Shown: positions 1-64,000 of the stretch, in pieces | How positions within the stretch are numbered: the first letter of the stretch is position 1 | Layout: every line of letters begins with the position of its first letter | Assembly: GCA_903862655.1 (NCBI GenBank) | Contig: CAIOZA010000021.1 | Location: forward strand, 1 to 64,000 | Length of the DNA: 64,000 nt | Source: an uncultured Ignavibacteria bacterium | Lineage (GTDB): Bacteria; Bacteroidota; Ignavibacteria; Kapaibacteriales; UBA2268 | Direction: 5' to 3' | Notes under the pieces: model-generated | Databases searched by the model: none | What the model was told of the DNA's origin: nothing | What the model saw: only the letters and a program-made list of their open reading frames with translations | Position numbers and translations under genes: made by a program

Positions 1-1
1 A

Positions 2-85
2 AGCAATCTTACAGCCGGAGTTTATTTCTATACTCTAACCGTAAACGGTAAGAGCGATACTAAGACAATGGTTGTCGTTAAGTAA
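2..85 (+). CDS. C-terminal end of a T9SS-secreted protein (partial)
   Basis: The first bases read in one open frame to a TAA at 83-85. The 27 residues contain an L-T-A-G-V-Y-F-Y pattern and end in T-K-T-M-V-V-V-K. This is the hallmark end of a type IX secretion sorting domain (type A): a glycine-aromatic strand followed by a basic, hydrophobic last strand finishing in Lys. The protein would be exported through the outer membrane and have this tail removed. Its body lies outside the window, so its function is unknown. A strong terminator follows 28 bases downstream. Confidence 0.7.
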   Translation, partial: SNLTAGVYFYTLTVNGKSDTKTMVVVK

Positions 86-112
86 AAACAAAATTACTTA
101 GCCTTTAATTTA

Positions 113-141
113 AGCCGGGATTAATCTCCCGGCTTTTTTTT
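113..141 (+). terminator. Rho-independent terminator
   Basis: An 8-bp GC-rich perfect stem (AGCCGGGA at 113-120, TCCCGGCT at 127-134) with a 6-base loop is followed directly by a run of eight T (134-141). It closes the upstream T9SS-cargo gene. Confidence 0.9.
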
Positions 142-199
142 AAATACAAATTGATCTGAAATATTTACTTCAATATTATTCGATGCGGATTATTTTAAC

Positions 200-207
200 T
201 AATTTTG
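200..207 (+). promoter_or_regulatory. Bacteroidota-type -7 element (TAATTTTG)
   Basis: TAATTTTG at 200-207 matches the TAnnTTTG -7 consensus of the Bacteroidota primary sigma factor. It sits 43 bases before the aminotransferase ATG. I see no clear TTTG -33 element at the expected distance, so this is a partial match. Confidence 0.4.
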
Positions 208-249
208 TATTCTGTAATAAGGATAATATCAAATTTTTAGGTGAGAAAA

Positions 250-1452
250 ATGTCAAATTATATTGTTAATCCAGCAAAAAGAACCGAAGAAGTAACCTAT
301 GCAATCCGTGATATAGTAGTACTGGCAACTGAAGTAGCCAAAACCGGCAAGGAAATGCTTTACTTGAATATTGGCGATCCAAATGTATATGATCATGTAA
401 CGCCCAGACACATCATAGACGCGACCTATGAAGCTATGCTTTCTAATAAAAACGGATACGCACCTTCCAGCGGTATTCCACAGGCAATTGACTCGATCAG
501 ACGCGATGCCGAAAAAAAAGGAATAAAAAATATTCATGATATTTTTATTACTTCTGGAGCTGGTGAAGCAATCGAACTATGCCTCAATGCATTAGCTAAT
601 AATGGTGAGAATGTACTACTACCATCGCCTGGATATCCGCTTTATACTGCAATTCAAGCAAAACTCGAACTTATAGGAAATCCATATTATATGGATGAAT
701 CTAAGAACTGGGAACCGGACATTGAAGATATTAAGAAAAAAATTAACTCAAAGACAAGAGCCATTATCCTTATTAATCCCAATAATCCCACCGGAACTGT
801 GTATGGAGAAGAAACTCTAAAGAAAATAATTGATATTGCTCTCGAATATAAGCTAATAATTTTTGCTGATGAAATTTATGACAAACTGATTTTCGACGGT
901 AAGAAACACATATCAATTGCTTCTCTGAATGATGAAGTGCCTGTGATAACCTTCTCAGGCCTGTCTAAGAATTATGTTGTTCCCGGCTGGAGAATAGGGT
1001 GGGGAATTGCGAGTGGTAGAAAAGAATCAATACAGCCATTTCTTGATGGATTGAACAAACTTTTAAGAGCAAGAATCTGTGCTAACCATCCTCATCAATA
1101 TGCTATTCCGGCAGCTCTCGATGGAGATCAGTCTCATCTAGTCGCGTTAAACAAAACTCTTACGAAACGAAGAGACATTGCAATGAATTTACTTGCAACA
1201 ATACCAGGAATAGATCTTGTGAAGCCGGAAGGTGCCTTCTACGCTTTTGCTTCAATCGATGTGGAAGATGACACAAAATTCTGCCGTGAGCTTCTCATTG
1301 ATACCGGTGTGGTTGTTGTGCCCGGAAGTGGTTTCGGTCAAAAACCAGGGAGTAGTCATTTCAGAATTGTAATTCTTCCTCAGGAAGAAGTGCTCGAAAA
1401 AGCTTTCACCAGAATTGCCGAATTCTATGAAAAATATAAAGCAAAGAAATAA
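250..1452 (+). CDS. Class I/II pyridoxal-phosphate aminotransferase (alanine aminotransferase-like)
   Basis: About 400 residues of a fold-type I aminotransferase. Visible signatures are an N-terminal substrate-loop G-D-P motif (NIGDPN), NPNNPTG, the ADEIYD segment carrying the PLP-binding Asp and Tyr, and the Schiff-base Lys in SGLSKN followed by PGWRIGW. It resembles AlaA/AspC-like enzymes that transfer amino groups between alanine or aspartate and 2-oxo acids; the exact substrate cannot be read from sequence. A GTG at 241 is in frame, but I prefer the ATG at 250 because AGGTGAG at 239-245 makes a good ribosome-binding site for it. The gene stands alone between a terminator and a palindromic repeat. 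Confidence 0.85.
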   Translation: MSNYIVNPAKRTEEVTYAIRDIVVLATEVAKTGKEMLYLNIGDPNVYDHVTPRHIIDATYEAMLSNKNGYAPSSGIPQAIDSIRRDAEKKGIKNIHDIFITSGAGEAIELCLNALANNGENVLLPSPGYPLYTAIQAKLELIGNPYYMDESKNWEPDIEDIKKKINSKTRAIILINPNNPTGTVYGEETLKKIIDIALEYKLIIFADEIYDKLIFDGKKHISIASLNDEVPVITFSGLSKNYVVPGWRIGWGIASGRKESIQPFLDGLNKLLRARICANHPHQYAIPAALDGDQSHLVALNKTLTKRRDIAMNLLATIPGIDLVKPEGAFYAFASIDVEDDTKFCRELLIDTGVVVVPGSGFGQKPGSSHFRIVILPQEEVLEKAFTRIAEFYEKYKAKK

Positions 1453-1464
1453 AATTTTATAAAA

Positions 1465-1542
1465 TTGTCATTCTGAACGAAGTGAAGAATCCAGTTGTAT
1501 TAGACTAGATTCTTCAGTCGTTTCACTCCTTCAGAATGACAA
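1465..1542. repeat. REP/MITE-like imperfect palindrome
   Basis: The left arm begins TTGTCATTCTGAA (1465) and runs to GAAGAATC (1491). The right arm runs from GATTCTTC (1508) to TTCAGAATGACAA (1542). The two arms are inverted copies, but the right arm carries an extra internal block of about 8 bases. Sequences of this form (TCATTCTGA...GAAGAATC) are familiar dispersed intergenic repeats in Bacteroidota and relatives. This copy fills the gap between the aminotransferase and pdxB. Confidence 0.75.
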
Positions 1543-1576
1543 ATAGATATATATCCACTAGCGGTACAATATTTAT

Positions 1577-2659
1577 ATGATCAAAGTCCTTATCGATCAG
1601 AACATCCCTTTACTCGCTGATCTGCTTGCAGATCATTGCAAAGTAGAAGTAGTAAACGGTAGAGATTTATTAAACAGTTATCTTGTAGATACCTGTGCTG
1701 ATGCGCTAATCGTTCGCTCAGTCACCAAAGTTAATGAAAACCTTCTAAAAAATACATCGATAAAATTTATTGGTACTGCTACAGCAGGTATAGATCACAT
1801 AGACACAGATTATCTTAAATCTCAGAATAAATCTTTCGCTTCTGCGCCGGGTTCAAATGCTAATTCAGTTGCAGAGTATGTCGTTTCTTCAATACTCAAA
1901 TGGTCTACCGAAAACAGCATTGATCTAACCAAGACATCGGTTGGGATAGTCGGTTTCGGTCACGTCGGCAGCCTTGTGGGCTATTACTGTAATAAACTAG
2001 GTATTAAGATAATTGTGAATGATCCTCCATTACTTGAAAATAATTACATTTTCCCAGATTATGTCAAACATTCAGACTTGAATGATCTACTAGCCAATTG
2101 CGAAATTATAACTAATCATGTTCCTCTTTCGTACGGAGAAAAATATAAGACTCATCAGCTTATTGGAGAGAGAGAATTTGAAATAATTAAGCCTGAAAGT
2201 CTATTCATTCATGCTTCCCGTGGAGGTGTTGTTGATGAAAAACATCTTTTGAAAAGATTTAATCAAAGAGATTTGACTTATGTTGTCGATGTGTTCGAGA
2301 ATGAACCGGATATATCAAAAGAAATAGTTGAAAATGCCATGATAGCAACACCTCATATTGCAGGCTATTCTTTCGAAGGCAAGAGAAGAGGGGCTCTGAT
2401 GATGGCTAAAGCATTGTCTGAAAAGTTTGATCTCAATATAGATTATTCTTTGATTATCAATGAGATTTCATTGGGAAATAACAAAATTGAATATTCTGAT
2501 CATGTGAAACTTTATAAAATTTTGGATGATTCAAGAAAACTGATGGATACTTTTAATGATCTGAAGGAAACTCTTGAATTCTCTAATCCTCAGAAATCAA
2601 TCACATTCGACCTTCTCCGCAAAAACTACTTCGAGTGCAAAGAAACACTGCATACATAA
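1577..2659 (+). CDS. pdxB: Erythronate-4-phosphate dehydrogenase
   Basis: 360 residues of the D-2-hydroxyacid dehydrogenase superfamily. PdxB oxidises 4-phosphoerythronate to 2-oxo-3-hydroxy-4-phosphobutanoate, the second step of DXP-dependent pyridoxal phosphate synthesis, in the cytosol. The N-terminal half carries TATAGIDHID. The NAD-binding motif VGIVGFGHVGSLVG is near residue 125. ASRGGVVDE and the catalytic-His region TPHIAGYSFEGKRRGA follow; the last is typical of PdxB rather than SerA. The C-terminal ~75 residues match the PdxB dimerisation region in length. No other pdx gene is nearby. A terminator overlaps its stop codon. Confidence 0.9.
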   Translation: MIKVLIDQNIPLLADLLADHCKVEVVNGRDLLNSYLVDTCADALIVRSVTKVNENLLKNTSIKFIGTATAGIDHIDTDYLKSQNKSFASAPGSNANSVAEYVVSSILKWSTENSIDLTKTSVGIVGFGHVGSLVGYYCNKLGIKIIVNDPPLLENNYIFPDYVKHSDLNDLLANCEIITNHVPLSYGEKYKTHQLIGEREFEIIKPESLFIHASRGGVVDEKHLLKRFNQRDLTYVVDVFENEPDISKEIVENAMIATPHIAGYSFEGKRRGALMMAKALSEKFDLNIDYSLIINEISLGNNKIEYSDHVKLYKILDDSRKLMDTFNDLKETLEFSNPQKSITFDLLRKNYFECKETLHT

Positions 2660-2687
2660 TTTTCTTCTAGGAAAAATTATGTTTTTT
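2654..2687 (+). terminator. Terminator overlapping the pdxB stop codon
   Basis: A 10-bp stem (ACATAATTTT at 2654-2663 with AAAATTATGT at 2673-2682) is followed by a T run (2682-2687). The stem is AT-rich, so moderate strength. Confidence 0.6.
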
Positions 2688-2705
2688 ATGATCATAATAA
2701 TTGAT

Positions 2706-2713
2706 TAAATTTG
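2706..2713 (+). promoter_or_regulatory. -7 element for vapBC (TAAATTTG)
   Basis: TAAATTTG at 2706-2713 is an exact TAnnTTTG match 37 bases before the vapB ATG. It lies in the short gap after the pdxB terminator, so the toxin-antitoxin pair probably has its own promoter. No clear -33 motif is seen. Confidence 0.45.
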
Positions 2714-2750
2714 TATGACACTTTTAATCATATAATATTGAGATATTCAT

Positions 2751-2966
2751 ATGCGAACTACAATTAATATTCAAGATGGGATAATTGATGATATTGTTCG
2801 ATATTATCATTCAAAGACAAAGACTGAAGCTGTTAACAGAGCATTATCGGAATGGGTTAATATTATGAAAAAAAACAGTTTATTAAGTCTTCGTGGACAA
2901 GTTGATTTTGAAGATAATCTTGATAAAATTAAACAAAAAGAGATAGAGGACTTAAATAAGCTATGA
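2751..2966 (+). CDS. vapB: VapB-type antitoxin
   Basis: 71 residues. The N-terminus MRTTINIQDGIIDDI is the beta strand plus first helix of a ribbon-helix-helix DNA-binding domain. The central TKTEAVNRALSEWV segment is typical of VapB antitoxins, and the charged C-terminal tail would wrap the toxin. It should bind and neutralise the downstream PIN RNase and repress its own promoter. Its stop overlaps the vapC ATG by 4 bases (ATGA), which is the standard antitoxin-first arrangement. Confidence 0.88.
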   Translation: MRTTINIQDGIIDDIVRYYHSKTKTEAVNRALSEWVNIMKKNSLLSLRGQVDFEDNLDKIKQKEIEDLNKL

Positions 2967-3352
2967 GTAATTTAGTTATGATTGATTCCTCTTGCTGGAT
3001 AAAATATTTCAGAAATAATGATCAGGATATAGCACAAAATGTTGAGAATTTGTTTCAATCTGATCGAGTTTGCTTGTGCGGAATTATCGAATTGGAAATT
3101 ATTCAGGGAATAAGAAGTAAACAACAGACTTCATTAATAAAATATGTATTTACTGCTCTTCCATACTTCGATTTTCAAAGAATAGACTTTATAAACTCCG
3201 GAAATACAATAAGGGAACTAAGATTGAAAGGAATAACAGTTGCTCCTTCTGACGCTTTGATTGCTGAGTTGTGTATCCGAAATAATTTTACTCTTTATAC
3301 AAAAGATAATGATTTTAATTTTTTTCCTAAGCTTAAAAGATATTTGGATTAA
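2963..3352 (+). CDS. vapC: VapC-type PIN-domain toxin ribonuclease
   Basis: 129 residues, normal VapC length. The acidic PIN residues are visible in order: Asp8 in MIDSSCW, the Glu in IIELEIIQG, the Asp in APSDALIAE and the Asp in YTKDNDF. These coordinate Mg2+ for cleavage of RNA, usually tRNA or rRNA. It starts inside the end of vapB (4-base overlap), so the two are translationally coupled. All active-site residues are intact, so the toxin is probably functional. Confidence 0.9.
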   Translation: MSNLVMIDSSCWIKYFRNNDQDIAQNVENLFQSDRVCLCGIIELEIIQGIRSKQQTSLIKYVFTALPYFDFQRIDFINSGNTIRELRLKGITVAPSDALIAELCIRNNFTLYTKDNDFNFFPKLKRYLD

Positions 3353-3413
3353 ATTATTATAAAAATCATATTTATTGAAAATCCAATTTTTTTTAGTAAT
3401 TTACACTTTGTAA

Positions 3414-3581
3414 ATGATTACTAATAATATAATTACCAGAATGCAGCGGGATTCAGAAAAATATAATCAGGTCGGAAATCATCTTGATGACAAAACTGCT
3501 TGCCCGCCGTTCAATCCACCCAAATCAAGAGCAGGTAAGCTCTTTTTCTTCAGACATTATCATACTGATGCTCCTATTTAA
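3414..3581 (+). CDS. Small hypothetical ORF, 55 residues
   Basis: An ATG at 3414 opens a 55-codon frame ending in TAA at 3579-3581. It contains a single Cys in CPPFNPPKSRAGK followed by an aromatic/basic tail (FFFRHYH). I do not recognise the protein. TTTACACTTTG, close to a Bacteroidota -7 box, ends 3 bases before the ATG, so it could be a leaderless gene. It lies alone between vapC and the carbamoyl-phosphate cluster. The remaining sequence between 3353 and 3654 shows nothing else. It could be a chance frame; coding status is uncertain. Confidence 0.35.
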   Translation: MITNNIITRMQRDSEKYNQVGNHLDDKTACPPFNPPKSRAGKLFFFRHYHTDAPI

Positions 3582-3654
3582 TTATTTAATTCTTTAAAAA
3601 CATTCTTTTTATAGATTTAAATAATTATTTTTTACTTTTTTTAGGAGAGAACCC

Positions 3655-4578
3655 GTGAAAAGAGACTTTTTATCAGTATTAGATTTTACTACAGACGAAA
3701 TTCTTGAATCATTCGATATAGCCAGAAAAATGAAGGCAAACCGCCGTGAATTTGCTGATGCACTCAAAGGTCAGGCATTAGCTTTAATTTTCGAAAAACC
3801 CTCACTTCGCACAAGAACAACATTTGATATTGGAATTCAGCAATTAGGCGGATATTCACTTTATTTGTCCCCTGCTGAAATCAGCCTCGGCAAACGCGAA
3901 TCAATCCATGACGTTGCAAAAAATCTCGAAAGAATGGTTCAGGGAATAATGATCCGTACTTTCGGGCATGAAATTGTTCTTGGTATGGCTCACCACGCAA
4001 AAGTGCCAATCATCAACGGTTTGACAGACTATTCACATCCTTGCCAGGCAATGGCAGATTTTCTGACAATTCAGGAAGTTAAAGGCAAATTTGATGGATT
4101 GAAATTAACTTATGTCGGTGATGGTAACAATGTTGCTCATTCCTTGATGGATGCCGGTGCAAGACTTGGTGTCAATGTTACAATCGCATGTCCAAAAGGA
4201 TATGAACCCAATCTTATCGCTTATCAGGATGCAGTTGAAGCAGCAAAGAAAACAGGTGCAAAGATAGAAGTAGAGCATGATCCAATAAAGGCTGTTAAAG
4301 GTGCCGATGCTGTTTATACAGACGTTTGGGCATCAATGGGTCAGGAAGCCGAAACCGAAGCAAGAAAGAAAATATTCATGCCATATCAGGTCAATGAAAA
4401 TCTAATGTCTCATGCAAAGGATGATGCTATGTTCATGCATTGTCTCCCTGCCCACCGTGGCGATGAAGTAACAAGCGGTGTTATCGATGCACCCAATTCT
4501 GTTGTCTTCCAGGAAGCTGAAAACAGACTTCATGCACAAAAAGCAGTAATGTACAAACTAATGAAAGATATCGATTAA
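3655..4578 (+). CDS. argF: Ornithine carbamoyltransferase
   Basis: 307 residues, the usual length. The enzyme exchanges carbamoyl phosphate plus ornithine with citrulline plus phosphate. The carbamoyl-phosphate loop is EKPSLRTRTTFD, with HPCQAMADFLT in the middle, the ornithine-binding loop DVWASMGQE, and the catalytic MHCLPAHRG near the C-terminus, all intact. The start is GTG, chosen because AGGAGAG at 3643-3649 is a good ribosome-binding site and no better ATG is near. It leads the cluster, 12 bases before carbamate kinase. That neighbour suggests a catabolic (citrulline to ATP) or balancing role rather than simple arginine synthesis; no arginine deiminase is in the window. Confidence 0.92.
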   Translation: MKRDFLSVLDFTTDEILESFDIARKMKANRREFADALKGQALALIFEKPSLRTRTTFDIGIQQLGGYSLYLSPAEISLGKRESIHDVAKNLERMVQGIMIRTFGHEIVLGMAHHAKVPIINGLTDYSHPCQAMADFLTIQEVKGKFDGLKLTYVGDGNNVAHSLMDAGARLGVNVTIACPKGYEPNLIAYQDAVEAAKKTGAKIEVEHDPIKAVKGADAVYTDVWASMGQEAETEARKKIFMPYQVNENLMSHAKDDAMFMHCLPAHRGDEVTSGVIDAPNSVVFQEAENRLHAQKAVMYKLMKDID

Positions 4579-4590
4579 TTCGAGGTTATT

Positions 4591-5529
4591 GTGACGAAAA
4601 CAGCATTGATAGCAATCGGTGGAAATTCCTTAATCAGAGCAGGTGAAAGAGGTACTCTCGACGAACAGTTCGAGAATGCTTATGCGACATCTAAAAGCAT
4701 CGCTTTAATGATTAAAAATGGTTGGGATGTAGTAATTACTCATGGTAACGGACCACAGGTTGGAGCAGCCTTATTGCGTTCTGAACGAGCCGCTACCGAA
4801 GTTTATACACATACTTTAGATATGTGTGTGGCAACAACCCAATCCGAAATTGGATATATACTTCAGACAGCCCTGTTCCGCTCTTTCAAGGAGCAGGGAA
4901 TTATACGTGATGTGATGATTATACCTACAATGGTTCGTGTCGATAGAAACGATCCGGCATTTTCGAATCCTACAAAGCCGATAGGTCCTTTTTATTCACA
5001 GCAGGTAGCTGAATTAAAGAAGAAATCATTAGGTTGGGATATAGTTGAAGATGCAGCAAGAGGTTACCGCAGAGTAGTTCCATCACCGGAGCCGGTAGAA
5101 GTTTTGGAATTATCGATAATCAAAAAAATGGTTGATTCAGGTATTATAACCATTGCTTTGGGTGGTGGTGGGATTCCAATTTTAAAAGAAAACGGGGATA
5201 TTCATGGGTCAGAAGCAGTTATCGATAAAGACAGGTCTTCAGCATTACTTGCCAATGGTTTGGATGTCGATCTCTTTATCATCTCTACCGATACAGACAA
5301 GGTCTATTTAAACTTCAAAAAAAATAACCAGAAGGGTATTAGTTCTGCTTCAGCTGACGAAATGGATAATTACTTTAAGGATGGACATTTTCCTCCGGGA
5401 AGTATGGGACCCAAAGTAGAATCTATCGTCAAATATCTGAGAAATGGCGGAAAAAAAGCTATTATTACATCCTATGATTATCTGATGCAGGCTCTTGAAG
5501 GCAAAGCTGGAACTACAATAGTTCCATAG
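4591..5529 (+). CDS. arcC: Carbamate kinase
   Basis: 312 residues of the amino-acid kinase superfamily. It transfers phosphate from carbamoyl phosphate to ADP, giving ATP and carbamate. Motifs are the N-terminal AIGGNSLI glycine loop, HGNGPQVG, ALGGGGIP, STDTDKVY for nucleotide binding, and the C-terminal PPGSMGPKVES. The start is GTG with GAGG eight bases upstream. It follows argF at 12 bases, an arrangement typical of energy-yielding citrulline breakdown. Confidence 0.93.
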   Translation: MTKTALIAIGGNSLIRAGERGTLDEQFENAYATSKSIALMIKNGWDVVITHGNGPQVGAALLRSERAATEVYTHTLDMCVATTQSEIGYILQTALFRSFKEQGIIRDVMIIPTMVRVDRNDPAFSNPTKPIGPFYSQQVAELKKKSLGWDIVEDAARGYRRVVPSPEPVEVLELSIIKKMVDSGIITIALGGGGIPILKENGDIHGSEAVIDKDRSSALLANGLDVDLFIISTDTDKVYLNFKKNNQKGISSASADEMDNYFKDGHFPPGSMGPKVESIVKYLRNGGKKAIITSYDYLMQALEGKAGTTIVP

Positions 5530-5560
5530 GAATAAAATTGAAAAATGACAATACCTAATT

Positions 5561-6490
5561 ATGAATGAGGATTTTATGTTATTAGATCATATTGTTTATT
5601 CGCAACAGTTCACTGTTCCAAAATTGATGGAACTTTTCGAACGTACAGAAGCGATGAAGAAAATTGTTAAAAGAGGCGGCACAAAGGATTATGAGTCTAA
5701 GATTATGGCTACATTGTTCTATGCTCCTTCAACAAGAACCAGATTTTCTTTTGAATCAGCAATGTTTCGCCTTGGAGGTAAAGTCCTTTCTACTGAAAAT
5801 GCAAAGGAATTTTCCTCAGAAATTGAAGGGGAAAGATTAGAAGATACTATCAGAATGCTCAGCAATTACTGTGATGTTATTGTTCTAAGACATTCCGAAG
5901 AGGGTGGAGCAGGAAGAGCTTCTAAAGTTTCTCCCGTTCCTATTATTAACGCAGGTGATGGTTCCGGTGGTCAGCACCCGACTCAGGCTCTTTTAGATTT
6001 ATATACAATCAACTACGAATGTAAAACTCTGGATGGCTTGAGTGTGGCTTTTGTTGGTGCTTTGGATAAAGGGAGAACAGTTCGTTCACTTGCATATCTT
6101 CTGAGTAAATTTGATAGAGTAAAATTATATTTCATCGCTCCTGATGAACTTCAGATTAATAAGGATATTCTTGATCATCTGGACGAAAGGGGAGTATCCT
6201 ATGAACTGCTCTCAACTTCAGAAAAAATCATAAGCAAAGTCGATGTTGTTTATCAAACAAGAATCGACAAGGAAAGACTCAAAAAGAAAAATGAGAATCT
6301 AAGCAGATTCAATATTGATTATAACGTACTGCAAAGTATGAAGAAGAAATCTATCATTATGCATCCTCTCCCCAGATCTGTAGAAATTACTCCTGATGTG
6401 GATTCCGATCCACGTGCAGCGTATTTCAGACAAACTGAGAATGGTTTGTATGTTAGGATGGCTCTACTTACTATGTTATTTGATAAATAA
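5561..6490 (+). CDS. Aspartate-carbamoyltransferase-family protein with altered active site
   Basis: 309 residues, collinear with PyrB catalytic chains. Conserved: STRTR (57-61), Arg110-His111, QHPTQ (138-142), GRTVRS (171-176), Arg234 and HPLPR (268-272). Aligned by eye without gaps to E. coli PyrB, the 80s loop reads SSEIEGE, so the essential Lys84 is Glu89 here. The aspartate-binding R-x-Q reads R-I-D, so Gln231 is Asp236. Both changes add negative charge where carbamoyl phosphate and aspartate bind. It may use another, perhaps cationic, amine, or may be impaired. Calling it pyrB would go beyond what the sequence shows. It lies 31 bases after arcC and 27 before the ornithine aminotransferase gene. 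Confidence 0.8.
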   Translation: MNEDFMLLDHIVYSQQFTVPKLMELFERTEAMKKIVKRGGTKDYESKIMATLFYAPSTRTRFSFESAMFRLGGKVLSTENAKEFSSEIEGERLEDTIRMLSNYCDVIVLRHSEEGGAGRASKVSPVPIINAGDGSGGQHPTQALLDLYTINYECKTLDGLSVAFVGALDKGRTVRSLAYLLSKFDRVKLYFIAPDELQINKDILDHLDERGVSYELLSTSEKIISKVDVVYQTRIDKERLKKKNENLSRFNIDYNVLQSMKKKSIIMHPLPRSVEITPDVDSDPRAAYFRQTENGLYVRMALLTMLFDK

Positions 6491-6517
6491 TTAAAAATAT
6501 ATTTAAAGGATAAATTT

Positions 6518-7726
6518 ATGTTAACAAAAGATTATATCGAAATAGAAGAAAAATATGGTGCTCACAACTACCATCCTCTTGATGTCGTAATCAAAGAAGC
6601 AAAAGGTGTTTGGGTAACTGATGTAGAAGGCAACAGATATCTTGATTGCTTAGCGGCATACTCTGCTGTCAATCAGGGGCATTGCCACCCAAAGATTTAT
6701 GATGTATTTGTTGAGCAGGCTAAACACGTTACATTGACAAGCCGTGCTTTCAGAAATGACAAACTTCCCATTCTCTACAAAAAGCTTCATGACATGACAG
6801 GTTACGATATGGCTTTGCCAATGAATTCAGGTGCAGAAGCCGTCGAAACAGCTGTAAAGACTGCCAGAAGATGGGGCTATGACGTGAAGGGGATAGAAAA
6901 TAATAAAGCAGAAATCATTGTTGCTGATGGTAACTTCCACGGAAGAACTACAACAATAGTTGGTTTCAGTGATGATCCGTCATCTTATGGCGGTTTCGGA
7001 CCATTCACTCCCGGATTCATATTCCATGAATACGGAAATGCTGAAGACTTAAAATCGAAAATATCAAAAAACACTTGTGCCGTTCTTATCGAACCAATTC
7101 AGGGTGAAGGTGGAATCGTCATTCCACCAGAAGGATATTTAAAAGCTGTAGCCCAGATTTGCAAGGATAATAATGTTCTCTTTATCTGTGATGAGATTCA
7201 GGCAGGTCTCGGCAGAAGCGGTAAACTTTTTGCTCATTACTATGAAGATGTCAGACCAGACATCGTAATCATAGGTAAAGCTCTCTCCGGCGGATACTAT
7301 CCAGTCTCAGCAATTCTTGCTGATAAAGAAATCATGGGTGTAATCAAACCTGGTCAGCATGGATCAACATTCGGTGGTAATCCTCTCGCAGCTGCAGTAG
7401 CAGTTCGAGCACTCGAAGTGCTAGAAGAAGAAAATCTTGTCCAACATTCGTTCGAAATGGGAGAATATTTCATTTCCAAACTCAGAGCAATTGACAGCCC
7501 TCACATTTCATTAGTAAGAGGAAAAGGCCTGTGGATTGGATTTGTTCTCGATAGAAAAGCACGCCCATATTGTGAGAAATTAATGGCTGAAGGCATTCTT
7601 TGCAAAGAAACACACGAGAATATCATAAGATTTGCACCACCACTTGTAATCACAAAAGATGAGATTGATTGGGCAGTAGGAAAAATTGAGAAAGTCGTTA
7701 AAGAGCTTGATAACGTCCAGTTTTAA
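6518..7726 (+). CDS. rocD: Ornithine aminotransferase
   Basis: 402 residues, class III PLP aminotransferase. It converts ornithine plus 2-oxoglutarate to glutamate semialdehyde plus glutamate. Motifs: NSGAEAVETAVKTAR for the phosphate-binding loop, FHGRT, IEPIQGEGG, the FICDEIQAGLGRSG stretch, the Schiff-base Lys in IIGKALSGG, and STFGGNPLA. The N-terminal GAHNYHPLDVV and the later EIQAGLGR are typical of RocD rather than ArgD. In the cluster it would drain ornithine released by citrulline phosphorolysis into glutamate or proline, or supply it in reverse. Confidence 0.9.
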   Translation: MLTKDYIEIEEKYGAHNYHPLDVVIKEAKGVWVTDVEGNRYLDCLAAYSAVNQGHCHPKIYDVFVEQAKHVTLTSRAFRNDKLPILYKKLHDMTGYDMALPMNSGAEAVETAVKTARRWGYDVKGIENNKAEIIVADGNFHGRTTTIVGFSDDPSSYGGFGPFTPGFIFHEYGNAEDLKSKISKNTCAVLIEPIQGEGGIVIPPEGYLKAVAQICKDNNVLFICDEIQAGLGRSGKLFAHYYEDVRPDIVIIGKALSGGYYPVSAILADKEIMGVIKPGQHGSTFGGNPLAAAVAVRALEVLEEENLVQHSFEMGEYFISKLRAIDSPHISLVRGKGLWIGFVLDRKARPYCEKLMAEGILCKETHENIIRFAPPLVITKDEIDWAVGKIEKVVKELDNVQF

Positions 7727-7774
7727 TAATTATTAAGAAGTATTAAGATCAATTTAAATCAAAAAATAGGGCAG

Positions 7775-8785
7775 ATGATTCTGGTTGGGTTCAGAGGTTT
7801 AGAACTTTCTGAAAGTGATCTGATAGTTCAGGATATTAAATCCGGTTCTATCGGAGGAGTTATTCTTTTCGATCGTGATGTAGAGCTTAATTCTGATGTT
7901 AGGAATATTCAATCACCTGAACAGGTGCTGAGATTGACGGAACAACTTCAGTCATATTCTGATATACCATTGATAATCTCAATTGATCAGGAGGGTGGAC
8001 TGGTAAGTCGATTGAAAGAAAAATATGGATTTCCTCCCAGTGTTTCTCAGCAATATCTTGGTGATCTGAATGATTCTCAATTAACATCAGATCATGCTTC
8101 CATTACTGCCAGAGCACTGAATGAAATTGGAATAAATCTCAATCACGCTCCTTGTCTTGATCTGAACACTAATCCTGCTAACCCTGTTATCGGAGCAAAA
8201 GAACGGAGTTTTTCCGGTGATCCTGATCTTGTTGCTAAACATGCGGAATTAATCATTGATCAGCATCATTCTAGTAATATAGCAACAACTCTGAAGCACT
8301 TTCCGGGGCATGGCAGTTCATCTGCAGATTCTCACTTAGGCTTTGTAGATGTTAGTGAGAGCTGGAAAGAGATAGAAATGCTACCCTTCAGGAAAATTAT
8401 TGCCAAAGGAAAAGCAGATGTTGTGATGACTGCTCATATTTTTAATTCAAAATTAGATGAGCAATATCCTGCAACCTTATCCGAAAAAGTAATTTCTGGT
8501 TTACTCAGAAAAGAACTTGGCTGGGACGGAATCGTTATTTCCGACGATATGCAGATGAAAGCAATCAGCGAACATTATGGTCTAAGCGACTCTATAGAAC
8601 TCGCAATCAATGCCGGGATTGATATTCTGGTTTTCGGAAATAATGTATCATTCGACTCAACAATAAGTCAAAAAGTAAATAAAATCATTAATGATCTTCT
8701 GTCTGAAGGTAAAATAGCAGAATCAAGGATAGAAGAATCATTCAATAGAATTATGAGTTTTAAAAATAAATATTTATCAATTTAA
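7775..8785 (+). CDS. nagZ: Glycoside hydrolase family 3 beta-N-acetylhexosaminidase (NagZ-like)
   Basis: 336 residues from the first ATG. Signatures: ISIDQEGG, LKHFPGHG with the catalytic His region, and VISDDMQM with the nucleophile Asp. NagZ removes N-acetylglucosamine from peptidoglycan fragments during cell-wall recycling. The N-terminus looks cut short: the in-frame codons upstream read S-I-K-I-N-L-N-Q-K-I-G-Q before MILVGFRG, and that is the normal start of the family. No ATG, GTG or TTG is available there before an in-frame stop at 7727, so translation may begin at a rare ATT (7742) or ATC (7748). It lies 48 bases after rocD; the metabolic link is unclear. Confidence 0.85.
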   Translation: MILVGFRGLELSESDLIVQDIKSGSIGGVILFDRDVELNSDVRNIQSPEQVLRLTEQLQSYSDIPLIISIDQEGGLVSRLKEKYGFPPSVSQQYLGDLNDSQLTSDHASITARALNEIGINLNHAPCLDLNTNPANPVIGAKERSFSGDPDLVAKHAELIIDQHHSSNIATTLKHFPGHGSSSADSHLGFVDVSESWKEIEMLPFRKIIAKGKADVVMTAHIFNSKLDEQYPATLSEKVISGLLRKELGWDGIVISDDMQMKAISEHYGLSDSIELAINAGIDILVFGNNVSFDSTISQKVNKIINDLLSEGKIAESRIEESFNRIMSFKNKYLSI

Positions 8786-8806
8786 TTTTTTTCATTTGGA
8801 GAATTT

Positions 8807-10132
8807 ATGCAGAACGAAAAAATCAATATTATTATCGTAGGAGCCGCAGGTCGCGATTTCCATAATTTTAATGTAGTTTACAGAAAAAACCCTCTTTACA
8901 ACGTAGTTGCATTTACTGCAACACAGATTCCTGATATTGACGGAAGAATGTATCCAGCTTCATTGGCAGGGGAATTATATCCAGCCGGTATTCCTATCTT
9001 TGATGAATCAGAGCTTGAAAAACTCATAGCAAAGCACAAAGTGGAAGAATGTGTTCTTTCATACAGCGATTTATCTTATGAAACAGTGATGCATCTCGGA
9101 TCAAGAGTAATGGCTTGTGGAGCAAAATTCTCAATGCTAGGTGCAGAGCCAACAATGATCAAATCAACCAAGCCTGTTATTGCTGTCGTAGCAGCCCGTA
9201 CTGGTTGTGGCAAAAGCCAGACAACACGTGCCGTCGTTAAAGCTTTGATTGCTGAAGGCAAGAAAGTGGTATCTGTCAGACATCCAATGCCTTACGGAGA
9301 TCTCGAAGCTATGAAAGTTCAGAGATTCGCTACCATCGAAGATCTTAAGAAACACAAATGCACAATCGAAGAAATGGAAGAATACGAGCCACATATCGAA
9401 ATGGGCAGCGTTATTTATTCAGGTGTGGATTATGAAGCAATTCTTCGCGAAGCAGAAAAAGAAGCAGACATCATCATTTGGGATGGTGGCAATAACGATA
9501 TGTCATTCTACAAACCGGATCTTACATTTATCGTCGTCGATCCATTGCGCCCGGGTCACGAAATCGGTTATTATCCAGGCGAAGTTAACTTCCGTCTTGC
9601 TGATGTTATCGTTATTAATAAAATAGATTCAGCCTATCCTGAAGATGTTGAGTCAATCCTTGATAATGCCCGCGAATACAATCCTAAAGCACAAGTCATT
9701 CTTGCTGCATCTGCTGTTACTGTTGACAATGTTGATGTTATCAAAGGCAAGCAGGTACTTGTAGTTGAAGATGGTCCGACACTTACTCATGGTGAAATGA
9801 CAATTGGAGCAGGTATTGTTGCTGCACGTAGATTCGGAGCTTCAGAACTCGTTGACCCACGTCCATACGTTGTAGGAAAAATATCTGAAACATTCGAGAA
9901 ATATCCTTATATCGGTACTTTGCTTCCAGCCATGGGCTACAGCGATCAGCAGATGAAAGATCTCGAAGAAACAATCGCAAACACAGAATGTGAATCAGTT
10001 GTGATCGGTACCCCGATCAATTTGGGAAGATTTATTAAAATCAATCAGCCCTCAACAAGAGTATTTTATGAACTTGCAGAAATTGGAACTCCAAATGTTG
10101 CATCAGTTTTGAAGAATACAATTCTAAAATAA
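8807..10132 (+). CDS. COG2403 P-loop protein (cyclic 2,3-diphosphoglycerate synthetase-like)
   Basis: 441 residues. An N-terminal Rossmann-like region (IIIVGAAGRDFHNFN) is followed by a P-loop ARTGCGKSQTT near residue 130 and an NKID guanine-type motif at 271-274. This is the family named after archaeal cyclic 2,3-diphosphoglycerate synthetase. Bacterial members have no established role. From general knowledge they often sit with carbamate kinase and carbamoyltransferase genes, as here, so a function in carbamoyl-phosphate or purine/ornithine breakdown is plausible. It ends the cluster and is followed by a strong terminator. The symbol cpgS would imply a product this organism may not make. 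Confidence 0.75.
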   Translation: MQNEKINIIIVGAAGRDFHNFNVVYRKNPLYNVVAFTATQIPDIDGRMYPASLAGELYPAGIPIFDESELEKLIAKHKVEECVLSYSDLSYETVMHLGSRVMACGAKFSMLGAEPTMIKSTKPVIAVVAARTGCGKSQTTRAVVKALIAEGKKVVSVRHPMPYGDLEAMKVQRFATIEDLKKHKCTIEEMEEYEPHIEMGSVIYSGVDYEAILREAEKEADIIIWDGGNNDMSFYKPDLTFIVVDPLRPGHEIGYYPGEVNFRLADVIVINKIDSAYPEDVESILDNAREYNPKAQVILAASAVTVDNVDVIKGKQVLVVEDGPTLTHGEMTIGAGIVAARRFGASELVDPRPYVVGKISETFEKYPYIGTLLPAMGYSDQQMKDLEETIANTECESVVIGTPINLGRFIKINQPSTRVFYELAEIGTPNVASVLKNTILK

Positions 10133-10150
10133 TAAACCCTATTTTAGCAA

Positions 10151-10191
10151 ATAACCTCATCAGATAAATCCGATGAGGTTATTTTATTTTT
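10151..10191. terminator. Terminator between convergent genes
   Basis: An 11-bp perfect stem (ATAACCTCATC at 10151-10161, GATGAGGTTAT at 10172-10182) is followed by a T-rich tract to 10191. It ends the carbamoyl-phosphate cluster and may also stop the convergent minus-strand operon. Confidence 0.88.
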
Positions 10192-10229
10192 GATCTGAGA
10201 AGAGTTGAGGAATAAATTGTTTAGACTTT

Positions 10230-12290
10230 TCAATTATGAATCACATCTTGAGCAAATTCATCAAAATTGAGATGTTTGCTTATTTTGCGGACGGCTGAAA
10301 GGTACTTGTCGGATTTTTTGTCTTCACCTTTCTTCAAAAGAAGAGCAATATTAGATATTGTTAGAAGTCGGATCTCAGCTGGAAGATTCACCGACTTACG
10401 TGCAGCTGCCTGCAACGTTGTGTAGGCTCCTTCCAAATCTCCCTTTTCTGCCTTAATAATTGCAGAGATATTTAGTGCAAATGCTTCAGGAATGGGTTCT
10501 TTATAATTTTTGATTAATTCAAGAGCCTCATGACAGTACTTTTCAGCTTCATGAAGGTCATTATTCTCAAAAAAGCACTTTGCCGCAATTGTAAGCATTT
10601 GTGCCTGCTCAGATGGTTGTAAATGTGTTTTATGGGTATTCAGGTAAGTTAAAGCTATATCCGATGCTTTATCCAGATTGCCTTTGTGATATTCATCAAC
10701 AATCGATCTGCGGATATAATTGAAATCGATCGGCAGATTATCATTTTCATTGATACTCCCTGGTCCTTGATTTAACTGATCTGATGCTAAATTGAGATAA
10801 CTATGCTCAAGAAGATTGTCGAATATAAGCTTATCAGAAGAAAGTGCATCATCTTTCGATTTCGATGTTAGCGACTGATACATTGCATAAGCTTCTTCTA
10901 CCGCTTCGGTGCCGCCTGTCTCGTTAGCAGCCTGAGCTGAAATCAACAACATCTTTTTGGCTGTGTCTTCATCTCCGGATTCAAGACTATGAGCGGCTAT
11001 GTAGGGAGCAATTTCCCCTTTATATTCTATGTCAGAAGATTCGTCCATTTTTGTCTTCAGAAATTTGGCTATCTGGGCATGGATAGAGACTTTTTCTTCG
11101 TATTCTAAAGTGCTTGCGAAATATGTATGATAAAATGCCTGTGAAAATTCATAGATAGTAGTTGTCTGAGCATATCTGTGATGTGCACCTTGGCTTTTGA
11201 TAATGCTTGTCTTGTTCTGTAGTGCCCTTAATCTCTTGATCGTTGTTAGTACATCGGTATTCAACAGGTGTGAAATTATCAAAGCGGTAAATTCTCTCCC
11301 TTCTGCTGAGCAAAGAGCAAGAAGATTTCGTTCATCCTCGTTCAGATCGCTGATTGACTGAGAGAATGCCATATTGAAGCTCTCAGGAAAAACGGCAGAA
11401 TTTTCGAAATTATCCTTCAATTGTCCGCTTGAATTGAATGGTGAATTTTTAGAGAAATGCTTAAGATATTCAGTAATAATTCCCGGCACTCCGTAACTCT
11501 TTGACATTAGCCAATCTTCAAAATGAGCATTAGGAGTGTATGAATTTAAAGTTGATTTGCAAATATCTCTTATATCCGACACAGTGAAGCTTTCTAGTTC
11601 AAATGTTTGGAGCCTTCCAAGTTCCTTTTGTTCTGTCATATAAATCAGAAATTGCGATGGGTTTGCTTCTACAATCGATTTCTGATAAGTGAAAATAACA
11701 GCAATCGGCAAATCGGAAATCTTTTCGTTCAAATAATTTAATAATTCTACAGATTGTCTATCTGCCCAATGCATATTATCAAAGAATAAGAGTAGGGGAG
11801 ACTTCATCGATAAAGAATACAGTGAATTGAAATAATCCGCTACTGTATCGCTTACTTCGTGAATTACCTTTGTTTCCTTCTCACCCTTATATTGGCGTAC
11901 ATCCTTAGATGTTTCCTTAACAAAATAAAAAACATCTCCAATTATAGGTATTGAGGATAATGCTGTTAGACCGAAGTTAACTGCAAACCTCTTTCCAGCT
12001 GAACCTGATGCTTTCACCATCAAATGCTGGATAGCTCGATTGAATGGTAGTAATGGCTGTATGTTGCTGATTTTGAAATTACCGATTGGAGCCTGATTCT
12101 CAACAAGAACAGTCTTGCACTGTGGTTTCGTGTCATATTCCTGATAAAGTGCGTTGAGTAGAATAGATTTACCCATACCGGTTTCGCCACTTATACCAGT
12201 GACCGACCCCTTCTTGTTTGTCAGATTATTGATGACATTCCTGCAATGCCTGATTATGTTCTCTTGTCCTACGATATTGTTAATGCTCAT
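10230..12290 (-). CDS. AAA/STAND-type ATPase with TPR-like C-terminal half
   Basis: About 686 residues from the ATG at 12290. I prefer this start because MSINNIVGQENI begins the ATPase domain; an upstream ATG at 12338 would overlap queE by 28 bases. The Walker A motif is GETGMGKS and Walker B is LLLFFDNMHWAD. The second half is helical, with paired repeats such as NDLHEAEKYCHEALELI that look like tetratricopeptide repeats. The layout matches the large family of predicted ATPases that sense or scaffold protein assemblies, including many signalling ATPases. No DNA-binding, cyclase or kinase domain is attached. Last gene of the rlmD-queE operon. Confidence 0.75.
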   Translation of the reverse strand: MSINNIVGQENIIRHCRNVINNLTNKKGSVTGISGETGMGKSILLNALYQEYDTKPQCKTVLVENQAPIGNFKISNIQPLLPFNRAIQHLMVKASGSAGKRFAVNFGLTALSSIPIIGDVFYFVKETSKDVRQYKGEKETKVIHEVSDTVADYFNSLYSLSMKSPLLLFFDNMHWADRQSVELLNYLNEKISDLPIAVIFTYQKSIVEANPSQFLIYMTEQKELGRLQTFELESFTVSDIRDICKSTLNSYTPNAHFEDWLMSKSYGVPGIITEYLKHFSKNSPFNSSGQLKDNFENSAVFPESFNMAFSQSISDLNEDERNLLALCSAEGREFTALIISHLLNTDVLTTIKRLRALQNKTSIIKSQGAHHRYAQTTTIYEFSQAFYHTYFASTLEYEEKVSIHAQIAKFLKTKMDESSDIEYKGEIAPYIAAHSLESGDEDTAKKMLLISAQAANETGGTEAVEEAYAMYQSLTSKSKDDALSSDKLIFDNLLEHSYLNLASDQLNQGPGSINENDNLPIDFNYIRRSIVDEYHKGNLDKASDIALTYLNTHKTHLQPSEQAQMLTIAAKCFFENNDLHEAEKYCHEALELIKNYKEPIPEAFALNISAIIKAEKGDLEGAYTTLQAAARKSVNLPAEIRLLTISNIALLLKKGEDKKSDKYLSAVRKISKHLNFDEFAQDVIHN

Positions 12291-12310
12291 AAACCCAATC
12301 AATCGATAAT

Positions 12311-13000
12311 TTAAACACCCCTTGTGTCGGGATTCCATATATATTTGTGTAACTGCATCTGAAGCCTTGCTGGGATGCTATCTTCCAGTATCCATTCGGC
12401 TATGTCTCTTAGTTCTACTCTTCCGAAAACAGGAGAAAGAATTACAGATCCAGCTTTCTCACCTAAATTGTACTTTTCAATTATGCTCCTAGCAAACAAA
12501 TAATCTTCACTGTTTGCAATCACACATTTAATTTCATCATTTTTTGTCAGATACTGATAATTGTCATAATTATTATACTCTGACATATTAGAACTTGGGC
12601 ATTTCATGTCGATAACTCTTTTAATGCCTGGATTAACACTGCTAATATCCTTGTGACCGTTCGTTTCAAGTGTTACGGAATAATTCTCAGCCAGAAAATA
12701 ATTCATCAAAGGCAACAGTTCTGGTTGATTCAATGGTTCTCCACCCGTAAACAGAATTAATCTGCAATTATATTCCATTACTTTATCAGCAATTTCTTTG
12801 CCATTCATTCTCATTTGCTCAGATTTTATTTCTAAAGCATAAGGAGTATCACACCAGGTACAACGAAGTTCACATCCCTGCAAGCGAACAAAGATGCAGG
12901 CTAATCCTGCCTGAGTTCCTTCGCCTTGAATAGAATAAAAGATCTCGTTGATATTCAGTGAAATCTTACTAATATCTTTATTTATCTCTGCCGTATTCAT
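12311..13000 (-). CDS. queE: 7-carboxy-7-deazaguanine synthase (radical SAM)
   Basis: 229 residues. QueE rearranges 6-carboxytetrahydropterin to 7-carboxy-7-deazaguanine on the way to queuosine in tRNA. The N-terminal IFYSIQGEGTQAG is the family signature, and the cluster cysteines are Cys43, Cys47 and Cys50 (C-x3-C-x2-C in CELRCTWCDTPYA). FTGGEPLNQPE is the SAM-binding region and the C-terminal IWNPDTRGV is typical. It lies 2 bases after the rlmD stop, so the two are cotranscribed. No queC, queD or queF is in the window. Confidence 0.9.
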   Translation of the reverse strand: MNTAEINKDISKISLNINEIFYSIQGEGTQAGLACIFVRLQGCELRCTWCDTPYALEIKSEQMRMNGKEIADKVMEYNCRLILFTGGEPLNQPELLPLMNYFLAENYSVTLETNGHKDISSVNPGIKRVIDMKCPSSNMSEYNNYDNYQYLTKNDEIKCVIANSEDYLFARSIIEKYNLGEKAGSVILSPVFGRVELRDIAEWILEDSIPARLQMQLHKYIWNPDTRGV

Positions 13001-13002
13001 TT

Positions 13003-14430
13003 TTATTTGCCCCTAAGCACTAAATTCGTAATATTCTCTACATGATAAGTCTGAGGGAACATATCTACCGGTTGTAGTTCGGTTACTTCATATTTTTCTG
13101 AAAGCAAAGCACAGTCTCTTGCTTGAGTGGCTGGATTACAGCTTACATAAGTTATTCTCGGAATCTCAAGTTCAAGAAGTGTCTTCACCAAATCCGGATG
13201 CATTCCGGCTCTAGGTGGATCAATTATTGCGACATCGGGTTTATCAAGAGAATAAAGTATTTCGGGAATGTGTTTCTTGTGAAGATCTTCGCAGTAAAAG
13301 TCAACATTCGATATATTGTTCAATTCTGCATTCTCTTTTGCGTTCTTTATTGACGATTCCGATAATTCAATACCTATTACTTTCTTTACTCTTCTCGATG
13401 CAGGCAAGGAGATTGTTCCGCCTCCGCAGTAGAGATCCCATACAGTCTGAGATTCATTTAATTCAGCCATATCTAAGATTTTTGATACAAAATTGTTCAA
13501 CTGACTAGAATTCGTTTGGAAAAAAGAAAACGGGGAAATCCTGAAATCAATTCCAAGGATGTTCTCAGTTAGATAATCTCTTCCGATTACCTTTACAATA
13601 TTGCCATGAGCAACAGGTGAAATTGTATCATTGATTGCAATTAGCATTGAAGCATTAACACCAAGAAGACCAGGTAAAATATCAGTAAACCAATCGAGAA
13701 ATTCTTGCTCAGCTGCGTTAGTAGGGGATGTGCTAAGTGAAACAATCACATACTCATCATAAGCTTCAGCATAACGGATAATCAGATTTTTCAGGAATCC
13801 ATGATGTTCCTTGAGATGATAAGCCGTAATTCCAAGTTCGAGAGCTTTATCCCGAACAAGAGTAAGAAGTAAATTGCCAACTTCTTGTTGGATATGACAT
13901 TCCTTAATTTCAAGAATTTTATCATATCTGCCTGATATATGTAGTCCAAGAGCAAAATTCTTATTTTCAATTTCTTCTTCTGAATTAATTTCATGAAACT
14001 CTAGCCAGCGTGAAGCTCCGAATGAAAACTCCATCTTATTGCGATAGTTAAATGGTTTAGGAGCAGGAAAAGTATCAGCTATGGACTTATACTCAACCTT
14101 ACCTATTCTCTCGAATGCATCTTTCACATGTTGTCTCTTCCAATATAGCTGCTGATCATACTGAAGATATTGCCAGCTACATCCGCCACATGATACAAAA
14201 TGAGAGCATCTAGCCTCAATACGGTTTGGTGAGGCTTCTAATACTTCAATTACTTTGGCTTCGGCATGATTCCTGCGTTTACGCTGAACTTCAGCCAGAA
14301 CAGTATCACCAGGTACGGCTTTCTTTAAAAAATAAACCAAGTTATCTAGTCGAGCTACTGCTATTCCTTCAAGACCAATTGATTCTATTTTCAATTCAAC
14401 GATCTGTTGTTCTTTGTTGTTTTGGGACAT
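13003..14430 (-). CDS. rlmD: 23S rRNA (uracil-5-)-methyltransferase, RlmD/RumA family
   Basis: 475 residues. An N-terminal TRAM domain (about 8-70) is followed by four cysteines for a 4Fe-4S cluster (ARCSHFVSCGGCSWQY and a later CHIQ). The SAM-binding motif is DLYCGGGTIS, then DPPRAGMHP, then the nucleophile Cys in YVSCNPATQARD. It methylates C5 of uridine in 23S rRNA. Length and the cluster cysteines favour RlmD over TrmA; the exact target nucleotide is not readable. First gene of a minus-strand operon with queE and the AAA/TPR gene. Confidence 0.87.
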   Translation of the reverse strand: MSQNNKEQQIVELKIESIGLEGIAVARLDNLVYFLKKAVPGDTVLAEVQRKRRNHAEAKVIEVLEASPNRIEARCSHFVSCGGCSWQYLQYDQQLYWKRQHVKDAFERIGKVEYKSIADTFPAPKPFNYRNKMEFSFGASRWLEFHEINSEEEIENKNFALGLHISGRYDKILEIKECHIQQEVGNLLLTLVRDKALELGITAYHLKEHHGFLKNLIIRYAEAYDEYVIVSLSTSPTNAAEQEFLDWFTDILPGLLGVNASMLIAINDTISPVAHGNIVKVIGRDYLTENILGIDFRISPFSFFQTNSSQLNNFVSKILDMAELNESQTVWDLYCGGGTISLPASRRVKKVIGIELSESSIKNAKENAELNNISNVDFYCEDLHKKHIPEILYSLDKPDVAIIDPPRAGMHPDLVKTLLELEIPRITYVSCNPATQARDCALLSEKYEVTELQPVDMFPQTYHVENITNLVLRGK

Positions 14431-14469
14431 TTTCTTATATTATTGTTTTAAAAAAATAAATCTACTTAA

Positions 14470-15378
14470 ATGAAAATAAGCAATAAATCTGATAAACTAT
14501 CAACATCTGAATTGAAGCTATTATCAGAAGAATTTATAGGAACTTATTCAGACAAAAGCTTGCAAACTATCAAAACATATCAGAAAGCTTTGAATGAATT
14601 TCTTTTCTTTTATGACGTTGATAAAGAATTTTACTTTGATAGTGAAGATGTAATCAGATATAAAAATTATCTTCAAACCCGGAAGAGAATGCAGGATTAT
14701 TCTATTCATACATACTTAACGGCATTAAGAAGATTTTTTAATTATTTAAAAAATAAATCAATCCTAACCACAAACCCTGCAAAAGACATTAAACAAAAAT
14801 TGAACAGGAAAAACGGTAAAACAAGTTTTCTAACTTCAAAACAGATAAAATCAATAACAGATAATATAAGTAGGAAACAAATTCCAGGATTGCGCGATAT
14901 TGCAGTTATTGGTCTGATATCATGCACAGGCCTTGCTGAATCTGATCTCTCAGCAATGAAATGCAGTGATTTTAAGATATTTAGAAAAAATTATATTATT
15001 GTTTTCAAGCGGAATAATGAGGAATGCCGGCTAATTTTGCCAGATCATATTGGGATGGCAATAAATGAATATTTATTCGAAAGAGACAAGGGTGCACCTA
15101 GCAAGGATTCGCCGCTATTTGCTAGCCACAGCAACAGAAGTGCTAACCAAGCAATTACTATTAGAGGTTTAAGGGAGATGTTAAAACAAAGAATTGAGCA
15201 AAGTAGTATCAATGAAACTGAAAGTATAAATTTCACACCTCTTGCTCTTAGGCAAAGTGGTGCAGTTTATCTCGCTTCAATAGGAAAAAAGCCTGAAGAG
15301 ATTATGTCAGTTTTACAATTAAAATTTAAACCAACTGCCGAAAGAAATTCAGGATTTATAAAACAATACAACCAATAA
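14470..15378 (+). CDS. Tyrosine recombinase-like protein lacking catalytic residues
   Basis: 302 residues with the full fold: an N-terminal SAM-like core-binding domain (LSEEFIGTYSDKSLQTIKTY) and a phage-integrase domain. The catalytic set is mostly gone. The usual TGLRxSEL reads TGLAESDL, so the first Arg is Ala. HxLRH reads LALRQ, so only the second Arg remains. The LGH box reads LQL and no tyrosine nucleophile follows. The gene is intact and full length, so it is unlikely to be a fresh pseudogene; it may act as a DNA-binding or architectural factor. Divergent from rlmD, 39 bases apart. The window's working XerC/D-type gene is at 40.0 kb. Confidence 0.75.
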   Translation: MKISNKSDKLSTSELKLLSEEFIGTYSDKSLQTIKTYQKALNEFLFFYDVDKEFYFDSEDVIRYKNYLQTRKRMQDYSIHTYLTALRRFFNYLKNKSILTTNPAKDIKQKLNRKNGKTSFLTSKQIKSITDNISRKQIPGLRDIAVIGLISCTGLAESDLSAMKCSDFKIFRKNYIIVFKRNNEECRLILPDHIGMAINEYLFERDKGAPSKDSPLFASHSNRSANQAITIRGLREMLKQRIEQSSINETESINFTPLALRQSGAVYLASIGKKPEEIMSVLQLKFKPTAERNSGFIKQYNQ

Positions 15379-15440
15379 ATCGGCGATTGCTTTATCGATC
15401 TAAAATCTTAATTTATTTACTAGATTTTCGAATTACTTTA

Positions 15441-17708
15441 CTACTTTTTAAATTTGTTTTTCAATAAACTAACTAAGAATCCAAGAATAATTGAACAAAC
15501 GCCAATCCAAACAAAACTTATAAATGGCTTTACAGATGCTTCTAGTGTTAGAATCTCAACAGGAGGAATATATGGCTCATTTGCCTTTTTAAAACCTAAT
15601 AATGCATCGGATCGGGCAAGGTCATCCTGAGCAGCAAAGAACCGCAGAAATGAGATGTTTATATTCTTCTCATGAATGTTATACCACTTCACATCAGTAT
15701 AAACTGAAGCTTCATCCATAATAGTATAGATTGTATCCACCAGCTCCTTAGAATCAAATTTAATCTTTACCACTGCTCCAAGCTCAATTTTGCTATTTCT
15801 TGTCATGGTTGAATGTGACATATCGTATTGAAGCAATGTGATCTTGATTGATGTATCAAGTGGGCACAGAATAGTTTTATTCTTTTCAATATTTTTAGAA
15901 ATTATTGAATTATCGACATCTGCAGATTTAAGTGTTATATATACATCCTTCAAAAAGAATCTTATAATTCCTGGTTCAATAATTGGAGATTTTCTATTAT
16001 TGAAGTCACTCCAACAGATTGTGGGTTCGATAAACGACTTTTTGCCATTCTGTTCAAGAGATATTCTGTATTTAAACTTTTGTCTGTCAGGTAACATCTT
16101 GTCAATCTGAATTTTATCAACAAAAGTATATTTCAATCCTGCAATTTGTTTGGTCTCACCGTTTTTTATCTGAAAGTGATTAGCCGTAGAGTATACTCCT
16201 GATCCTACAATTCCAATCATGATCAGAGAGATACCAGTATGAGAAAGGAAGCCACCAATACCAAGAGGATTCTTTACCAAAGTGGTTATGGCAAAAGTTA
16301 CATTTACTATTAGAGAAAAGAAAACTGCAAACAGTATAACTGATGAACTAATTTCGTTTGCTCCAAAGAAAAACAAGACGATAACAGTGATTATTGAAGC
16401 CAGAACAGGAATTAGGATTTTCTTTAGAAGTTTATTCAGTGATTCTTCTTTCCAGCCAAGATAAAGAGAAACTGCATTAGAAATTAAAATAAGTATAATT
16501 AATGGAGTATTAATACTATTATAAAATGAAGTTGAGACTGAACTCTTGTTTTGTGCAAAAACCTCAGTAATTATTGGCCAACTTGTTCCAAGAAAAACTA
16601 TCACAGAAGTCAATAGAATAAAAACTGCACCTAAAGTTAACATCAATTCTCTTGACTGGAGTTTAGTGTTAAGCTTTTCACTTTTTATAGATTTCGTATT
16701 TGAAATTAAAGAGTAAGCACCAATTAAAAAGAAAATTATTAGTAATATCAGCAATATAGTATAAACTGTTGTTCCCGGATTTGTAAAGGAATGAACAGAA
16801 CTGTCACCAAGTATTCCGCTCCTGGTGAGGAATGATGCGTAAAGCACCAAAAGAAAAGTAACAATTGCTAAAATATAGTTTGTTATTTTTAGCGCATTTG
16901 TTTTTCTTTGAATAATAATAGTATGTATAAAAGCTATTGATGTGAGCCATGGAAGTAAAGAAGAATTCTCAACGGGATCCCATCCCCAAAATCCACCCCA
17001 GCCTAATGTTTCATAAGCCCAGAATCCGCCAAGCATAATTCCTAATCCCAGTACTGCTGAGCTAGTAATAATCCAAGGGTAAGCAAAATTAATCCAGTGG
17101 CTATGATCCTTCTTGTAAAGTGATGTTATTGCAAGAATGAAAGGAATTGTCAAAAAGCTATACCCAAGAAATAGAATAGGCGGGTGAATGACCATCCAGA
17201 TGTTCTCCAGAATAGGATTCAGTCCTCTTCCATTAATTGGCATGAATCCGATTGCAACGCCATTGTCCTTGTATGTTTCCCATATGTAGTCGAATGGATT
17301 CTTAATAACAAGAATCAGTAGAATAATTGTTATTAATAAGCCAAATAAACCCATTGAAATTTCTTCATAATTATTCTTCTGCGATGATCTTTGAAAGAAA
17401 AATCCTATGACTGACAGCAATGATAGCCACAGTAGAAACGATCCTTCCTGTCCTGCGAAGAATGAAGACAATAGAAGATACCATGGGAGCTGGTTTGAAG
17501 AGTTCTCCCAGATATATGTAAATTGATAATTATGAGTTAAAATATTGTATAGGAGAAAACCTGATATTCCGATTATTCCTATAAATGATGTCTTTAGAAG
17601 CCATCTTGCTATCAATATTCTTTTCGTATTTCCATTACCGAGGAAATATAGAATTGTTGAAGCAAACGATAATAGAAATATTAACAATAAGACTATTTTC
17701 TCTAACAT
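15441..17708 (-). CDS. ccmF: CcmF/NrfE-type cytochrome c heme lyase
   Basis: 755 residues with many membrane segments. The heme-binding WWD region is GGFWAYETLGWGGFWGWDPV and continues ENSSLLPWL. FFAGQEGSFLLW and the histidine near MVIHPPILF are further CcmF signatures. A soluble periplasmic domain follows near residue 500-700 with one last membrane helix. CcmF attaches heme to apocytochromes c with CcmE and CcmH, none of which is in this window. It lies 18 bases downstream of the OmpA-cytochrome gene, so it may serve this cytochrome cluster specifically. Confidence 0.92.
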   Translation of the reverse strand: MLEKIVLLLIFLLSFASTILYFLGNGNTKRILIARWLLKTSFIGIIGISGFLLYNILTHNYQFTYIWENSSNQLPWYLLLSSFFAGQEGSFLLWLSLLSVIGFFFQRSSQKNNYEEISMGLFGLLITIILLILVIKNPFDYIWETYKDNGVAIGFMPINGRGLNPILENIWMVIHPPILFLGYSFLTIPFILAITSLYKKDHSHWINFAYPWIITSSAVLGLGIMLGGFWAYETLGWGGFWGWDPVENSSLLPWLTSIAFIHTIIIQRKTNALKITNYILAIVTFLLVLYASFLTRSGILGDSSVHSFTNPGTTVYTILLILLIIFFLIGAYSLISNTKSIKSEKLNTKLQSRELMLTLGAVFILLTSVIVFLGTSWPIITEVFAQNKSSVSTSFYNSINTPLIILILISNAVSLYLGWKEESLNKLLKKILIPVLASIITVIVLFFFGANEISSSVILFAVFFSLIVNVTFAITTLVKNPLGIGGFLSHTGISLIMIGIVGSGVYSTANHFQIKNGETKQIAGLKYTFVDKIQIDKMLPDRQKFKYRISLEQNGKKSFIEPTICWSDFNNRKSPIIEPGIIRFFLKDVYITLKSADVDNSIISKNIEKNKTILCPLDTSIKITLLQYDMSHSTMTRNSKIELGAVVKIKFDSKELVDTIYTIMDEASVYTDVKWYNIHEKNINISFLRFFAAQDDLARSDALLGFKKANEPYIPPVEILTLEASVKPFISFVWIGVCSIILGFLVSLLKNKFKK

Positions 17709-17726
17709 AATTCTCCTCTTATGACA

Positions 17727-19556
17727 TTACTTGATAACCACAATTTCAATACGGTTGTTCTTTGCTCGGCCAGCAGTTGAAGTATTGCTGGCAATTGGTG
17801 AAAGAGGACCTTTTCCTACCGATAATATCCTGCTTTTTGCAATACCATTGCTCACAAGATAATCTGAAATTTTTTGTGCTGTTTTGGTAGATTGAATCAT
17901 TAATTCTTCCTGTTTACCAAAGTTATCTGTATAAACCACTATTTGAACTCTGGATTTTAAGTTCTTCTTCAGATATTTAATTGTAGAACTTAAATAGGAC
18001 TTCACAGCTGGTGTTTCAGTAACATCCTTTGCGTCCTTTATGTGTGGTAAGGCTTTTGCTATATTAGGAACAATTTTAGGTTTGGGTTTTACAACAATTT
18101 TTTCAATAGCTACCACTTCAATATTCTTAACCTCAGGTCTTTTATCAGTATTGTTTATTTCTACTTTGATAACTGACGAAACCAAACCCTTATCAATATC
18201 TTTCAATGAAGATTCATCAATCGACAAGTTATAGCTGCCCTGCGGTAGATCTTTTATCGAATACGATAAGTCTTTGCTTATATCTATCAATGTGTCAATT
18301 GTCTTATCACTGTTTGTAACTCTGACATCCATGTCCTCAGCTAAGTTTTTATCTATCTGAGGAGGCAAAACAATCTTGCCGGCAATAGTTGATGATGTAT
18401 CAACTATTGTTTCTGGCTTCTTTTCCTGAACTTTTTCAACAATCTTTTCAACAATCTTTTCTGGAACTTTTTCTGCTGGTTTTTCAACCTCTCCTGCCTT
18501 GGCTATGATTGGACCGTTAATAGGCTCAACCCAGTTATAAGAAAGTTGTTTGTGGCAACCTGGTGCACAAGAACCGCCTTTTTCTTGTTTAGTGAATTTG
18601 ATGTTCATAATCCAATCGCCAAATTTTACTTTATCATTGATGAGAGCCGGATTTGGAGATCCATGTACATCGTGGCAAATTATACAGTTACGTGCTTTGG
18701 GACTATTAATATGCAGAAAATGAAGATTCTTTTTGCCATCTCGGAAATTAGTTGATTCGTCTGTAGACTGTACAGTTAAGAGATCTGAATTGTGACAGGT
18801 AAAACATAAAGCAAAAGATGATTTCACTCCCTTAACATAAGTATTTTTATTAAATGGTTCCGTAAACAAGCCTTTGATCTTCGATGAATGTGGAGTGTGA
18901 CATCCTGTACAGCCATCGTTGACAGGTGCGTGAGTGAATTTGGCTTTCGTTTTTTCCTTTATATTAGGAATTGGACCTTCCTTTGTCTTTATTGTTTTTG
19001 AATGACATGTAAGGCATAAATCTTTTTCTTCGTTTTTAAGTAGTTTTCCGAATTTCGAATTATGCGGATTATGACAAGACATGCAATCTTCCTTGCCAAC
19101 AGGCCCGTGAACGAACTTATTGCCAGATTCCACATCATGGCACATTGTGCAAATAATTTTCTTATCGTTCGTATTTAGGAGTCCTTTTTTGTCTGAGCCA
19201 TGAGGATTGTGGCAAGTTAGGCAGTCGCCATCTTTTACCGGGCTGTGAATCGATTTAGTGGGTCCTGAAATATCATGGCAGGTACTGCAAAGAGCCGGTA
19301 CCTTATCAGTCAGATCAAACTCTTTTCCTGGATCTTCCGGGTGATTACCCTGTTTCAGAGTATGGCATGTTGTACAATCATCCTTTGCAGGGGCATGCAT
19401 CACCTTCTTTTTTATCATATCTTCATGGCAACCAGATGATGTGCAATCAGGTTTCTTTTCCTTTTCTTGTGTATTGGCAAGAAAGAGATTAAATATTACT
19501 GCAACAGCAATAAAAAAGGTAAGTATGACAATTTTATATAGTCGATTTTTTCTCAA
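17727..19556 (-). CDS. Multiheme c-type cytochrome fused to an OmpA-like domain
   Basis: 609 residues. One N-terminal hydrophobic segment (signal anchor) is followed by nine CxxCH motifs (such as CTTCH, CSTCH, CLTCH, CTMCH), many with doubled-CxxCH spacing. Two extra non-standard motifs are present: CTSSGCH (C-x4-CH) at the start and CAPGCH (C-x3-CH) at the end, so up to 11 hemes. Then come a Pro/Glu/Lys-rich linker (about 355-385), a beta-rich stretch and a C-terminal OmpA/MotB-type domain (LGKG-like SVGKG, then GRAKNNRIEIVV). The OmpA part should bind peptidoglycan and place the hemes in the periplasm. Its ATG overlaps the barrel gene's stop by 4 bases. Confidence 0.88.
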   Translation of the reverse strand: MRKNRLYKIVILTFFIAVAVIFNLFLANTQEKEKKPDCTSSGCHEDMIKKKVMHAPAKDDCTTCHTLKQGNHPEDPGKEFDLTDKVPALCSTCHDISGPTKSIHSPVKDGDCLTCHNPHGSDKKGLLNTNDKKIICTMCHDVESGNKFVHGPVGKEDCMSCHNPHNSKFGKLLKNEEKDLCLTCHSKTIKTKEGPIPNIKEKTKAKFTHAPVNDGCTGCHTPHSSKIKGLFTEPFNKNTYVKGVKSSFALCFTCHNSDLLTVQSTDESTNFRDGKKNLHFLHINSPKARNCIICHDVHGSPNPALINDKVKFGDWIMNIKFTKQEKGGSCAPGCHKQLSYNWVEPINGPIIAKAGEVEKPAEKVPEKIVEKIVEKVQEKKPETIVDTSSTIAGKIVLPPQIDKNLAEDMDVRVTNSDKTIDTLIDISKDLSYSIKDLPQGSYNLSIDESSLKDIDKGLVSSVIKVEINNTDKRPEVKNIEVVAIEKIVVKPKPKIVPNIAKALPHIKDAKDVTETPAVKSYLSSTIKYLKKNLKSRVQIVVYTDNFGKQEELMIQSTKTAQKISDYLVSNGIAKSRILSVGKGPLSPIASNTSTAGRAKNNRIEIVVIK

Positions 19557-21550
19557 AATGATCGTTCCAATCTGATGAAAACACTATTAAAGTTCCTTTG
19601 TTCGCCCATGAAATTTCTCGCATAATATTCGTATCCGGAAGTTACTACTATTTGCATTACTCTGGCAGACATCTCAATTCTTAAATTGTTTGAAATTAGA
19701 TCAATGCCGCTGCCTTGTTGATATAGATAGTGATAATTAACCAAAGCCGACGACCAGGAATTTAATGTATAATTTGCCATAATCATGAAATCCGAGGTTC
19801 TTTGTAAGGAATTATCATGGACATAATCTGTATACTGATATCTTGCATTAAATGATAACATAAGTCTATCAGTTACATTGTCAGTAAATCTTGAAAAAAT
19901 ATTAAATGATTCATACGGGAGCACATTTGTTTGGTAGTAATCATATTCTGCACCAAAACTCAATGAATGATAATTAAATTGTACTCCGGCGAATTTCTGG
20001 TTAATATTTCTTAAAGCTTTTAATTCTTGAACTTCAACATTCTTGTAATCTGAAAATAATAAACGATAGTACAATTCCACGAAATTATTAAAAATTGAAA
20101 CTCTTCCATCCATTGCATGTGTTAGGGATAAATATTTGTATGATGACTGATAATCAGCATAGTAATCAATATAGATCTTACTTCCATTTACGATTCTTCC
20201 CCCGGGAATTCTTTTTACTTCGGTATAACTACCCCTGGGAATGAGTAAATAATCAATGTTTTCCAGGAAATTTGTGCTTAGATTCGCATCTCTAATCAAT
20301 AATGTATTGGGACGGATAAAAGGATTATTAATAATCAATGGCTTAGAATCGTCAATTGTGTATTCCTCATTTTGAGCTCTGAATGCCACTTGCTGATTTT
20401 CCATGCTCTCATTCAAACCTCTGAATTCATAGTTCATCCAAAGTATTCCTGTTGGAATCAATTTTTTATAATTAAATCCAACCCCAAAAATTTGCTGAGT
20501 TTCCTTCTGAGTTGATTTGTCCATCAAATTCATTTGATAAAAACCATAAGATCTCAGAGAAAGATATAATTGATTTTCAAGCATTAATGACGGTGAATGC
20601 ATTATCATTTTAGTGGTATCAATTGTCTGATTTGAGTATTGATAGTTAGCTTTTAGAGAAAATCTTTCGGGTAATTGAATTTTCAATTGTTCATTGGCAT
20701 TGAATTGTTTTAACCTTTGGTACCCATTTATGTCATTATACATTATGAATGAATTATAAGTATTATTTCTGTCTCTATCGAAGTATACCGAATTACTTAA
20801 ATTCGCATTGAAAATCTTACTATTCAATGTGTCTGAACCTGAATAGTGTGTCTTCGCTAATTCATAATTTGCATTGACAGAGTTATTACTGTATCCAATT
20901 TCTTTACTCAAACTCATGGATAAAATTTTTCTTTGATCGCTATAGACCCTTTGAGCAGTTATCTCAGTTTGGGACCAATTATTGACATTATAGCCCAAAT
21001 TAATTGGTAATAAGAACGATCTTAACCCAAGATTTACTCCATAAGAAATGCTGTTATTTACAATGTCATTAGTATAGTCTCTGTTTGTCAAAGTTTGAGA
21101 ATATGAATAATGTGTGTTTAAAGCTACCGGAGTGTTATTTAGAAAACTCGCATATAGATTTATTCGTTTAGATGTATTTGACTCTGAACGGTCTGGGATA
21201 ACAATATATTTTTCAGATCTGGAGTCTGGTGAATACTCTCCTTCAACATCTAATTGCATAAGATTAGGATGCCAAATGTAAGATTTAAGGTTTAGTCTTA
21301 ATTTTCCTAGAATTGTATTTGTTTCTTCTTCTAACCTAAAATCATTATTCAATATTATAGTCTGATTCCTATAGAAATCTTCACCAATAATTGTCCCATT
21401 AAATTGAGTAAATTTCCAAAAGCCCAATTTTAAAATATAGTCATCTTCTGCCTTCAATATTCCAACATTGAATATGAATAAGAACAAAATAAACGCGAGT
21501 ATATTTGTCCGGTTAACTGTTACGATTTGTTGTAAATTTTTCCTCATCAT
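19553..21550 (-). CDS. Outer-membrane beta-barrel of a porin-cytochrome complex
   Basis: About 665 residues from the ATG at 21550, which overlaps the upstream cytochrome's TGA (ATGA). The frame is open further upstream, but that would run inside the cytochrome gene. After a signal peptide (ILAFILFLFIFNVGILKA), the sequence is a long run of alternating hydrophobic and polar strands rich in Tyr, Asn and Ser, ending in Phe as outer-membrane barrels do. Sandwiched between two multiheme cytochromes with 4-base overlaps on both sides, it is best read as the porin that carries a cytochrome across the outer membrane, like MtrB or Geobacter OmbB. It has no sequence motif that proves this. Confidence 0.72.
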   Translation of the reverse strand: MMRKNLQQIVTVNRTNILAFILFLFIFNVGILKAEDDYILKLGFWKFTQFNGTIIGEDFYRNQTIILNNDFRLEEETNTILGKLRLNLKSYIWHPNLMQLDVEGEYSPDSRSEKYIVIPDRSESNTSKRINLYASFLNNTPVALNTHYSYSQTLTNRDYTNDIVNNSISYGVNLGLRSFLLPINLGYNVNNWSQTEITAQRVYSDQRKILSMSLSKEIGYSNNSVNANYELAKTHYSGSDTLNSKIFNANLSNSVYFDRDRNNTYNSFIMYNDINGYQRLKQFNANEQLKIQLPERFSLKANYQYSNQTIDTTKMIMHSPSLMLENQLYLSLRSYGFYQMNLMDKSTQKETQQIFGVGFNYKKLIPTGILWMNYEFRGLNESMENQQVAFRAQNEEYTIDDSKPLIINNPFIRPNTLLIRDANLSTNFLENIDYLLIPRGSYTEVKRIPGGRIVNGSKIYIDYYADYQSSYKYLSLTHAMDGRVSIFNNFVELYYRLLFSDYKNVEVQELKALRNINQKFAGVQFNYHSLSFGAEYDYYQTNVLPYESFNIFSRFTDNVTDRLMLSFNARYQYTDYVHDNSLQRTSDFMIMANYTLNSWSSALVNYHYLYQQGSGIDLISNNLRIEMSARVMQIVVTSGYEYYARNFMGEQRNFNSVFIRLERSF

Positions 21551-22113
21551 TTCATAAATGTCCTGTCGGACCCTCCATGAGGATTGTGGCAATCCCAGCA
21601 TACTGTTTCATCAATGGAACTATGAACATCATTCTTCATGACATCAGATTTTGAATGGCATTTAAAGCAAAGCTTCTGTTTGTCACTCAACAATAAGTAC
21701 TTAAATTCAGAAGAATGTGGATTGTGACATTCTGTACAGTAACCCGATTCTAATGGACCATGCAGAACTGCATATTTAGTCGAAAATGATTCATGACATG
21801 TATAACATAGGTTGGGCTGGGGATCATTTAATTTACTGCCTTTGGTTTGGTCGTGACAATTCGAGCAACCATTATCTAAATAAGGTGGATGGTATACAGT
21901 CAAATCAATCGGAGCTTTCTTGGTCGCAATAACTTTATTGCTGTTGTTCGTAGAATCCGCTTTTGATAATTGGTCGCCATCTGGTTTGGGTACTCCATCA
22001 AAAAATATAGTCAATGTATTATACTTTGTCTCTTTTGAGCATGATGAAATGCCCAGAAACAAAATAAAACACATAGCTAAGATAATCAGATTTTTAAAGT
22101 ATCTATAGTTCAT
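21547..22113 (-). CDS. Pentaheme cytochrome c lipoprotein
   Basis: 188 residues. A lipoprotein signal ends at GISSCSK (lipobox I-S-S-C). Five CxxCH motifs follow: CSNCH, CYTCH, CTECH, CFKCH and CWDCH, with HNPH spacers typical of doubled-CxxCH proteins. It would be anchored in a membrane, probably the outer one, and pass electrons to or through the barrel encoded next. It is the first gene of the tightly coupled set cytochrome - barrel - OmpA-cytochrome - ccmF. Confidence 0.88.
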   Translation of the reverse strand: MNYRYFKNLIILAMCFILFLGISSCSKETKYNTLTIFFDGVPKPDGDQLSKADSTNNSNKVIATKKAPIDLTVYHPPYLDNGCSNCHDQTKGSKLNDPQPNLCYTCHESFSTKYAVLHGPLESGYCTECHNPHSSEFKYLLLSDKQKLCFKCHSKSDVMKNDVHSSIDETVCWDCHNPHGGSDRTFMK

Positions 22114-22123
22114 TAATAATTAT

Positions 22124-22158
22124 CAAATTTAATTTAAACTTATCTCGGAATTAGCAAA
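22124..22158 (-). promoter_or_regulatory. Promoter of the cytochrome-barrel operon
   Basis: On the minus strand TAAATTTG (22131-22124) is an exact TAnnTTTG match ending 10 bases before the ATG. A TTTG (22158-22155) lies 23 bases further upstream. The spacing is slightly long for a Bacteroidota promoter. If used, the transcript would have almost no leader. Confidence 0.45.
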
Positions 22159-22217
22159 GAGTATGTTTCTCATCACTTTTTTATAACAACTTTATACTCT
22201 TTGTAAACTTAATATAC

Positions 22218-23279
22218 TTACTTAGGTTCAACAAAACCATAAACAGAAACTTTATCGGGACCATACTGATTTGTAACAAATATCACATATTTTAGATTAA
22301 AGCTACTATCAACAAACTGACTGAAATATTCTATATTTTGATAATCAATTGCTACCTTTGCAGGTAAATACATATAGCCCGGACCTTTATAAGTGCCCCC
22401 AAAAAATAGGAGTAATTTCCCATCTGGTGCGAAGATTTGAACATTTTCGAATCCTGCGTCCACTACATATAAATTTTGTTTTTCATCAACTGCAACACCC
22501 TTTGGTCTTACAAACTGACCGTTAGCTTTACCGTAAGATCCTATTGATCCCAAGAAATTCCCTTTTAAATCATATTTTTTTATGTGAAATTCCCCGAAAT
22601 CAGTAACATAAATAATATCATTACTAACAGTTAAATTAGTAGGTTGATGCAAAAAGGCTGTATCCGCAGCGTCTGAGATATTTGGAATACTGTCAATCAA
22701 ATGATAATCTGATTTTGAAAACGTGACTATTTTTCCTGCTTTTAAATCAGCTACATAAATTTTATCTTTATATGCACAAACATCTGTAGGTTTCTGCAAA
22801 AAACCCGCTCCAACGCTTTTAATAAAATTCAAGTCTTTATCGAAAACAACTATATCCTTTCTTTCTGCATCGGCGATAAAGAGATATCCTGATTCATCAA
22901 CAAAACAGTTTAATGGTTGTCTTAATTCACCAAAACCTGTTGGTTTAAAAATTGCAAAGCCTTTGTTTATGAAATTAACTATGTCGATGCTCTTGGTTTC
23001 TGCGTCGCACAAATAGAACTTATCCTTAGCTATCGCAATTCCATATGGTTTCCCGATTGGAGTGACAGTTTCAGCTCCCATAAAAAAGCGTTCGAAATCA
23101 TTGCGATACCCCGTTACATCGCCAGAAGTTCCATAAGCTTTTAAAAATTGTATCCTTGTTGTGTCAGGTGGAGCCGGGAAAATAACCAGATTAGACATAT
23201 CAGTTTTCGTAGAAGTACACGATACCAGTAATACAATCGAAAAAAGGATAGTTAGGCATAATTCTATTTTTTGCTTCAT
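22218..23279 (-). CDS. NHL-repeat beta-propeller lipoprotein
   Basis: About 353 residues from the ATG at 23279, chosen because MKQKIELCLTILFSIVLLVSC is a clean lipoprotein signal; an ATG 7 codons upstream adds nothing. Repeated blocks of the form G-hydrophobic-A-V-D-x(4)-hydrophobic-Y-V-V-D-A (for example GVAVDEKQNLYVVDAG) mark NHL repeats that fold into a propeller. Such proteins bind partners and are common beside multiheme cytochromes in Geobacter-like and Ignavibacterium-like conductive clusters. It sits between the tetraheme gene and the lipoprotein cytochrome on the same strand. Confidence 0.82.
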   Translation of the reverse strand: MKQKIELCLTILFSIVLLVSCTSTKTDMSNLVIFPAPPDTTRIQFLKAYGTSGDVTGYRNDFERFFMGAETVTPIGKPYGIAIAKDKFYLCDAETKSIDIVNFINKGFAIFKPTGFGELRQPLNCFVDESGYLFIADAERKDIVVFDKDLNFIKSVGAGFLQKPTDVCAYKDKIYVADLKAGKIVTFSKSDYHLIDSIPNISDAADTAFLHQPTNLTVSNDIIYVTDFGEFHIKKYDLKGNFLGSIGSYGKANGQFVRPKGVAVDEKQNLYVVDAGFENVQIFAPDGKLLLFFGGTYKGPGYMYLPAKVAIDYQNIEYFSQFVDSSFNLKYVIFVTNQYGPDKVSVYGFVEPK

Positions 23280-23362
23280 ATAGTTCCCATTAATATACAA
23301 AAGAATAGGGGCGTTATGGTCACACGCCCCTATTGTCGAATTTAGTGAAAAGCTTTTATTCC

Positions 23363-23989
23363 TTATTTAGCATGGCAAGTTATGCAAAGGGCACTTCCGG
23401 TATTTGCTTTAACAAGCAAATGTGCAATGTTTGCTTTGTTATGAACATCATGGCATGAAGCACATTCCATTTTTCCGGCAAATAACATTGATGAAGAAAT
23501 GGTTCCGCTACCAATTCCCGATGCTGCGGTGATAGCATTAAGACCTCCGTCAGATGCAACCAATGCGGCATCATAAGTAAATGAAATTGGATGATCATTA
23601 GAAAGGTTCGATCCTAAGTTATACGCACCACTGATCATATTTGTTCCATTTGTTTTTCCGCTGAAATTTTCGAGAGCGATTGTCCCGTCATGGCAGCTTA
23701 AACATAATTTTGATGATGCGTTTGGCTGACCAACTGTCGCATTCAATGAAGCTGCATTTGAATATACAGTATATGATGCTACAGCAGAAAGTTGGTGATT
23801 CCATAATGGAGCATTTGTTACTGTTGTGCTCGCATTATGTGGTGTGTGGCATACGATGCAGATTTCTGATGTTGTATTCCATGAATCTCCCGTAAAGTCA
23901 TGAGATGAACCAGTAATTACTGCGTATGATGATATACTTCCAGTTACAAAGAGAACTAGAAGTATCGAGGCTAATTTTGTAAATTTCAT
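23363..23989 (-). CDS. Tetraheme cytochrome c (doubled CxxCH type)
   Basis: About 208 residues from the ATG at 23989. That start has AGGAG nine bases upstream and gives a clean signal peptide (KLASILLVLFVTGSISSYA); an upstream ATG at 24037 is less likely. Four CxxCH motifs: CIVCH, CLSCH, CASCH and CITCH. It is closely related to the N-terminal tetraheme part of the 561-residue cytochrome next to it: both share PLWN, NATxGQP, CLSCHDGTIAL and NDHPISF or DDHPISF at the same spacing. Periplasmic electron carrier. Confidence 0.88.
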   Translation of the reverse strand: MKFTKLASILLVLFVTGSISSYAVITGSSHDFTGDSWNTTSEICIVCHTPHNASTTVTNAPLWNHQLSAVASYTVYSNAASLNATVGQPNASSKLCLSCHDGTIALENFSGKTNGTNMISGAYNLGSNLSNDHPISFTYDAALVASDGGLNAITAASGIGSGTISSSMLFAGKMECASCHDVHNKANIAHLLVKANTGSALCITCHAK

Positions 23990-24023
23990 AAAAAAACTCC
24001 TAAAATAGTTAGACACAAAATAT

Positions 24024-24047
24024 TTGACGTAAAACAATTTTCGTCAA
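24024..24047. promoter_or_regulatory. Dyad-symmetric site upstream of the tetraheme gene
   Basis: TTGACG (24024-24029) and CGTCAA (24042-24047) form an inverted repeat whose inner AAAA and TTTT also match, with one extra T. On the minus strand it lies about 35-58 bases before the ATG, overlapping a TTG that could be a -33 element for TATTTTG further down. The layout suits a repressor or activator site. No regulator gene is adjacent. The rest of the gene-free stretch 24038-24462 is very AT-rich and shows nothing else I can name. Confidence 0.35.
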
Positions 24048-24462
24048 TAAAGTAAATTACTTAATAATACTTGAATATTTATTTTATCAATTTGGATTTA
24101 AAAGATGACACAATCATTTAATTTAACTTCTATATCCGCATGCAATATAATAAAAATTTATTTTAACTAAATAGTAACTATGCAAAATTAAATAATTTAT
24201 ATTCAATAAATCCTAAGTATAAATACTTAATAATCTATTAAGCATCTGAAAAAATAGGACTTAAAGAAAAATATCGAAATATGCAATTAGCTAGCTATTT
24301 GTGATAATAGACAACAATAATAATTCTTGTTCTGAATTATTTTTTTGTAGTGAAAACTTTTGATTATTATTAATCTATCAAAATTGTTGTTTTTCCCGAC
24401 TCAATTTTCAAAGAACAATATAAATAAACAATGATTTATTTATAGTCAAAATAGCAATTTTA

Positions 24463-26148
24463 CTAATAATTCCAACCATTATGATTTGTCGAATGGCAGG
24501 TTAAATAACACGTTCCAGTCCTATATCCATCATCTCGAAAGTATCTGTTACTTCCACTTCTTCTAACAATAGTTGTATCAAAATTAATCAACCTTGAATT
24601 GTTTGTAGCATTGCCCTGAGTGCTACTAATTCCATGTGGATCATGGCATGCATTACAAGGTGCCTTTTCGCTCACAATATGTTTACTGTGTTCTTTAAAT
24701 GTAACATCATTTAAGATAGATGTTCTGCTGTGGCAGCTATAGCAAAGAGCATAGGCCGTTGCAGATTCAGTGGTGTTGTCTGCCGTTGCATATCCTGATT
24801 TTAGCAAACCTCTCACTGTCGAGCCATGAGGACCTTTCGGAACGTTTGTTCCATCAGAAGAATGACAATCAGTGCAATAGATAACACTAGTTGTTGAATA
24901 TCCAGTCACAAGGCTAGGAACGTCACTACTTGGTCCTGCACCAAAAACAGCATGATGTGATGGATTACCAGTGTTGAACTCCAGTCTTACATTTGACTGC
25001 TCAATTATACGAATAGTTCTGGCAGTCTGGCGCCATGATACACTCGAATGACATCTTAAGCATATTTCATATTCATAAGTGACAGGATTAACAGAGCTTC
25101 CTGCACTATTGATTCCCTTAACTTTCTGAGAATTACCTTTTACGGCAGGAGCACTAGCTGTTGCTGCGTTGGATGCATGAGGGTTATGACAGTCAACACA
25201 TTCAACATGTTTTGTCGTAGGTTCATTTCCCTCAGTTGGATCGTGAACGGCTGAATAGCCGGCTACATTATGTTTGTAAGTTTTACTCAGCTCAGAATTA
25301 ATGTTTTTTGTAGAAGAGGCAACATTGCCGTTGTGGCAATATAAGCAGTTGCTTTCTTCAGCACTGTAATTTAATAATCTCTTAGTTCCACCTGCTTGAT
25401 GTGTATTATGACAGCTTTCACATGCATTCTGTTGAGTTGTTGTATATGATGTATGAAGCCAAGGATTGGTTCCGGTTGAGTTCCATGTCGCTGTCGATGT
25501 CTTGTGTGTACTACTAGCCCAGTTGGCATCATTGTGACATACAATACACAAAGTAGAGTATTGATTGGTCGCAACCAGGAATTTTGTATTTGAAGAGTAA
25601 TGCGGATCATGACAAGATGTACACTGCATCTTACCATTAGCATCTAGTTTAACTCCACTCCCCAGAGATGTCGGATTGTTAAGCTTGCCATCTGCGGTTG
25701 CGAGAGCAGCAGTATATGCAAAAGAAATAGGATGATCGTCTCTCAGATCAGTTCCTAGATTAGTTCTTGTTGCCGGCATAGTAGTTGTAGATCCAAAGGA
25801 AATATCAGAAGTACGGCTTGTTACGTGCCCCAAAGCAATTGTACCATCATGGCAGGACAAACAATTTATTGATGATCCGTCAGGCTGACCCATTGTTGCA
25901 TTTAATGTTGTACTGGTATATAAAGAATATGTTGCAGCAGAGTTAGTTCTGTTCCAGAGAGGTGTCCTTGCTGATGCATGAGGAATGTGACAGAAAACGC
26001 AAATCTCTCCTTCGGTTGTAGATTTAACTGAACCGGGACCAGAAGTAGAAAGATTATGTTTGGTAGTTGATATTCTTTGTGATTGAAGGACAGTAAAAAA
26101 AGAAAACAAAGCAAGTCCTATCAATGCCAGAAGTATTTTTATTTTCAT
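24463..26148 (-). CDS. Large multiheme cytochrome c, about 12 hemes
   Basis: 561 residues with an N-terminal signal peptide (KIKILLALIGLALFSFFTVLQSQ). I count eleven CxxCH motifs (CVFCH, CLSCH, CTSCH, CIVCH, CESCH, CLYCH, CVDCH, CLRCH, CTDCH, CYSCH, CNACH) plus a C-terminal CYLTCH (C-x3-CH). Extra histidines (HNTHQ, HNPHA, HDPHG) can serve as distal ligands. The first four hemes match the neighbouring tetraheme protein. Ser/Thr-rich spacers suggest an exported or surface location. Likely terminal carrier of an extracellular electron-transfer chain. Confidence 0.9.
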   Translation of the reverse strand: MKIKILLALIGLALFSFFTVLQSQRISTTKHNLSTSGPGSVKSTTEGEICVFCHIPHASARTPLWNRTNSAATYSLYTSTTLNATMGQPDGSSINCLSCHDGTIALGHVTSRTSDISFGSTTTMPATRTNLGTDLRDDHPISFAYTAALATADGKLNNPTSLGSGVKLDANGKMQCTSCHDPHYSSNTKFLVATNQYSTLCIVCHNDANWASSTHKTSTATWNSTGTNPWLHTSYTTTQQNACESCHNTHQAGGTKRLLNYSAEESNCLYCHNGNVASSTKNINSELSKTYKHNVAGYSAVHDPTEGNEPTTKHVECVDCHNPHASNAATASAPAVKGNSQKVKGINSAGSSVNPVTYEYEICLRCHSSVSWRQTARTIRIIEQSNVRLEFNTGNPSHHAVFGAGPSSDVPSLVTGYSTTSVIYCTDCHSSDGTNVPKGPHGSTVRGLLKSGYATADNTTESATAYALCYSCHSRTSILNDVTFKEHSKHIVSEKAPCNACHDPHGISSTQGNATNNSRLINFDTTIVRRSGSNRYFRDDGYRTGTCYLTCHSTNHNGWNY

Positions 26149-26254
26149 TACATTGCTCTTAAAGTTAAAAAATTAAAACTTGTTAGTAATAATTATAAAC
26201 TGTAAAGGTATAATTGTCTCTAACAAAAAGAATGCCAAAATTAATACTTGCTTT

Positions 26255-27244
26255 TTATATGGCTTTCATAAGTTTAAAAATCTGAACACGACAGTTATAA
26301 CTATCTGTAACATAGATAAAGTTATTATTATCGATAAAAATTCCTGAAGGCATCCAGAATTCACCTGGATTTCTGCCCTGCCTGCCGAAATTATATAAGA
26401 AATTCCCATAAATATCAAATACCTGCACTGCATTTAGCATAGCATCAACTACGAAAATATGTCCATAAGTATCGACTGCGATACCCTTCATTGATGCGAA
26501 GTATCCTGCTGCATCTCCTGAGTGACCAAATGCTGACTTCAATTCAAAATCAGGTGTAAAAACCTGAACCCTGTAATTTAAAGCATCGGTTACATAAATA
26601 TAATCTTTATCGTTATTGATCCAGATGAAAGTCGGAAAATTAAAAGTACTTGTCGTGTCGCCACGTTCACCAAATGTTTGAAGAATATTGCCTTTTAAAT
26701 CGGTAACTAATAATCTGTGGTTACCAGTTTCGGCAATCCAGATCTGTTTCCTGGATTTGAGATAGGCAATCCCTGTAGGTTTATCTAATTTAAGAGAGTC
26801 ATTAAGATTTGATATTTTTGATGTATTTAGATTATAAACAAAAATTTTATTCAATTCAGAATCAGAAAAAACGATCTCATTATCATTAATCTGAGTAATA
26901 CCAACTAGAGATTGCATGGAAGTCTTAATGTCTTCATTAAGAAGAATAAAATCACGTTCATTATAATCATAAAGAACTGGTGTGTATAGTCCCGGATCCA
27001 TAACAATCAGCTTATTGGTGTCAAACGCCATCAAATTGATAGGTTTAACAAATTTCATTATGTCGTGGCCCAGAAAAAAACCAGCCACTTTACTGAAAAA
27101 TCCCTCATTTTCAGCAAAATCCTCAGTTCCATTCAATGTTTTTACATATTGAACGCTAAATTGCGCGGTATCAATCAACTTAACATTTGAGAATAAATCG
27201 ATTGAGAACAAGAAACAGAGGAAAAGTATATATATAAATTTCAT
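26255..27244 (-). CDS. NHL-repeat beta-propeller protein, exported
   Basis: 329 residues with a signal peptide (KFIYILFLCFLFSIDLFS) and no lipobox Cys at its end. At least four NHL-type repeats are visible in the second half, such as IWIAETGNHRLLVTD, IYVTDALNYRVQVF, IFVVDAMLNAVQVFD and IYVTDSYNCRVQIFK. The N-terminal part is divergent. It is the first gene of the cytochrome cluster and a paralogue of the NHL lipoprotein 3 kb downstream. It probably acts as a scaffold or docking surface for the cytochromes. Confidence 0.82.
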   Translation of the reverse strand: MKFIYILFLCFLFSIDLFSNVKLIDTAQFSVQYVKTLNGTEDFAENEGFFSKVAGFFLGHDIMKFVKPINLMAFDTNKLIVMDPGLYTPVLYDYNERDFILLNEDIKTSMQSLVGITQINDNEIVFSDSELNKIFVYNLNTSKISNLNDSLKLDKPTGIAYLKSRKQIWIAETGNHRLLVTDLKGNILQTFGERGDTTSTFNFPTFIWINNDKDYIYVTDALNYRVQVFTPDFELKSAFGHSGDAAGYFASMKGIAVDTYGHIFVVDAMLNAVQVFDIYGNFLYNFGRQGRNPGEFWMPSGIFIDNNNFIYVTDSYNCRVQIFKLMKAI

Positions 27245-27477
27245 AAAAATTGTTTACGATAATCAAAAGTCTAAAAGTATTCTTTATGGACATTACAAAA
27301 ATAACATTTTACAGTATAACCTACAAATATTGATTTGTAAATTAGTTAGCTAAAACTTATTAAATAATAAATAAAAATTTCGTCATTCCACATAAGATAG
27401 TAATGCATGTAATAAAATAATGTTACAGCAGGAATTGAAGCTCAATCAAATCAGTAAGTTAAAAGCGGATTAAACAA

Positions 27478-28218
27478 TTAGAATTTAAATATTGTAGTAA
27501 TAAAAAGTAATGAACCAATAAATATTAATAATAAATCAATAACAGCCATATACTTTTGACTATTAATCCTTTTCACAATGAAGCTTCCGGCTATTGTGCC
27601 AATGATTATAGCCGGTAGAGATATCAAATAATAATAAATAACCTCTTTACTCCAAAATCCTCCAACACCCTGAGATGCAATTATAATTAAATTAGTAGGT
27701 AGAAAAACTGTTTGTAAAATAGCTCTAAAATTAAGTGGATTCCAGCCCTTCAACCGTCCATAAATAATAACTGGAGGTCCATTCGTATTGTAAGCTCCAC
27801 CAAGAAAACCCGATATGAGTCCAAATATCCAGACTAGGTTGTTGCTCTTTATGGATATAAGATTAGGTTTAAGGAGATTAAACGTACTAGATAAAACTAT
27901 GATTATTGACAAAATTAGTTTTACGTAACTCTCATCAAGATATTTAAGAGCAAATACTCCAATTGGGACGCCTAAAAAACAAAACAAGATGAGTACCCAC
28001 AAACCTTGTGTATAAGCTGTTTTCCAATTCTTTGCCAGTATAATTATTGATATTGTAAGTCCTATCATTGCCACAAATGGTGTAGCTGTCTTAATGCTAA
28101 TGAAAAATGCCAGCAATGGCATTGCAATCAGAGCGTCACCAAAACCGAATGCGGATCTGATTGTGGAAGCAATAAGTACGATTATAATAATTAATGAAAT
28201 ATCCAAATTATTAAGCAA
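27478..28218 (-). CDS. TauE/SafE family membrane transporter
   Basis: 246 residues with about seven to eight hydrophobic segments. Paired repeats are centred on IRSAFGFGDALIAMPLLAFF near the N-terminus and ISGFLGGAYNTNGPPVIIYG in the second half; the latter pattern is diagnostic of TauE/SafE proteins. The family exports sulfite, sulfoacetate or related organosulfur anions across the inner membrane, and some members import. Substrate is not readable. It is separated from the cytochrome cluster by about 230 AT-rich bases with no recognisable gene. Confidence 0.85.
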   Translation of the reverse strand: MLNNLDISLIIIIVLIASTIRSAFGFGDALIAMPLLAFFISIKTATPFVAMIGLTISIIILAKNWKTAYTQGLWVLILFCFLGVPIGVFALKYLDESYVKLILSIIIVLSSTFNLLKPNLISIKSNNLVWIFGLISGFLGGAYNTNGPPVIIYGRLKGWNPLNFRAILQTVFLPTNLIIIASQGVGGFWSKEVIYYYLISLPAIIIGTIAGSFIVKRINSQKYMAVIDLLLIFIGSLLFITTIFKF

Positions 28219-28325
28219 ATATTAGATTTTAATATAATACACAATCCCTCGGTCGTGAAATTCGATCAAGTTGATAATTTATGTGTTTTCACCAAATCTT
28301 ATTCCTGGGAATGGCTCGGTGATCT

Positions 28326-28817
28326 TCAGGATTTAATTAATGCCGGAGTGATGCGCTTAATTATTGATCCGATTGCTTCAAGTATTCGTTCTTCCTTCTT
28401 AAAGATGTCTCTTGCCTGATTTGCCTTGTCGTATAGCTTAGTTTCTACGTCTATGACGTAGCCATTGATGAGGAAACGTTCTGCCTGAATATTGAAATTC
28501 CCGGAAATAACCTTTTGCACTTTAAGTTGCTTTACAGCATCCCACATGTCAGTCTGATACTGCTGATTGGTTGGATCAAGATTCATACCGGCCAATAAAA
28601 TCTCTACAGAATCAATTGGGACAAGCTTATAATACTTTCCTTCTGGATCTAACTGCTGGAGAGCTTTGTACAAAGAGTCCTGTAGTTTGTAAGAATAGAT
28701 ATTGTATTTGATATGGCCGTCCATGTTCTGAAAAGGCATCACGACAATTCTTGTCTGAGAAAAAGCTAAGGTGGATATAACACATGCCAATGCGAGAATC
28801 GATAACAATTTCTTCAT
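28326..28817 (-). CDS. Exported protein with a TolB-N/FlgO-like domain
   Basis: About 163 residues from the ATG at 28817, whose product begins with a clear signal peptide (KKLLSILALACVISTLAFSQ). The mature start RIVVMPFQNMDG resembles the first strand of TolB-N, CsgG- or FlgO-type periplasmic domains. The central VISGNFNIQAERFLINGYVIDVETK fits the same fold (a strand pair after a conserved Gly). Function unknown; such proteins often act in envelope assembly. An ATG four codons upstream (28829) is possible. Confidence 0.55.
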   Translation of the reverse strand: MKKLLSILALACVISTLAFSQTRIVVMPFQNMDGHIKYNIYSYKLQDSLYKALQQLDPEGKYYKLVPIDSVEILLAGMNLDPTNQQYQTDMWDAVKQLKVQKVISGNFNIQAERFLINGYVIDVETKLYDKANQARDIFKKEERILEAIGSIIKRITPALIKS

Positions 28818-28919
28818 AATACTAACCATTGTAAAATTTGTAACAACTGATTAGTTAAAATTACGCTTTAAGGCAATAAATTGCAAATTTTGAATAGAAA
28901 CTATCCGATTAAATATAAA

Positions 28920-29231
28920 TTAAAATTCCTGCAAATTATCTTTAACGAATTGACGTGATACTTCAAGAGCTTCAATAACTTTGGGTTCCATAGCTATAGC
29001 AGCATCCCAGTCATGAGCACGGGCGTAACCCATGAGTTCTATACCGAAAGCCGCAATATGAGGCAGACCAAACTGGAAGCATGAACCTTTGATTGTATGG
29101 CCAAAGCGGTATAAATCATCTTCATTCTTTTCATCTGCTAATTGAATCAGCTTTGCTTTTATATCCTTAATCCATGTCGCAATAAATTCCGGCAGAAGTT
29201 CCAATACAAAAGGGTCATCAGGAAGTTCCAT
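28920..29231 (-). CDS. Histidine-containing phosphotransfer (HPt) protein
   Basis: 103 residues, a stand-alone four-helix HPt domain. The phosphorylated His is His45 in GHTIKGSCFQFG, which matches the H-x-x-K-G consensus. It would pass phosphate between a hybrid kinase and a response regulator. No partner is adjacent; the hybrid regulator-kinase at 32.3-33.4 kb is the nearest candidate. Located just downstream of rnpB on the same strand. Confidence 0.85.
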   Translation of the reverse strand: MELPDDPFVLELLPEFIATWIKDIKAKLIQLADEKNEDDLYRFGHTIKGSCFQFGLPHIAAFGIELMGYARAHDWDAAIAMEPKVIEALEVSRQFVKDNLQEF

Positions 29232-29259
29232 GGCTATCCTTAATAAAAAATAAAAAAAT

Positions 29260-29758
29260 AGGAGAAGGTTATAAGCCGAATTCTGTCTGCGGCTTCAGAA
29301 GCCGGAGGCAATTATTTATCTGGGAATGATGTCACCATCACCCTCAAGCAGCCCACCCGAATGCCATTGTTCAACAAACCGGACGAACAGCCCGTTTCTC
29401 ATCCGAAAATAAGAATGCATTCATACTTGGCTTTGCTCCGTGTAGGGTTTACCTGTCCGCCGGATCACTCCGGTCGCCGGTGGGCTCTTACCCCGCCGTT
29501 TCACCCTTACCTCCTTGACAGAGACGCTACTAATCATCTTCAAGTAAATTATCGGCAAAAAATGTAATAACTTAATTAAACACATCAAAAAACGCATCTC
29601 CCGGATCGGCGGTCTATTCTCTGTTGCACTTTGCCGTCAGTTAACTTTGGAACGGATCCCTAAGTTAACTGCCTTCGCGTTACGAAGTACACTGTTCTGT
29701 GGAGTTCGGACTTTCCTCATCGGAACTTGCATCCCGACGCAATTGCCAGCCTTCCCCT
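29260..29758 (-). ncRNA. rnpB: RNase P RNA
   Basis: The minus strand carries the universal class A core: GAGGAAAGTCCGAACTCC near the 5' end, then ACAGAA, the AAACGGCGGGGTAAGAGCCC block in the middle, and the ACAGAATTCGGCTTATA end. P1 is formed by AGGGGAAGG (29758-29750) and CCTTCTCCT (29268-29260), including one G-U pair. A T-rich run beyond the 3' end (29242-29258 read on the minus strand) is the terminator. It is the catalytic subunit that trims tRNA 5' leaders. Small open frames across it are not genes. Confidence 0.96.
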
Positions 29759-29781
29759 TTATATAAAAGAACGAATTTGAA

Positions 29782-30519
29782 TTATAGTTTTAATACTTTA
29801 GGATCAATTTGAATATCATCAGGTGGATAAAGAATTCTTCCGCATTGCTCGCAATAATAAATTGTTTTAAGGTTATTGCGGATCTCAACGATTTTCTGTG
29901 GAGGAACTTGACTGAAACAACCAGTACAGCTGTTCCTTTTGATGGCAACGACAGCATCATCGTGATATCTGCGGATACGATTGTATTCAAGAACACTGTC
30001 CGGCACAAGCTTTTTGACAACATCAGAGCGGACTTTGAGAATCTTCTTAACGTCTGCATTCTGATCACTTGAAATAGCCGCGAATTCAGCTTCTGATTCT
30101 TGTAATTCAGTATTGGCTGATTCTAGCTCGACTTTTTGAGATTCTAGCATTCCTCTTAAATTCTCTTCTTTTATTCCACTGCTTCTCATCTCATCAGATA
30201 TTCTAGTGAATTCAATTCTGATATGCTCAATCTCTTTAGTAATAGCATCAAATTCCTTGTTATTTCTAACGCTGAACTGTTGTTTAGCTAGCTTTTCTTC
30301 CTTGTCTTTTAATTCAACTAAAGTAATTTTAGCATCCTTTACAAATTTCCCATTACTCGAGATAATCGCATCTGTCTCATTAACGATTGAGGTCAGTTTT
30401 GCTACTTTAGCCTGTAATTCTTCAACCTTTGCCGGCAAGTCCCCATACTCTTCTTTTAGCTCGTCGTGTTGCAGATCAAGATATGACAGCGAAGCAAGAT
30501 AATTTAATTGGTATTCCAT
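29782..30519 (-). CDS. C4-type zinc-ribbon coiled-coil protein (COG1579)
   Basis: 245 residues. The first 180 form a long antiparallel coiled coil rich in Lys, Glu and Gln. The C-terminal zinc ribbon has CTGCF and, 20 residues on, YYCEQCGRILY. This matches the COG1579/HP0958 family, which includes a flagellar RNA-binding or chaperone protein in Helicobacter; elsewhere its role is unknown. It lies 10 bases after the Nif3-like gene, and these two are commonly neighbours in Bacteroidota and relatives. Confidence 0.87.
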   Translation of the reverse strand: MEYQLNYLASLSYLDLQHDELKEEYGDLPAKVEELQAKVAKLTSIVNETDAIISSNGKFVKDAKITLVELKDKEEKLAKQQFSVRNNKEFDAITKEIEHIRIEFTRISDEMRSSGIKEENLRGMLESQKVELESANTELQESEAEFAAISSDQNADVKKILKVRSDVVKKLVPDSVLEYNRIRRYHDDAVVAIKRNSCTGCFSQVPPQKIVEIRNNLKTIYYCEQCGRILYPPDDIQIDPKVLKL

Positions 30520-30529
30520 ACTTTTTTAG

Positions 30530-31375
30530 CTACCCTTCAATATTTATTAGAAATCTTTTTTGTTCTTTGATATATGCCCCATCATCAGGGAAATACATTA
30601 CAGGATTAGTATACACGGTTGATACCTGGATCGAATCAGTATCTTCATTGCTAATCCCTTGTTTTAAAATCTTCATCAAGCCTGCACCTACAAACTGCTC
30701 CATCTCATAATGACCAGGATCAATCAGAGCCATTTTACCCTGCATTTTGTGAAAATTGTGGTAGGATACATCGGCAGTAATAAATGCATCAGCACCTGCA
30801 GAATAAGCTTCATCGATAAATGCACTGCCACTTCCGCAAACCATTGCTATATTTTTAATCTTTTCAGATTTACCTCCGGAAAAGCGAATTGGAGAATTAC
30901 ATGTCGATTTAATTCTTTTCAGAAGTTCATCAATTGATATTTCATCCTGAAGCCTGCACATAAGACCCATTCCATGACCTTTCAATTCTTCATCCGGTTT
31001 TAAGAAATCACCATCAGGCAGATTTAATCTGTCTGCAAAAAGCCGATTTGTACCTTGAGCAAATGCATCAAAGTTGGTATGAATAGAAATTAAAGTGATT
31101 CTTTTCTCGATTAAATTAGTTATTAGATTCCCAACTCTGTCAGAGTTAGTGATTGAAGTTATCGGGTGAAAAATAAGTGGGTGAAATGTAATAATACAAT
31201 CGCAATGTTTCTCACTTGCTTCAGCTATTACCTCAGAATTCAGTTCCATTGTGATCAACACTCTGCGAACATCTTCGTTTCCTGCTTGTATCTGTAGTCC
31301 TATCCTATCGCCATCCATTGCAGTTTTCCGAGGAAAAAAATCATCAATTACTTCCAACAGCCTGCTTATTTTCAT
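30530..31375 (-). CDS. Nif3-like dinuclear metal-binding protein (DUF34)
   Basis: 281 residues. The metal ligands are visible: the first His in TFHPLIF (HP-L-x-F), the second group in IHTNFDAF, and the third in the C-terminal DPGHYEMEQ. The family forms toroidal hexamers with two metals per subunit; the name 'GTP cyclohydrolase I type 2' in some databases is unsupported. Role unknown, possibly in cofactor or metal handling. First gene of a two-gene operon with the zinc-ribbon gene. Confidence 0.88.
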   Translation of the reverse strand: MKISRLLEVIDDFFPRKTAMDGDRIGLQIQAGNEDVRRVLITMELNSEVIAEASEKHCDCIITFHPLIFHPITSITNSDRVGNLITNLIEKRITLISIHTNFDAFAQGTNRLFADRLNLPDGDFLKPDEELKGHGMGLMCRLQDEISIDELLKRIKSTCNSPIRFSGGKSEKIKNIAMVCGSGSAFIDEAYSAGADAFITADVSYHNFHKMQGKMALIDPGHYEMEQFVGAGLMKILKQGISNEDTDSIQVSTVYTNPVMYFPDDGAYIKEQKRFLINIEG

Positions 31376-31575
31376 GATGTAAAAGCTTTTATTCGAAAGC
31401 CTTTTTGCCCTTTCTAAAAATAGTTATTCTTAGGAGTTTAAAAATACGAAAAATGTCTATTATTAACAATAAATCATTATTTAAAACTAACTTCTGAGAC
31501 TAATTATTATTTTATATTGGACAAAATAAAATTAATGTTCGGATTATTGCGTTTATATGTTTCGATTGTATTACC

Positions 31576-31583
31576 TATATTTG
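31576..31583 (+). promoter_or_regulatory. -7 element directly at a start codon (TATATTTG)
   Basis: TATATTTG at 31576-31583 is an exact TAnnTTTG match ending 7 bases before the ATG at 31591. The transcript would start at or within a base or two of the ATG, meaning a leaderless mRNA. I see no -33 element at good spacing. Confidence 0.45.
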
Positions 31584-31590
31584 TATAAAA

Positions 31591-32295
31591 ATGAGATTTG
31601 GAAAATCGATTCTGATAATTCTTCTTGGGTTCATTTATTTAACTTCTGCACAGGAAAAGGGTGAACCAATTCCAGAATTAAAACCTGATTCAACTTATAT
31701 ATTTATTTCACCAAGACCATTGGTTAGTATAGCTCCTGCACTTCGATTCTATGAGAATGGATGGGGTATAAATATGCTTCTTTCTGAGTTCGGGTATGCA
31801 TTTGGAATTTTTTATCAAAGAAATTTGTCCAAAGATTTTTCCCTTTTTGCAAGTCTTTACATTACCGGTGCCCGCAAATCAGATGAGTTTGAGCAATATA
31901 ACCCAAACACTGGTAATTATGAAATACAAGATAAAATTAACAGGTTATACCTGTTCCCATTAATGTTTGGAGCGCAGTATTCTCCATTTTCTAACTCTCT
32001 GGGAGAATCGTTCAAACCTTATGCCGAAGTCGGCTTAGGACCATCATTTATAGTTTCCACACCCTATGACCGCGAATTTTTTAATGCATTCAAATATTCT
32101 TCAGGCTATACTCGATTCGGAGCATTTATTGGAATAGGTTCAAACCTTACTTCTAAAGGTCAATCAATTCTTGGTTTAAATTTACGGTATTATTTCATTC
32201 CATTTGGCGGGAATGGACTAGAAAGTATAAAAGATCAGCCGCTGACCGATTTTGGCGGTCTATTCATTTCATTGAATATTGGGACAAGATTTTAA
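31591..32295 (+). CDS. Outer-membrane beta-barrel protein, unknown role
   Basis: 234 residues. A signal peptide (FGKSILIILLGFIYLTSAQ) is followed by alternating strands (FSLFASLYITGAR, LYLFPLMFGAQYS, YAEVGLGPSFIV, LGLNLRYYFIPFG) and a final Phe. This is the pattern of a small 8-stranded OmpA/OmpW-like barrel. No ligand motif is visible. It is convergent with the hybrid kinase gene and their 3' ends overlap by 4 bases. Confidence 0.7.
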   Translation: MRFGKSILIILLGFIYLTSAQEKGEPIPELKPDSTYIFISPRPLVSIAPALRFYENGWGINMLLSEFGYAFGIFYQRNLSKDFSLFASLYITGARKSDEFEQYNPNTGNYEIQDKINRLYLFPLMFGAQYSPFSNSLGESFKPYAEVGLGPSFIVSTPYDREFFNAFKYSSGYTRFGAFIGIGSNLTSKGQSILGLNLRYYFIPFGGNGLESIKDQPLTDFGGLFISLNIGTRF

Positions 32296-33431
32296 TCTGA
32301 AGATTCTGTCTTCTTGTCAGGGTCATCGATATGAAGAGAAAATGTCACCGTTGTACCAACCTCTTCGGTACTTTTGATGTTGAAGTCTCCATCGTGCAGT
32401 TCAATTAATTTTTTGGCTATAATTAGACCCAAACCCAATCCCTGCTGCTCAAAGAAAGTACGTTCAAATTGAGTAAGAGCCGCGATTCTTGAAATCTGAT
32501 CGTGAGCCATTCCCCTTCCATTGTCACTTATTCTGAAGAAGACTTTGTTCGAATCTATCCATGAGTTAACTGTTACTTTAGTTTCTGGATTTGAAAATCT
32601 GAATGCATTATCGAGCAACTCATCAATTATCTTGAAAAAACTATCAACAGAAATCTGAATGGATACTCCCTGTGCATTCTCGTCGATTACCAGATCCAGA
32701 GGTCTGTTGTGTCTAACTGACTTCATGGTAGAAACATCAATGAACAAAGCCGCCGGTTCATCGGCTAGTGAGTTCCTGAGTTGTTTTCTCTTAATGGGAT
32801 TGGCGGCAAATGCTTCAATTCTTACGTAAATAAGGAAATTCTCAGTGATTTTAATTAATCGATTGGCTGATTGAATAATGTCTTCGGAAAGCTCTTTGAT
32901 CTCTTCTGATGCAATTGTGTCATAAGAACTGTTCATGTATTTAGCCGAACCGATTACTTCGTTCAGGACTGTTCTGAATTCATGTGGAAGTGCGGATGTA
33001 ACGCTCCTGCCTACTTCTTCAACTTTTTCGTTAATCTTTCTTTCAAATCGTTTGTGTTTATGCCATTGAGCATTAATGGCAGCGATTAGTTCATCACGAC
33101 TGTATGGCTTGACAAGGAAATCATCTGCACCTCGCTCCATTGCAGCTCGCATGTTGGATTTCTCTGTGAATGCAGTCAGAAATATAAATGGTATAGTTTC
33201 GGTTTCTTCGGTAGATCTTATTTTGTCTAATACACCATAACCATCGAGTTTAGGCATTGATATATCGCAAAGAATCAAATCCGGCTTTGAAGAAAATGCC
33301 AGTTCCAATCCTTTAATGCCATCCTCAGCCGTCAAAACCTCATATCCTTCAAATTTAAGAAGGGTAGATGTACTATCCAAAATAAAATCGGCATCATCAA
33401 CAACTAGTATTTTTTTTCCTTCGTTTTCCAT
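32292..33431 (-). CDS. Response regulator-histidine kinase hybrid
   Basis: 379 residues. The N-terminal receiver domain (1-120) has the acidic pair Asp12-Asp13, the phospho-acceptor Asp56 in LILCDISMP, and Lys108 in VKPY. A dimerisation/phosphorylation helix follows with His150 in ALPHEFRTVLN, then a HATPase domain with N-box DELLDNAFRFSN, G1 DNGRGM and G2 GLGLGLIIAKK. It has no membrane segment or DNA-binding domain, so it is a cytosolic signalling protein, possibly linked to the HPt protein at 29 kb. AAAGGA precedes the start. Confidence 0.9.
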   Translation of the reverse strand: MENEGKKILVVDDADFILDSTSTLLKFEGYEVLTAEDGIKGLELAFSSKPDLILCDISMPKLDGYGVLDKIRSTEETETIPFIFLTAFTEKSNMRAAMERGADDFLVKPYSRDELIAAINAQWHKHKRFERKINEKVEEVGRSVTSALPHEFRTVLNEVIGSAKYMNSSYDTIASEEIKELSEDIIQSANRLIKITENFLIYVRIEAFAANPIKRKQLRNSLADEPAALFIDVSTMKSVRHNRPLDLVIDENAQGVSIQISVDSFFKIIDELLDNAFRFSNPETKVTVNSWIDSNKVFFRISDNGRGMAHDQISRIAALTQFERTFFEQQGLGLGLIIAKKLIELHDGDFNIKSTEEVGTTVTFSLHIDDPDKKTESSD

Positions 33432-33634
33432 ATAATTCCTTTGTTCATATTGATTATCGGAAAAACTTGAGTTTTATTGAGTAACTAGGGTAATTTTTTT
33501 ATTAATAATACGAATAACAAACTCTAGTGAAATATCATGGAAGAATGACGTTGAAAAGTTTGTTAGGTAATTGTGGATAACTTAGAGTCTCTATTCATCA
33601 TTTTTGTGTCCCATTTTAAAAACTGGAAAATATA

Positions 33635-35107
33635 ATGACAAAACCATCAGGTTCAGATAGAAATTATTCTTATAAATCTAAACCAAAACCCGAATCGAAT
33701 TACATAGATAATGTTGGAGCCAGGATACCACCACATTCAAATGATGCTGAGATATCAGTTATTGGGGCGATGATGCTCGATAAATCCTCTGTTTCCAAAG
33801 TTATGCAGATTATCGAACCCGATAGCTTCTACAATGACAATCACAAAGAAATTTTTAAGGCAATTCTTGATCTTTCTGACCGTGGAGTTCCGGCTGACCT
33901 CATTTCTTTGACCGAAGAACTAACACGCCGCCAAAAGCTTGAAGAAGTGGGCGGTACTTTCTATCTTCTGGATATTAACAAACAAACACCAACATCGGCA
34001 AATATTGAATATCACGCAAGGATAATTCAAGAAAAATATATTAAACGATCATTAATTTCAACAGCAACTCAGATCATAGAAAGATCCTACGATGACTCAA
34101 CGGATGCACTCGATGAAGTAGATATTGCAGAATCTGATATTTTCAAAATTGCCGAAAAGAGGTTCTCAAGTTCATTTGTCGATATTAAAACTTTATCACA
34201 TCAAGCTCTTGATGTGATTGCTAAATTGGTTGATCGTGACAAAACAGGATTGACAGGAGTTCCTACGGGTTATGCTGACCTAGATAAATTCACAGGTGGT
34301 TTCCAGAATTCTGATCTAATAATAATTGCTGCCAGGCCTTCCATGGGTAAAACTGCATTGGCTCTTTCCATTGCACGTAATGTTGCGGTTGAATACAATC
34401 TTCCAGTGGCATTCTTCTCTATAGAAATGAAGGATATCCAATTAGTATTAAGACTTTTCAGTGCTGAATCTCAGATTGATGCTCATAAGATAAGGACTGG
34501 ATACATAACACATGATGATATGACAAAAATGGTGCATAAAATTAATAGATTGGCTGATTCGCCATTATTCATTGATGACAGTCCTTCTTTGAGTATTGCT
34601 GACTTTAGAGCAAAATGCCGCAGATTAAAAACTGAGCATAATATCAAAATGGTAATTATTGATTATCTTCAGCTCATTAGTTCACCTAAAGCCGACAGCC
34701 GTGAACGAGAAATATCTATGATTTCGAGTTCATTGAAGCAGATAGCTAAAGAACTCGACATACCAATTGTTGCTTTGGCACAGCTCAACCGATCGGTTGA
34801 ATCCAGACCGGACAAAAAACCAATGCTTTCTGACCTAAGAGAATCTGGTTCTATAGAACAGGATGCAGACGTTGTACTCTTTATCCATCGTCCGGAATTC
34901 TATGGGATTAAAACTTATCCCGATACGAATACTCCAACTGAAAATACTGCTGAAGTAATAATCGGCAAGCAAAGAAACGGTCCAACTGATACTGTTAGAC
35001 TTGTGTACATGAAACAATTCGCACGATTCGAAAATGGCGACTTTGGACATAGCGAAGGGCCACCTGATTTCCATTCATATCAAGATGAACCGGATGATCC
35101 ATTTTAA
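33635..35107 (+). CDS. dnaB: Replicative DNA helicase
   Basis: 490 residues. The N-terminal DnaB domain (about 35-140, PPHSNDAEISVIGAMM) is followed by the RecA-like helicase core. Walker A is ARPSMGKTALAL near residue 234, Walker B lies in MVIIDYLQLI, and the arginine-finger and Gln regions SRSVESRPDKKP-like and DLRESGSIEQDADVV are present. It unwinds DNA at the replication fork as a hexamer. No intein is present. The 200 bases between it and the divergent kinase gene contain the promoters but no clear consensus match. Confidence 0.94.
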   Translation: MTKPSGSDRNYSYKSKPKPESNYIDNVGARIPPHSNDAEISVIGAMMLDKSSVSKVMQIIEPDSFYNDNHKEIFKAILDLSDRGVPADLISLTEELTRRQKLEEVGGTFYLLDINKQTPTSANIEYHARIIQEKYIKRSLISTATQIIERSYDDSTDALDEVDIAESDIFKIAEKRFSSSFVDIKTLSHQALDVIAKLVDRDKTGLTGVPTGYADLDKFTGGFQNSDLIIIAARPSMGKTALALSIARNVAVEYNLPVAFFSIEMKDIQLVLRLFSAESQIDAHKIRTGYITHDDMTKMVHKINRLADSPLFIDDSPSLSIADFRAKCRRLKTEHNIKMVIIDYLQLISSPKADSREREISMISSSLKQIAKELDIPIVALAQLNRSVESRPDKKPMLSDLRESGSIEQDADVVLFIHRPEFYGIKTYPDTNTPTENTAEVIIGKQRNGPTDTVRLVYMKQFARFENGDFGHSEGPPDFHSYQDEPDDPF

Positions 35108-35191
35108 GATTTTGACCCAAAAAATATATATATAAAACAGAACTATTGAATTAGCGTCAATCTGTGTTGATAATTTTCGCGAATTCAAAAT

Positions 35192-36988
35192 ATGAACTAT
35201 AAATATATCTTAATCTTAGCATTTGTTGCTCTATTAGCTTCCGATATAGCTCTATCTCAGAAAGCTTCTGAAAAGATGAAGCTTGCTCAGTCATTCGAAA
35301 AAGGTGGAGATCTAAAAAATGCCGAAAGGCTATACAGAGAATTATTCGAGACCAATCCTGCAATCGATGAATATTTTAATGGTATTATCAGATGTAACAA
35401 GCAGCTGAATCAGTTTCAGGAAATTATTCCATTAGTAGAAAAGTATATTAAAACCCACAGCACGGCAGCAAATCATTCCTTATTAGGTGAACTTTATTGG
35501 AGAACAGGCAAACCAAGTGAAGCTAATGATGAATGGCAAAAAGCACTAGATCTTGATCCAGCAAATGATCAAGCCTACCAGGACGTAGCATTATCGCAGT
35601 CTAACCTGAGACTCTGGCCAAAAGCTATTGCAACATATCAATCTGCCAGAAAAAAAATCAATAATAATCAGATTTTTTCTAATGAGCTTAGTCAGCTATA
35701 TTCTGTTACTGGTGATTATAAGAATGGAATAGCTGAGGTTATGAATATTTACACTTCTACCAGAAACATTCAATTTGTTCAGGGCAGAATTGCAGCTTTG
35801 AACCAATCTATCGACGCAGGAAATTATATTTTTAAAATTCTCGAAGAGAAAGCTTCTTCTGGAGAAGTTGATTATATGAGGCTCTTGACTTGGTATCTCA
35901 CTACAATGGGAAAATTTAATGAAGCATTGCTGAAAACCAAAACGATTGATGCTGCATTAAGGGCAAGAGGGAATGAAGTCTATAGCTTCGCTGGAACAAT
36001 GCAAAGAGACGGAAAATATGAAATTGCAATAAAAGCTTACGAATATATAATCGATATGGGCAAAGAGAGTCCGGTTACTGTAAATGCACTTTATGGACTG
36101 ACCCGTTCTCTTGAACTTTCTCAAAATGATACTACTCTGTTATCTCAGGAAGCTACTGAATCAATAATATCCAGATACAGGAAAATAATTAAGGATTATC
36201 CGCAATCTACTTTAGCTGAAGACTCAAGAATGCGTATTGCAACTTTATTCTACAATATGCAGAATTATAAGAACGCTTTAGAAGAGTTAAATAAGGTACT
36301 TTCCTCAAAAAATTATTCGAGAATTATAGCTTCTGCTAATAATCTAACTGCTAGAATATTTGTTGAGACTGACGATCTAACACAGGCTTCTAATTATTAC
36401 ATGAAGGTTGTTCAATTATACAAAAATTTCAGTGAGGACGACTATATTAATGCACTTTATGGACTTGCCGATATTGAATATTTCAAAGGTAACCAGGACT
36501 CTGCGATTGCTCTGTTTACTGACATAACAATCAAAACTAGCTCTGATAAAGCTAATGATGCACTCGAAAGAATTAGCAATATTGAGCAATTCAAAAAATA
36601 CAACAAAGGGTTCGAACTTTTTATTAAAGCAGAACTTAAAAATGAACAAAAAAAATATCCAGAATCAGTCAATTTGTACAATGAAGCTGCTGACGCAGCA
36701 GCTAATACTGAATTAAGTGAAAAATCACTTATGATAGCATCTGAACTGGAAGCAAAAATGAAACATATTGATAAAGCTAGGGAATTTCTTCTTAAGATAT
36801 TGGCAGAGAATCCGGACACTTATAACGGGGATTATATTCTGTTTAACATAGGCCAGTACTTCTATATGGAAGGCAAGAAATTAGAAGCATTGAATAAATT
36901 CAATGAACTTCTTGCTAAATATCCAAGATCTATTTACCTAAATCAATCCAGGGAATTAATCCGTCAAATCAGACTAATAGCAAACTGA
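35192..36988 (+). CDS. Exported tetratricopeptide-repeat protein
   Basis: 598 residues. A signal peptide (YKYILILAFVALLASDIALSQ) is followed by TPR units along nearly the whole length, for example GDLKNAERLYRELFETNP, GKPSEANDEWQKALDLDP and GNQDSAIALFTDI. The last unit (GKKLEALNKFNELLAKYPRS) resembles YbgF/BamD-type repeats. It is presumably a periplasmic scaffold; no partner is indicated. It follows dnaB at 85 bases and is convergent with rsmE. Confidence 0.8.
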   Translation: MNYKYILILAFVALLASDIALSQKASEKMKLAQSFEKGGDLKNAERLYRELFETNPAIDEYFNGIIRCNKQLNQFQEIIPLVEKYIKTHSTAANHSLLGELYWRTGKPSEANDEWQKALDLDPANDQAYQDVALSQSNLRLWPKAIATYQSARKKINNNQIFSNELSQLYSVTGDYKNGIAEVMNIYTSTRNIQFVQGRIAALNQSIDAGNYIFKILEEKASSGEVDYMRLLTWYLTTMGKFNEALLKTKTIDAALRARGNEVYSFAGTMQRDGKYEIAIKAYEYIIDMGKESPVTVNALYGLTRSLELSQNDTTLLSQEATESIISRYRKIIKDYPQSTLAEDSRMRIATLFYNMQNYKNALEELNKVLSSKNYSRIIASANNLTARIFVETDDLTQASNYYMKVVQLYKNFSEDDYINALYGLADIEYFKGNQDSAIALFTDITIKTSSDKANDALERISNIEQFKKYNKGFELFIKAELKNEQKKYPESVNLYNEAADAAANTELSEKSLMIASELEAKMKHIDKAREFLLKILAENPDTYNGDYILFNIGQYFYMEGKKLEALNKFNELLAKYPRSIYLNQSRELIRQIRLIAN

Positions 36989-36999
36989 CTTGCAATTTT

Positions 37000-37704
37000 C
37001 TATTGACTATCCATAAGATGATTAATCAAAGTTAATCCGGTTATAACTGCAGTTTCAGCTCTAAGTCTTCTATTGCCAAGACTCCATGTTGTAAGGTTTT
37101 TCCATGAAGTCATTTCCTTGATCTCCTCTGATGAGAACCCACCTTCAGGCCCAACGATGATAAGTATAGATTCCAATTTTGTTTCTAAGGATGGCTTCAT
37201 CCCTGATTCATCAAGTAACACAACTTGTGAAAAATTAGCTGATATAGCTTTTAATGATTTCATATTAATTGGGTCAAAAATTTCAGGTAGATAGGAACGC
37301 TTGCATTGTTTCATAGCCGATATTGACTTCGATATTAGCCTTGCAGCATTGGTTTTACTCTTTTGTGTATATCTGGATTGCAGGGGATAAATTGAATTTA
37401 TCCCGAATTCAACAGCTTTCTCAATGGCAAATTCCATTCTGTCTTTGTTGTCAAGAATTCCCACAACAAGCGATGAATTGAAATAGTTCTCATTGGTTGT
37501 TGGCAGCTCTTCTATAATGCTGAATGAAGCTGATTTTTTATCGATTGATCGAAGTTCTGCAATTACGGAAAGACCCATTCCGTTGGTGATCATCATTCGT
37601 TCATTTATATTTATTCTCAAGGCTCTGATATGCTTGAATTCATCATCCATGACAACGCAATCGGATGAAATTCTATTTAATACCGGCACATAAATCGATT
37701 CCAT
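37000..37704 (-). CDS. rsmE: 16S rRNA (uracil-1498-N3)-methyltransferase
   Basis: 234 residues, SPOUT family. The trefoil-knot SAM-binding motifs IIVGPEGGFSSEE and LGNRRLRAETAVITGL are diagnostic of RsmE. It methylates U1498 of 16S rRNA. AAAGG precedes the ATG by seven bases. Confidence 0.92.
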   Translation of the reverse strand: MESIYVPVLNRISSDCVVMDDEFKHIRALRININERMMITNGMGLSVIAELRSIDKKSASFSIIEELPTTNENYFNSSLVVGILDNKDRMEFAIEKAVEFGINSIYPLQSRYTQKSKTNAARLISKSISAMKQCKRSYLPEIFDPINMKSLKAISANFSQVVLLDESGMKPSLETKLESILIIVGPEGGFSSEEIKEMTSWKNLTTWSLGNRRLRAETAVITGLTLINHLMDSQ

Positions 37705-37802
37705 TTTATACCTTTAAAAAATCAATACTTTAATTTTACCGAAAAAATATTTAGTTTGCAATATAATTAATTAATTTGTTATCCTTTATATCTTAAAAAT
37801 TT

Positions 37803-40037
37803 ATGAGTGATCAAAGAGAAACACTGTACAACAAAGTTCGGGCAAAAGATATTTCTTTTGATAAGGAAATATCCAAGACGAATTTTACAACATCCAAGAA
37901 AGTTAAGATATTAATTTTCATTATTACACTTTTTCTTTGCTCAATTTTTTTTATAGTTCATTTGTCAGATGAGACAAGCTCCACTCATTTATTTTCTGCC
38001 AAATCCGGTGATAAATGGACCAAACAGACTATAACCTCACAGTTTGCTTTTCCAATTTATAAAGACAATAGCAAATATCAACAGGAAGTAAGTGACGCTA
38101 AAGATAATTCTTATCTCGTATTTTTGCCTTATCCTGCCGCATCAGAAAATGCCATTAAATTTCTTGACACATTAGAAATTCTTGCTACCACATCTCAGGA
38201 TAAAGCTGAAGCAATAGTGGCTGATATTTTTTCTCCTTCTACCGCAAAAAAAATAATTCAGAAAAAGCCGGAGGATCGTGCTAAATTCTTCAGAACAATC
38301 AGCAAAGATCTTTACAAATTCTATAAATATATCTACAGGGAATTCATAGTGGATACCACTGTAATCCCTATCAAGCAGGATGTTATTATTGTTAGTGTCT
38401 CACCAACTGAGGAACAACTTGTACCCAAAAGATTATTAGTTACATCAAAAGTATTCATCTCGAAGGCGAGAAGGGATATCCTGATAGAATTGAATGAAGA
38501 TCAGCGATTAGCAGCACTTGAACTTATTGCTAAGAATTTCAAGCCGAATATTATATACTCGGCAAAGTTGACTGATGAAGCCAGAATATTTGCTGTTAAA
38601 TCCGTAGCAAGAACAGATGGATTTGTTAGAGCTGGAGAAGTGATTATTTCCAAAGGAGAAGTTGTCGACGAAGAAACAACTAAGAAAATCAAATCCTATA
38701 ATCTGTTCAAATTCAAGGCAGGGCAGAACACTTACAATTTTTGGCTGATTTTGGGTAATATTTTTCATGCCGCTGTTATCTATTCAATCCTTATTCTATA
38801 TTTGTTTATCATAAGAAAAAGGATTTTTGAAGATAATGTTCAGATTATAATTTTAAGTGCATCGATCGTTATAGTCGCATTCCTTGCCTGGTTATCAATT
38901 GAAGTTAAGAGTACATTGCCAATAGAGTACTTCGTAATATTGCCCGGAGTTTCGATGTTGGTGGCAATTGTCTTCGATTCCAGAACAGCTTTCTATCTTA
39001 CTGTTACGATGTCATTAATGCTAGCCGGTATCCGTGGCAATGACTACGATACAGGTACTGCAATGATGTTCACTGGTATTCTTGCGTCTTATTCCGTACG
39101 GGACATACAAAGCAGAACCCAAATGTTCAAATCAATTTCTTACATTTTCATAGGATTTCTAGCTTCAATAATCGCATTCAGCCTTGAACGAGCATTAGAC
39201 TGGGATCTGACAATACAGAAATTGTTGGTTGCACTCCTTAACTCTGCAATATCTCCACTGGCAACTTTTGGTTTTCTTGTCGTTTTGGAGAAATTTACCA
39301 ATATTACAACTGATCTTAAACTTGAAGAGTATGATAAGGTTAATCATCCATTACTAGTGAAATTAAGCGAAATCGCCCCAGGCTCTTATCAGCATACACT
39401 CTCGATGTCGGTAATGGCAGAAAAATGTGCAACTGCGATCAATGCCAGTCAGATATTAGCTAAAGTCGGTGCTTTATATCATGATATTGGTAAGATCACA
39501 AAACCAGAATATTTCGTTGAGAACCAAATTGAGATTGGAAATAAACACGATATGTTAACTCCAAAACGCTCAGCTGATGCAATTAAATCGCATGTAATTG
39601 AAGGAATGAAACTTGCAAAAGAATACAAACTTCCTCAGAGAATCATTGACTTTATACCAATGCATCATGGCACATTTCTCATCAAGCATTTCTATGCGAA
39701 AGCAGTAGAGGAATTTGGGGAATCAGCTGTTCATGAAGAAGATTACAGGTATTCCGGACCAAAACCAAACTCTAAAGAGACAGCAATTGTGATGATTTGC
39801 GATTCGGCAGAAGCAATATCAAGGGTGATTGGTAAATCACGAGAAGATATTGAAAAAATGCTGAACACAACAATTCAAAGCAGATTTACTGATGGTCAAT
39901 TCGATGAATGCGATCTTACTCTGAATGATTTGCATATAATCAAAGAAGCTTGTGTTAAGCATTTGTATGGCTCAGCACATCAACGGATAAATTATAAAGA
40001 AATTCAAGAACCTGCTCCACCATTATCTGATGAATAA
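37803..40037 (+). CDS. 7TM-HD phosphohydrolase (PgpH-like)
   Basis: 744 residues. One N-terminal membrane helix (about 33-53) precedes a large extracytoplasmic domain (7TMR-HDED type, about 55-310), seven membrane helices (about 315-500) and a C-terminal HD domain. HD residues are visible in YQHTLSMSVM, LYHDIGKITKPEYF, MHHGT and MICDSAEA. Characterised relatives (Listeria PgpH) hydrolyse cyclic di-AMP; the same product or another dinucleotide is likely. It overlaps the recombinase gene by 8 bases. Confidence 0.87.
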   Translation: MSDQRETLYNKVRAKDISFDKEISKTNFTTSKKVKILIFIITLFLCSIFFIVHLSDETSSTHLFSAKSGDKWTKQTITSQFAFPIYKDNSKYQQEVSDAKDNSYLVFLPYPAASENAIKFLDTLEILATTSQDKAEAIVADIFSPSTAKKIIQKKPEDRAKFFRTISKDLYKFYKYIYREFIVDTTVIPIKQDVIIVSVSPTEEQLVPKRLLVTSKVFISKARRDILIELNEDQRLAALELIAKNFKPNIIYSAKLTDEARIFAVKSVARTDGFVRAGEVIISKGEVVDEETTKKIKSYNLFKFKAGQNTYNFWLILGNIFHAAVIYSILILYLFIIRKRIFEDNVQIIILSASIVIVAFLAWLSIEVKSTLPIEYFVILPGVSMLVAIVFDSRTAFYLTVTMSLMLAGIRGNDYDTGTAMMFTGILASYSVRDIQSRTQMFKSISYIFIGFLASIIAFSLERALDWDLTIQKLLVALLNSAISPLATFGFLVVLEKFTNITTDLKLEEYDKVNHPLLVKLSEIAPGSYQHTLSMSVMAEKCATAINASQILAKVGALYHDIGKITKPEYFVENQIEIGNKHDMLTPKRSADAIKSHVIEGMKLAKEYKLPQRIIDFIPMHHGTFLIKHFYAKAVEEFGESAVHEEDYRYSGPKPNSKETAIVMICDSAEAISRVIGKSREDIEKMLNTTIQSRFTDGQFDECDLTLNDLHIIKEACVKHLYGSAHQRINYKEIQEPAPPLSDE

Positions 40038-40950
40038 TATTAATGAAATAAGCAAGAATATGATATTTGAGCTTAAATCTTTTACTCATTTTATTGCACT
40101 TGAGAAGGGGTTGTCAGAAAATACTCTTCAGTCCTATTCTCATGATTTGATGTCTTATGCTCAGTTCCTAATCACAAAGAAAGTTAATTCTTTCGCGAAT
40201 TCATCTGTTGGTCTTATTTCAGATTTTCTTGTTCTTCTTCAGGAAATTGGGATTGCCGCTAATAGTAGAAGCCGTTATTTGTCAGCTATCAGAGGGCTTC
40301 ACAGGTATCTTCTTGCTAATGGTAATACTCGTATTGATCCATCCGAAACAATAGAAATGCCAAAATCCGGCAGAAAGCTACCCGATACTTTGTCCGTAGG
40401 TGAGATAAATAAAATACTTGAACAAATTGATATTACTACTCCTGCCGGAATTCGCGACAGAGCGATGATTGAGACATTATATGCCTGCGGATTGCGTGTA
40501 AGTGAACTAATAAATATTAAGATAAGAGATATTCTTTTTGATGCTGAAATTATAAGAGTCTTCGGTAAGGGATCAAAGGAGAGAATAGTACCCATTGGCA
40601 GGTCGGCACTTGAATGTATTAATATCTATAATTTGCAGGTGAGGCATTTATTTTTAAAAACCGAGAAGTCCTCCGATTCATTATTTCTCAATCAGCGTGG
40701 TTCTAAACTCTCAAGGATGGGTGTCTGGAAGATAATCGCCAAGTATGTAACTCTTGCGGGTATTGAATCTGAAGTTCATCCGCACACATTCCGTCATTCG
40801 TTTGCAACACATTTACTTGAAGGAGGAGCAGATCTTCGAGCGGTCCAAGAAATGCTAGGACACTCCGATATTTCGACAACTCAGATTTATACTCATATTG
40901 ACAGAGATTTTCTCAAAGAGGTGCATCGAACTTTCCATCCCAGAGGTTAG
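40030..40950 (+). CDS. Tyrosine recombinase XerC/XerD
   Basis: 306 residues with all catalytic residues: Arg in ACGLRVSEL, Lys in GKGSKERIVPI, His-x-x-Arg in HPHTFRHSFATHLL, the second His in MLGHSDIS, and the Tyr nucleophile in TTQIYTHID. Length and lack of extra domains fit the chromosome dimer resolution recombinase. XerC cannot be told from XerD here. It overlaps the PgpH-like gene by 8 bases, so cotranscription is likely. Confidence 0.9.
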   Translation: MNNINEISKNMIFELKSFTHFIALEKGLSENTLQSYSHDLMSYAQFLITKKVNSFANSSVGLISDFLVLLQEIGIAANSRSRYLSAIRGLHRYLLANGNTRIDPSETIEMPKSGRKLPDTLSVGEINKILEQIDITTPAGIRDRAMIETLYACGLRVSELINIKIRDILFDAEIIRVFGKGSKERIVPIGRSALECINIYNLQVRHLFLKTEKSSDSLFLNQRGSKLSRMGVWKIIAKYVTLAGIESEVHPHTFRHSFATHLLEGGADLRAVQEMLGHSDISTTQIYTHIDRDFLKEVHRTFHPRG

Positions 40951-40962
40951 ACTAATTTATGA

Positions 40963-42339
40963 TTATTTCCGGAAGCGTTTAGGAATGAGTTTCTCACCTA
41001 GTTCGGATTTAAAGATGTTATAGCTTTCGTTATTAACTCTCATCAGAATCAAAATACCTACTATCCCAATTACTATATTCCCAAGCCACATGCTCAGGAA
41101 AGGCGAAAGAATGCCGCGATCGGCAAGCTTTTCACCACCTATCAGGAATATCCAATAAATTAGATAGAATAGGAGAGAAATACCGGAACTAATGCCGAAG
41201 TTACCTCCCTTTGTCATTATACCAAGCGGACAACCTACAAGAATGAAAAGAAAACAGGCAAAAGGAATTGCATATTTCTTGTAAATTTCAACTTTAAATT
41301 GTTTGATTCTTATCTGGTAATCATTTATCTGATTGGCATCTGTAAAGATTGATGCTCTGAGAAACAACATTCTGTTTTGGGCTTCCTTTAGACCCTGGGT
41401 CCAGCTAACCCTTGAATTTTGTCCATTTTGCTTTATTATAGCACCATTTTTCTGTTTACCCATCAAATAATCAAAATGCTCGGATATAGTATTATTTGTT
41501 TTTTTAAATAATGTATCAACATTTTTCTGAATCTCATCAACTGATTTCTGCATCTCTCCAATACTAAGCTCTCTATCACCTCTCGAAATCATTCCTTCAT
41601 TTGATCTTTCAAATGCAAAACCACTAGCATTAATCCAAATCTGATAATTTTCGAATGTGATTTTTCTGTAATCGTTAGCCACATTCGGAATAAGCTGATG
41701 TATTTCACCATGCTTTAGGTTGACGATTAGCTTGGAATAATCTTCAGAGAAATCAATTGTACCTGAATCGGCACTTGCCACGTTCATCCTCTGTCCACGT
41801 GTATTGTCATAGATGGTCACTCCTTTGAGTAAACCTGTTAATGAATCAAGTGAACGGGATAGTATAGTAAATCCTTCAATATCAGTAGAGAATTGCCCTG
41901 CTTCAATTGAGAATGTTGGTTTCTTACGTGTAACATCATTCAATAGAACTTTGGCTTTATGGTTTGAATTGGGTAATATTGTATCATTGAACCAGTATAG
42001 GAGTATCGTTGCAATGATTCCTGCGACTAGCACAGGCATCATCATTTTAACCAAACTGGATCCGCCTGCTTTTATGATAGTGATTTCATGAGAAGCCGAT
42101 AGTGAACCGAATGCGAAAATGGTTGCAAACAAAATACCGATTGGAACTGCCAGAACTACCATCCATGAAAGATTATAGCCAATAAGCTGCATGATTACCC
42201 AATAGCCCAATCCTTTACCTAAAAATTTATTCAGATAATTTGTTAGAAATTGGAATAGAAATAAAAACACAATCGTTGTAGAACCAAAGATAAATGGTGC
42301 TAGATGTGTTTTTAGGATATATCTGCTTATAATGCTCAT
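40963..42339 (-). CDS. LptF/LptG family lipopolysaccharide export permease
   Basis: 458 residues. Three N-terminal membrane helices (12-110), a periplasmic beta-jellyroll region (about 125-330) and three C-terminal helices (about 370-445) are in the YjgP/YjgQ order. SIISRYILKTHLAPFIFG and LFATIFAFGSLSASHEITIIKAGG are signature segments. With LptB it would extract LPS from the inner membrane. A predicted coiled stretch (EMQKSVDEIQKNVDTLFKK) is inserted in the periplasmic part. Single gene, convergent with the recombinase. Confidence 0.87.
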   Translation of the reverse strand: MSIISRYILKTHLAPFIFGSTTIVFLFLFQFLTNYLNKFLGKGLGYWVIMQLIGYNLSWMVVLAVPIGILFATIFAFGSLSASHEITIIKAGGSSLVKMMMPVLVAGIIATILLYWFNDTILPNSNHKAKVLLNDVTRKKPTFSIEAGQFSTDIEGFTILSRSLDSLTGLLKGVTIYDNTRGQRMNVASADSGTIDFSEDYSKLIVNLKHGEIHQLIPNVANDYRKITFENYQIWINASGFAFERSNEGMISRGDRELSIGEMQKSVDEIQKNVDTLFKKTNNTISEHFDYLMGKQKNGAIIKQNGQNSRVSWTQGLKEAQNRMLFLRASIFTDANQINDYQIRIKQFKVEIYKKYAIPFACFLFILVGCPLGIMTKGGNFGISSGISLLFYLIYWIFLIGGEKLADRGILSPFLSMWLGNIVIGIVGILILMRVNNESYNIFKSELGEKLIPKRFRK

Positions 42340-42560
42340 TGAGAGATAATAATATTTAAAAAATCATAGCAACAAAATTACATAAATTTCAATTAAGCAG
42401 AGATAAAAAGCTTCTGTTTGTCATTTTTTTATGCAACTGATTAGAAATTTTCTTAAATTTTACTAATATTTTTTTAGCAAAATGAATTTTTATTTTCAGA
42501 AAATATCTCTTGCTAAAAACGTTTATTCAATCTCATTATTAAAGAAATGAAAATTAATTA

Positions 42561-43355
42561 ATGGACTCTTACTCAAAACTTGAAAATTCATTAATAGAAT
42601 CAGGTACAATGCTCTGTGTCGGACTTGATACTGATTTAGCTAAGTTACCAAAAGGTATTGCGAGCAATCTGACAGGAATGCTTGAATTTAACAGAATCAT
42701 TATTAATGCCACTCAGGATCTGACTGCCGCTTATAAGATAAATTATGCTTTTTATGAGCAATACGGACATGAAGGTTTCCGTATCATAGAACAAACAATG
42801 AATTTGATACCTCAATCAAAATTCATCATTGCCGATGCTAAACGTGGCGATATTGGGAATACATCCAGATCTTATGCAAAAGCCTGCTTCGAAGCTCTAA
42901 ACTCCGATGCGATAACAGTTAATCCATATATGGGCTCTGATTCGGTGAAGCCATTCCTTGAGTATTCCGATAAAATGGTTTTCCTACTGGCATTAACATC
43001 GAATCCTGGATCAAGTGATTTTCAACGTCTTAAAGTTGATAATGATTATCTCTATCAGCATGTAATTGAAGTTTCTTCGAAATGGGCAGATTATAAAAAT
43101 CTGGGATATGTGATCGGAGCAACGCATCCGGATGAACTAAGAACTATACGCAAAACTATACCCTCAAACCCATTATTAATTCCGGGAGTCGGTACTCAGG
43201 GCGGAGATATAGATGGTGTATTGTCTGCCAATAATGGTGGAGTAGCATTAATTAATGTTTCCAGAGATATTATCTTTGCAGGGGCGGATAGCGATTTTGC
43301 TAATCAAGTAAGAATAAAAGCAGAGTTTTATAAATCAAAATTGAAATGGCAATAA
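42561..43355 (+). CDS. pyrF: Orotidine-5'-phosphate decarboxylase, type 2
   Basis: 264 residues. It decarboxylates OMP to UMP, the last step of de novo pyrimidine synthesis. CVGLDTDLAKLP is the substrate loop and DAKRGDIGNTSRSYA carries the catalytic D-x-K-x-x-D. The long form and DAITVNPYMGSDSVKPF are typical of subfamily 2. Its TAA overlaps the next gene's ATG (TAATG). Confidence 0.93.
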   Translation: MDSYSKLENSLIESGTMLCVGLDTDLAKLPKGIASNLTGMLEFNRIIINATQDLTAAYKINYAFYEQYGHEGFRIIEQTMNLIPQSKFIIADAKRGDIGNTSRSYAKACFEALNSDAITVNPYMGSDSVKPFLEYSDKMVFLLALTSNPGSSDFQRLKVDNDYLYQHVIEVSSKWADYKNLGYVIGATHPDELRTIRKTIPSNPLLIPGVGTQGGDIDGVLSANNGGVALINVSRDIIFAGADSDFANQVRIKAEFYKSKLKWQ

Positions 43356-44392
43356 TGGATAATCAATTTTTGCAGAACATGAATGAGAAACAACTGCAGG
43401 AATATGTTCATTTAATATTATCTGATCCTGCAACAATCAGAACAACATCAGACGGGAATCGCCTGCAGATACTCTCACCCGGTCAGCTTAATCTTTTTGA
43501 AGGACCTGATCTAAAGGACATTGCAATACTTCTGGGTGGATCCATAATTCTGGGAGATGCTGAATTTCACGTAAATGCTTCAGACTGGGATGCTCACCGG
43601 CATTCCACAGACAACAGATACAGAAATGTTATTCTTCATATTGTGATCAATAATAATAAAGATTTAAAACAGGTCACTTTTAATACACTTGTGATATCAG
43701 CTGAGGAAATCGAATCAGTAATAAAAAGCGGCGTTACTCCTGATGAAACAACTGACACAGCATCGCTTGAATATATTCAGCATTATGCTTTAATTCGCCT
43801 ACTTCGTAAGTCAGCTTATGCACAGGAACAAATCAACAGTCACGGCTATAGAAAGGCTCTGCATTTGACAATAGCCGAATTTCTTGAAAAATATAATCAA
43901 CGAAGGAAAAGACCCGTATATTCCATTGAGAATCTCGATGATCTGATGAAAAATCTTGATACTTCGAATATTATTACGTTCTTAGATGATTTGGACAATT
44001 CAGAGACTACTGCTCTTCATGATAAGTTATTCTCATTAATGAAAACTAAAATCTTTAACGAGGGACCTCATCTTCGTAGGGAAATAATTCTCAATTGCAT
44101 TCTACCCCTTGCAATATGCGTTGCCTCGGAAGAATCAAGAATAAGTCTTTTCCTCTGGTATTGGTCCACCCCGGCTTTGAATAAATATGGACTTCTAAGC
44201 AGAAAATTTAGTAATATTCCACAAAATTTTCTTTGGGAACAACAAGGCATGCTTGAGTTTATTAAGGAACACGGACGAAAAACCAACGTTATCAAAGAGG
44301 CACTTCATAGCTATGGCTTTGCTGAAATTCTATCATTCTATCGATTAGGAAATCCACCATTCAAAAAAAATGATTATGAAGTGGATAACTAA
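43355..44392 (+). CDS. DUF2851 family protein
   Basis: About 345 residues from the ATG at 43355, which overlaps the pyrF stop as TAATG; an ATG three codons upstream (43346) is also possible. The N-terminal LSPGQLNLFEGPDLKDI and GDAEFHVNASDWDAHRHSTDNRYRNV-type block (HVNASDWDAH) are the DUF2851 signature, found mainly in Bacteroidota and relatives. The function is unknown. Pairing with pyrF is by position only. Confidence 0.85.
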   Translation: MDNQFLQNMNEKQLQEYVHLILSDPATIRTTSDGNRLQILSPGQLNLFEGPDLKDIAILLGGSIILGDAEFHVNASDWDAHRHSTDNRYRNVILHIVINNNKDLKQVTFNTLVISAEEIESVIKSGVTPDETTDTASLEYIQHYALIRLLRKSAYAQEQINSHGYRKALHLTIAEFLEKYNQRRKRPVYSIENLDDLMKNLDTSNIITFLDDLDNSETTALHDKLFSLMKTKIFNEGPHLRREIILNCILPLAICVASEESRISLFLWYWSTPALNKYGLLSRKFSNIPQNFLWEQQGMLEFIKEHGRKTNVIKEALHSYGFAEILSFYRLGNPPFKKNDYEVDN

Positions 44393-44484
44393 TCCTTTAT
44401 TCCCATTTTCTTTTTTTATATATTAGTAAGTAAACTTTTTTGGATTTATAATATACTTGAATAGTAATTAGAGCGTCTATAAAT

Positions 44485-44892
44485 ATGTTCGACATTAAAA
44501 TTTTTAATGACAGCGATACTAAGTTTCTTCCAAAACAGAAATTAGCTGTTGCAGTCGGTAGAGTTCTTAAGGACAGGAAGATAAAAAAGGCTTCTGTTAA
44601 TGTTATTTTGGTTGTTGACGATATTATAAAAAGTATGAATAGTCAATATCTAAAACATGACTATCCAACTGATGTGATAAGCTTTAATATCAATGAGGAG
44701 CCGGCTTTATTAGGCGAAATTTATATAAGTGTTGACACAGCAAAGAGGCAGGCAGATGAATTTAAAGTGTCATTAACAAATGAGCTAAAGAGATTAGCTA
44801 TACACGGAACTCTGCATTTAATTGGATATGAGGACAACACTATCAAACAAAAAGAGGAAATGCATAACCTGGAAAATAAATATATAGGTTAA
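44485..44892 (+). CDS. ybeY: Endoribonuclease YbeY
   Basis: 135 residues. The zinc-binding region is AIHGTLHLIGYEDNT: two histidines as in H-x-x-x-H, with Asp where many YbeY proteins have the third His. That substitution occurs in Bacteroidota-type YbeY. TDVISFNINEE is the other conserved block. It matures the 3' end of 16S rRNA and takes part in ribosome quality control. The stop overlaps the next start (TAATG). Confidence 0.88.
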   Translation: MFDIKIFNDSDTKFLPKQKLAVAVGRVLKDRKIKKASVNVILVVDDIIKSMNSQYLKHDYPTDVISFNINEEPALLGEIYISVDTAKRQADEFKVSLTNELKRLAIHGTLHLIGYEDNTIKQKEEMHNLENKYIG

Positions 44893-45356
44893 TGATTATG
44901 TACGAAAGAATAATTGAAATAATAGTATTTGTGATGACGGAATTGAATCAGAACAAAAAAATAACTGAGATAGACATTCAGACTCTTTCTGACTTGGGTT
45001 ATACCAGGGAAGAGATTTCTACGGCATTCAGTTGGTTAGCCGATAGAATCGAATTGGCGGATCAACTTATCTCAGTTTTCGCTCCATCGAGTCCAAAAGC
45101 ATTTCGGATCTTCAACGATAACGAAAAGGATTTGTTTACAAAAGAAGCATTTGGTGAGATTCTGCATCTTAATTCAATAGGACTACTAACTAATCAGCAT
45201 ATAGAGCAGATAATAGAAAGAGCTCTCTTACTTGGATTGAACAAAGTAGATTCGGCGCAGCTTAAGAACTTCGTTGCCGTGAATATATTTCAAATCCAAA
45301 ACACACAAATCAACGGCAGCAGGATTATGCTGCTAGGCAACGACACAGTAAATTAA
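44892..45356 (+). CDS. DUF494/Smg-like protein
   Basis: 154 residues. RIIEIIVFVMTELNQNK, LSDLGYTREEISTAFSWL and the C-terminal LGLNKVDSAQLKNFVAVNIF match the DUF494 family (Smg in enterics). Role unknown; Smg is linked to topA/dprA loci elsewhere. Its ATG overlaps the ybeY stop by one base. The tRNA-Arg gene begins 7 bases after its end. Confidence 0.83.
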   Translation: MIMYERIIEIIVFVMTELNQNKKITEIDIQTLSDLGYTREEISTAFSWLADRIELADQLISVFAPSSPKAFRIFNDNEKDLFTKEAFGEILHLNSIGLLTNQHIEQIIERALLLGLNKVDSAQLKNFVAVNIFQIQNTQINGSRIMLLGNDTVN

Positions 45357-45362
45357 CAAAAT

Positions 45363-45436
45363 GGTCCCGTAGTTCAGCAGGATAGAACACCAGTTTCCTA
45401 AACTGGGTGTCGGAGGTTCGAGTCCCCCCGGGATCA
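45363..45436 (+). tRNA. tRNA-Arg (anticodon CCT)
   Basis: A full cloverleaf: acceptor stem GGTCCCG / CGGGATC with one G-U pair, D arm with AGTTCAGCAGGATAGA, anticodon stem-loop CCAGT-TTCCTAA-ACTGG, T arm GGAGG-TTCGAGT-CCCCC, and discriminator A. CCA is not encoded. It reads AGG codons. Such genes are common integration targets, and accessory DNA begins directly downstream. Confidence 0.95.
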
Positions 45437-45515
45437 CTTTTATCATCATTAATTACCCTATAAATCAACTACTTAACAAAAATACAAAATCTAAAGTTCA
45501 AAAAAATGTTCAAAT

Positions 45516-45569
45516 AAAATCATTGATTTCACAATTTAACATGAATCAATGATTTTTCTTTTTTGGTTT
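45516..45569 (+). terminator. Terminator after tRNA-Arg
   Basis: A 13-bp perfect stem (45516-45528 with 45544-45556) has a 15-base loop and is followed by a T-rich tract. The stretch from 45570 to 45899 is AT-rich and gene-free, apart from a 19-codon minus-strand frame and a single ATCGTAAT motif at 45859. Confidence 0.7.
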
Positions 45570-45899
45570 TCATAATATCAAATTATAATACAATTTAGTC
45601 TATTTTGTCAACTTTTTCCAATATTTGTCTTAGATGAGATAAAAAAAATATCAGATAAATTCATCTGATAGTCTCATAATCTGGAATGTACTAATTTTAC
45701 TCAATTTTTATTTATTTGTTATATCTATCATCTCCGAATTGCTGTTTACGTACTTCAGTTTGAATCTAAGGTGAAATTGGTAAGTTGTTACGACTAATCT
45801 ACTATATTTATCGTTATCGAGCATGATTTACTTCTTAATATGATATTTTTTAAAAAACATCGTAATTTCTTTTGATTCTTGCTTCATTGTGTTATCCTT

Positions 45900-46244
45900 T
45901 TAAATATAAATTATTCTGTTATTCTCTAATCCTATCGGCTTTATTTCACTTGGTAACCTATGCCGGAAGTTATCATTTAACCTCTTGTAATATTCATTAA
46001 GATTTTCTTTTGTCGAATGCTGAGTATATCGTATATCGTCATTCGTGTAGGTTACTTCATACCAATTTTTACCAAATTCAATTCCGTTTAATATATCCAT
46101 GCTTGTTTTAGACACCTTGACTGATTCCGGTTCGATTGCTTGAGTATTCTGACTAATAACTCCAATAATCGGCTTGCTTGCTTCCTTTGGTGTAATTACA
46201 ACCGTTTCCGGTATTGAATCTATTAATGAATCAAATATACTCAT
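45900..46244 (-). CDS. Hypothetical protein, 114 residues
   Basis: Not recognised. The N-terminus SIFDSLIDSIPETVVI is followed by a Pro/Ser/Thr-rich linker (about 18-45), then a compact C-terminal part (FGKNWYEVTYTNDDIRYTQ to NNRIIYI). No known motif. It is the last gene of the tRNA-adjacent module, on the far side of the iteron region from the replication gene, so it may be an accessory replication or partition factor. Base composition and codon choice look like those of the module. Confidence 0.55.
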   Translation of the reverse strand: MSIFDSLIDSIPETVVITPKEASKPIIGVISQNTQAIEPESVKVSKTSMDILNGIEFGKNWYEVTYTNDDIRYTQHSTKENLNEYYKRLNDNFRHRLPSEIKPIGLENNRIIYI

Positions 46245-46250
46245 TGTTGC

Positions 46251-46540
46251 TAACTCTTTTTATATCAATACCATTACGATTTTTCAAATTATTACGATTT
46301 ATTTCGACTTGCATTACAGTTTAACTCTTCTTATATCAATATCTTTACGATATTACGTTTTGTTTGTCTTTATTTATATATACACCGTTTTGCTTTTCTC
46401 TTTTTTTTATTCTGTTTTTTTTTTATTATTATTTGTGTGTGTCTTTTTTTTCTTTTATAAATCGTAATACCGTAAGGTTCGCTTCTATTCACATTCTAAA
46501 TCGTAATACAATCGTAATTAATCGTAATTAATCGTAAGTT
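46251..46540. repeat. Iteron cluster with T-rich tract, putative replication origin
   Basis: Left part: two 30-base direct repeats (46251-46280 and 46322-46351, 27 of 30 identical) each ending in TTACGAT, plus ATTACGATTT at 46291. Right part: the same motif inverted, AATCGTAAT, at 46460, 46499, 46510, 46520 and 46530, the last three exactly 10 bases apart. A longer direct repeat, CGTAAG(G/T)TTCGCTTCTAT, occurs at 46471 and 46533. Between them lies a very T-rich tract (46371-46457) suited to strand opening. The region lies 3' of the replication-protein gene. Iterons plus an AT tract beside a primase/helicase gene are the usual makeup of an origin. Confidence 0.6.
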
Positions 46541-46576
46541 TCGCTTCTATACTCATTATTGCTTTATGGTAAATCA

Positions 46577-49102
46577 TTAATTAATTTTTTTTAATTGATA
46601 TACTCTTATTGTTTTGCCGCTTTCAATCCCGAATGATACATCGAATATTAGATTCCTGTTTTCTGCATATTCTTTAAAAAATTTATTCATTTTATTTTTG
46701 GTGAAATCCTTTTCTTGTAATCCGGCATAATCAATGTAATTCTTATATATAGTATGTGCCGGATGACTGAAGTTTCTTGCTAAACAGTCTGCATATTCGA
46801 CAAATTCTTGGCTAGTTCCATTTAACAATCTCTTTTCGTCTTTGGTAGCTGAGCTGTATTCCGGTATTATACAGTTATTTTTTAAATATCCTTGTAAGCA
46901 AGCTAGCATAAAGTTGAAAAATATATTCCATTCTGTTTCATTCCAATTTTTACCAAAGAACGCTTTACCATAATCGTTTATAGGTCTATGTTTTGAATCA
47001 TAATAAGGCAATAATTCCATATCATATTTACGTCCTTTGTCGCTTTCGGCATTGCCGGAAATAGCATAATTTGTGCTTATTACAATTTTAGGACTTTTTT
47101 CAACTGGCAACGTAATTTTATCTTTGTTTTTTTTCTCGATAACCATGCTATCTGTAATTTGATGGAATAATAGTTCAAACGGAAAATGCTTCTTTACATC
47201 ATTAAATACGTAAATTTCAGTATCAAGTGTTACTTTTTGAAATGCAAACCGAGATTTAAAGTCGAAGTTTTTACCGTCTTCCGTTTCCACATTTCTAATT
47301 TCTGCGATTGCTTGCATTAAAACACCTTTGCCGGTTCTTCCTTTTGGTGTATCGTCTAGGTTCGCTTCTGATAGAATAACGGCATACGCATTTGCCGGTG
47401 TTTTGTAGTTATGAAGTAAGTAGCCGATTGTACAAAGTAAAGAGATATAACGTTGCTTGTCGATAACAACCGGATTTTTTGTTGAAACAATGTTTCGTGT
47501 CCACTTAACAAAGCTAAAATCATTGATTACATCTTTGTTTGTAATGGTTTCATAATTGTGTTCTTTTATTTGTCGTTTCCAAATAGGTTTTGGTAAATCT
47601 TTATAATCCTTTAATATGATAGAATCTTTTGTAACAATGGTAAATCCGTTTTTAAAAAAAACAATTCCTGAGTGTTCGGTGTCTTTCATAAATTCTATGC
47701 GTTCGCATGGTAGGCAATAATTGATCTTATCAGTACTTAAATAAACATGTATACCTTTGATTAATAGCTCGTGTAAGTCCAGTTTTGATTTGTTTTCTGA
47801 GATGTATTCAGGTAGAGATTCAATATGATTGAATATTAGTTTTTGGATGGCTGGTATATCTACTTCTGAAACAATGTTATTGTTAATTTGGACAAGAACA
47901 CGTTTTAATCCTGAATCATCTATAAAAATGTTTTGTATGCCTTTTGACTTGAAGTAATCGTACAATCGAACGTAATCGATTTTTAAAAGTACTTCACCTT
48001 TACTTCCAAGTGTTTCATCCCAAAAACGATGTTCAATTTCATTTTCTTTAATTTCGCCTGTGTCTTTATTTACACTTATCGGTTTTGATTTTTTCTTGCT
48101 GAAATTCTTACACCAATTTTCATACTCAGCCTTTTTCATTTCTTTTGTTATTGGTTTCGATTTTCCGGATTCAAAAGATTCACGAATAGTTTTAAGCTCA
48201 GATTCCGGTGTGCTTCCGGTATCAGAAATTCTGTCAGATTCTTGAATGATTAGGGAAAGTATTTCTTGTTCAGATAACACACCCCCGGCAACGTAACCTC
48301 CGGCAAGGTAAGAAACATTATTTCTTATACGGTGTCTATTACCGTCGGTAGCTTTGCCGATATATGACAATAGGTTCTTAATTGCATTATCTTTGATTTT
48401 ACCCAAGTTATTAGTATTAATGCTGACTTCCGGTGTTTTAGGTTGTTCCAATTTTGGAACATCTTGCTTTATTTCCGGTTCGGATATTCCGAACAACTCA
48501 GCACTTGGATTGACAAATAAATCCTTATCGTATGATACGAAACATAAACGGAAAATGTCTTTAACTGATTTATCTATTTGAAATCCATAATTGTCAAGAT
48601 AATACTTTTCGGCTTCTATGAATGATTCTTTGTGTCTGTTACCATCAATTAAAATACCGGCTTTTAATCCAATGCCAGATATTGAAACGTAACTAAATAA
48701 CGTGTGCTTGTCAGCATTGATTTTCTGTTTTAATTCTTGTAGTGCTTCCGGAGTTATACCTGCCTTAAAATCAAAATCAATCTGTAATATGCCGGTGTGC
48801 TTTATGAGTTTTTCAGATTCTTGAATATTGCCTTTTCTGTGCTTGCAGTGAGCCGACAATGTAAAGCCATCTATATGCTTCTTTTTGTAATCGTCGTATT
48901 GCTTCCGGTCTATAACGAGCAAATTACGTGCTTTGCTCACTTGCTCAGCATAAACACCGCCTTGGATGTCAATCAATACATCTTTTAATTGTTGATGTTT
49001 AGGATTGTCATTGCTTAAAGCATTTCCAAAAACCGAAACCATTTGATTAAAAGCACCATCCAAATTATGTAATTCTTGGGTTATCTGTTCTGTTCTTGTC
49101 AT
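46577..49102 (-). CDS. Replication protein: BT4734-like N-terminus plus helicase-type C-terminus
   Basis: 841 residues. The N-terminal ~200 match the BT4734/VirE-N type domain seen in primase-like proteins of Bacteroidota mobile elements (TGILQIDFDFKAGI, LFSYVSISGIGLKAGILI, VKDIFRLCFVSYD). The C-terminal third resembles DUF5906/D5-type helicases: Walker A-like PKGRTGKGVLMQAI, Walker B-like VFNDVKK, and PKIVISTNYAI. It probably starts or carries out replication of the element. It is flanked by the iteron cluster on its 3' side and a small HTH gene 6 bases upstream. No relaxase or capsid gene accompanies it. Confidence 0.75.
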   Translation of the reverse strand: MTRTEQITQELHNLDGAFNQMVSVFGNALSNDNPKHQQLKDVLIDIQGGVYAEQVSKARNLLVIDRKQYDDYKKKHIDGFTLSAHCKHRKGNIQESEKLIKHTGILQIDFDFKAGITPEALQELKQKINADKHTLFSYVSISGIGLKAGILIDGNRHKESFIEAEKYYLDNYGFQIDKSVKDIFRLCFVSYDKDLFVNPSAELFGISEPEIKQDVPKLEQPKTPEVSINTNNLGKIKDNAIKNLLSYIGKATDGNRHRIRNNVSYLAGGYVAGGVLSEQEILSLIIQESDRISDTGSTPESELKTIRESFESGKSKPITKEMKKAEYENWCKNFSKKKSKPISVNKDTGEIKENEIEHRFWDETLGSKGEVLLKIDYVRLYDYFKSKGIQNIFIDDSGLKRVLVQINNNIVSEVDIPAIQKLIFNHIESLPEYISENKSKLDLHELLIKGIHVYLSTDKINYCLPCERIEFMKDTEHSGIVFFKNGFTIVTKDSIILKDYKDLPKPIWKRQIKEHNYETITNKDVINDFSFVKWTRNIVSTKNPVVIDKQRYISLLCTIGYLLHNYKTPANAYAVILSEANLDDTPKGRTGKGVLMQAIAEIRNVETEDGKNFDFKSRFAFQKVTLDTEIYVFNDVKKHFPFELLFHQITDSMVIEKKNKDKITLPVEKSPKIVISTNYAISGNAESDKGRKYDMELLPYYDSKHRPINDYGKAFFGKNWNETEWNIFFNFMLACLQGYLKNNCIIPEYSSATKDEKRLLNGTSQEFVEYADCLARNFSHPAHTIYKNYIDYAGLQEKDFTKNKMNKFFKEYAENRNLIFDVSFGIESGKTIRVYQLKKIN

Positions 49103-49108
49103 TGTTTA

Positions 49109-49441
49109 TTACTCATTATAATTACTTAAAAGCTGATCTATTGCCGATTTGCGAAAGAATACATTCCTGCCTAAGTAAGTAGGTTTTAGTTTCCCAGTTT
49201 TCATTAAATATCCTATCTTTGCCGTTGATAATTTTCCGTCGAAATACTTCTTCAAATTCGTTTTAGAAATCAAGGGGTCATCGATAGTGCTTTCATGCCG
49301 ATCTCTATCAACTATTGAATTTATCTGTTGTTTGAAGTTATTAATAATTGTTGGAATTGCTTTTTGAAATTCAAGTGCAACAGCTTCAGATATTAGACTC
49401 TGTGTGTCTTTAGGCATTATAATAAATTCGTTGTTACTCAT
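49109..49441 (-). CDS. Small helix-turn-helix protein
   Basis: 110 residues. The C-terminal half (LISKTNLKKYFDGKLSTAKIGYLMKTGKLKPTYLGRNVFF-type region, ending FFRKSAIDQLL) has the layout of an excisionase-like winged helix-turn-helix. Its ATG overlaps the upstream HTH gene's stop by 4 bases and it lies 6 bases before the replication gene. Likely a regulator of replication or excision. Confidence 0.65.
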   Translation of the reverse strand: MSNNEFIIMPKDTQSLISEAVALEFQKAIPTIINNFKQQINSIVDRDRHESTIDDPLISKTNLKKYFDGKLSTAKIGYLMKTGKLKPTYLGRNVFFRKSAIDQLLSNYNE

Positions 49442-49746
49442 TTTAGTACCTCTATGTTGGTGCCATTAATTTCATTTTTCTTCAATGCTGAGATCACTTC
49501 GTTTTTTTTGAAGTAAACTCTGTTTGAAATTAGATAGAAAGGGATTTTGCCGGCTTTTTTCCAACTGTGGACAGTGACCTCGGAAACTTGAAGAATCTTC
49601 GCTACTTCGGGGATTTTGATCAGTTCTTGATCTAGCTGCTCAAATTCGTATGATTTAGTCTTGCGGTGTTCAATTGACATCTTCTCTGCTAATGCCGAAA
49701 TAAAATCATCAAAACTTACATCGGTGATTAAAACTTGTTCTTTCAT
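49438..49746 (-). CDS. Excisionase/MerR-type DNA-binding protein
   Basis: 102 residues. IPEVAKILQVSEVTVHSWKK is a clear HTH_17-type helix-turn-helix, followed by the wing GKIPFYLISNRVYFKKNEV. Such proteins direct excision or regulate replication in Bacteroidota mobile elements. It overlaps the second HTH gene by 4 bases and leads the replication operon. Confidence 0.78.
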   Translation of the reverse strand: MKEQVLITDVSFDDFISALAEKMSIEHRKTKSYEFEQLDQELIKIPEVAKILQVSEVTVHSWKKAGKIPFYLISNRVYFKKNEVISALKKNEINGTNIEVLK

Positions 49747-49890
49747 TTGATTGAATCCTATATTGTTTTACAAACATTTTAAGATTCAAAAATCGATAAG
49801 TCCATTCGGGGGGTGCAACAACCAATTTTTAGGTGTGTTAAATGTAAGTGCTATTCTATTTCCATATAAAATTTTCAGTTATAGCGGGTG

Positions 49891-50751
49891 TTAAAACACC
49901 CGGTGTCTTTCTAAAATAGATATAATCTCTTTCGTTAAATCGACATCTTCTTTTATTAAATGTATGTCATTGATTATATACCCCTTCATTGTGTTATAGT
50001 TCTTAATTGTGAAATTAAAGATACCTAAATCTTTAACCTCAGTTATAATAGTTTTAGATTTCCTTTCACCACTTATTCTATAAATTGATTTTGTAAATTC
50101 TTTCATGTATTGCTTTCTCAGGTTGTACTGTTCATTCTTAAAAGTAAAATAAGAAAGTTGTATGTCAGCCATTGGCTTTTTTGTATTTGTATTTGATTTC
50201 GGTCTAAAATAATAGTATTTAGCATCGGAACCTAGAGGTTCAGAGTTTCGAGATAATCTTTTTTCACATTCATCCCTATGCTTTATCAATTTATCTGCTA
50301 TTTCGTAGGCATCTTCTCTGCCTGAGCTTTGAAGTTTTTCAATAAGATCAGTAAGATAGAGGATGTTGAATGAATTTGATTCCTTAGAAATAAATTTTCT
50401 AATAAAATGTATATTACCGTAAAATGTTGGGAACATTCGATTAGCATGACAAAAATTATAGGTTTCATAATATTCTAATAAATCATCTAATTTTTCTATT
50501 TCAGGTGAATTTTTTATCTTCGATTTTGCTTTGAGATTTTCGAAAATTTCTTTTACTCTAATTGTCCTATCATGTCCTAGAACGTAATCTGATGTGCTAA
50601 GATATGTTTCAAATATTTTAGGGTTAGCAAAAACTATTTCAAATAACTTTTTTAATGTTCTAATTGGATGCTTTTGTAAATATTCTGATTCAAGCTCTTT
50701 AATAATTGCTTTTCCCATGTAGGTTTCTGTTCCAATAGTAATTTGTTTCAT
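49891..50751 (-). CDS. Hypothetical protein, 286 residues
   Basis: Not recognised. Helix-rich and highly charged, with no membrane segment and no catalytic motif I can name. It contains ECEKRLSRNSEPLGSD and YYYFRPKSNTNTKKP, and ends ISILERHRVF. It sits upstream of the HTH-replication operon on the same strand, 144 bases away, and shares its composition, so it probably belongs to the element. A GGGTGT/ACACCC hairpin overlaps its 3' end. It does not look like an integrase. Confidence 0.5.
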   Translation of the reverse strand: MKQITIGTETYMGKAIIKELESEYLQKHPIRTLKKLFEIVFANPKIFETYLSTSDYVLGHDRTIRVKEIFENLKAKSKIKNSPEIEKLDDLLEYYETYNFCHANRMFPTFYGNIHFIRKFISKESNSFNILYLTDLIEKLQSSGREDAYEIADKLIKHRDECEKRLSRNSEPLGSDAKYYYFRPKSNTNTKKPMADIQLSYFTFKNEQYNLRKQYMKEFTKSIYRISGERKSKTIITEVKDLGIFNFTIKNYNTMKGYIINDIHLIKEDVDLTKEIISILERHRVF

Positions 50752-51354
50752 TACATACTTTCCAAATTATTTATAACATGAAAAACGGAAAATAAATTAA
50801 CAAAAAAAGTTCAATTACATAGATCTAATTTAAAAAAAACTGTTATTTCTGTGCTAGATATTGACAAAGTGTACTTTAGCACAAGATCTTCACTATATTA
50901 AAGATTTCATAATTAATTCTGCCCCAAAAATCATGTTCGATTCTATTTTATTATTATTATTCTGAAATATTCCGTTAAGTTATTGAAAATAAGTGATATA
51001 ATTAAATATAATATATCCGAAATACATCAAATTTCATTTAAAAGTTATCTGAAAGTTATTCCATTTTTATTCAAACTTTATGTCATTGCAACAAAATATG
51101 CCATAAAAAACGCTGTTTTTGCTATAAAATTAGACATTATTTCGAAGAATGATCATTTTTTTGATAAGAAATAGTGGAATCAGCTGCAAAATTTTACTTT
51201 TTGGGTTCATTTTCCGGAAATAATTCAGTTTTTTTTAATTAAATAATGAATCCAGTGGTTGGATGTCATCAGAATTGAAGAAATCTTCTAACCTTGAGCA
51301 ATTTACTAGGCAAAAAGGAAGGATTAGTAATGAAGTCGTCATCAATAGATTCTA

Positions 51355-51381
51355 AACGAGCCACCTCTAACGTGGCTCGTT
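51355..51381. repeat. Perfect hairpin in a gene-free stretch
   Basis: AACGAGCCAC (51355-51364) and GTGGCTCGTT (51372-51381) form a 10-bp stem with a 7-base loop. No T run follows on either strand, so it is not a typical terminator. The gene-free stretch 50752-51451 otherwise holds only AT-rich sequence, with a doubtful 63-codon TTG-started frame at 50983-51174 that I do not accept as a gene. Confidence 0.6.
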
Positions 51382-51451
51382 CGAAAAACATTTCTAAAAA
51401 TGATTTATGGAGTAATTTTTTTTAAAGTTAATTCACAATTCCTTCCAGTTT

Positions 51452-52186
51452 CTATTTGTGTTGCTCTGCATAAACCATCTGCTGTAGCCTTCCATAAACG
51501 AAAGCACCAGCTATAATAGCATCAGCTTGTAAACTCTTTAAATTATCTTCGCTGGTGTACATAGAAACCCATTGATTTAAATAGTTACTGAATTTATATG
51601 TTAATGGTATAAGTAATGCTGCTGGAGTAGTGGCTTGAGCAGTTGTTATAGATCTTGTGATAATGTTATTTACGATTGGTTCTAACTGTCCTGCTTTCTT
51701 TAAAAGGTTTGAGTAGTTTAACATTCTAGTTGCTACTTGTTGAGCATTAGGCATACCTGCTTGACCTATCCAATCTTTGTCTTGAAAATAATTTAATTTA
51801 ATATGCTCTTTTCTAAGCATAGTGCCTTCTGTTAGAAATGCTGGTGTACGGAGTTCCAGGTCAACATCTATTGTCACATTTGAATCAATTTCATTTTTTG
51901 AGAAATTGGTAATCCAGACAGAATATGTTTCTCCAGTTTCAACAACTTTATCAACCCATTGGCAGTCTGCACTTTTTAAATATCCAATCAGACCATTCTT
52001 AACCCCTGTAACTTTGGTTTTACCGATTAGTTTTGTTTTGATGTCGAGTTTGACAATATTCGGAATGTTCTCCTGCATCAGGGAATAAGTAACATCATTT
52101 GTATTAGAGGGTGATGTTGAATTGTTTGAACAACTCAGGAAAACCAAGGCTAAAAATAGATAAGCAACAAGTAGATACTTTTTCAT
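51452..52186 (-). CDS. Hypothetical lipoprotein
   Basis: About 244 residues from the ATG at 52186, which gives a clean lipoprotein signal (KKYLLVAYLFLALVFLSCSNN, lipobox F-L-S-C) followed by a Ser/Asn/Thr linker. The frame is open to 52261, but that part runs into the palindrome and lacks signal-peptide character. The mature part is not recognised; a beta-rich first half precedes a helical second half. Unknown function. Located alone in the accessory region. Confidence 0.6.
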   Translation of the reverse strand: MKKYLLVAYLFLALVFLSCSNNSTSPSNTNDVTYSLMQENIPNIVKLDIKTKLIGKTKVTGVKNGLIGYLKSADCQWVDKVVETGETYSVWITNFSKNEIDSNVTIDVDLELRTPAFLTEGTMLRKEHIKLNYFQDKDWIGQAGMPNAQQVATRMLNYSNLLKKAGQLEPIVNNIITRSITTAQATTPAALLIPLTYKFSNYLNQWVSMYTSEDNLKSLQADAIIAGAFVYGRLQQMVYAEQHK

Positions 52187-52249
52187 AAAAACTCCAATAG
52201 TGTATAATAATTTAAAAAGGGCATTCTCGCATTCACACACTCCTGAGGT

Positions 52250-52341
52250 ACCGCCAAGCACCTTTCGAACAGAGCAAATGGAAAACGCCCACTCTTGGAG
52301 CGTAATCGCATTTGGTTCTGTTCGCTTTGAAATTTGGCGGT
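52250..52341. repeat. Large bulged palindrome (structured DNA or RNA)
   Basis: Three paired blocks appear in mirror order: ACCGCCAA (52250) with TTGGCGGT (to 52341), CGAACAGA (52266) with TCTGTTCG (52317), and CAAATG (52275) with CATTTG (52309). They are separated by unpaired bulges of unequal length. The 28-base centre holds ACGC and GCGT. The architecture recalls single-strand-folded recombination sites such as integron attC sites, although the attC core GTTRRRY is not at the ends. The rest of 52342-52517 is AT-rich and empty. Confidence 0.6.
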
Positions 52342-52517
52342 TTCCAGAAGTGAACCAAAGACATTACTATTCAATAAAAACTATTTTTTTCTGCTATATA
52401 ATCCTTTAATTAATCGATTTCATTACTCCAAACTTAATTCCTTTTTTTAACTTTTACAATTAGTTCTTCAATTTAAGTCGTTTCCATTTTGTGCGTTAAA
52501 AAAAACGCTGTTTTGCC

Positions 52518-52560
52518 GATCTTCTACGGATCTTCTACGGATCTTCTGTGATCTTCTACT
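52518..52560. repeat. Tandem 11-mer repeat
   Basis: GATCTTCTACG occurs four times in a row at 52518, 52529, 52540 and 52550 (the third is shortened by a base and the last ends CT). It lies between the lipoprotein gene and the FISUMP gene. Function unknown. Confidence 0.8.
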
Positions 52561-52662
52561 AATGTAAGTGGTATATTTATCAATAGTTAGTTTAATTCTA
52601 AACAATATTGCTATTTGGCTACACGTCTTGTAAATTTAAAAAAAGGGGGTTACGTTTTTTTT

Positions 52663-52695
52663 AGATGTCCAACACCTCAAAGGTGTTGGACATCT
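52663..52695. repeat. Perfect 15-bp palindrome downstream of the FISUMP gene
   Basis: AGATGTCCAACACCT (52663-52677) and its exact inverse (52681-52695) flank a 3-base loop. Read on the minus strand it is 3' of the FISUMP gene and could end transcription, with the T-rich 52654-52662 region on the wrong side for that strand. A related palindrome lies at the other end of the gene (54588-54613). Confidence 0.85.
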
Positions 52696-52715
52696 GGCTG
52701 TTTATCTTGTTGTTA

Positions 52716-54551
52716 CTATTTATTGATCAGGAATAAATTTCTGGATACTTGTATGCCGTTTTGCAATACAATGAAATAAACACCGGAGTTCAAATCCTTG
52801 GTATCAAATTCAATTGAGTTTAATCCAATTTCATTTGGAACCGACACTATCGTCTTCACAATTAAACCTCTCAAATCGTAAATTTCAACCTTTGTTGTTA
52901 TGCCAACTAGGCTGTTATATTCAATAATAGCTTTATCAGAAACTGGATTAGGAGTTATGTTTATTTTAAAATCATCAAGATGATTAACTTTATTTTCATT
53001 CTGAATATTTGATAAATTGCCTTTGACGCAACGAACAGAATTACCTTGCGACCTATAGTAACTATCCCTGCCTATACGGGCGGAATATTCGGTCAAGAAA
53101 ATGAACAGGGCGTAAACTGAACTGTTCTCAGTAGAAGACCACCAATTGCCTTGGAAAAAACCGTTGAATGAACCATTTAAGGAGCGTTCACCGCCTGGGA
53201 GTGCGGAAAAGCCACTTTCGTTTGTGGCTCCCGTGTTTGGGATAAGCCATAAGCCATCCCCGTCTTCTTTTGTACCTGTGCTTTTAAGTTTGCCACCTGC
53301 AACATCTGAACCACCTAGGCAAGTTACTAATTCTGTCCATTCTGCATCTGAAGGGATATGCCAACCTTCAGGAGCTAAACCACGGGGATCATTAACTGCA
53401 TACCAATTGTATAGCTTGCCATAGATTGCACCCATTGCTGGGTCATTATTATAATAACACCATGCACCTGTTTGATGGTTAAGGGCTCCCCATGCTATCG
53501 GATCTGTTACTTCGGGTATTGGGTCGCCATTGCGGTAGTGGTCAACATCTAGATTCCTGGACATCCATACCTGATTACAGATTTTAACTGAGTCGCCAAT
53601 TAATGTGAAATCTACTTCATTACTCTTATTTCCTTTGACTGTAACTGAGACTTTTCCTGTTTGAGTACCCACTGGTACTTTTACTTTTATCAATGTATCA
53701 GACCAACTTATATAGGTAGGGACATGAGCACCTCTAAATGCAACAAAATTAGTGCCTTTTATAGCACAAAAGTTTTTACCTGTTATAGTTACTTCATCTC
53801 CGATATAGGTTGAATCAGGTGTTATTCTAAATAAGTTTATTGAATTTAATGAATCATCCTTGACGCAACGAACTGTAAAACCACACCCCTTATTGTTACC
53901 GTCCCTGCTTACAGAGGCGGTATAGTAGTTAAGGGACCTGTACCATGCGTCCGACATATTGTAATTGGAAGAAGACCACCAAACGCTGGAGTGACCACTA
54001 TTGCCGAAATCCCCATCATTGACGCGGCTACCACCTGGGAGTGCGCAAAAGCCACTCTCATTTGTGGCTCCTGTGTTCGGGCTAAGCCATAAGCCATCCC
54101 CTTCTTCTTTTGTACCTGTGCTTTTTAGCTTGCCACCTTCAGTTCCTCCCCTGATTCTATTGTCTGCTTCTGATTGAGACATTCCTAAACAAATCTCAAG
54201 TTCTTTCCATTCGCCATCTATTGGCACATGCCAACCTTCAGGAGCTAAACCACGGGGATCATTAACTGCATACCAGTTATATAACTTGCCATAAATTGCA
54301 CCCATTGCTGGGTCATTATTATAACAGCACCATGCACCTGTTTTTAGGGCTGCCCATGCTGTCGGATCTGTTACTTCTGGAATAGAATCGCCATTGCGGT
54401 AGTGGTCTACATCAAGATTCCTGGACATCCAAACCTGATTACAGATTTTAACAGTATCATAATTACTTATCTGATTGCTTTTGGGTTTTTCCAGACCATA
54501 AGCATAAGTCAAACTAAATACTGCTATTAGATAAATCAATACGTTCTTCAT
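52716..54551 (-). CDS. T9SS-secreted protein with two Fib_succ_major (FISUMP) domains
   Basis: 611 residues. After a signal peptide (KNVLIYLIAVFSLTYAYG), FISUMP domain 1 (about 32-230) is followed by an IPT/TIG domain (about 235-315, ITPDSTYIGDEVTITGKNF), FISUMP domain 2 (about 320-505) and a type IX sorting domain (from about 525, NITPNPVSDKAIIEY to NLFLINK). Each FISUMP domain has CNQVWMSRNLDVDHYRNGD, GWHVP or GWHIP, LPGG and WWSS, a C-type-lectin-like fold. Surface protein, partner unknown. The two domains are nearly identical at the DNA level over long stretches, offset 870 bases. Palindromes flank the gene. Confidence 0.87.
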   Translation of the reverse strand: MKNVLIYLIAVFSLTYAYGLEKPKSNQISNYDTVKICNQVWMSRNLDVDHYRNGDSIPEVTDPTAWAALKTGAWCCYNNDPAMGAIYGKLYNWYAVNDPRGLAPEGWHVPIDGEWKELEICLGMSQSEADNRIRGGTEGGKLKSTGTKEEGDGLWLSPNTGATNESGFCALPGGSRVNDGDFGNSGHSSVWWSSSNYNMSDAWYRSLNYYTASVSRDGNNKGCGFTVRCVKDDSLNSINLFRITPDSTYIGDEVTITGKNFCAIKGTNFVAFRGAHVPTYISWSDTLIKVKVPVGTQTGKVSVTVKGNKSNEVDFTLIGDSVKICNQVWMSRNLDVDHYRNGDPIPEVTDPIAWGALNHQTGAWCYYNNDPAMGAIYGKLYNWYAVNDPRGLAPEGWHIPSDAEWTELVTCLGGSDVAGGKLKSTGTKEDGDGLWLIPNTGATNESGFSALPGGERSLNGSFNGFFQGNWWSSTENSSVYALFIFLTEYSARIGRDSYYRSQGNSVRCVKGNLSNIQNENKVNHLDDFKINITPNPVSDKAIIEYNSLVGITTKVEIYDLRGLIVKTIVSVPNEIGLNSIEFDTKDLNSGVYFIVLQNGIQVSRNLFLINK

Positions 54552-54587
54552 ATTTATTATTTCCTTTTAAGATGTTTCCTTATAGAT

Positions 54588-54613
54588 GTCCAACATCTTG
54601 AAGATGTTTGACA
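54588..54613. repeat. Imperfect palindrome upstream of the FISUMP gene
   Basis: GTCCAACATCTT (54588-54599) pairs with AAGATGTTTGAC (54601-54613) around a single central base region; one mismatch. With the preceding AGAT it reads AGATGTCCAAC, identical to the start of the palindrome on the other side of the gene. Remaining sequence to 54867 is AT-rich without a further gene. Confidence 0.65.
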
Positions 54614-54867
54614 ACTTGAGAGAGTAATATCGGATGAATAATTGAAACATTTAGAGTTAAAAATATTTATCTAGTTGATTTCTAGTTTGTAAAATTATAA
54701 CTAGCTAATAATGTTTTTAATTGTATGTATTTGTATACTTTCCGATAGTATGACTACATGGAAACTCTATGGGAATGGGAAATTAGAACTGTGAAACACT
54801 ACGTATCAACAGTATAATTCTCAATTGCAACAATGAAGGAAATTTATATTACGAATTATATAGGTAG

Positions 54868-56061
54868 ATGGTTATGAAAAATGATTTTGTGTTTTTATCT
54901 AATTTATTGGGAAAAACTAGTCAGATTGAATTTAAAATAAGTCAAGGCAATCCAAATTTAGATGCTTTTTATAAGCCACAATTGCTAGAATTCAATGATA
55001 CCTTTATTGGTAGTTTAATAGCACTTGATACTTTACCTGATGAGTGTATATCAAAATCTGGAATTGTTAAAGCACGTAAGCAATTTCTGGAAGCTGTTAA
55101 ATATGCGGTAGATAAATTAGAAGTTAAAGTAATTCTTCTAGCGGCATCGACAAAAAGACTTTTTGGAAAAGAAATTGAATTAAAAGTAAATTGGGAGGGT
55201 CAACTCGATGATGATGGCTTTACATTGCGGGAGCTTTATCCTTATGTGATTTTCACAAATGGCGATAATGGAACGGCAAATGTGCTGGATATGGAAGTAG
55301 AATCCATACTTCAGGCTGACAACATCATTCCAGAGTGTGCAGATTCATGTGGATCGATGAATGATTCTCATCAATGCTCAGGCTCAGTAATAATCAATGG
55401 TCTCGGTTTGCTGGGAACAAATTCTCTTTTACATCTGATTGAGAACAATTACTGTGACAATCAGGTGATAGTAATCAGCAACCACACAAAAGAATTGACC
55501 GAGATTATAGGCAACCGAAAAGTGAAGGTTTACTCACACATCAATGAAATAAAAGACCATTGTTGTTTAGGTGAGAATAATCATGTTAAAATGATCGTTA
55601 ATTGCACACATCATCCAACACAGATGATTTCTGCAAACTCAATAAGCCATATCAAGAATGGTAAGCCTTTGCACGTCATTGATGTAGCTGTTCCTTATGG
55701 ATTTCCTGAAGAAGAGTATGGTAAATGCAGTAATGTTATTCGTCAAGATGGTGGAAATGCTTATGTAGAGCATGGGTTGGAATATTTCTTCAATCCCGAA
55801 ATTTGTGGACTAACAGAAAATGTAATTTATGGATGCTTTGCTGAAACGATGTGTTTAGCAGCATATTTAAAGGAGAACCCGAACAAGAAAGAATATGTCA
55901 ATGGCTTTGACTTTTTCAATGTCAACAAGAAAACAAAGGATTTTGTAAAAGGATTGTTCATAAACTATGGAATTGGAATATCACCAAAGCCATACAATTA
56001 TATGAAGCAAGAACCAGAGGACAAAATACTTAAATATAGAGAAATACAAGAGATTGTTTAA
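54868..56061 (+). CDS. Acyl-ACP reductase (AAR)-like Rossmann oxidoreductase
   Basis: 397 residues; ATG at 54868 or 54874. The order of motifs follows cyanobacterial long-chain acyl-ACP reductase: LPDECISKSGIVKARKQFLEA aligns with its ESCFLPEML...ARR region, VIFTNGDNGTANVL with FTTGNTHTAYV, the nucleotide loop GLGLLG at 178-183, then GNAYVEHGLEYFF, and YGCFAETM whose Cys323 matches the AAR active-site cysteine in ACFAEAM. It may reduce an acyl thioester to an aldehyde with NADPH. The match is by eye and the relationship is distant. No aldehyde-deformylating oxygenase gene is near. It lies between the FISUMP gene and the restriction island. Confidence 0.5.
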   Translation: MVMKNDFVFLSNLLGKTSQIEFKISQGNPNLDAFYKPQLLEFNDTFIGSLIALDTLPDECISKSGIVKARKQFLEAVKYAVDKLEVKVILLAASTKRLFGKEIELKVNWEGQLDDDGFTLRELYPYVIFTNGDNGTANVLDMEVESILQADNIIPECADSCGSMNDSHQCSGSVIINGLGLLGTNSLLHLIENNYCDNQVIVISNHTKELTEIIGNRKVKVYSHINEIKDHCCLGENNHVKMIVNCTHHPTQMISANSISHIKNGKPLHVIDVAVPYGFPEEEYGKCSNVIRQDGGNAYVEHGLEYFFNPEICGLTENVIYGCFAETMCLAAYLKENPNKKEYVNGFDFFNVNKKTKDFVKGLFINYGIGISPKPYNYMKQEPEDKILKYREIQEIV

Positions 56062-56102
56062 TAAAAAAAATAAAAGAAATTGAAATAAATTGATTTTCAT
56101 GT

Positions 56103-56130
56103 GCTGTCTCAAAAATTGGGACAGCTTTTT
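56103..56130 (+). terminator. Rho-independent terminator
   Basis: GCTGTCTC (56103-56110) pairs with GGGACAGC (56118-56125), one G-U pair, with a 7-base loop and a T run (56126-56131). It ends the AAR-like gene. Confidence 0.85.
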
Positions 56131-56135
56131 TATTT

Positions 56136-56517
56136 TTACTGCTCCTCAAAATATTTCTTAATCTTCGATATAGTTGATCTGCCGACAGGAGATAATGTAG
56201 CCGTTCTGCCAGCGGTACCAAGTTATGCCGGAGAGTTTTTGAAATTCTCGATAAATTGTTTTCTATGAGAAAATACTGTTAAAAATTTCTAATATTCAAT
56301 TTAATTTGCTATTTGTTGATGATCTCTTTGCAATCCTTGGCTAGTCCTTTCTCTACAGCTTTTGTCCCATAAATCGATTCTGAGGAACGTTTGTGCATCG
56401 AGCATACATTTATGGTGGCTGAAATTGTACAGATAGGCTTTGGATTGATGATTTACTGCGTTATTGTCTGATTTGGTAATATAATAATTTTCTTTACCTT
56501 CTTTGATTTAGGTTTAG
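56136..56517 (-). pseudogene. Decayed gene remnants
   Basis: On the minus strand one frame reads a plausible protein tail, KPICTISATINVCSMHK then RSSESIYGTKAVEK then GLAKDCKEIINK, ending at 56309; it is broken by stops upstream. Nearer the island a second piece reads NFKNSPA, stop, LGTAGRTATLSPVGRSTISK then IKKYFEEQ, ending at 56136. The second looks like the helix-turn-helix end of a small regulator. Each is too short and interrupted to be a gene. The rest of 56062-56686 is AT-rich. Confidence 0.3.
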
Positions 56518-56643
56518 GAATTTATAGATTTTTCAACTTGAAATTTTCTCTTGGGACTTAAACTAGCTAATGATAATATCAACTTAGTGATAGGTCTTTT
56601 TGAGAATATTTCAAAACGTCAATAATTATTGATTTAATTATAT

Positions 56644-56651
56644 TATATTTG
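56644..56651 (+). promoter_or_regulatory. -7 element of the restriction operon (TATATTTG)
   Basis: TATATTTG at 56644-56651 exactly matches TAnnTTTG and lies 35 bases before the hsdM ATG. The nearest upstream TTG is too close to be a -33 element. Confidence 0.45.
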
Positions 56652-56686
56652 TACTGATTTATATATAAACTTGGTAGGAATATTTA

Positions 56687-58753
56687 ATGCAAGGAAAACA
56701 GCTTAGAAAACTTGAGAACGAACTTTGGCGTGCTGCCGACCAACTTAGAGCAAATAGTAAACTGACTGCTGCTGAATATTCAATGCCTGTTTTAGGATTA
56801 ATCTTTCTTCGTCATGCCTATAATCGTTTTCTGGTAACTAAGGATCAAATCGAAATTGATCTTCCGGTTCATCCCCAACGTGGACGGAAGCCCATCACCA
56901 AAGAAGATTTTTTGTCGAAAAATTCAATTTTCCTGCCGGAGATAGCACGGTTCGACCATCTGATCGAATTGCCCGAATCGAAGGACACTGGTGAAGCCTT
57001 AGACGAAGCCATGAAAGCCATCGAAGAAGAATATCCTAATTTAAAAGGTGTACTACCGAAGAACTACAGCATATTCAGCAAAGATCTACTTCAGGAATTG
57101 CTTCGGATTTTCAACAAAGAAGTTCTTCGCAATGCCACCGGTGATTTGTTCGGAAAGATTTACGAATTTTTCCTCAATAAATTCGCAATGACAGGTGCTC
57201 AGGAAGGTGGAGAATTCTTCACACCTCTTTCTATGGTTCAAATAATTGTCAATGTTATTGAGCCTGATTTTGGAATTGTTTTCGATCCTGCTCTCGGTAG
57301 TGCCGGAATGTTTGTGCAAACCGGATACTTCATAGAACAAGAAGGTATGCAACCAGCTGAGAAGGTTACTTTCTTCGGACAGGAAAAAACTGAAACAAAT
57401 ACACGTCTTGCAAAGATGAATCTTGCTGTGCATGGCTTGGAAGGCAATATTCAGGAAGGAAACACATTTTACGAAGATAAGCACAACTTATACAATGGCT
57501 GTGATTTCGTTATGGCTAATCCCCCGTTCAATGTGGATGGTGTTGATAAAGGAAAGGATTCTGTTAAGAAAGATCCTCGTCTTCCGTTTGGTTTACCTAA
57601 AAATGACAATGCAAACTATCTCTGGATACAGTATTTCTACAGTTATTTGAAAAATTCAGGTCGTGCTGGTTTTGTAATGGCTTCGTCTGCGAGTGATGCC
57701 GGACACAGCGAGAAAGAAATTCGTGAAAAGCTAGTCAAAACCGGAGCTGTAGATGTAATGCTGGCAATCGGTAATAACTTCTTCTATACTCGTTCTTTGC
57801 CTTGTACTCTCTGGTTTTTTGACAGAGCAAAAGAACGGGATGAAGAACGCAAAGATATAGTGCTGATGCTCGATGCACGAAAGATCTACCATAAAGTTAC
57901 TCAGAAAGTAAACGATTTCAGTCCCGAACAACATAAGAACCTGATAAGTATTGTCAATCTTTACAGGGGAAAAGATCAGAAGTTTAAAGATACTATTAAT
58001 GGCTACCTTACTGAATCTTATGATCTGGCAAAGGAAGCTAGTAAATTTCAAAATGATTTATTCATTTCTATAAATTCAATAATAAAAACTTTGACCGATT
58101 TTGCTGTAGATTATGCAAAGGACAATACTGAAGCTGAGAAGTGGATTGAGCAATTAAAGCAGACAAAAGAAGAAGTAAATTCAGTACATGACATACACTC
58201 ACAATTGATCGAAGCAATTGCAAAAGCTGACGCTACACAGATCAAGCTAGAACCTGTAGCTGAACTATGCAAAACACTAAGAAAGCCTCAAGACAAGCTA
58301 ATAAAGCAGATATTTGATCTTGTAGCAAACAGTACCAAAGAATACCAGCTGAATAAAATTAAGGAATGGAAAGAGCTAGGAATAAAGGATAAACTCGACA
58401 ATCTGAAAGCAATTCATTTGGAGCTAAGTGGCAATCCTGACGAAGAAGAACCCGGTCTGCTACACGATATTCGTTATTACTGGAAAGAAAGCGTCTGGTT
58501 GACTTCCCGATTCCCTGAAGGCTACTACAGAGATGTAGAAGGACTTTGCAAGGTTGTAACGAGGGAAGAAATTGCATCCAAGGATTATTCTCTTAGTCCG
58601 GGACGTTATGTCGGTGTGGACACTGCAACAGATGATGATTTCGATTATGAAGAACGGCTTCAGGAAATTCACATTGAATTGCAGGGTTTGAATGAAGAAG
58701 CGGTACTATTGGCAAATACAATAGCTGAGAACTACAAAGGGCTGGCAATATGA
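56687..58753 (+). CDS. hsdM: Type I restriction-modification DNA methyltransferase
   Basis: 688 residues, longer than a typical HsdM of about 520. The N-terminal HsdM domain (LENELWRAADQLRANSKL) precedes the N6-adenine methylase core: motif I DPALGSAGMF (200-209; most relatives have CGSGGM) and motif IV NPPF (278-281). The extra C-terminal ~200 residues are helical and charged and end DYEERLQEIHIELQGLNEEA, a known long HsdM form. It methylates adenine within the site read by HsdS. Its TGA overlaps the next ATG (ATGA). No hsdR is in the window. Confidence 0.92.
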   Translation: MQGKQLRKLENELWRAADQLRANSKLTAAEYSMPVLGLIFLRHAYNRFLVTKDQIEIDLPVHPQRGRKPITKEDFLSKNSIFLPEIARFDHLIELPESKDTGEALDEAMKAIEEEYPNLKGVLPKNYSIFSKDLLQELLRIFNKEVLRNATGDLFGKIYEFFLNKFAMTGAQEGGEFFTPLSMVQIIVNVIEPDFGIVFDPALGSAGMFVQTGYFIEQEGMQPAEKVTFFGQEKTETNTRLAKMNLAVHGLEGNIQEGNTFYEDKHNLYNGCDFVMANPPFNVDGVDKGKDSVKKDPRLPFGLPKNDNANYLWIQYFYSYLKNSGRAGFVMASSASDAGHSEKEIREKLVKTGAVDVMLAIGNNFFYTRSLPCTLWFFDRAKERDEERKDIVLMLDARKIYHKVTQKVNDFSPEQHKNLISIVNLYRGKDQKFKDTINGYLTESYDLAKEASKFQNDLFISINSIIKTLTDFAVDYAKDNTEAEKWIEQLKQTKEEVNSVHDIHSQLIEAIAKADATQIKLEPVAELCKTLRKPQDKLIKQIFDLVANSTKEYQLNKIKEWKELGIKDKLDNLKAIHLELSGNPDEEEPGLLHDIRYYWKESVWLTSRFPEGYYRDVEGLCKVVTREEIASKDYSLSPGRYVGVDTATDDDFDYEERLQEIHIELQGLNEEAVLLANTIAENYKGLAI

Positions 58754-58754
58754 A
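58737..58754. repeat. 18-bp direct repeat, left copy
   Basis: AAGGGCTGGCAATATGAA at 58737-58754 spans the hsdM stop and the start of the YhcG-type gene. The identical sequence recurs at 59930-59947 across the hsdS start. Deleting the 1193 bases between them would join hsdM to hsdS with an ATGA overlap. Confidence 0.95.
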
Positions 58755-59784
58755 AGAAGAACTGACTTTATTACATGATTATCAGAATTGGGCATTGCTG
58801 ATTTCTGAGAAGATTAAGCAAGCCCATACTCGTGCCGCTTTAAAAGTAAATGATGAAATGCTACAATTATATTGGGAAATTGGTAATTCAATTCTCTTAA
58901 TTCAAAAGGAAAAAGGTTGGGGCAGTAAGGTGATTGATTATCTTTCTTCTGACATTGCTAAAGTTTTTCCTGAAAGTAATGGCTTTTCTGTTAGAAATTT
59001 GAAATACATGAAGGCTTTTGCTGAAGCATATCCTGATTTCCCAATTATGCAAGTGCCGCTTGCACAATTTACTTCTGAATTTGTGCAAGTGCCGCTTGCA
59101 CAAATTACCTGGTATCATCATATAAGTCTGATAAGCAAAGTAAAAGATCCAATTAAAAGGGCTTTTTATATTATAGAATCGGCACGAAATGAATGGAGCA
59201 GAGATGTTATGCTACTTCAAATTCAAAGCAAACTCTATGAAAGAGCCGGAAAATCTATTAATAATTTTGAGCATACATTACCCGATTATCAATCCGATTT
59301 GGCAAAAAGCATTTTCAAAGACCCGTATAATTTTGGTTTCTTATCGCTATCAATAAAAGTTAAAGAATTGGAAATTGAAAAACAATTAATTGAGAAAATT
59401 ACTGATTTTTTGCTTGAGTTAGGGAAAGGATTTGCTTTTTTGGGAAAGCAATATCCAATAGAAGTTGATGGAACTGATTATAGAATAGATTTGCTGTTTT
59501 ACCACACAATTTTGCATTCTTATATTGTTATAGAATTAAAAGCCGGTGAATTTTTGCCGGAATACATTTCTAAGCTGAATTTCTATATCAGTGCAATTGA
59601 TGATAAATTCTGCACTCCGGCAGATGAACCTACTATCGGTTTGCTGCTATGTGCTTCAAAAAGTAATGTGAAAGTAGAGTACTCAATTCGTGGTCTTAAC
59701 AAACCAATAGGTGTAGCGACTTATGAATTGGGACAATTATTAAAGGATAAATTTGGGTACCTGTTGGATGATATTGAGAAATAA
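58750..59784 (+). CDS. PDDEXK nuclease-family protein (YhcG/DUF1016)
   Basis: 344 residues. The N-terminal DUF1016 domain (about 12-170, LYWEIGNSI, WGSKVIDYLSSDI) is followed by a PD-(D/E)xK nuclease domain with Asp247 in YRIDLLFY and Glu262-x-Lys264 in VIELKAGEF. Family members accompany type I RM systems and other defence genes; their biochemical role is not settled. An in-frame duplication places QVPLAQ at 101-106 and again at 113-118. It overlaps the hsdM stop by 4 bases and separates hsdM from hsdS. Confidence 0.9.
   Translation: MKEELTLLHDYQNWALLISEKIKQAHTRAALKVNDEMLQLYWEIGNSILLIQKEKGWGSKVIDYLSSDIAKVFPESNGFSVRNLKYMKAFAEAYPDFPIMQVPLAQFTSEFVQVPLAQITWYHHISLISKVKDPIKRAFYIIESARNEWSRDVMLLQIQSKLYERAGKSINNFEHTLPDYQSDLAKSIFKDPYNFGFLSLSIKVKELEIEKQLIEKITDFLLELGKGFAFLGKQYPIEVDGTDYRIDLLFYHTILHSYIVIELKAGEFLPEYISKLNFYISAIDDKFCTPADEPTIGLLLCASKSNVKVEYSIRGLNKPIGVATYELGQLLKDKFGYLLDDIEK
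59048..59103. repeat. Duplicated palindromic 20-mer inside the YhcG-type gene
   Basis: TGCAAGTGCCGCTTGCACAA occurs at 59048-59067 and 59084-59103, a 36-base (12-codon) period. Each unit is itself a hairpin (TGCAAG...CTTGCA); the second extends to TTGTGCAAG...CTTGCACAA. Confidence 0.95.
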
Positions 59785-59796
59785 AGGGTAAATATT

Positions 59797-59946
59797 GTGA
59801 AACTGATATATATTGAAAATATGAATAGCCCAAATCTCCAGACACTGTCTGGAGAAATTCTTGTTATTTACAACAAGTTACAAATTTCTGAAAAACTTAA
59901 TTTTGTTCGTAAATTATTGGATAATTCAGAAGGGCTGGCAATATGA
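59797..59946 (+). CDS. Small ORF between the nuclease and hsdS, 49 residues
   Basis: A GTG-started frame reads KLIYIENMNSPNLQTLSGEI and ends in LDNSEGLAI. Its stop overlaps the hsdS ATG as ATGA. The final GLAI is identical to the end of HsdM because both lie in the 18-bp repeat. I do not recognise it. It may only serve to keep hsdS translationally coupled, or be the trace of the insertion event. A CTCCAGACACTGTCTGGAG hairpin (59836-59854) lies inside it. Confidence 0.4.
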   Translation: MKLIYIENMNSPNLQTLSGEILVIYNKLQISEKLNFVRKLLDNSEGLAI

Positions 59947-59947
59947 A
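59930..59947. repeat. 18-bp direct repeat, right copy
   Basis: Second exact copy of AAGGGCTGGCAATATGAA, spanning the end of the 49-residue frame and the hsdS ATG (59943). Confidence 0.95.
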
Positions 59948-61157
59948 GTGGGAAGAAACAACAATTGGAAAGACTTGTAATGTTGGTGATGGAGCACATG
60001 CAAGCATTAAAAGATATTCTGATGGTATTCCTTATTTAACATCAAAAAATTTCAAAATTGAAGGCCTTGATTTGAAGAATGTTGAATTTATTTCTTCAGA
60101 TGATTTTAATAAATATTTTAAAAAAGACTCGAAAGCTATTACAAAGCCTGGGAAAGATGATGTTTTATTAAGTATTATAGGTTCATTAGGAGCTCCTTAT
60201 CAAGTCAAAGAGGAAGATGAATTTGGATTATCAAGTAGTGTTTCAATTCTGCGACCCAAAGAAACAATCGATTCAACTTATTTATATTATTGGATTAAAT
60301 CAACAGAATTTCAAAGTTCGATTATGAGCTTTAGAAGTGGCGTTGCTCAAAGTTTTTTAAGTTTAGGAGTTATAAAAGATTTACCGATAAAATATCCAGT
60401 TGAGAAGATAACCCAACGTCGCATTGCATCTATTCTCTCGGCTTATGACGACCTAATAGAAAATAACCTGAAGCGGATAAAACTGCTTGAGGAAGCGACT
60501 GAGCTTATATTTAAAACAGAATTTGATTTCTTTAAACCAGCGAATGAAATAAATAAATTACCAGAAGGTTGGCAGGTAAAAAGGGCTGATGAAATATTTA
60601 GAATTAATATTGGGAAGACGCCACCACGTGAACAATCCGAATGGTTTAATGATGCTGATTCTGGCGTAAAATGGGTGTCTATTAAAGATATAAATAATTC
60701 TACTGTTTTTATGTTAAATACTAGCGAAACTGTAACAAAAATGGCAGTTGATAAATTCAATATGAATATTGCAAAAATTGATACAGTATTATTAAGTTTT
60801 AAACTAACTGTTGGAAAGGTATCAATAACTACTGAAGAAATGGTTACTAATGAAGCGATAGCTCATTTTAATATAGATAATGAAACTAAAATGAATTCAG
60901 AGTTTATCTACTTCTATCTAAAGAATTTTCCCTACGATTCACTTGGCAGTACTTCTTCTATTGGAATAGCTATTAACTCAAAAATTGTCAAAGCAATGCC
61001 TGTGTTACTTCCACCAAAATCAGTAATGTCAGAGTTTGGTAATAAAGTTAAACCTTATTTCCAGTTAATTAAAAATATATTATTACAAAACAGCAAGCTC
61101 CGAGAAGCAAGAGATATACTCTTGCCCCGACTAATGAGCGGAGAGGTGGAGGTGTAG
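59943..61157 (+). CDS. hsdS: Type I restriction enzyme specificity subunit
   Basis: 404 residues with two target-recognition domains (about 1-150 and 205-370), each followed by a conserved helix: ITQRRIASILSAYDDLIENN with KRIKLLEEATE, and the C-terminal NSKLREARDILLPRLMSGEV. Each domain reads one half of a split DNA site. TRD1 begins KWEETTIGKTCNVGDG and TRD2 begins EGWQVKRADEIF. It ends 2 bases before the DUF4209 gene. Confidence 0.92.
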   Translation: MKWEETTIGKTCNVGDGAHASIKRYSDGIPYLTSKNFKIEGLDLKNVEFISSDDFNKYFKKDSKAITKPGKDDVLLSIIGSLGAPYQVKEEDEFGLSSSVSILRPKETIDSTYLYYWIKSTEFQSSIMSFRSGVAQSFLSLGVIKDLPIKYPVEKITQRRIASILSAYDDLIENNLKRIKLLEEATELIFKTEFDFFKPANEINKLPEGWQVKRADEIFRINIGKTPPREQSEWFNDADSGVKWVSIKDINNSTVFMLNTSETVTKMAVDKFNMNIAKIDTVLLSFKLTVGKVSITTEEMVTNEAIAHFNIDNETKMNSEFIYFYLKNFPYDSLGSTSSIGIAINSKIVKAMPVLLPPKSVMSEFGNKVKPYFQLIKNILLQNSKLREARDILLPRLMSGEVEV

Positions 61158-61159
61158 GG

Positions 61160-62983
61160 ATGGAAATATTCGAATTGCGAGAAAACAAAGAAAAGTATCA
61201 ATTTCTAAGAGAACTAAATATAGATGAAATCATTGCTGAAACAAAAGAATCTGACTGTTTATATTTATCTTCTATCTTTCAAAATCACCAGAAAGACCAT
61301 TTTGAAAAGAACGATTTTACTAAATCATCAGCTTTTTTATTGTTAAATGATGTTACCTCAATGGGATTAGATGTTAAAGAGTTTTCATTAAGTTTTAATC
61401 CTTTATGGTCTAGTCCTCAAGGTCGTACCGCAGTTATTGATGATTTTTCAAATGACGATTTAGATATTTTTAAAGAATTAATTAATAAAACCAACAATTT
61501 AGTTTTAAAAGCCAGACTATCTGATGTAGTGTGGCAAAGAACAAAACATAGTGCTTTTGCAGAAATAGCAATTGATTCTTATTTCAACTATTCAAAAGAA
61601 CTAATTGAAACTGATGATAAAATATGGGTTTATCAACCACTTGAGAGATCAATATTGATCTCAAATAACATTAAAGATGAGTCTAGGATAAATGAAATAG
61701 TTAAATATCTTGAGTCTTGGATATTGAGTAATAAAGAAAATGAAGATAATATTTTGATTGATAAATTTGCCAAACTTTTGGTTCATTTTAAATATGGAGA
61801 ATTAAGTAATCTGGCTAAAATATTAGAAAATTTAGCTGAACTTTCAGAAAGCAAAAAAAATTTTTACATGGCAGTACAAAGATGGGATCTTATTTCAGAA
61901 ATATGGCAAAAATTAAACAATCTTGATTTAAAGAAAATTGCTGATCTAAGAGCAGTTGAAGCCCTTAGAAAAGATTCAAAACTCAATGAATCCCAGGGGA
62001 ATTACTTTAATGCCCCATCCTTACTAAGTCAAGCATATCAGAGGCTGAAACAAATTGGTGGAACTGATGAATTAAGGAAAGATGTTAATGATGAACTGGT
62101 AATTTTACAGGCAAGTTCAAGAAAATATATGCAAACAATTTCGCATGAATTTGATATTACAGAATTTGTGAACCAGGCAAAAAATTTTGTTCAGAACAAA
62201 GTAAAAAAGGAAGCATTGATTTCTTTTGCTTTATCAATTAATATAAATCAACTAGAAAGTTTAACAAAAACAGTACAAAAGAATATTAATGATTTTCCTT
62301 TTCTGAATTTATTTAATCACTCTGTGATAGATAGAAGAGGAAGAACTATCGGTAAAATTCCATCTATGTATATTAATAATAATTCAGAAGACACTGACTT
62401 AACAAATAAGATAATTCAAACAGCAGCACAGAATGATGATTTATTGGTATCGTGCTACATTACACCTATGTTTAGAATAATAACAAATGAGCATTACATT
62501 GATTATGAAATTTTAAAAGAAATTTTATCTTTTAATCCGGTAGTTCCTCAGGATACAATAGATATATTTCAAAATGCTTTTCACTACTGCTTTAATAATG
62601 ACTTCGTAATAGGAATGAGTTTATTAATTCCACAAGTTGAACATGTCATTAAGAACATTTTAAATGACAATGGATTAAATATTTCAACTTTTAACAGAAA
62701 CGCCGAAATCCAGGAAGATAGATCATTTAAAGATCTTATCCATACATACAAAGAACAATTAAATTTCATTTTGGATGAAAACATGGTTTTTGAAATAAAT
62801 CATGTCTTTAATGAGAAAATTAGTTTTAATCTGAGAAATGAATTTGCTCATGGAAATATGAATACACAAAGTTTTTACTCTAGTGGTAGTATCTACGGAT
62901 TTTGGTTGATCTGGAGATTGTGTGTCATAGGACATTTGTATACTAATAAAATGACTATTGATAAAGAGAATGAGATAGAATAA
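61160..62983 (+). CDS. DUF4209 family protein with HEPN-type motif
   Basis: 607 residues, largely helical. The C-terminal region matches DUF4209: LLIPQVEHVIKNIL, a long spacer, then NLRNEFAHGNM. The R-x4-H (Arg559, His564) is the catalytic signature of HEPN RNases. The N-terminal ~300 residues (ESDCLYLSSIFQNHQKDHF) are unfamiliar and repeat-like. The gene starts 2 bases after hsdS, so it belongs to the same transcript. HEPN proteins in such operons often cut RNA when the infection is sensed; that role is inferred here. Confidence 0.75.
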   Translation: MEIFELRENKEKYQFLRELNIDEIIAETKESDCLYLSSIFQNHQKDHFEKNDFTKSSAFLLLNDVTSMGLDVKEFSLSFNPLWSSPQGRTAVIDDFSNDDLDIFKELINKTNNLVLKARLSDVVWQRTKHSAFAEIAIDSYFNYSKELIETDDKIWVYQPLERSILISNNIKDESRINEIVKYLESWILSNKENEDNILIDKFAKLLVHFKYGELSNLAKILENLAELSESKKNFYMAVQRWDLISEIWQKLNNLDLKKIADLRAVEALRKDSKLNESQGNYFNAPSLLSQAYQRLKQIGGTDELRKDVNDELVILQASSRKYMQTISHEFDITEFVNQAKNFVQNKVKKEALISFALSININQLESLTKTVQKNINDFPFLNLFNHSVIDRRGRTIGKIPSMYINNNSEDTDLTNKIIQTAAQNDDLLVSCYITPMFRIITNEHYIDYEILKEILSFNPVVPQDTIDIFQNAFHYCFNNDFVIGMSLLIPQVEHVIKNILNDNGLNISTFNRNAEIQEDRSFKDLIHTYKEQLNFILDENMVFEINHVFNEKISFNLRNEFAHGNMNTQSFYSSGSIYGFWLIWRLCVIGHLYTNKMTIDKENEIE

Positions 62984-63121
62984 AATCATTTTAAATAATA
63001 ACTATGAGAACAATTAATAGAGAAAATAATAACAGTGCTTCAATAATGACAATCGAAGTCGTTAATATCCTTATATTAGAATTGATCAGAAATTTTAAAT
63101 CGAATTAAACCGAAAGTCAAA

Positions 63122-64000
63122 ATGGAAAAAATTACACCTGACAATCTGAAACTACTATTGCAAGATTTTTATAAGTGGTACTCTACAAATGAACACAGTA
63201 AACGTGAAAAGGAATACACTGAATTTCAAAATAAAGACTATTGGTCAGGAATAGAAAACACTGAATTGATAAATGTGATGACTGAATTTGTCAGATTAGG
63301 TGGTGGAATTCAGAGTGGAGGTGAGAGAAACGAAGGTCGATTCAATGAATATCTGAAACCAAAGGTTGTCGAATTTAAAGAGGCTGTTCTGACAATATTT
63401 AAGAATAACTTCGATTTAGAATCTTGGTGGGAATCTATGAATAACTTCCCAGGGTTTGGCATTGGGATCAGATCTATATTCCTTCATAGAGTAAATCCAC
63501 AAAAATATGTTATATGTAATGATAAATCAATTGACGGTTTCAAACTTGTGGGATATATAGATAAAGAAAAGTCAAATAAATTTCAAAGATATTTGAATGC
63601 TAAAGATATTATTGATGAATTTATTCGAGATACCAATGAAAACTTGACATATTATCAAGTTGATTCAATCTGGGAATACATTGTTGGTCAGGGATTGGGA
63701 TATGAATATCTGCCTTGTAGTAAAAACATAAACTTCTTTAAAATTGCACCTGGTGAGAAGGGTAAATATTGGGATGATTTTAAAAAGGATAAAGAGATAA
63801 GAATTCATTATCCACCTATACCAGACTTAAACACATTTGACACAAAAGCAGAACTAATTGATTTTATTAGAGAGCATAATGTATTTTCGGGATCTCAAGT
63901 TAATATTAAATCCGAGGAAATTTGGTACTTTAAAAATATAAAAATCGGCGATATGATATTGGCTAACAAAGGCTTAGGAGGAATCTTAGGTAGAGGTATC
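63122..64000 (+). CDS. McrB-like protein, N-terminal part (runs off the window)
   Basis: An open frame of 293 codons from the ATG at 63122 to the last base, with no stop. From about residue 215, KIAPGEKGKYWDDFKK, IRIHYPPIPDL, EIWYFKNIKIGDMILANKG and GGILGRG match the EVE/YTH-like domain found ahead of McrB-type GTPases, which binds modified bases. The first 200 residues (FPGFGIGIRSIFLHRVNPQKY) are a helical region seen in some relatives. The AAA+ GTPase part should lie to the right, with McrC after it. Between 62984 and 63121 only a doubtful 34-codon frame (63004-63108) is seen. Confidence 0.75.
   Translation, partial: MEKITPDNLKLLLQDFYKWYSTNEHSKREKEYTEFQNKDYWSGIENTELINVMTEFVRLGGGIQSGGERNEGRFNEYLKPKVVEFKEAVLTIFKNNFDLESWWESMNNFPGFGIGIRSIFLHRVNPQKYVICNDKSIDGFKLVGYIDKEKSNKFQRYLNAKDIIDEFIRDTNENLTYYQVDSIWEYIVGQGLGYEYLPCSKNINFFKIAPGEKGKYWDDFKKDKEIRIHYPPIPDLNTFDTKAELIDFIREHNVFSGSQVNIKSEEIWYFKNIKIGDMILANKGLGGILGRGI

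Follow-up and report, generated by a model that had tools for sequence, protein, structure and literature searches.

A Uet-like gene cluster linking an OmcE-type cytochrome to a predicted outer-membrane electron conduit in an uncultured Ignavibacteria bacterium

OmcE of Geobacter sulfurreducens is the subunit of a cytochrome filament whose structure is known (PDB 7TFS); a paper on the structure of a filament set possible tip proteins aside (PMC9473688). The electrical connection of extracellular cytochrome filaments to the cell has been described as poorly understood (PMC10553843), and another account presents their physiological role as wires as contested (PMC11077965). The closest known system to the locus described here is the undecaheme electron transfer (Uet) pathway of Ca. 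Tenderia electrophaga and some Gallionella, which, according to its description, comprises a tetraheme cytochrome, an undecaheme cytochrome, a barrel and two NHL proteins (PMC10734462). The undecaheme gene of the pathway is Tel_16545 (PMC5371394). Among the Geobacter conduits, the ExtABCD, ExtEFG and OmbB-OmaB-OmcB operons resemble the present locus in combining a barrel with pentaheme or dodecaheme cytochromes; in the description on which this comparison is based, no OmcE-like gene or NHL protein is named. The OetABI conduit of ANME-partner sulfate reducers, also compared by its description, is clustered with presumed filament cytochromes, as here, but its filament candidates are OmcX/OmcS-like rather than OmcE-like (PMC10553843).

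The locus lies in a 64,000-nucleotide stretch of DNA (the window) and consists of eight genes, all on the minus strand, that together span positions 15441–27244. In the direction of transcription these are NHL1, the 12-heme cytochrome, the tetraheme cytochrome, the NHL lipoprotein, the pentaheme lipoprotein, the barrel, the OmpA-fused cytochrome and ccmF (Table 1). All the genes named in an earlier note on this DNA were found at their positions on that strand, and the pentaheme lipoprotein that it had proposed carries both the heme motifs and the lipobox expected of one.

Table 1. Features of the cluster, in order of transcription (window coordinates)
Feature	Position	Strand	Evidence
NHL1, secreted six-bladed propeller (NHL repeat), first gene of the cluster	26255..27244	-	Pfam NHL E=3.7e-22
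12-heme cytochrome, OmcE-like N-domain and 8-heme, partly MtrA-like region	24463..26148	-	Motifs, PDB 7TFS
Intergenic region, 425 bases, 5' of the tetraheme gene	24038..24462	-	Sequence; presumed own promoter
Tetraheme cytochrome of the OmcE family, putative subunit of a filament	23363..24037	-	7TFS E=1.2e-27, 9YUQ E=2.2e-28
Terminator-like hairpin CAATAGGGGCGT / ACGCCCCTATTC, then TTTTG	23303..23335	-	Just 3' of the tetraheme stop codon
NHL lipoprotein, lipobox LVSC	22218..23300	-	Pfam NHL E=3.7e-12
Pentaheme lipoprotein cytochrome	21547..22113	-	5 CXXCH, lipobox ISSC
Large outer-membrane beta-barrel	19553..21550	-	AlphaFold2 pLDDT 91.5, best VIA match MtrB
Multiheme cytochrome with C-terminal OmpA peptidoglycan-binding domain	17727..19556	-	Pfam OmpA E=1e-10
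CcmF-type heme lyase paralogue	15441..17708	-	Pfam Cytochrom_C_asm E=2.1e-33, CcmF_C E=7e-29

By published composition, the cluster shares with Uet an extracellular tetraheme cytochrome (UetA) and two NHL proteins (UetHI). Uet also has a barrel (UetC), and the window encodes a protein with a modelled barrel fold. UetJ is given as an 11/12-heme, doubled-CXXCH cytochrome, and its counterpart in the window has 11 CXXCH motifs and one CX3CH. The Uet description also lists a PPIase (UetB) and trihemes (UetDEG), none of which is among the eight genes of the window; relative to the set given there, the window adds the pentaheme lipoprotein, the OmpA-fused cytochrome and CcmF. Homology was compared through related gammaproteobacterial loci rather than the Tenderia sequences, and three of these (L062, L074 and L077) contain homologues of the 12-heme protein with the same partners. 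The cluster would work like Uet, yet it is not classed as Uet proper because it is without the PPIase and the trihemes and has other parts instead. Among the papers surveyed, none that names UetJ mentions OmcE; the primary description of Uet lay outside this survey, so no priority is claimed for the link to OmcE.

The earlier note had described 4-base overlaps in the second half of the cluster, followed by ccmF. The overlaps hold for the pentaheme/barrel (ATGA) and barrel/OmpA-cytochrome (TTGA) junctions, but ccmF lies 18 bases past the OmpA-cytochrome gene and does not overlap with it. Because of the 4-base overlaps at its junctions, the start of the barrel gene was placed at 21550 and not at 21601. 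The TTG start of the tetraheme gene is probably too early, an ATG at about 23983 being likelier, and the true start of the NHL lipoprotein is likely the ATG at about 23279.

The tetraheme cytochrome is homologous to OmcE over its full length, and the four CXXCH motifs and the candidate distal histidines are conserved. OmcE and the multiheme entry 9YUQ were both found in a PDB sequence search with the single sequence (Table 1), and a 40-sequence profile matched 7TFS and 9YUQ with E-values of 4.6e-45 and 5.4e-42, respectively. OmcE is known as a filament, with a histidine contact between its subunits; the window protein is known here from its sequence and is presumed to polymerise. It also differs from OmcE in being linked to a barrel and to a fused 12-heme protein.

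The 12-heme protein has a Sec signal and no lipobox. Its name, taken over from the earlier note, is correct in that there are twelve motifs, although only 11 of them are canonical CXXCH and the twelfth is CX3CH. In a PDB sequence search, the first ~206 residues matched 7TFS with an E-value of 3.5e-29, and the OmcE-like N-domain comprises residues ~30–206 with four hemes. The supposition that the components have no obvious Geobacter homologues therefore does not hold for this domain or for the tetraheme cytochrome, both of which are clear homologues of OmcE. In the AlphaFold2 model, residues 30–206 superimpose on 7TFS with a VIA Z of 13.9 (rmsd 2.8 Å over 171 aa), and residues 123–522 match MtrA (6R2Q_A) with a Z of 9.5 (rmsd 4.0 Å over 230 aa). 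The top model has a mean pLDDT of 82. The rmsd of 4.0 Å to MtrA and the pLDDT of 59–73 in the four lower-ranked models were counted against the preferred reading given below. As modelled, a single polypeptide appears to pass from the fold of a filament subunit into a conduit-like heme wire. Of the cluster's cytochromes, this is the best conserved among family relatives (51–62%). Every cysteine and histidine of its heme motifs is kept in 95–100% of 88 homologues, as are most of the candidate distal histidines. This conservation, together with the recurrence of the complete gene order elsewhere, excludes a chance arrangement of the cluster.

The barrel was modelled with high confidence (Table 1) as a structure of about 28 strands, with a small inserted domain near residues 400–466. 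Its top VIA match is MtrB (6R2Q_B; Z 17.8, rmsd 9.3, 421 aa), which stands two Z units above the next, unrelated barrels, and many large barrels are found among its Foldseek matches. No Pfam or NCBIfam family matched the barrel; against PDB sequences, the single sequence gave spurious matches only and a 50-sequence profile gave none. The lack of a sequence match to any solved conduit porin was counted against the preferred reading. Among family relatives the barrel is the least conserved part of the cluster (28–37%). The model supports a large, conduit-type barrel, a fold match of this kind not being proof of homology to MtrB.

HMM searches bore out the claim that the cluster is not MtrCAB by sequence. 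MtrB was not matched in Pfam or NCBIfam, and the MtrA/DmsE-family decaheme model TIGR03508 scored 105.7 bits, far below its cut-off of 192.2. The cluster resembles MtrCAB in the fold of its barrel and in its MtrA-like heme wires; it differs in the sequence of the barrel, in the absence of MtrC, in its heme numbers and in the presence of NHL proteins and OmcE-like subunits. The further suggestion of a separate conduit type is right as far as Mtr is concerned, but the core composition matches the published Uet pathway and is widespread.

We also considered that the barrel serves mainly as an usher-like gate for secretion and assembly of the cytochrome filament. The NHL proteins would then help in assembly, the 12-heme protein would act as the terminator, and conduction would be a secondary function. 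In favour of this, the cluster encodes no second means of exporting the tetraheme and 12-heme proteins, and a Por-secretion tail was found in neither. However, the barrel is closer to MtrB than to an usher (FimD reached a Z of 15.2 on re-alignment) and is encoded together with a redox lipoprotein and a periplasmic cytochrome; we hold this role to be quite improbable.

Both cytochromes encoded next to the barrel resemble MtrA. A profile of the OmpA-fused cytochrome matched the MtrA chain 6R2Q_A with an E-value of 6.8e-20, and with a 6-sequence profile the pentaheme lipoprotein was found to resemble this chain in part (E=6.2e-16). The OmpA-fused cytochrome contains nine CXXCH motifs, one CX3CH and one CX4CH, sufficient for up to 11 hemes. 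A lipobox was detected in 32 of 52 homologues of the pentaheme protein, a crude count because the start codons are uncertain. An outer-membrane barrel, a periplasmic multiheme cytochrome and a redox lipoprotein thus occur in one cluster, as in porin-cytochrome systems generally, and the earlier proposal of an outer-membrane conduit is supported by the MtrB-like model of the barrel, whose gene lies between those of a lipoprotein cytochrome and of a cytochrome that binds peptidoglycan. A pathway confined to the periplasm, to which the barrel would be unrelated, agrees with the fact that several of the proteins have Sec signals only. It was rejected as having a negligible probability on the evidence of the lipoprotein cytochrome, the homology to OmcE and the MtrB-like barrel, to which the near-invariant linkage of the genes is added.

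Judging from its likeness to MtrA, the OmpA-fused cytochrome, and not the 12-heme protein, may thread the barrel, an alternative that counts against the preferred reading. It is part of another explanation, in which the cluster encodes an ordinary porin-cytochrome conduit capped by the pentaheme lipoprotein, and the tetraheme and 12-heme proteins are monomeric surface cytochromes. The translational coupling of the pentaheme, barrel and OmpA-cytochrome genes, like that of the three parts of published Geobacter conduits, agrees with this explanation. Nevertheless, OmcE is itself a filament subunit (PMC9473688) and an OmcE-like domain is present twice per cluster, and we consider a conduit without a filament unlikely.

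The end of the tetraheme gene points in the same direction. Directly after its stop codon in the window there is a strong hairpin with a 9-base loop and a T-run. As the standard scan misses a loop of 9 bases, a scan of our own was used, with shuffled sequences and the other core genes as controls. Of 62 loci, 30 have a hairpin with a T-run behind the tetraheme gene, compared with 2.0 in the shuffles; for each of the other core genes the figure is only 2–6 of 57–81 copies. The hairpin sets the tetraheme gene apart from the genes downstream. Its position fits that expected for the over-produced subunit of a filament or polymer, in contrast to a monomeric surface cytochrome; stabilisation of the mRNA is an alternative role. 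The 425-base region before the gene is presumed to hold its own promoter, and a sigma-70 promoter scan found sites no commoner than in shuffled sequences. In several relatives from Bacteroidota, the genes immediately 5' of the tetraheme gene encode a histidine kinase and a response regulator, the latter sigma-54-dependent in one locus (L042).

The genome of the window contains the cluster twice: on another contig the eight genes recur in diverged form (28–55% identity) with their order unchanged. The full gene order is also found in the family relatives G020, G077 and G008, and in G005, where it is divided between two contigs; the G008 copy lacks the OmpA domain, and a ccmF was not seen there. 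The 12-heme protein is encoded in only 7 of 54 genomes of the family and 5 of 296 genomes of the phylum. A separate OmcE-like tetraheme gene occurs in the same five phylum genomes; as the N-domain of the 12-heme protein is itself hit by the tetraheme profile, the informative point is that each of the five has this separate gene. Six of the seven carriers in the family likewise have a separate tetraheme gene, and in the seventh (G009) the 12-heme gene is situated on a contig of 3.1 kb.

A scan of GTDB representatives with the 12-heme protein gave 570 candidates and 80 near full-length loci, and the homologues and core set extend to at least 10 phyla. According to record titles, mostly of MAGs, the loci occur in Bacteroidota, Ignavibacteria/Chlorobiota, Calditrichota, Nitrospirota, Nitrospinota, Planctomycetota, Verrucomicrobiota, Proteobacteria, Desulfobacterota, Gemmatimonadota, KSB1, Zixibacteria, Acidobacteria and Myxococcales. 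Cultured carriers include Carboxylicivirga marina (L089) and Desulforhopalus sp. IMCC35007 (L075). Because the pattern is sporadic yet wide, the distribution by itself suggests horizontal transfer of the cluster.

Neighbourhoods were counted from the best 80 matches of the 570 candidates, which biases them towards closer relatives. Among 42 of the 12-heme loci with at least 8.5 kb on either side, NHL1 was present in 42, the NHL lipoprotein and the barrel in 40 each, and the tetraheme and pentaheme genes in 38 each. An OmpA-cytochrome-like protein, often without OmpA, was present in 30 and ccmF in 6. The NHL proteins are thus near-invariant partners, a co-occurrence that says nothing of their role, for which the earlier note had suggested a scaffold. 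The lower count of the OmpA-cytochrome-like gene relative to the barrel is a further argument against the conduit without a filament, in which the encoded protein would thread the barrel. Beyond the lineage of the window the usual order is tetraheme, NHL lipoprotein, pentaheme, barrel, NHL1 and 12-heme, which are the two blocks of the window permuted, and in 61 of 75 neighbouring pairs the NHL1 gene overlaps with that of the 12-heme protein. Pairwise distances of the components correlate across loci (Spearman 0.29–0.54, with 0 of 200 permutations as high), to which shared species history contributes. In five proteobacterial loci (L060, L062, L074, L077 and L113) the barrel, tetraheme and 12-heme genes are present and no pentaheme gene was detected, a hint that it is the 12-heme protein, and not the pentaheme protein, that the barrel cannot do without.

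Each copy of the cluster has a ccmF paralogue of its own, and a third CcmF, on contig C3, is the housekeeping protein. Dependence of a genome without housekeeping Ccm on the cluster ccmF was considered and rejected, as CcmE and a CcmC-like gene are encoded on C3 together with this third CcmF. Candidates for the inner wiring are b-type/multiheme quinone-oxidoreductase-like genes in the genome of the window: two b561/NapC-like multiheme proteins adjoin 13-heme cytochromes, and there is an NrfD/ferredoxin/13-heme module. In G005 the cluster is followed by genes for a Rieske protein, a cytochrome b, an 11-heme cytochrome and a NapC/NirT protein.

Taken as a whole, the cluster probably encodes a transmembrane conduit for electrons with an OmcE-type cytochrome filament attached to it, and the best reading is a Uet-like conduit joined to the filament through the 12-heme protein. 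Quinone-linked cytochromes of the inner membrane would exchange electrons with the periplasmic, peptidoglycan-bound OmpA-fused cytochrome, and an MtrA-like heme wire running through the MtrB-like barrel would take the electrons across the outer membrane. The 12-heme protein would be the joint of this complex: its 8-heme, partly MtrA-like part would contact or enter the barrel, and its OmcE-like domain would dock as the first or last unit of the extracellular chain of OmcE-like tetraheme subunits. The pentaheme lipoprotein would complete the contact at the outer membrane, and the two NHL propellers may help in assembly or scaffolding. The extra CcmF would attach heme to the cytochromes of the cluster, perhaps because of their CX3CH and CX4CH sites.

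The same hardware could serve electron uptake instead of discharge, a difference in direction only that overlaps with the preferred reading. The nearest published relatives are electron-uptake systems (Uet, proposed in Tenderiales and Gallionellaceae), and the b561/NapC-like and NrfD-type modules could run in both directions. The data fit either direction, however, and the distribution includes Desulfobacterota and Bacteroidota; we hold uptake to be a serious possibility, though at less than even odds.

Within the preferred reading of a conduit that carries a filament, we tentatively propose, with somewhat less than even confidence, that the 12-heme protein is a dedicated adaptor that plugs an OmcE-type nanowire into the outer-membrane conduit, one half being an MtrA-like transmembrane wire and the other a founding or terminal subunit of the nanowire. 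In at least ten phyla, the genes for a homologue of a filament subunit, for a fusion of the OmcE fold with a conduit-like heme wire and for an MtrB-like barrel stay together almost without exception, and the cluster supplies concrete proteins and an interface with which the wiring of filaments to the cell can be tested. On the sequence evidence, Uet-like electron exchange would be widened from Tenderiales and Gallionella to Bacteroidota, Planctomycetota, Verrucomicrobiota, Nitrospirota and other lineages. If the adaptor proposal is true, wire, socket and plug would be encoded in one operon spread over many phyla, which would supply the missing connection from filaments outside the cell to its electron transport chain.

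The whole eight-gene cluster occurs a second time in the same genome, on contig C126 (sequence locus L029, positions 4527-17156), where it is divergent and has its own ccmF. In the window, the ccmF gene adjoins a gene for an XerC/D-like tyrosine recombinase, a possible trace of cluster mobility, and no such recombinase gene was seen next to the copy on C126. The last part of the window is probably an integrated element. It encodes a BT4734-like_N protein, of mobile-element type, as well as a type I restriction-modification system in which a YhcG-type nuclease gene sits between hsdM and hsdS. The protein encoded at window 52716-54551 carries a Por secretion tail, and its domains are one TIG and two Fibrobacter-succinogenes-major domains. 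At window 3655-7726, carbamate-kinase-like and ornithine-aminotransferase-like genes are flanked by two carbamoyltransferase genes, and this group likely serves the catabolism of arginine or purine-derived carbamoyl phosphate.

Locations of putative mobility-related and electron-transfer features
Feature	Location	Remark
XerC/D-like tyrosine recombinase gene	window 14470-15378	end 62 bases from ccmF
Putative integrated element	window 45363-64000	downstream of tRNA-Arg (CCT)
13-heme cytochrome, multi-cluster ferredoxin, NrfD-like membrane protein	own genome, contig C18, L148:2985-6135	consecutive
Stand-alone OmcE-like cytochrome, fifth CXXCH	L037:5654-6310	
Stand-alone OmcE-like cytochrome, fifth CXXCH	L038:7272-7925	
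Stand-alone OmcE-like cytochrome, fifth CXXCH	L039:7824-8477	
Stand-alone OmcE-like cytochrome, fifth CXXCH	L040:6860-7513	

The gene row on contig C18 may form an additional quinone-linked electron module. In the stand-alone OmcE-like cytochromes, the fifth CXXCH is inserted close to the C terminus, and the genomes bearing them also contain the cluster.

Paired open reading frames of similar size lie between the 12-heme and tetraheme genes at loci L042, L046, L050, L052, L069, and L089; the same gap at L043 also holds open reading frames, with a LuxR-type regulator. At L042, one member of the pair is a HAMP histidine kinase with a single CXXCH motif and the other is a sigma-54-dependent response regulator; together they may be a redox sensor for filament expression.
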